Part shown: positions 1 to 13,371 of the stretch, piece after piece
How the letters are laid out: every line of letters starts with the position of its first letter
How positions within the stretch are numbered: the stretch's first letter is position 1
NCBI GenBank assembly: GCA_001564255.1
Contig: LKNC01000047.1
Location: forward strand, 1 to 13,371
DNA: 13,371 nt
From: Natrialbaceae archaeon Tc-Br11_E2g1
Lineage (GTDB): Archaea > Halobacteriota > Halobacteria > Halobacteriales > Natrialbaceae
Reading direction: 5' to 3'
The notes under the pieces: model-generated
What the model was told of the DNA's origin: nothing
Seen by the model: only the letters and a program-made list of their open reading frames with translations
The model's database searches: none
Program-made: the position numbers and the translations under genes

Positions 1-173
1 ATCGCGTCCAGATAGCTCTCGGCGCGTGGCTCGCGCTCACGGTAGGCCCGAAGGGTCGCGATCGTCAGATCCCGGTTCAGCTCCTGGCGTGGGTTGTAAA
101 AGACCGACTCCTCGATGCCCTCCGTGGATTCGCCGGGCACCTCGAGGTCGACGCCACCCTCCGTAACGCGCAT
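1..173 (-). CDS. trm1: tRNA (guanine-26 N2)-dimethyltransferase, N-terminal part (partial)
   Basis: The first 57 codons of a minus-strand gene that runs off the left edge. The start is an ATG (CAT at 171-173). The product begins [14 protein letters not shown] and contains [16 protein letters not shown], the characteristic opening of archaeal Trm1, where a Phe-Tyr-Asn-Pro stretch precedes the conserved E-x-N-R-D segment. Known role of the family: S-adenosylmethionine-dependent N2,N2-dimethylation of guanine 26 at the hinge between the D arm and anticodon arm of tRNA. Only the N-terminal region is visible, so the SAM-binding core cannot be checked. A TTTAA-type box about 25 bases upstream fits a leaderless transcript. 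The gene diverges from the SWIM-domain gene on the plus strand. Identity rests on recognition of this N-terminal signature. Confidence 0.85.
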
Positions 174-196
174 ACTGTCGGTCAGGAGGCGACGGC

Positions 197-244
197 GTTA
201 AACGACGTGGTCCGTCGCGGAGAGACAACCGAACCGATTTTACA
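197..244. promoter_or_regulatory. Divergent promoter region between trm1 and the SWIM gene
   Basis: Two back-to-back TATA-like boxes. On the minus strand CGTTTAAC (197-204) lies about 25 bases before the trm1 ATG. On the plus strand TTTTACA (about 238-244) lies about 25 bases before the GTG at 266. Both distances are those expected when an archaeal transcript starts at or next to the start codon, and no Shine-Dalgarno sequence is seen for either gene. Inferred from sequence only. Confidence 0.5.
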
Positions 245-265
245 ATTCGGGACGCACCTCCGGAC

Positions 266-622
266 GTGTCCGAGGCGAACCCGGTCGAACGATGGGAGGC
301 GAGACTCGAGGAGCGCGGAGAGCTCACGCCGGAGATCGTCGAGACGATCACGGGGATCCACGGCGACCGCGGCGCGAAAGCGATCGAGGCCGTCGCCGAG
401 GGGCGGGTGAAGGTCTACCGGGATTTCACCGTCGTCGTCGGCTACGAGGACGAGTACGTCGTCGAGGGACGGGCCTGTACCTGCAAGGACTACGAGTACA
501 ACCTCGATCCGGACGACCCCACCGATCTGTGCTGGCACGTTCTGGCGGTCGCCATCGCCCGGCGGGTCGGCCACGTCGACTACCACGATATGTGGTATTC
601 GGAAGTCAGGGAGTTCCTGTGA
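266..622 (+). CDS. Small SWIM zinc-finger protein
   Basis: A 118-residue acidic protein. Residues 68-93 carry the SWIM pattern: C71-x-C73, a 15-residue spacer, then C89-x-H91 (ACTCKDYEYN ... DLCWHVLAV), which should bind one zinc ion. SWIM domains mediate DNA or protein contacts; haloarchaea encode many stand-alone versions whose targets are unknown. The N-terminal 50 residues are charged and probably helical, followed by a beta-rich stretch (VYRDFTVVVGYEDEYVV) leading into the finger. The start is a GTG with a TATA-like box about 25 bases upstream, consistent with leaderless transcription. It diverges from trm1, though that says little about function. The family call is firm; the cellular role is not known. 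Confidence 0.85.
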   Translation: MSEANPVERWEARLEERGELTPEIVETITGIHGDRGAKAIEAVAEGRVKVYRDFTVVVGYEDEYVVEGRACTCKDYEYNLDPDDPTDLCWHVLAVAIARRVGHVDYHDMWYSEVREFL

Positions 623-723
623 CTCGGGTGTCATCGATCGAGCCGTCGTGTGCGTTCGACGCCGCTGCATCCGGCGGGAGTCGACCGCCGCGACCGTGGA
701 AGCTTTGGGTCCGCCGTCACGTA

Positions 724-741
724 CTGGTAGCTATGTACCAG
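724..741. promoter_or_regulatory. Inverted repeat upstream of the Tfx-family gene (possible operator)
   Basis: CTGGTA (724-729) and TACCAG (736-741) form a perfect 6-bp inverted repeat with a 6-bp centre. The repeat ends 23 bases before the GTG start of the regulator gene. It therefore covers the place where the TATA/BRE element would lie, and no ordinary TATA box is seen there. That position suits autoregulation by the encoded DNA-binding protein. Function is inferred. Confidence 0.4.
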
Positions 742-764
742 CGAGCAGTCGGGGGACGATCGCC

Positions 765-1223
765 GTGATCGACGAAATCGACGACGTCCTGGAGGGGATC
801 GGCTTCGATTCGGAGACGAGCGTCCTCACGCGCCGGCAAGCACAGGTGCTTGCGCTCAGAGAACGTGGGATCTCCCAGGCCGAGATCGCGGAGAACCTCG
901 GGACGTCGCGGGCGAACGTCTCCTCGATCGAGGGCAGTGCCCGGGACAACCTAGAGAAAGCACGCGAGACGGTCGCGTTCGCCGAGGCGCTCCGTGCACC
1001 GGTCCGGGTGCACATCCCTCAGGGAACTGACCTGTACAACGTCCCACAGGACGTCTACGACGCCTGTGACGAGGAAGGTGTGAAGGTGACCCAGAGCGCA
1101 CCCGACCTGATGAAGATCATCAGTGACGCCGCCGGTGGCGCGGTCGACGGTCGCCAGGTCGTCACCGACATCGTCGTCGGCGTCACCTCCGACGGGATCG
1201 TTCGCGTCCGACAACCCGAGTAA
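765..1223 (+). CDS. Tfx family helix-turn-helix transcriptional regulator
   Basis: A 152-residue protein with two parts. Residues 20-60 form a helix-turn-helix (LTRRQAQVLALRERGISQAE then IAENLGTSRANVSSIEGSAR) resembling sigma-factor region 4/LuxR-type readers. Residues 78-150 match the C-terminal Tfx domain (PVRVHIPQGTDLYNVPQDVY, then DLMKIISDAAG and VVTDIVVGV). The founding member, from Methanothermobacter, binds downstream of the promoter of a molybdenum formylmethanofuran dehydrogenase operon. Haloarchaea lack that pathway, so the target here is unknown, although a link to molybdate or other metal metabolism is possible. I chose the GTG at 765: the frame stays open upstream to 648, but those residues look like non-coding translation and the known family starts near here. 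The inverted repeat at 724-741 may be its own operator. Confidence 0.85.
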   Translation: MIDEIDDVLEGIGFDSETSVLTRRQAQVLALRERGISQAEIAENLGTSRANVSSIEGSARDNLEKARETVAFAEALRAPVRVHIPQGTDLYNVPQDVYDACDEEGVKVTQSAPDLMKIISDAAGGAVDGRQVVTDIVVGVTSDGIVRVRQPE

Positions 1224-1281
1224 CAGTATCGTCCTCGATCCAGTCGGCTACCTGACCGAACCGATCCTCGAGGGCGCGTAG

Positions 1282-3021
1282 TCAGGTCCTCTCGACCTCG
1301 AGGCCGACGATCTCCCGCCCTAACACGTCGGCGTAGCCCGTAACGGCGAGTTTTAGCGCAGGGACGCCCGGGAACGTGAGCGTCTGGGCAGTTAACAGCG
1401 GTCGTTCGACGGAGACGCCGAGGTCACGCAGGGTGGCCTCGAGGTCCTCGAACCCCGCCGCCACCGACGGGACCGACTCCCGGGCCGCGAAGGCGGCGAC
1501 GGGCATCGGCAGTTCCGTGAGTACCTCCCCGCCCCGGGCGATCGCCCAGCCGCCGCCGTTGTCGACGACGCGCTCGGCAGCCAGGGCGGCGTCGTCGGGG
1601 TCTGCCGCGATCGTCACGAGCCCCGGCACTTCCCAGGTGTTCGTCGTTGCGGCGGCACCCGCCTCGAGGCCGTACCCCGTCAGGAAGCCGGTGAACCCGC
1701 GGTCGGGCGTGTCCGGATCGCGGTCGATCACCGTCGCCGTGAGAACGTCGCCGTCGGGGTCGGGAACGTATCGGTCGCCCTCGAGGCCGGGTTCGACCGT
1801 CGTCTCGAGGGTGAGCAGTCCCTGGCCGACGTCCATCGCCCGGACCTCGCCGTCGGCTGTGACCGACTGTGGGAGCGTAAAGCGCTCGGGGTCGGTCGAG
1901 ACGTCGATCGTGTCGAAGACGAACTCGGGGTAGGAAACTGTCGGCGGATCGATCGTCGGGGTACCGTCCTCGACGACGACCTCGCCGTCTGCGAGCACCG
2001 TCTCGACGGCAACGGACTCGAGGTCGGAGACGACCACCAGGTCGGCGTACGCGCCCGGAGCGATCACGCCCCGGCCCTCGAGGCCGAAGTGTTCGGCGGT
2101 GGTTCGAGAGGCGGCGTCGACGGCGGCTGCCGGATCGACCCCGGCCTCGATCGTCCGTCGGAGGAGTTCGGCCATCCCGAAGCCGTCACGGAGCGCGGTC
2201 GGCCAGACGCCGTCGGTCGACAGCGAGACGTTCCCGGGCGCTATCTCACCCGCCGCGAGCGGGTCCGCGACCGCCGAGAGGTCGTCCCGGATCGAGCCAC
2301 ACCGGGCGACGACCTGTAGCCCCTGTTCGGCCCGGTCGAGCGCTTCCGCCGGGGAGATCGGTTCGTGGTCGTTGTCGACGACGGTCGCGAACGCCCGCAG
2401 GTTCTCCCCGCGACAACCCGCGCCGTGGCCGACGATCCGGACGCCCGCCTCGCGAGCGCGCTCGTAGAGCCCCTCGACCGGCGACTCCTGGCCGACGACG
2501 TGAATCCAGTCGATCTCACCCACGCCGACGATCCGCTCGTGGTCGAACAGGTCCGCGAGCGCCTCGAGTTCATCCTCGTCGGCCCGCCGGGGCTCGAAGG
2601 TATCGACGAGGGGTTGGGGGGCGACCGTCGGGTACACCGAAAGCGGGAGGTCCGCGGTGGCCTCGAGGTACGCCTCGGTGCCCCTCGAACCGAGAGTCGT
2701 CCCGAACCCGGAGAGTTCGGTGACGACCGAGGTCGTCCCCGTCGCGAGTACGGACGGACAGAGTTGCTCGGTCGTCGCGTACAGGTCCGCGTGGGTGTGT
2801 GCGTCGATCAACCCCGGGATGACGGTCCGCCCGGCGGCGGAGACGACGGTCGTCTCGGGACCGACGGCGTCGTCCCCGTCCTCGAGGATCGTCGCGATTC
2901 GATCGCCGACGATCGCGATATCCCGTTCGAGGAACGTCCCACGGTTCGAACAGAAGACACGTCCGCCCTCGACGACGACGTCGGCGGCGTCGCCGAGCGC
3001 GACAGGCTGGAGGTCGTTCAC
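1282..3021 (-). CDS. ade: Adenine deaminase family amidohydrolase
   Basis: A 579-residue protein, the normal length for bacterial and archaeal adenine deaminase (adenine + water to hypoxanthine + ammonia; purine salvage, cytoplasmic). Visible elements in order: the small N-terminal beta domain with VVEGGRVF; VIPGLIDAHTHAD with metal ligands H75 and H77; GVGEI with E169; GHGAGCRGENL with H199; NDHEPIS with H219; and LSTDGVWP with D270. The motif after the first domain, ARCGSIRDDL, and the C-terminal region (ANTW-like and NGGGWAI) also follow the family pattern. The family has TDD where this protein has TDG, so substrate preference may differ. It begins at GTG, 13 bases after the stop of the metallo-beta-lactamase-fold gene, and very probably shares its transcript. 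It converges on the Tfx gene. Confidence 0.88.
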   Translation of the reverse strand: MNDLQPVALGDAADVVVEGGRVFCSNRGTFLERDIAIVGDRIATILEDGDDAVGPETTVVSAAGRTVIPGLIDAHTHADLYATTEQLCPSVLATGTTSVVTELSGFGTTLGSRGTEAYLEATADLPLSVYPTVAPQPLVDTFEPRRADEDELEALADLFDHERIVGVGEIDWIHVVGQESPVEGLYERAREAGVRIVGHGAGCRGENLRAFATVVDNDHEPISPAEALDRAEQGLQVVARCGSIRDDLSAVADPLAAGEIAPGNVSLSTDGVWPTALRDGFGMAELLRRTIEAGVDPAAAVDAASRTTAEHFGLEGRGVIAPGAYADLVVVSDLESVAVETVLADGEVVVEDGTPTIDPPTVSYPEFVFDTIDVSTDPERFTLPQSVTADGEVRAMDVGQGLLTLETTVEPGLEGDRYVPDPDGDVLTATVIDRDPDTPDRGFTGFLTGYGLEAGAAATTNTWEVPGLVTIAADPDDAALAAERVVDNGGGWAIARGGEVLTELPMPVAAFAARESVPSVAAGFEDLEATLRDLGVSVERPLLTAQTLTFPGVPALKLAVTGYADVLGREIVGLEVERT

Positions 3022-3034
3022 AGTTGACGGTTGT

Positions 3035-3982
3035 TCAGACGCGCTCGTACCTAATCCGCTCGCTTTCCTCGCGTCGTCGGGCCTGGTCGCGACACTCGAG
3101 GACGTCTAAGTGACCGATCGCCTCGCTCATCCCCGGGTAGAGTTCTCCCGGTGGCAACTCGCCGAACAGGTCGACCATCACCTCGTAAGCCGTCGTCGCC
3201 TCCCTGAGGCCCTCGAGGACGGTCTCGGTCCGCCGTTCGTGAGCCGCGAGTACGTCCGTGATCCGCCTCTCCGGGTGATCGATCGGTTCGCCGTGACCTG
3301 GGAGCAACTGATCGAATCCCTGCTCTCGCAGGGACTCGAGGGAGTCGTTGAACGCCGGGAGGACTCGCGGACGCTCGCCGCCGGGCTCTCGAGGCGGTTC
3401 CAGGAGTGGGTTCGGCGTGACCTCCCCGAGGACGTGATCGCCGACGACTCCGACCCGGGACCCACCCGCTTCGTAGCCAAACCACAGCTCCCCGGGTGCG
3501 TGGCCGGCGAGCGTCCCGATCGAGAGCGTCGCCTCCCCGACCGTGACCTCGTCGCCTCCCGTCAGTTCGCGGTCGACCCGGCAGTCCTCGACGAACCCCT
3601 CGATGTACCTCGAGGCCTCGAGGGTCGCCTCCACCGCCGATTCGGGCATCCCGTGGCGGCGAAACGACTCCTCGAAATACGACCGCTCGTACTCGAGTCG
3701 GCCCCCGAAATCCGCCAGGATCCCGGCGGTTTCGGGACTAGCGCGGACACTCGCGCCCGCCTCACGGAGTCGCCCCGCGAGCCCACAGTGGTCGGGGTGT
3801 GGATGCGTGATCAGCACCTGTGTGACGTCCGCAGGCTCGAGACCGCGTTCCTCGAGGGCCGACTCGAGGCTCTCCCACGCGGTTTCGGTTTTCGGGCCGG
3901 GATCGACGACCGTCCTGCCGACGAGATAGACGTTGACCGAACCGACGGGAAACGGCGTCGTGACTGGATGTCGGTCGAACAC
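3035..3982 (-). CDS. Metallo-beta-lactamase-fold hydrolase
   Basis: A 315-residue protein. The fold's main metal motif is LITHPHPDHCG (H60-x-H62-x-D64-H65). It is followed by LAGHAPGE (third-site histidine), VGDHVLGEVTPNP (bridging aspartate) and LLPGHGEPI (last histidine). About 60 further residues form a helical, winged-helix-like C-terminal region, as in the LACTB2/glyoxalase II-like branch that acts on thioesters, phosphodiesters or related esters. The substrate cannot be told from sequence. The frame stays open to 4177, but I place the start at the GTG at 3980-3982: a TTTAAG box lies 25 bases upstream, and the protein from there (VFDRHPVTTPFPVGSVNVYL) matches the usual family beginning. 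It is the first gene of a unit with the adenine deaminase gene. Confidence 0.85.
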   Translation of the reverse strand: MFDRHPVTTPFPVGSVNVYLVGRTVVDPGPKTETAWESLESALEERGLEPADVTQVLITHPHPDHCGLAGRLREAGASVRASPETAGILADFGGRLEYERSYFEESFRRHGMPESAVEATLEASRYIEGFVEDCRVDRELTGGDEVTVGEATLSIGTLAGHAPGELWFGYEAGGSRVGVVGDHVLGEVTPNPLLEPPREPGGERPRVLPAFNDSLESLREQGFDQLLPGHGEPIDHPERRITDVLAAHERRTETVLEGLREATTAYEVMVDLFGELPPGELYPGMSEAIGHLDVLECRDQARRREESERIRYERV

Positions 3983-4006
3983 CCATCTACGGAGACGACC
4001 GCTCGG

Positions 4007-4012
4007 CTTAAA
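4007..4012 (-). promoter_or_regulatory. TATA box of the hydrolase/adenine deaminase unit
   Basis: TTTAAG on the minus strand, 25 bases before the GTG at 3982. It sets the hydrolase start, because a leaderless transcript would begin at that codon. No competing box is placed correctly for the upstream in-frame codons. Confidence 0.55.
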
Positions 4013-4152
4013 CGTTCCCAAACGTCGAACGCGTAGGGAGGCGTGGAAAACCCCGATCGAAACCTCACTCGACGGTGAAAGTTCACCCGAGAAATTCTGT
4101 TGTTCGCGAAAAGACTTTATTCTCGAGGCCCCTATCACCGGATAGAGAGCCC

Positions 4153-4413
4153 ATGAGCAAACACTTCGAAGACGCACGATACTACCTGAAACGCGCCGGC
4201 GAACACACCAAACTCGGAGTCGAGGAGACCCTCGAACCCGCAGAAGAACGGGTCCGCGAGTGGGCAGGCTGGGAAGACGAGGAGCCGGAACCGAGCCGCG
4301 TCGAGGCCGTCCTCGAGGACGTCAGAGACCTCGAGGAGCGAGCGGAGGGTGAGACTCGAGAGGCGCTCGGAAAGGCTCGTGAGAGGATCGAAACCTACCG
4401 GGAACAGCGGTAG
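4153..4413 (+). CDS. Small conserved haloarchaeal helical protein (DUF7553-like)
   Basis: An 86-residue, highly acidic protein starting MSKHFEDARYYLKRAGEHTK. Almost all of it is predicted amphipathic helix: a first helix with the FEDARYYLKRAGEH signature, an acidic linker around the GWEDEEPEPS segment, and a second heptad-like helix ending GKARERIETYREQR. From memory this signature belongs to a small family of unknown function found widely in haloarchaea and annotated DUF7553. The frame is open from 4075, but the family begins at the ATG at 4153, and a TTTATT box lies 33-38 bases upstream. No operon partner is seen; it ends 56 bases before the tRNA gene. Function unknown. Confidence 0.8.
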   Translation: MSKHFEDARYYLKRAGEHTKLGVEETLEPAEERVREWAGWEDEEPEPSRVEAVLEDVRDLEERAEGETREALGKARERIETYREQR

Positions 4414-4437
4414 GACCGTCGATTTTCGAAAGGAAGT

Positions 4438-4443
4438 CTTAAG
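4438..4443 (+). promoter_or_regulatory. Promoter element of the tRNA-Val gene
   Basis: CTTAAG about 30 bases before the first base of the mature tRNA, the usual distance of an archaeal TATA box from a tRNA transcript start. Confidence 0.45.
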
Positions 4444-4469
4444 TTCCACCGCCGGATACCGACGATTAC

Positions 4470-4544
4470 GGGTTGGTGATCTAGTCCGGTTATGATACCT
4501 CCTTCACACGGAGGAAGTCGGCAGTTCAAATCTGCCCCAACCCA
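4470..4544 (+). tRNA. tRNA-Val (CAC)
   Basis: A complete cloverleaf can be drawn. Acceptor stem GGGTTGG (4470-4476) pairs with CCAACCC (4537-4543), followed by discriminator A at 4544. The D arm has an ATC/GAT stem. The anticodon stem CCTCC/GGAGG encloses the loop TTCACAC, so the anticodon is CAC, which reads the valine codon GUG. The T arm GGCAG/CTGCC encloses TTCAAAT. CCA is not encoded and no intron is present. The gene marks the border between GC-rich chromosome and the low-GC accessory segment; the 3' half of a tRNA gene is the commonest attachment site of archaeal integrative elements. Confidence 0.95.
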
Positions 4545-4550
4545 TACGAA

Positions 4551-4718
4551 CTACGTACGGTCTGTAACTTCGTCGTTTTCCGAATCCTCAGCGCTTCTAC
4601 CAGCCGAATAGTGATTTTCATCGGCCGATTTCGAGTCACGATATTTCGTGAACCCATGCAGTTGTTTCACGCGAGTCGCCTCCCTCTGGGAATCCGGATA
4701 ATCGAACGGCGATAGCAC
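4551..4718 (-). CDS. Short open frame ending next to the tRNA, possibly a gene remnant
   Basis: A 55-codon frame from GTG (4716-4718) to TAG (4551-4553), ending only 6 bases from the tRNA 3' end. It reads VLSPFDYPDSQREATRVKQL and onward to a Ser/Asp/Glu-rich tail ending in NDEVTDRT. The acidic tail and codon choice look haloarchaeal. There is no ATG, and the frame is closed by a stop three codons before the GTG, so it could be the 3' end of a truncated gene, for example one cut by integration at the tRNA. No family recognised. It could also be an accidental open frame. Confidence 0.25.
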   Translation of the reverse strand: MLSPFDYPDSQREATRVKQLHGFTKYRDSKSADENHYSAGRSAEDSENDEVTDRT

Positions 4719-4893
4719 ATAAATAAGTGGTGGTCGAATTCACTCACAACCGTGCAGCAGTTGTATGAATTAGTCTGAGTTCTTGGCCCTGATCGCCCAT
4801 ACTTCATGTTTGACCTAGTTGAGGAGCACCGCGTATCGTTTAGGCATAGGTTCAGGTCAACCGTTCAGTTACGATCGAACGCAAGGATGAACA

Positions 4894-5226
4894 TCAGTTG
4901 GCTCCGATGTCGAGTAGATCACCCGCGAGCTGACAGAGTTCGGTCTCCTCATCGATCGCGTTCAACCACCGTTTGGGGAGTTCGTTTGCGCCAAAACAAG
5001 CGCCAGCGACGGCCCCCATCGTATCCGTATCGCCACCTCGGTTGACAGCGGTTACAATGGCGTCCTAGGCGGTATCAGGCCGAATTGCGTCGTGGAGGAC
5101 CTGAAGCCGGAGAAAGTGCAAGACAGCGTGCGTACAGCCGGCAGGATGACTGATCTGCATTACCGCAGCATCGGTAAGTCTTCGTGCTATCGAGACGGCT
5201 TGTTCGACGAAGCGGAAGAGAGTCTT
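4894..5226 (-). pseudogene. ADP-ribosylglycohydrolase (DraG/ARH family) remnant
   Basis: The minus-strand translation reads AVNRGGDTDTMGAVAGACFG (about 4987-5046), the magnesium-binding signature near the C terminus of the ADP-ribosylglycohydrolase/DraG family. It then runs through ELPKRWLNAIDE to a natural-looking stop at 4894-4896. Upstream in the same frame are AVMQISHPAGCTHAV, resembling the family's threonine-histidine metal segment, and LQVLHDAIRPDTA. The frame is interrupted by TAG at 5065-5067, just before DAIVTAV. Only about 110 codons remain of a family normally near 300 residues, so the N-terminal half is gone. Intact members remove ADP-ribose from proteins or nucleic acids, or act on ADP-ribose derivatives. 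The break lies inside or close to the inverted repeat at 5209-5252. Non-functional as it stands. Confidence 0.75.
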
Positions 5227-5252
5227 CTGCACAAAGGTTCCTCTTCCGCTTC
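5209..5252. repeat. Perfect 12-bp inverted repeat at the broken end of the ARH remnant
   Basis: GAAGCGGAAGAG (5209-5220) and CTCTTCCGCTTC (5241-5252) are exact inverted copies with a 20-bp centre. The left copy is coding sequence of the ADP-ribosylglycohydrolase remnant; the right copy lies at or beyond where recognisable homology ends. It may be a scar of inversion or a template switch, or a hairpin. No transposase is nearby. Confidence 0.6.
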
Positions 5253-5671
5253 AACTCAATCGTTCTGGCAACTCATCCCGTCGCCGTTGGTGGATTCAAT
5301 AGAACCATTGAGAGTAATAGCGACGGGGGCTGAACAATGGTGTATTGGAACCAGATCAATGCAAGATACCGTGGTTTCGACGTGGGAATTTCTTCTGAGG
5401 GGGACACCGTATCCTGATTACGAGGAATTCGTTGTTATGCGAGGTGATGCTTTTCGGATTAGATCCAACAATCTCGGAAAATGAAGGTAGATGTGAAACG
5501 TTGTGCTTACAAAGTTCCGACCAGTATGGATCTCAGAATCGAATACCGGCTTTTGGGTGTTCTATAGCGAGTATTATTGTCTTTCAATCTTTGCTCTGAC
5601 TTCCCGTAGGTACTGACTCGGTAGAGAAACCACGATCTTAGAAATCGCAGTTTCCAAAATGAGCTGTCGGA
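5253..5671. other. Non-coding or fully decayed stretch
   Basis: About 420 bases between the ARH remnant and the repeat array before parA. A plus-strand frame crosses it up to 5484, but it is largely antisense to the ARH remnant and its C-terminal part matches no family I know. From 5485 the sequence is AT-rich with stops in all frames. No RNA gene, IS end or clear promoter seen. Confidence 0.5.
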
Positions 5672-5723
5672 TCTGTATAACGATCTAGTATAACTAGTTA
5701 GTCTAACTAATTAGTCTAATTAT
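5672..5723. repeat. Array of four 13-bp tandem sites upstream of parA
   Basis: Back-to-back 13-bp units: TCTGTATAACGAT (5672), CTAGTATAACTAG (5685), TTAGTCTAACTAA (5698) and TTAGTCTAATTAT (5711). The middle two are themselves palindromic (CTAGT-n3-ACTAG and TTAGT-n3-ACTAA). The outer two are degenerate but keep the G-T-A/C-T-A-A core. The array ends 31 bases before the parA ATG, so it abuts or overlaps the promoter (CTTTTACG at about 5725-5732). This is the pattern of a centromere/operator bound cooperatively by the DNA-binding member of a partition pair. Role inferred. Confidence 0.7.
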
Positions 5724-5754
5724 CCTTTTACGTAAGCATAACTAATGTGTATAC

Positions 5755-6591
5755 ATGCTCACGTACACGACATACTCTGAGGCCGGAGGCGTTGGGAAAA
5801 GCACACTCACCGCAAATCTTGCTGACGCTCACGCCCAGCAAGGACGCGACGTACTGGTTGTAGACTTAGACCCACAACAAGGATCTCTGACGTACTTACT
5901 AGGAATCACTGCCCCTCGTGACGACGGAGAAGCCGACAATATCGCTCGCCATCTTATTGATCGGCCGAAAGGTAACTTCACCGATCTCATTCACGAGACT
6001 CCGTTTGACTTCGATATCGTTCCCTCGCACAATATGCTTGAAAGCCTGCCGAAGCTCTTAACGAAGGCCGAAGAGATGGCTGAGAATTTGGGGGAATCAT
6101 TCGATACGAACAACCGTCTCCAACAAGTTCTTGCGGATGCGAACATCCCCGACGAGTACGATACCGTCATCATTGACCCGCCAGCAACAGCAGGGCCACA
6201 CCTATATAACGCCTTGTCAGCGACGCGCTCGCTCGTCTTGCCAGTCGAACCAACGGGAAAAGGAATACAGTCAGTAGAAGGAATTCAGGACATGGTCATG
6301 AACCTTGAAACCGCGTTGGAGATCGATATCGGTGTGCTTGCGATCATTCCAAACGGCGTTGGGCAGACAACAAATCAAGAACAGTACCTCGAACAAATTC
6401 GAGAACTCGGCTACCATGCTCCGATCGTGTTACGCGATCGGTCATCGCTGTTCGAAGGCTGCTGGGACAGACGATGTACGGCGTTCTACTACGTGGGATA
6501 CCACCGTAATCGACGGAGAGACTACGAAGTCGGAACATTAGACAAGATACGTGATCTTGCGGCTCATATCCAGGAGGTAGGAGATCAATGA
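5755..6591 (+). CDS. parA: ParA/SojC-type partition ATPase
   Basis: A 278-residue P-loop ATPase of the MinD/ParA type. Walker A is SEAGGVGKST (residues 8-17), Walker A' VVDLDPQQG (35-43) and Walker B VIIDPP (138-143). The C-terminal SSLFEGCWDRRCTAF segment and following Arg/His-rich helix are familiar from haloarchaeal plasmid ParA proteins. Role of the family: ATP-dependent DNA-bound gradients or polymers that move plasmid copies apart, working with a centromere-binding partner. The usual signature lysine in the first part of the deviant Walker box (KGGxGK) is Ala here, as I recall for this haloarchaeal subgroup. The ATG lies 31 bases after the 13-bp site array and about 25 bases after an A/T-rich box, so probably a leaderless, autoregulated transcript. 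Its stop overlaps the next start by 4 bp (ATGA). Confidence 0.9.
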   Translation: MLTYTTYSEAGGVGKSTLTANLADAHAQQGRDVLVVDLDPQQGSLTYLLGITAPRDDGEADNIARHLIDRPKGNFTDLIHETPFDFDIVPSHNMLESLPKLLTKAEEMAENLGESFDTNNRLQQVLADANIPDEYDTVIIDPPATAGPHLYNALSATRSLVLPVEPTGKGIQSVEGIQDMVMNLETALEIDIGVLAIIPNGVGQTTNQEQYLEQIRELGYHAPIVLRDRSSLFEGCWDRRCTAFYYVGYHRNRRRDYEVGTLDKIRDLAAHIQEVGDQ

Positions 6592-7031
6592 CGGACGGCA
6601 TGAAATCAGGGGCAGGAAGCGATCCATTTGCTGACAACTCCGACAACGAAGAGGAGTCTCCGGAGACTAGTGACGTAACCACTCAAGAGACGACAACACA
6701 GGCCAACTCGGAGCCTGAATCGGAGGCAGACGGACACTCATCATCAACTCGTTCAGTGGCATCCGAGTCAGCAGATCACACTGATGAGGGGGATTTACCG
6801 TATATTTTCGGACGGAACACAGTCAAGACTGACCGGCAAATGGTTCAATATTTCTTGCGTGACGAAACGATGAATCTTGAATCCGATGTCAAACATGCTG
6901 TTGAACAGGAACTTGGGACTGATGTGTATCTGACCGATATCCGTGAAGCCCTCATTCGTGTCGGCGCGAATCACGTTGATGAGCTGGCTGACGAACTTCG
7001 AGGATGGGGCTATCGCTACCGAGAAGACTAA
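6588..7031 (+). CDS. ParB-like small partner of ParA
   Basis: A 147-residue protein translationally coupled to parA through an ATGA overlap. Residues 1-68 are low-complexity, Ser/Glu/Asp-rich and probably disordered. Residues 69-147 form the conserved part, starting DLPYIFGRNTVKTDRQMVQY and continuing through DVYLTDIREALIRVGANHVD to RGWGYRYRED. It has no classical ParB ParB/Srx or HTH motif. The type is the small gene regularly found behind parA on haloarchaeal plasmids; by position and by analogy with other small partners it should bind the centromere and stimulate ParA. The short second domain could be a compact helical DNA-binding fold. Family recognition is from memory, function by context. 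Confidence 0.7.
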   Translation: MTDGMKSGAGSDPFADNSDNEEESPETSDVTTQETTTQANSEPESEADGHSSSTRSVASESADHTDEGDLPYIFGRNTVKTDRQMVQYFLRDETMNLESDVKHAVEQELGTDVYLTDIREALIRVGANHVDELADELRGWGYRYRED

Positions 7032-7480
7032 GATCGATACGTTCTACTACTCCACTTCAGTCCATTAGTTTTGAGGAGACCATTTCAATATTCAATTAGC
7101 TTGCGGTACTGCGATTTTGAGATTTTCATCCTGTGTTTCAATTAGTGGAGTATAATTCTGTTTGATACCACGTGGAAACTTGATCGTCAGCGACTCGAAA
7201 TCACGCCACTCCCATCTCTGAACTTCAAATATATCATTACATTATTCAATTAGTCCATACCCCGTCGTAGTCTGGCGGTTTCTAACGATTAACATCATAA
7301 ACTAATGTATCTGTATCTTGTCACAGGAAGCAGGCTGCGTTTCCGTTCCCGAGCGAAAATCAACTCCGGAAGAGGGTGAGACACCGGTAAGCGGTGAAAT
7401 TAGCGCTTCAAAATGGACCAGTATAATTAGTGTACTGTACCCCATTTAGGGATGAGAAGTGAATGCTGCGGAAAACCGTC
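7032..7480. repeat. AT-rich intergenic region with dispersed TTCAATTAG and GTATAAT motifs
   Basis: This 450-bp gap between the ParB-like gene and the converging 413-residue gene has no plausible ORF. TTCAATTAG occurs three times (7091-7099, 7137-7145, 7245-7253). GTATAAT occurs at 7150-7156 and 7421-7427, the same core as in the sites before parA. The second GTATAAT lies in CAGTA-n9-TACTG (7419-7437), a 5-bp inverted repeat. A further CATAAACTAATGTAT stretch (about 7296-7310) resembles CATAACTAATGTGTA just before parA. The region could be the downstream half of the partition locus or a replication origin. Confidence 0.5.
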
Positions 7481-8722
7481 CTACCAGTCAAGCGATACTA
7501 TCTGATCTCGGGTGAACTCCGGGCCGTCTGGCCCGAGCGCTTTCTGCTTGATTTTCCAGGTTGTCGTCCAATCAGCTACTGCCCAATCGAAACTATCACT
7601 CTGATATGCCTCCTTGATTTGCTTACGCCCGTTTTCTACGCTATACACCGATTCGAACGGTCCGTTTGGAAGTTCTCCAAGCCCCTTTCTGTGCCAGTGG
7701 TTGAAAACCATATAAGCGGTCTCTCGGGAATCAAAGACTGCGATCGGTTTGATTCCACGTTTGTTCAGCGACTCCATTTTCCGGTACGTTTTCCGATACA
7801 GCTTCCAGTTGTGATGTTCAGTGAGGATTTCGTACGCGTTGGCTTGATCATCGCTGTCTATTCCAAAGACATCGATGACGTAGTTGTCTAAGTTATAATA
7901 CGAAGATACTTTCCAACCGGGATGTTTGTCGAAGAGTGTTACCAACCCGACCGTAATTCTGTGAACGAGGCCTTCGCGTGGATCTCCTTTGAGGGTAGAA
8001 AACTCACTACGGTTATTAATCAGTGAGCGACCCTTCTCGTTCAGATCATACCACGCTTGCTTGCGAAATACACTCGTCGGTTTTAAGAATCCACTCGCGG
8101 TCTTAAACCAGTCAGCATCATCGAACGCACTAATAACATTTCGACCAAGATCCGTGTTGTAGTAGAGGCGATTGAGAGATTCTTCGTCCAAGTCGGACGC
8201 GATCTGTCTGATGCTCGGGCACTGGTCCGCAAGGAGATGCACTCCGCAGACGACTTCGCCGTTCCACAGAGCGGCGATTCGCTTCAGTAATATTGTTTTG
8301 TCTGTATCGAGCTGAACCGTCGATTCGACTTTTCCTCTTACTTGTTCCTCAGCAAACTGTCTACATTTCTCGGGACGGATTCCTCTTGGACGAGGCGGGT
8401 CTAAGGGATCATATCCGAACCGCTGCTTGAACTGCTTCTGTGAATACCACTTGAGAGTCGGTCGACCGTACGTATCTATTATCAACACATACTCTGTTCC
8501 AGACTGCGCGTTCGAGATATCGAAGCCAATTGATTCCGGGTCATGCTGCTCCTCATCCCGTGGAATCTCCTGATATCCGCTCACATCTTCCCCAGGACGT
8601 GCGGGGAACACCTCGAATGTACAGCGACCGCGAGGGTCCCGTAACCCACATCTTCCATAGAGTGGCGCTTTGTGCGGCCAGCTGTCCTCGTTGATTCGTG
8701 ACTCAAACGGACTCAGTTGCAT
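7481..8722 (-). CDS. Hypothetical haloarchaeal plasmid protein, winged-helix plus nuclease-like regions
   Basis: A 413-residue protein starting at ATG (8720-8722). Residues 10-110 are a charged N-terminal region containing EYVLIIDTYGRPTLKWYS. Residues 140-250 are helical with a probable winged-helix unit (PSIRQIASDLDEESLNRLYY; later AWYDLNEKGRSLI). Residues 252-345 read GLVHRITVGLVTLF, then YVIDVFGIDSDDQANAYEIL, then RKMESLNKRGIKPIAVFDSR. The last block has the look of a restriction-endonuclease-like (PD-(D/E)xK) core: D284, a strand with E298, helix, and the closing beta strand. The catalytic Lys after E298 is not there (E-I-L), so activity is doubtful. The tail, with LGELPNGPF and DWAVADWTTTWK, is one I associate with haloarchaeal plasmids and proviruses, but no named function comes to mind. 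It is transcribed towards the ParB-like gene. Confidence 0.7.
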   Translation of the reverse strand: MQLSPFESRINEDSWPHKAPLYGRCGLRDPRGRCTFEVFPARPGEDVSGYQEIPRDEEQHDPESIGFDISNAQSGTEYVLIIDTYGRPTLKWYSQKQFKQRFGYDPLDPPRPRGIRPEKCRQFAEEQVRGKVESTVQLDTDKTILLKRIAALWNGEVVCGVHLLADQCPSIRQIASDLDEESLNRLYYNTDLGRNVISAFDDADWFKTASGFLKPTSVFRKQAWYDLNEKGRSLINNRSEFSTLKGDPREGLVHRITVGLVTLFDKHPGWKVSSYYNLDNYVIDVFGIDSDDQANAYEILTEHHNWKLYRKTYRKMESLNKRGIKPIAVFDSRETAYMVFNHWHRKGLGELPNGPFESVYSVENGRKQIKEAYQSDSFDWAVADWTTTWKIKQKALGPDGPEFTRDQIVSLDW

Positions 8723-8734
8723 TATTCTATAATA

Positions 8735-8748
8735 CCCGCTCTTGCGGG
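8735..8748 (-). promoter_or_regulatory. Perfect hairpin just upstream of the 413-residue gene
   Basis: CCCGC (8735-8739) and GCGGG (8744-8748) form a 5-bp perfect stem with a 4-base loop, 12 bases before the ATG at 8722. It is either an operator at the promoter or a leader hairpin close to the translation start. The plus-strand AAAA that follows would read TTTT before the stem on the minus strand, so it is not a terminator for the minus strand. Confidence 0.35.
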
Positions 8749-8833
8749 AAAAGGCTTAGCGAGAATAGGGAACACAAGCCTTCAAAACCAGATTATCAGC
8801 ACTTCCTGCGGACTCACAGCACGACCATATCAG

Positions 8834-9031
8834 ATGGCTCATGCGAAAGGAGTACGCGAAGCCGTCGACAAGTACGGGGAAAATGCCGTCGCAGAGTGCA
8901 TCCGCCACAGCCTTGCAGACGGGATCTCACACCGCGCTGCAGGAGCCGTGTCGGGAAACTACGTTGGGGTATCAACATTGGCGTCGCAGCCAGCACGTAT
9001 CCTCGAGAACTCCTCGGCGAACGAACCCTGA
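8834..9031 (+). CDS. Small hypothetical protein, possibly an HTH fragment
   Basis: A 65-codon frame from ATG (8834): MAHAKGVREAVDKYGENAVA, then ADGISHRAAGAVSG. The first 45 residues resemble the start of a helix-turn-helix protein (two helices, then an S-x-R-A-A-G turn). The remainder, ending LENSSANEP, looks less conserved, and no C-terminal domain is present. The frame stays open upstream to 8717 without a better start. It diverges from the 413-residue gene with about 110 bases between the starts. It may be a truncated regulator or a chance frame; no partner or family can be named. Confidence 0.35.
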   Translation: MAHAKGVREAVDKYGENAVAECIRHSLADGISHRAAGAVSGNYVGVSTLASQPARILENSSANEP

Positions 9032-9032
9032 T

Positions 9033-9276
9033 TCATGTTTCTCGGGGTATCCCCTCGGAATCATCCGCCCATGCTGCAAGTTCTGGGAAACACGACGGGC
9101 AGAACTCGACGAAGTTTCCTCGGTTAATGACGTCAGCAACGGTCTGCCGTTCCTCATCAAGCAAGTCCCGGAGTTCATTGTCTTCCTCACCCCACAACGG
9201 CGAGGTATCGCGTTCGTACCCGCACGCGATCAAGGCGAAAACTCACCTGCAGGGTTTTCATAGGCAGTTCGCACAT
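9033..9276 (-). pseudogene. Frameshifted small zinc-knuckle protein gene
   Basis: The minus-strand frame 9033-9233 encodes IACGYERDTSPLWG, an acidic helix (EEDNELRDLLDEERQTVADV) and VEFCPSCFPELAAWAD, the second half of a two-knuckle zinc-binding protein (C-P-S-C). It has no ATG or GTG and is closed by a TGA at about 9243. In the neighbouring frame, directly upstream, an ATG at 9274-9276 gives MCELPMKTLQVSF. A single one-base frameshift would join the two into a protein of about 80 residues. Small acidic Cys-knuckle proteins of this sort are common on haloarchaeal plasmids and viruses; their roles are unknown. Either a broken gene or a sequencing indel. Confidence 0.45.
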
Positions 9277-9355
9277 CTTGTTCTGGTGTCCTTTGGGATC
9301 GATAAGTACAGGTGGATGACTGAGCAGTCGAAGGAGTCCTATTTAATTCAGAATA

Positions 9356-9697
9356 TCATGAATCAGATGAGGGTGTTTCACTGAGGTATTCAATCGTGTT
9401 TTTTAACCGCTGTAATTTCTCTTCTGCCTCTTTTTGTTTTTCTCGTACGCGTTCGCAGTGTCGAGCAACTGTCGTTACTCGAACATCATATTCCCGCGCG
9501 ATATGGGCATTCTTTTGATCGAATACAATTGCAAGCTCCCACATGGCGATTTGACGTTTAGTGAGTGTAGTTTCTTCAGCTAATTGTACCCACTTTTCCT
9601 CGTTTGCTTCCCGCAATACGGCGACAGCATTGTCTTGCCTTGACGCGATATTGTTCGAATCGTATTCCATATTGAGTGATTGTCCGCGGGCACTCAT
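9356..9697 (-). CDS. Helix-turn-helix protein with C-terminal coiled coil
   Basis: A 113-residue protein. Residues 30-75 form a sigma-70 region 4/LuxR-like DNA-binding unit: WVQLAEETTLTKRQIAMWEL, then a recognition segment around AHIAREYDVRVTTVARHCER. Residues 76-104 (EKQKEAEEKLQRLKNTIEYL) are a short coiled coil suited to dimerisation. The first 28 residues are not conserved-looking; the ATG at 9670 (MEYDSN) is an alternative start. Two 11-bp direct repeats lie just upstream of the first ATG, which suggests autoregulation. It is divergent from the 435-residue gene and separated from it by about 400 bp of palindrome-rich DNA, so it may control both. No known family name. Confidence 0.65.
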   Translation of the reverse strand: MSARGQSLNMEYDSNNIASRQDNAVAVLREANEEKWVQLAEETTLTKRQIAMWELAIVFDQKNAHIAREYDVRVTTVARHCERVREKQKEAEEKLQRLKNTIEYLSETPSSDS

Positions 9698-9708
9698 AAC
9701 CTTTTACG

Positions 9709-9744
9709 ACTTCTTGGGTCGATTTTAGCACATACTTCTTGGGT
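9709..9744. promoter_or_regulatory. Two 11-bp direct repeats before the HTH gene
   Basis: ACTTCTTGGGT occurs exactly at 9709-9719 and 9734-9744, with starts 25 bp apart. The pair sits 12-47 bases before the ATG at 9697 and covers the expected promoter of the HTH gene. This is a likely operator with sites on nearly the same DNA face (25 bp is about 2.4 turns). Binding protein inferred to be the HTH product itself. Confidence 0.5.
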
Positions 9745-10108
9745 TTTCGCTTAAAAGGAGGGGGTTCAAACTCGCCTTCAAGATGAAGCATAGTTCAAGG
9801 AGAGCTAGGCGGTTCAGACGATCACCGAAGACAGGATTAAGAAAACCAAGTCAAACGAATGCTTTCGATGAAGAAAGACCCAGGAAGAGTAGGCGGAGGT
9901 GTACCGCTAAGACAGATTGGATGAGTCAGAGCTTCTACGCTGCAACCAGGTTCTCAACCTGCGCAGTCTGCTCGTCTTTCTACGTTGATACCGTATCATC
10001 TTCTCTCTATAAAGAACCAGATCGATTACTTACTACTACCTCTCTTTGGAGAGAAGTAGAAAGGAACCAGCCTGGTTCGTTCCGTGTTCGGTCAAAATCA
10101 TCTAGGGG
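9745..10108. promoter_or_regulatory. Palindrome-rich leader of the multi-domain DNA-binding gene
   Basis: A 365-bp stretch without a credible gene. It holds CAGGTT-CTC-AACCTG (9947-9961, perfect), a TATA-like CTATAAAG (10007-10014), GAACCAG twice exactly 50 bp apart (10014-10020 and 10064-10070), a hairpin with 10-base arms and one mismatch (10036-10059), and the 15-bp palindrome GAACCAGCCTGGTTC (10064-10078). The density of inverted repeats before a putative DNA-binding gene resembles a plasmid replication origin or a strongly autoregulated promoter. If the TATA box is used, the transcript has an untranslated leader of about 70 bases containing the hairpins. Confidence 0.5.
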
Positions 10109-11422
10109 GTGGGTGGAGTGAGTCGTGGTCCTCAGCTCAATCGGGAAGTTCCAGAGAAGTCCGTTGAGAAATTCGAGGAATGGTGTAACCACGAAGGGCA
10201 CGTAAACGGCGGCGACAAAGGACGACATGCCGAACAAGCAATCATTGAGTATCTGCCACCGAAGTACCGTCCTGACCGATTCCGCGACGATCTAGATGAA
10301 CTCGAAACCAATCTCCGTGCCGATCTTGACCAAGCCGGACTCCTAACTGAGGATTCTTCGTTGAAAGAGAACCGGGTTACGAGGAGTAGTACTGAAACAA
10401 AGAAAGTCACGTACCGAATCGCGGAGGATGTCCAAGAAGCACTTGAACAGTACGTTTACGATCAAGAAGGGAAGACCCGCAGCGTGATTGGAGAGTACAT
10501 CGCAACTGCGTTGGACGAATACCGCGATGGCGGTCAAACTGCGCGTGTCCGGCGGTACTATGAAGAGTTGCGTGACGGTACAGAGATGATCTCTGAAGAC
10601 AGAGTTGGAAAAATTATTGACATACTTGAAGAAGAGTGTGGAGACAGAGATTATTACAACATTGAGACGATCAGAACAGCAGTTGAGAAGGCATTAGTCG
10701 TTCATTCCGATGAGGTCCGGAATGACTTCGCAGACCGTGTCATCGATCGCCTCGGATTGGTTTCTGTTAAAACAAGTGACGGAGTATACGCGACGCCAGA
10801 GCGAGCAGAACAAATCGTTCAGGAGTACGAGGTCGGTGATGGCGTTGCTTGGGATGTGATGGACAAAGAGGAGCGCGTAGACTACCTCAAAGAGGCTGTG
10901 AAGGCCCGCGCCAAAGGATCGTCTACGACAGGTAGTGGCGTTGATTACAATAAAGTCCGTGACAATATCTTTGAGGGAGAACCTTCTAATGATTACTGTT
11001 ACAAACTAATGAAATCGGCCGGTGAATCCCCCGGATTCGAGTACGGTGATCACAATGGGAAGAAAATGCTTCGGTTCACTGGAACGATGGAATTGTCTGA
11101 GAAGGCTGATGATTGGGTTGGACAGGCAGTTAAACTCGTGAGAGAGTTCTGTGAGGAGAATGAGATAGAGCCACGGGAAATTGATCGGCCAGTCTTAGAC
11201 AATCGTATTGCACGAGTACAATTCCCAGATGAATACGACGAAGATTATGGACCCAGCCTTCGATCCCTTGATAAAGTGACTGACAAAGACCGTAATCGAG
11301 TACTTCAAGCAATCACCGATCGTGATGATGCAGATCCAATATTAGAAGATGCGAAAGAAAAAATGCATGAACTTGTGGACCGATCACAACCAATTGCAGA
11401 CGGCGGATCTAATACCAAATAG
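10109..11422 (+). CDS. Large multi-domain putative DNA-binding protein (candidate replication/partition protein)
   Basis: A 437-residue acidic protein; the GTG at 10118 (MSRGPQLNREVPEKSVEKFE) is an equally good start. It has no enzyme motif that I recognise: no P-loop, no rolling-circle HUH, no tyrosine-recombinase residues. It appears to be built of DNA-binding-like helical units: residues about 12-48 (a short helical module), about 98-138 ribbon-helix-helix-like (VTYRIAEDVQEALEQYVYDQ, then RSVIGEYIATALDEY), about 165-240 winged-helix-like (IETIRTAVEKALVVHSDEVR ... GLVSVKTSDGVYATPERAEQ), and about 275-325 a second winged-helix-like unit (VDYNKVRDNIFEGEPSND ... KKMLRF). Palindromes crowd its upstream region. 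Context with parA and its partner suggests a replicon initiator or segregation protein, but this is inference; family unknown to me. Confidence 0.65.
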   Translation: MGGVSRGPQLNREVPEKSVEKFEEWCNHEGHVNGGDKGRHAEQAIIEYLPPKYRPDRFRDDLDELETNLRADLDQAGLLTEDSSLKENRVTRSSTETKKVTYRIAEDVQEALEQYVYDQEGKTRSVIGEYIATALDEYRDGGQTARVRRYYEELRDGTEMISEDRVGKIIDILEEECGDRDYYNIETIRTAVEKALVVHSDEVRNDFADRVIDRLGLVSVKTSDGVYATPERAEQIVQEYEVGDGVAWDVMDKEERVDYLKEAVKARAKGSSTTGSGVDYNKVRDNIFEGEPSNDYCYKLMKSAGESPGFEYGDHNGKKMLRFTGTMELSEKADDWVGQAVKLVREFCEENEIEPREIDRPVLDNRIARVQFPDEYDEDYGPSLRSLDKVTDKDRNRVLQAITDRDDADPILEDAKEKMHELVDRSQPIADGGSNTK

Positions 11423-11463
11423 GATACGCAGGATACTATTTGTATTCGTCTAGAGATCCTCTT

Positions 11464-11682
11464 CTGTATGTCACGCTCCTGGGCACGCTCTGTCGTCACG
11501 ATGTATACCGTCCGGGACAGTTGCTCCGTCAGTCCGTGGTGATTCATCGCGCTCCAGTATCCGATGTACATCGGGTCCACGAGTGCTGACGCGATTACGA
11601 ACTCGTGTTCGGTATACACGGCGTTCTCGCCTGCAGCGAGTGGCAGGATGAGATATTTCCCGTGCGCGATCCGCTCGAGCAA
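11464..11682 (-). pseudogene. AbiEi-like antitoxin/viral-defence regulator fragment
   Basis: The minus-strand frame reads LERIAHGKYLILPLAAG, then HEFVIASALVDPMYIGYWSA, MNHHGLTEQLSRTVYIVTTE and RAQERDIQ. This is the core of the AbiEi family ('transcriptional regulator of viral defence'), where a winged-helix region ends in a G-K-Y strand and a Y-I-G-x-W-S-A-x-N-H-H-G-L-T-E-Q segment follows. In complete proteins of roughly 200-270 residues an N-terminal helix-turn-helix precedes it and a further domain follows. Here both are missing: a TGA stops the frame two codons before the TTG, and after RDIQ the homology ends near 11464. AbiEi works with the nucleotidyltransferase toxin AbiEii in type IV toxin-antitoxin/abortive-infection systems. 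No toxin gene is present, so this is a leftover. Confidence 0.7.
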
Positions 11683-11901
11683 ACGTCAGAGAATGGTTTG
11701 AACACGCCCTACACTACTACAACACACCACAATCGAATCAACAAACAGACACCAGCAGAGGTGTTAGATCAGAAAGCAGCTCATAATCAATGATATAGTG
11801 AAAACTCCGTGAGAGCGACATCAATGATTGTAATCAGATGTGTGATTTCCATCAATCTGCCTGCAATACCACGATTTTGAGAGAATCGTTACGTCGCAAT
11901 G

Positions 11902-11932
11902 GAGAGACGATCGGTAGCATTGATCGTCTCTC
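11902..11932. repeat. Perfect 11-bp stem-loop
   Basis: GAGAGACGATC (11902-11912) and GATCGTCTCTC (11922-11932) are exact inverted copies around a 9-base loop. This is one of the two longest perfect stems seen by eye in the accessory segment, and it lies in non-coding DNA. A T-run starts about 24 bases downstream on the plus strand. It could be a terminator-like or RNA-stabilising structure, a protein-binding palindrome, or an origin hairpin. Confidence 0.6.
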
Positions 11933-12057
11933 AGGGATCATGTAAATTTGACACTGTTTTTGTCCCAGTTCAGGTCGATACCTTTTACAAATACAGATCA
12001 CCGGAAGTCCCGCAAATCACTCCCATAGAACCTATAAACGGCATTTCCAAATACGCG

Positions 12058-12147
12058 TAGGTATCGCCAAGAGGGTTGCGAACGGAGGCGATACCACTAC
12101 ACCAGACAACACTACTAACAAACAACCTGTGAGTTACAAGGGTTTTT
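12058..12147 (+). ncRNA. Candidate small RNA with 5' stem-loop
   Basis: A TATA-like CTATAAAC (about 12032-12039) predicts a transcript start about 25 bases on, near 12058-12064. There a perfect 9-bp stem begins: GGTATCGCC (12060-12068) with GGCGATACC (12087-12095), 18-base loop. An unstructured C/A-rich segment follows, then TTTTT at 12143-12147, the usual archaeal termination signal. The arrangement of promoter, stem, single-stranded part and T-run is what a short regulatory RNA would show. All of this is inferred from sequence and no RNA family is recognised. Confidence 0.25.
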
Positions 12148-12260
12148 AACAAACGGGTTATTTACGGTATTTGCTCTCGCCAATGGTTGGAGCCTAACCA
12201 CGTAACTCGTAGCCGAATCCCAGAATCAACGAGCGAACAACCCAGACACGAATAGATACA

Positions 12261-12288
12261 TCTCCACCGACTGGAGACATGAAAAATA
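12261..12288 (+). promoter_or_regulatory. Promoter with adjacent operator-like palindrome before the gene at 12313
   Basis: AAAAATA (12282-12288) lies about 28 bases before the ATG, right for a leaderless transcript. Immediately upstream, TCTCCA (12261-12266) and TGGAGA (12272-12277) form a perfect 6-bp inverted repeat with a 5-base centre, covering the BRE/upstream position where a repressor or activator could act. Confidence 0.4.
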
Positions 12289-12312
12289 GACCGACACACA
12301 ACGACAATAACT

Positions 12313-12723
12313 ATGACAGAACCAGCAATTGAAACGGTAGTACAGCACTTAAACGGCGATCGCCACCCTAAAATTTCAATTCGAGATCCTAATATGCCTG
12401 ATGGATCTTATGACTTATCTGACGAAATTGTCAAGGAGAATATCAGCGGAATATTTTCGTTTGATTGTATTGTCATTTACAAAGATGATCTTGAGAAAAT
12501 TATTGAATTGATTGGAGGGCCATCCGAATTACCAATTGATCTGAAAATATTCGCCCGCCACCCCTACAGTACCCGCTATTGGGGGACTACATATAATGCT
12601 CGTGAATATATGGATGAAGACAAGTATAGAGAACTGATCGAGGAGGGCCACGGTTTCACTTGTGAAAGAGCTCGGCCAGTAAACCAGATGAATAATAACC
12701 TAATCCTTTATTTGGACCGATAA
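12313..12723 (+). CDS. Hypothetical protein, AT-rich orphan
   Basis: A 136-residue protein starting MTEPAIETVVQHLNGDRHPK. Its codons are much more AT-rich than any other gene in the window. Sections of alternating hydrophobic residues (SFDCIVIYKDDLEKIIELIG and later NNNLILYLDR) suggest a small alpha/beta fold. There is one YWGTTYNAREYMDEDKYREL segment, a single Cys in each half, no signal peptide and no membrane segment. No family recognised. A TATA-like box lies about 28 bases upstream. It stands alone on the plus strand and its low GC points to recent acquisition. The size and context would fit an accessory factor such as an antitoxin, immunity or defence-related protein, but nothing in the sequence proves it. 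Confidence 0.7.
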   Translation: MTEPAIETVVQHLNGDRHPKISIRDPNMPDGSYDLSDEIVKENISGIFSFDCIVIYKDDLEKIIELIGGPSELPIDLKIFARHPYSTRYWGTTYNAREYMDEDKYRELIEEGHGFTCERARPVNQMNNNLILYLDR

Positions 12724-12983
12724 AAGATAATATACCGGTATAATTCTCTGTGATCATTAGGTCCACTCAAATCTTGAAATAATTCTCATCAACTGATTCC
12801 TGAGTATATTGATAATCGTCCACTGTAACGGGTGATTTTCGTTTGATAGGAGGTTTCCGGAATGCAGATCATGCTTGTCCCGGAAGCCTCGGGGACTGAG
12901 CCGGTATTGTAGATGGTGCCGCTTGGAACGTGAAGCCGAGTAAGAGCAGAAAGGTGTGTCATCGGTAGAGAAGAGCCCAAGTC

Positions 12984-13371
12984 TTACTCTCGAAGTCGTG
13001 GGGGGCGATACCCGCCAACCGGTCCAAGCCGCTCGATTTTCCCCGCTCGAACACCTCTTTTGAGCGCGCTCCGACACGGCCAGTTCCAATCGTTTTCTAG
13101 CGGCGGGTCACAGCGAAACATCCTCCCAATGTCCGCAAATGAATACAGGTCGAGTTGATTCCCGAACACGCTGAACGCACCGAGATAGTACCCGTCCGAA
13201 CCCTGTCCCATTGACCATCCCGCCCGCTTCAATTCCCGCGGTTCGAACTCTGTCATGTCCCGAACCGTATACTGGAACATCGAGTACCCAATCGGCACTC
13301 CTAAATCAAGTTCTTCCATGTCGGGATCGTACCGACCGAACCGCGGTGTTGACTGGAGCGACTCGCTCAAC
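12984..13371 (-). CDS. Hypothetical protein, C-terminal part (partial)
   Basis: An open minus-strand frame of about 129 codons enters from the right edge and ends at TAA (12984-12986). The visible part includes MEELDLGVPIGYSMFQYTVR, FEPRELKRAGWSMGQGSDGY, NQLDLYSFADIGRMFRCDPP and the basic end RSALKRGVRAGKIERLGPVG followed by GYRPPRLRE. The last 40 residues could be a small winged-helix unit (helix, helix, then a G-G-Y-R-P wing). An internal ATG at 13317-13319 is a possible start, but the frame has no stop before the window edge, so the gene probably begins outside. Composition is closer to chromosomal GC than its left neighbour. No family recognised. Confidence 0.6.
   Translation of the reverse strand, partial: LSESLQSTPRFGRYDPDMEELDLGVPIGYSMFQYTVRDMTEFEPRELKRAGWSMGQGSDGYYLGAFSVFGNQLDLYSFADIGRMFRCDPPLENDWNWPCRSALKRGVRAGKIERLGPVGGYRPPRLRE

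Follow-up and report, generated by a model that had tools for sequence, protein, structure and literature searches.

Organization of the locus

The window, that is the whole stretch of DNA that was analysed, spans one complete 13.4-kb contig, from a haloarchaeal genome that is itself incomplete. It contains a tRNA-Val(CAC) gene (4470..4544, + strand), detected by both ARAGORN and Rfam and the sole Rfam match over 4300-13371 at E 0.5, at which the GC content drops from 66.7% to 48.6%. Downstream of it lie the genes of a ParA-family ATPase and its small partner, preceded by a site array, an AT-rich gap with repeats, a gene for a 413-aa protein, a gene for an HTH protein with paired sites, and the gene for a 437-aa protein, the frame of which is intact. 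The original prediction, which had listed this anatomy, is borne out in this respect, as are the occurrence of plasmid-type maintenance and DNA-binding genes and that of two proteins without a named family.

The tRNA-Val(CAC) gene is likely the attachment site and left border of a low-GC island, the remainder of which lies beyond the contig end; only the part inside the window is readable. In the relative G106, a 47.3-kb island is bordered by a tRNA-Val with the same 75 bases as that of the window. An exact 22-nt repeat of the tRNA-Val end is found 47.3 kb away, an integrase frame overlies this far repeat, and a homologue of the 437-aa gene sits between the two repeats. In another locus (L044), the 413-aa gene is located 4.4 kb from the same tRNA-Val and DUF7553 gene as in the window. 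The direct repeat of the tRNA 3' end is present as a single copy in the window, and no second exact tail is found in the incomplete source genome, except in another tRNA-Val at 91%. No integrase is found on the window contig: a search of the whole genome gives two PF00589 matches, both on other contigs, and PF22703 likewise matches other contigs only. The last 172 bases of the window match no other contig of the source genome.

The ParA cassette and its site array

The ParA-family ATPase (5755..6591, + strand; Pfam AAA_31 6.6e-22 and CbiA 3.6e-15, phrog_164 2.1e-33) is encoded by a gene overlapping that of a ParB-like partner of 147 aa (6588..7031, + strand), which matches no Pfam family. The overlapping partner gene is kept beside ParA in relatives, and its product has a putative role in DNA binding. 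Upstream of both genes lies a candidate partition/operator array of AGTMTAAYTA units (5687..5744, no strand assigned), with a 13-bp period at -68, -55 and -42 from ParA and another unit at -20. When up to one mismatch is allowed, the window contains 9 such sites, 7 of which are at 5687-5744, against 1.1 expected, a count reached by none of 200 shuffles. The 7 sites fall in 220 bp, where mononucleotide shuffles give 0.145, and could constitute a centromere. The 13-bp phase is found in all six further loci tested, and array-type sites also occur in five out of five plasmids devoid of the 413-aa gene, as counted without shuffle control.

Matches to ParA occur in 182 plasmid records (E 1e-30), and relatives of the partner in 136 (E 0.01). 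The haloarchaeal plasmid cassettes made of ParA and a small partner resemble that of the window in their gene order, their adjacent or overlapping genes and their upstream CTAACT-type sites. The window cassette differs from the usual plasmid ones in that its ParA falls in a clade delimited by an identity of no less than 69%, its best plasmid match being at 65.1%. ParA proteins of this clade are present in 10 of 392 genomes, and the 413-aa gene adjoins in 8 of these 10, the cassette being found without it in G005 and G171. Furthermore, the DNA identity of window positions 5675-7045 to L203 (87%) ends at the cassette edges. Sequence comparison identifies a partition cassette of the standard kind for haloarchaeal plasmids, in which ParA, its partner and the 13-bp array occur as a unit.

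The gap between the partner gene and the 413-aa gene (7032-7480; 42.3% GC) contains three exact TTCAATTAG sites (7091..7253, + strand; starting at 7091, 7137 and 7245). With one mismatch, five are present in the window, a count that is weak when taken alone because 6 of 200 shuffles reach it. The 46/108-bp spacing of the sites recurs, slightly changed, in L042 and in L043 (47/109).

A protein of predicted nuclease fold and the DNA element 3' of its gene

The 413-aa protein (7481..8722, - strand), which had been described as nuclease-like, matches the PD-(D/E)XK nuclease fold by its predicted structure. By this predicted fold, the closest known proteins are the PD-(D/E)XK nucleases EndoMS/NucS, EcoT38I and AF1548, from which it differs by the lack of a sequence match and of the usual lysine and by the presence of a linked 3' DNA element. 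In the family alignment (the window protein and 34 of 36 matches), D284 and E298 are conserved, and the usual place of the E-x-K lysine holds L, M, I or F but no K; K315, kept in 34 of the 35 rows, is located in the next helix. No match above chance is found in Pfam, NCBIfam or PHROGs, none in the PDB by sequence, and none beyond chance by tblastn against plasmids. Scans of genome and viral contigs with the protein alignments give nothing or chance matches only.

Directly 3' of the 413-aa gene lies a DNA element of about 130 bp (7346..7474, - strand), common to the 3' flanks of the gene in all 17 places aligned out of 19, the two places left out being those of G354 (about 32% identical). In the window it comprises, on the - strand, TTCCGCA (7465-7474), CCCTAAATGGGG (7440-7451), ATTATACTGGTC (7416-7427) and a dyad, TTCCGGAG..CTCGGGAA (7346-7371), and on the + strand AGTATAATTA (7420-7429). 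Its ACTGG is present in 17/17 rows; an exact partition-type site, AGTMTAAYTA, is found inside the element in six rows, the window among them, and the full partition-site 13-mer in three.

Leave-one-out tests were performed on 14 rows, the near-duplicates L143, L144 and L145 being dropped. The best dyad score of each locus falls in the flank in 14/14 tests. On the expected strand only, the dyad and the CCCC-TACTGG block each rank first in 13 of 14, the exceptions being L046 for the dyad (rank 2; on either strand, 23.1 within the flank versus 7.2 outside) and L146 for the block (rank 9). At loci lacking the 413-aa gene, scores of the dyad matrix attain 16.3 (L203) and 17.4 (L150), above the flanks of L049 (14.0) and L147 (14.8), and the block reaches 3.7, above the flanks of L147 (1.6) and L146 (-10.2). 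These scores weaken the case for the 3' element being a unique signature. Its search in plasmids gives nothing beyond chance. A structured RNA was also considered and rejected, the consensus fold being weak (-1.81 kcal/mol; covariation -0.09), and we judge the element to act as DNA. Comparison shows that the 413-aa protein and the DNA element bordering its gene on the 3' side are inherited together. What is new in the locus is the nuclease-fold protein with its element, as far as literature searches by general terms can tell, the two proteins being nameless.

The 437-aa protein and the element upstream of its gene

The 113-aa HTH protein (9356..9697, - strand), with weak HTH matches, is encoded divergently from the 437-aa gene, and a copy 81% identical to it lies beside the 437-aa homologue of L040. 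The paired ACTTCTTGGGT sites (9709..9745, + strand; 9709 and 9734) are probably an operator; only one of 200 shuffles gets two of them.

The 437-aa gene (10118..11422, + strand) starts, according to the homologue alignment, at GTG 10118 and not at 10109, which gives a protein of 434 aa. A tandem RHH followed by two winged helices is predicted, the model having strand-helix-helix repeats at E12-15/H16-28/H34-48 and E97-100/H106-120/H127-139; a distant relative matches RHH_10 at 0.0049, under its cut-off. The homologue search scored the 7997 candidates sharing most words, and the alignment contains the window protein and 30 of 38 matches, the window's own being among the 38. By sequence, the resulting profile has one PDB match at E 0.81, which is chance level. 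The closest known counterpart of the tandem RHH is a tandem-RHH protein of the F-plasmid relaxosome, which we take to be TraY. Unlike in TraY, the RHH pair would be extended by a pair of predicted winged helices and then a helical tail, and no relaxase family is found among the scanned window proteins in Pfam or NCBIfam.

A conserved element of about 95 bp (9990..10085, + strand) lies upstream of the gene and includes AAAGAACCAGATCGATT (10011-10027, + strand) and GGAACCAGCCTGGTTC (10063-10078, + strand). The mean pairwise identity of its core is 0.65-0.88, versus 0.32-0.58 in the DNA before it, one bin at 0.68 excepted. AGAACCAG repeats 50 bp apart are exact in L041 and L039; in the window the second copy has a mismatch at one base, and in L040 only one copy, an exact one, is present. 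Comparison shows that the 437-aa protein is inherited together with this element just 5' of its own gene. Scanning for a 17-base motif gives 12 viral and 74 genome stretches, and the 74 genome titles name no haloarchaeon; a longer pattern gives no match.

Two other readings of this region were rejected. A structured RNA is not favoured by folding (z -1.30; 8 of 100 shuffles fold as well), and we judge this element also to be DNA. A basic ORF (9783-10121), though open in the window, L040 and L039, is judged non-coding because its nucleotide identity to L040 is 60% (205/342) versus about 41% at the amino-acid level. Separately, the 437-aa homologue of L041 is preceded by a tail that is presumably tRNA-Trp-like; ARAGORN calls no tRNA there, and no second copy of the tail is found within the 60-kb stretch.

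Distant relatives of the 437-aa protein are located on circular plasmids. Eight plasmid records carry one and six were fetched, one of those omitted being a second pNG100 record; KK48, the Haloprofundus plasmid, pBOL4-2_49.8, pKBTZ01_38 and pNG100 were seen as a stretch only. By hhalign, the relative of pNG100 aligns with residues 4-325 (probability 98.2%, 23% identical) and that of pKBTZ01_38, a plasmid with a phage portal gene, with residues 65-325 (98.4%, 28% identical). Like the 437-aa gene, those of pNG100, pKBTZ01_38 and Salinibaculum KK48 have about 570-700 bp without annotated gene upstream, unlike the relative of BJ1 virus, which shares 47% across 48 residues only. The latter, ORF33, is related to one winged helix.

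One module or several

The window had been proposed to hold a single undescribed replicon module. The comparison of relatives argues against this proposal. Outside the window, none of the three close 437-aa homologues has ParA, the partner or the 413-aa gene in the 60 kb that surround it, and of the 19 places of the 413-aa gene 8, the window among them, have a ParA of the window's clade. Because the pieces (ParA cassette, 413-aa gene and 437-aa gene) separate in relatives, we consider the window as three side-by-side modules, and their co-location should not be taken as one replicon. The expected recurrence of the 437-aa gene with parA on circular plasmids holds in part: ParA accompanies the distant relatives in 2 of the 6 fetched plasmids, within the stretch seen, and a ParB-family gene adjoins in one, whereas none of the three close homologues has it.

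As had been noted, the window has no known initiator: Pfam detects no Orc1/Cdc6 or HUH family, nor any integrase, among the 13 window proteins scanned, and neither the 437-aa nor the 413-aa protein combines AAA+ with a winged helix, or is of HUH type, in Pfam and NCBIfam. The suggestion that the 437-aa protein is itself the initiator is unsupported, Orc1/Cdc6 being encoded within 4 kb of the distant relative in 3 of the 6 fetched plasmids, pNG100 and pKBTZ01_38 included.

Possible roles of the three modules

The replication and segregation of haloarchaeal integrative plasmids are poorly defined. For one plasmid group, a published study describes no identifiable conserved replication module, most members encoding CDC6/ORC1 or MCM helicase (PMC10818511). 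The locus offers in this context two testable protein-DNA pairs, each a gene inherited jointly with its adjacent element.

Our main reading, to which we give a probability of a little under 60%, is that an element has integrated beside tRNA-Val(CAC) and that the interval, as part of it, is a mosaic of several maintenance modules of plasmid origin. The partner would bind the array, repress parA and load ParA, so that the excised element would be segregated. The 437-aa protein could bind the AGAACCAG repeats as both regulator and organiser of its own control region, thus as an accessory factor and not an initiator. The 413-aa protein may recognise its own 3' element and cut or nick there, for example to process or resolve copies of the element. 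Replication would start elsewhere, possibly at an Orc1/Cdc6-type origin past the contig end. A bolder proposal, which is tentative and on the unlikely side, is that the 413-aa family represents a novel type of nuclease for plasmid maintenance, of PD-(D/E)XK fold and with its own recognition locus of about 130 bp (TTCCGSAG dyad and a block that is an exact partition-type site in part of the family), cleavage there being coupled to ParA-driven segregation or to the replication start of haloarchaeal integrative plasmids.

The 413-aa gene and its flanks could alternatively be a selfish nuclease unit, homing-like or transposon-like, inserting beside plasmid genes, with the 3' element as its end or as a target copy. 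Its close relatives indeed keep conserved DNA on both sides, the 5' flank (8792..8831, - strand; GATATGGTCGTGCTGTGAGTC...) being found in 5 of 6 group-1 loci, and the gene is placed in two ways with respect to ParA, downstream and convergent in the window, L042 and L043, upstream and co-directional in L046-L048, and has other contexts in L044 and L045. However, the 3' element alone occurs generally, the 5' flank being unrecognisable in groups 2 and 3 and in L045, and we hold such a unit to be unlikely. We regard as more doubtful still a single replicon in which the repeats upstream of the 437-aa gene would be the origin and the 437-aa protein the initiator, while ParA and the nuclease-fold protein would be its partners in maintenance. 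Two winged helices, as predicted here, are seen in many plasmid initiators; the upstream core is conserved, with its repeats 50 bp apart; BJ1 ORF33 is one small gene before an MCM helicase gene; circular plasmids carry the distant relatives; and an Orc1/Cdc6 match is missing from the fetched stretches at 17 of the 19 places of the 413-aa gene (present in L042 and L051). Against it stand the three close homologues without the other modules, the Orc1/Cdc6 genes on half of the fetched plasmids, the lack of any AAA+, HUH or primase family in Pfam and NCBIfam, and the palindrome, which alone is within chance (28/200 shuffles).

Finally, we consider it improbable that the 413-aa protein acts as a nuclease against viruses within a tRNA-Val defence hotspot, as it matches none of the PADLOC models at E 0.1 and as defence nucleases would not typically have a linked cis element and partner with ParA. 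What speaks for such a role is the AbiEi fragment present in the window, a gene of the G106 island with a DISARM DrmE match under cut-off, and the neighbours of the 413-aa gene in L044, an Mrr-type gene and a PLD-like gene, both matched below cut-off.

Partition cassette

The locus is most likely a tRNA-integrated, plasmid-derived mosaic, in which an ordinary partition cassette lies beside two unnamed protein families, each with its own inherited cis element. The listed genes and repeats, on which the original prediction of a single replicon module was based, are indeed present together. The single-replicon reading nevertheless fails, as the cassette is found without the 413-residue gene in the stretch fetched from genome G005. 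There, DNA 87% identical to positions 5675-7045 begins and ends at the cassette edges, so that the cassette is a separate unit; this DNA adjoins an integrase 96% identical to that of L042, another locus carrying the 413-residue gene.

ParA (5755-6591, +) is ordinary according to a Pfam scan, and its ParB-like partner (6588-7031, +), for which there is no Pfam model, has relatives in 136 plasmid records. Partition-type sites stand at -68, -55 and -42 before parA in the window, L042 and L046, and their 13-bp phase is kept in all six other loci tested. Sites of the same type precede parA in 5/5 plasmids lacking the 413-residue gene, at one to six per 300 bp, a count made without shuffle control. 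ParA proteins at least 69% identical to that of the window occur in 10 of the 392 genomes of the order, the remaining listed matches being at most 67% identical. The 413-residue gene adjoins ParA in 8 of these 10 genomes and is absent around it in G005 and G171 (17.4 and 20 kb fetched, respectively). On the Halorubrum plasmid p163, a different gene, annotated as PD-(D/E)XK nuclease family (L168, 110-1255), lies upstream of ParA; this is another nuclease near a partition cassette.

The 413-residue protein and its 3' element

The 413-residue family (gene at 7481-8722, -) is found in 18/392 genomes, at 19 places, with a threshold of E 1e-20, and in none of the plasmid records. The AlphaFold2 model is confident (pLDDT 86, pTM 0.81), and its C-terminal part is similar to PD-(D/E)XK nucleases. 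In a 35-row alignment, D284 is conserved in all rows and E298 in 34, and the lysine of the usual E-x-K is lacking. The ParA clade of the window adjoins the gene in 8 of the 19 places, window counted, L146 having another ParA (26% identical); an Orc1/Cdc6 match was seen in two of the fetched stretches (L042, L051). In the window, L042 and L043, the 413-residue gene and the partner gene converge; in L046-L048 it precedes ParA on the same strand.

The element directly 3' of the gene (7346-7474) was aligned from 17 places, which share a TTCC-type box near +8 and an invariant ACTGG (17/17). Only locus groups 1 and 2 show, near +29, a block of the CCCCTAAATGGGG type. The dyad TTCCGSAG..CTSCGGAA, near +110 to +136, is degenerate in L049 and L145; with leave-one-out matrices it scores highest in the flank relative to the rest of its own locus in 14/14 cases, and the dyad matrix reaches 17.4 in loci without the gene, exceeding the two weakest flanks. 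On the reverse strand, the ACTGG block is an exact AGTMTAAYTA, the partition-type site, in 6/17 rows (window, L042, L045, L049, L050, L145), the other 11 having two to four mismatches. As four of these six (L045, L049, L050, L145) lack the ParA clade of the window in the fetched stretch, the tie between element and partition site is suggestive, and not general. Downstream of the partner gene, the window has three TTCAATTA sites at 46/108-bp spacing, an arrangement that L042 and L043 share with minor changes; a single site is present in L047, and there are none in L046, L048 and L144. DNA binding, cutting, segregation and the position of the replication start are inferences. What merits experiment here is the nuclease-fold protein and the element linked to it.

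Probable integration at tRNA-Val

We infer that the window, which is contig C36 in full (13,371 bases; source genome 67.7% complete, 210 contigs), contains the left end of an element integrated at a tRNA-Val hotspot, the right border of which is not in the contig. Its GC content is 66.7% over bases 1-4469 versus 48.6% after tRNA-Val(CAC). The right part looks worn: AbiEi models match the frame 11308-11682 (-; best 2.2e-25) across only ~80 residues of longer models; it is a fragment of an AbiEi-type gene. The final 172 bases match none of the other contigs of the source genome, whose four Orc1/Cdc6-lid and two integrase matches all lie outside C36.

Genome G106 carries the same 75-base tRNA-Val, the last 22 bases of which recur exactly at a distance of 47.3 kb; an integrase frame (PF00589, 1.1e-7) overlaps this far repeat. 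Between tRNA and repeat, GC is 0.48-0.58 versus 0.62-0.67 outside (2-kb bins, two border bins excepted), and the island encodes a homologue, 61% identical, of the 437-residue protein (10118-11422, +). In L044 (G341), a tRNA of this kind and a 413-residue homologue are ~4.4 kb apart, and the homologue is flanked on its other side by a gene related to the DUF7553 gene of the window; no second tRNA tail was seen in this 20-kb stretch.

In L041 (8700-9188, G155), the 437-residue homologue stands at the start of a low-GC region that directly follows a tRNA-like 3' tail, presumably of tRNA-Trp, at which ARAGORN calls no tRNA; its upstream element is therefore at a probable att site. The basic-composition frame before the 437-residue gene (9783-10121, +) was judged non-coding; oddly, three genomes have it open, at L040 and L039 as well as in the window. 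Near the homologue, L040 (4084-7937) has two gene pairs, each a DUF7342 gene plus one of ~168 residues; DUF7342 genes are also found in L041 and L042, and a relative in L048. The G106 island (C2, 376986-424350) further contains two resolvases, a cytosine methylase, a gene with a below-cut-off DISARM DrmE match and two E1-E2 ATPases, of which one has a heavy-metal domain; near 391.8-392.2 kb there is a short frame resembling AAA/Cdc6.
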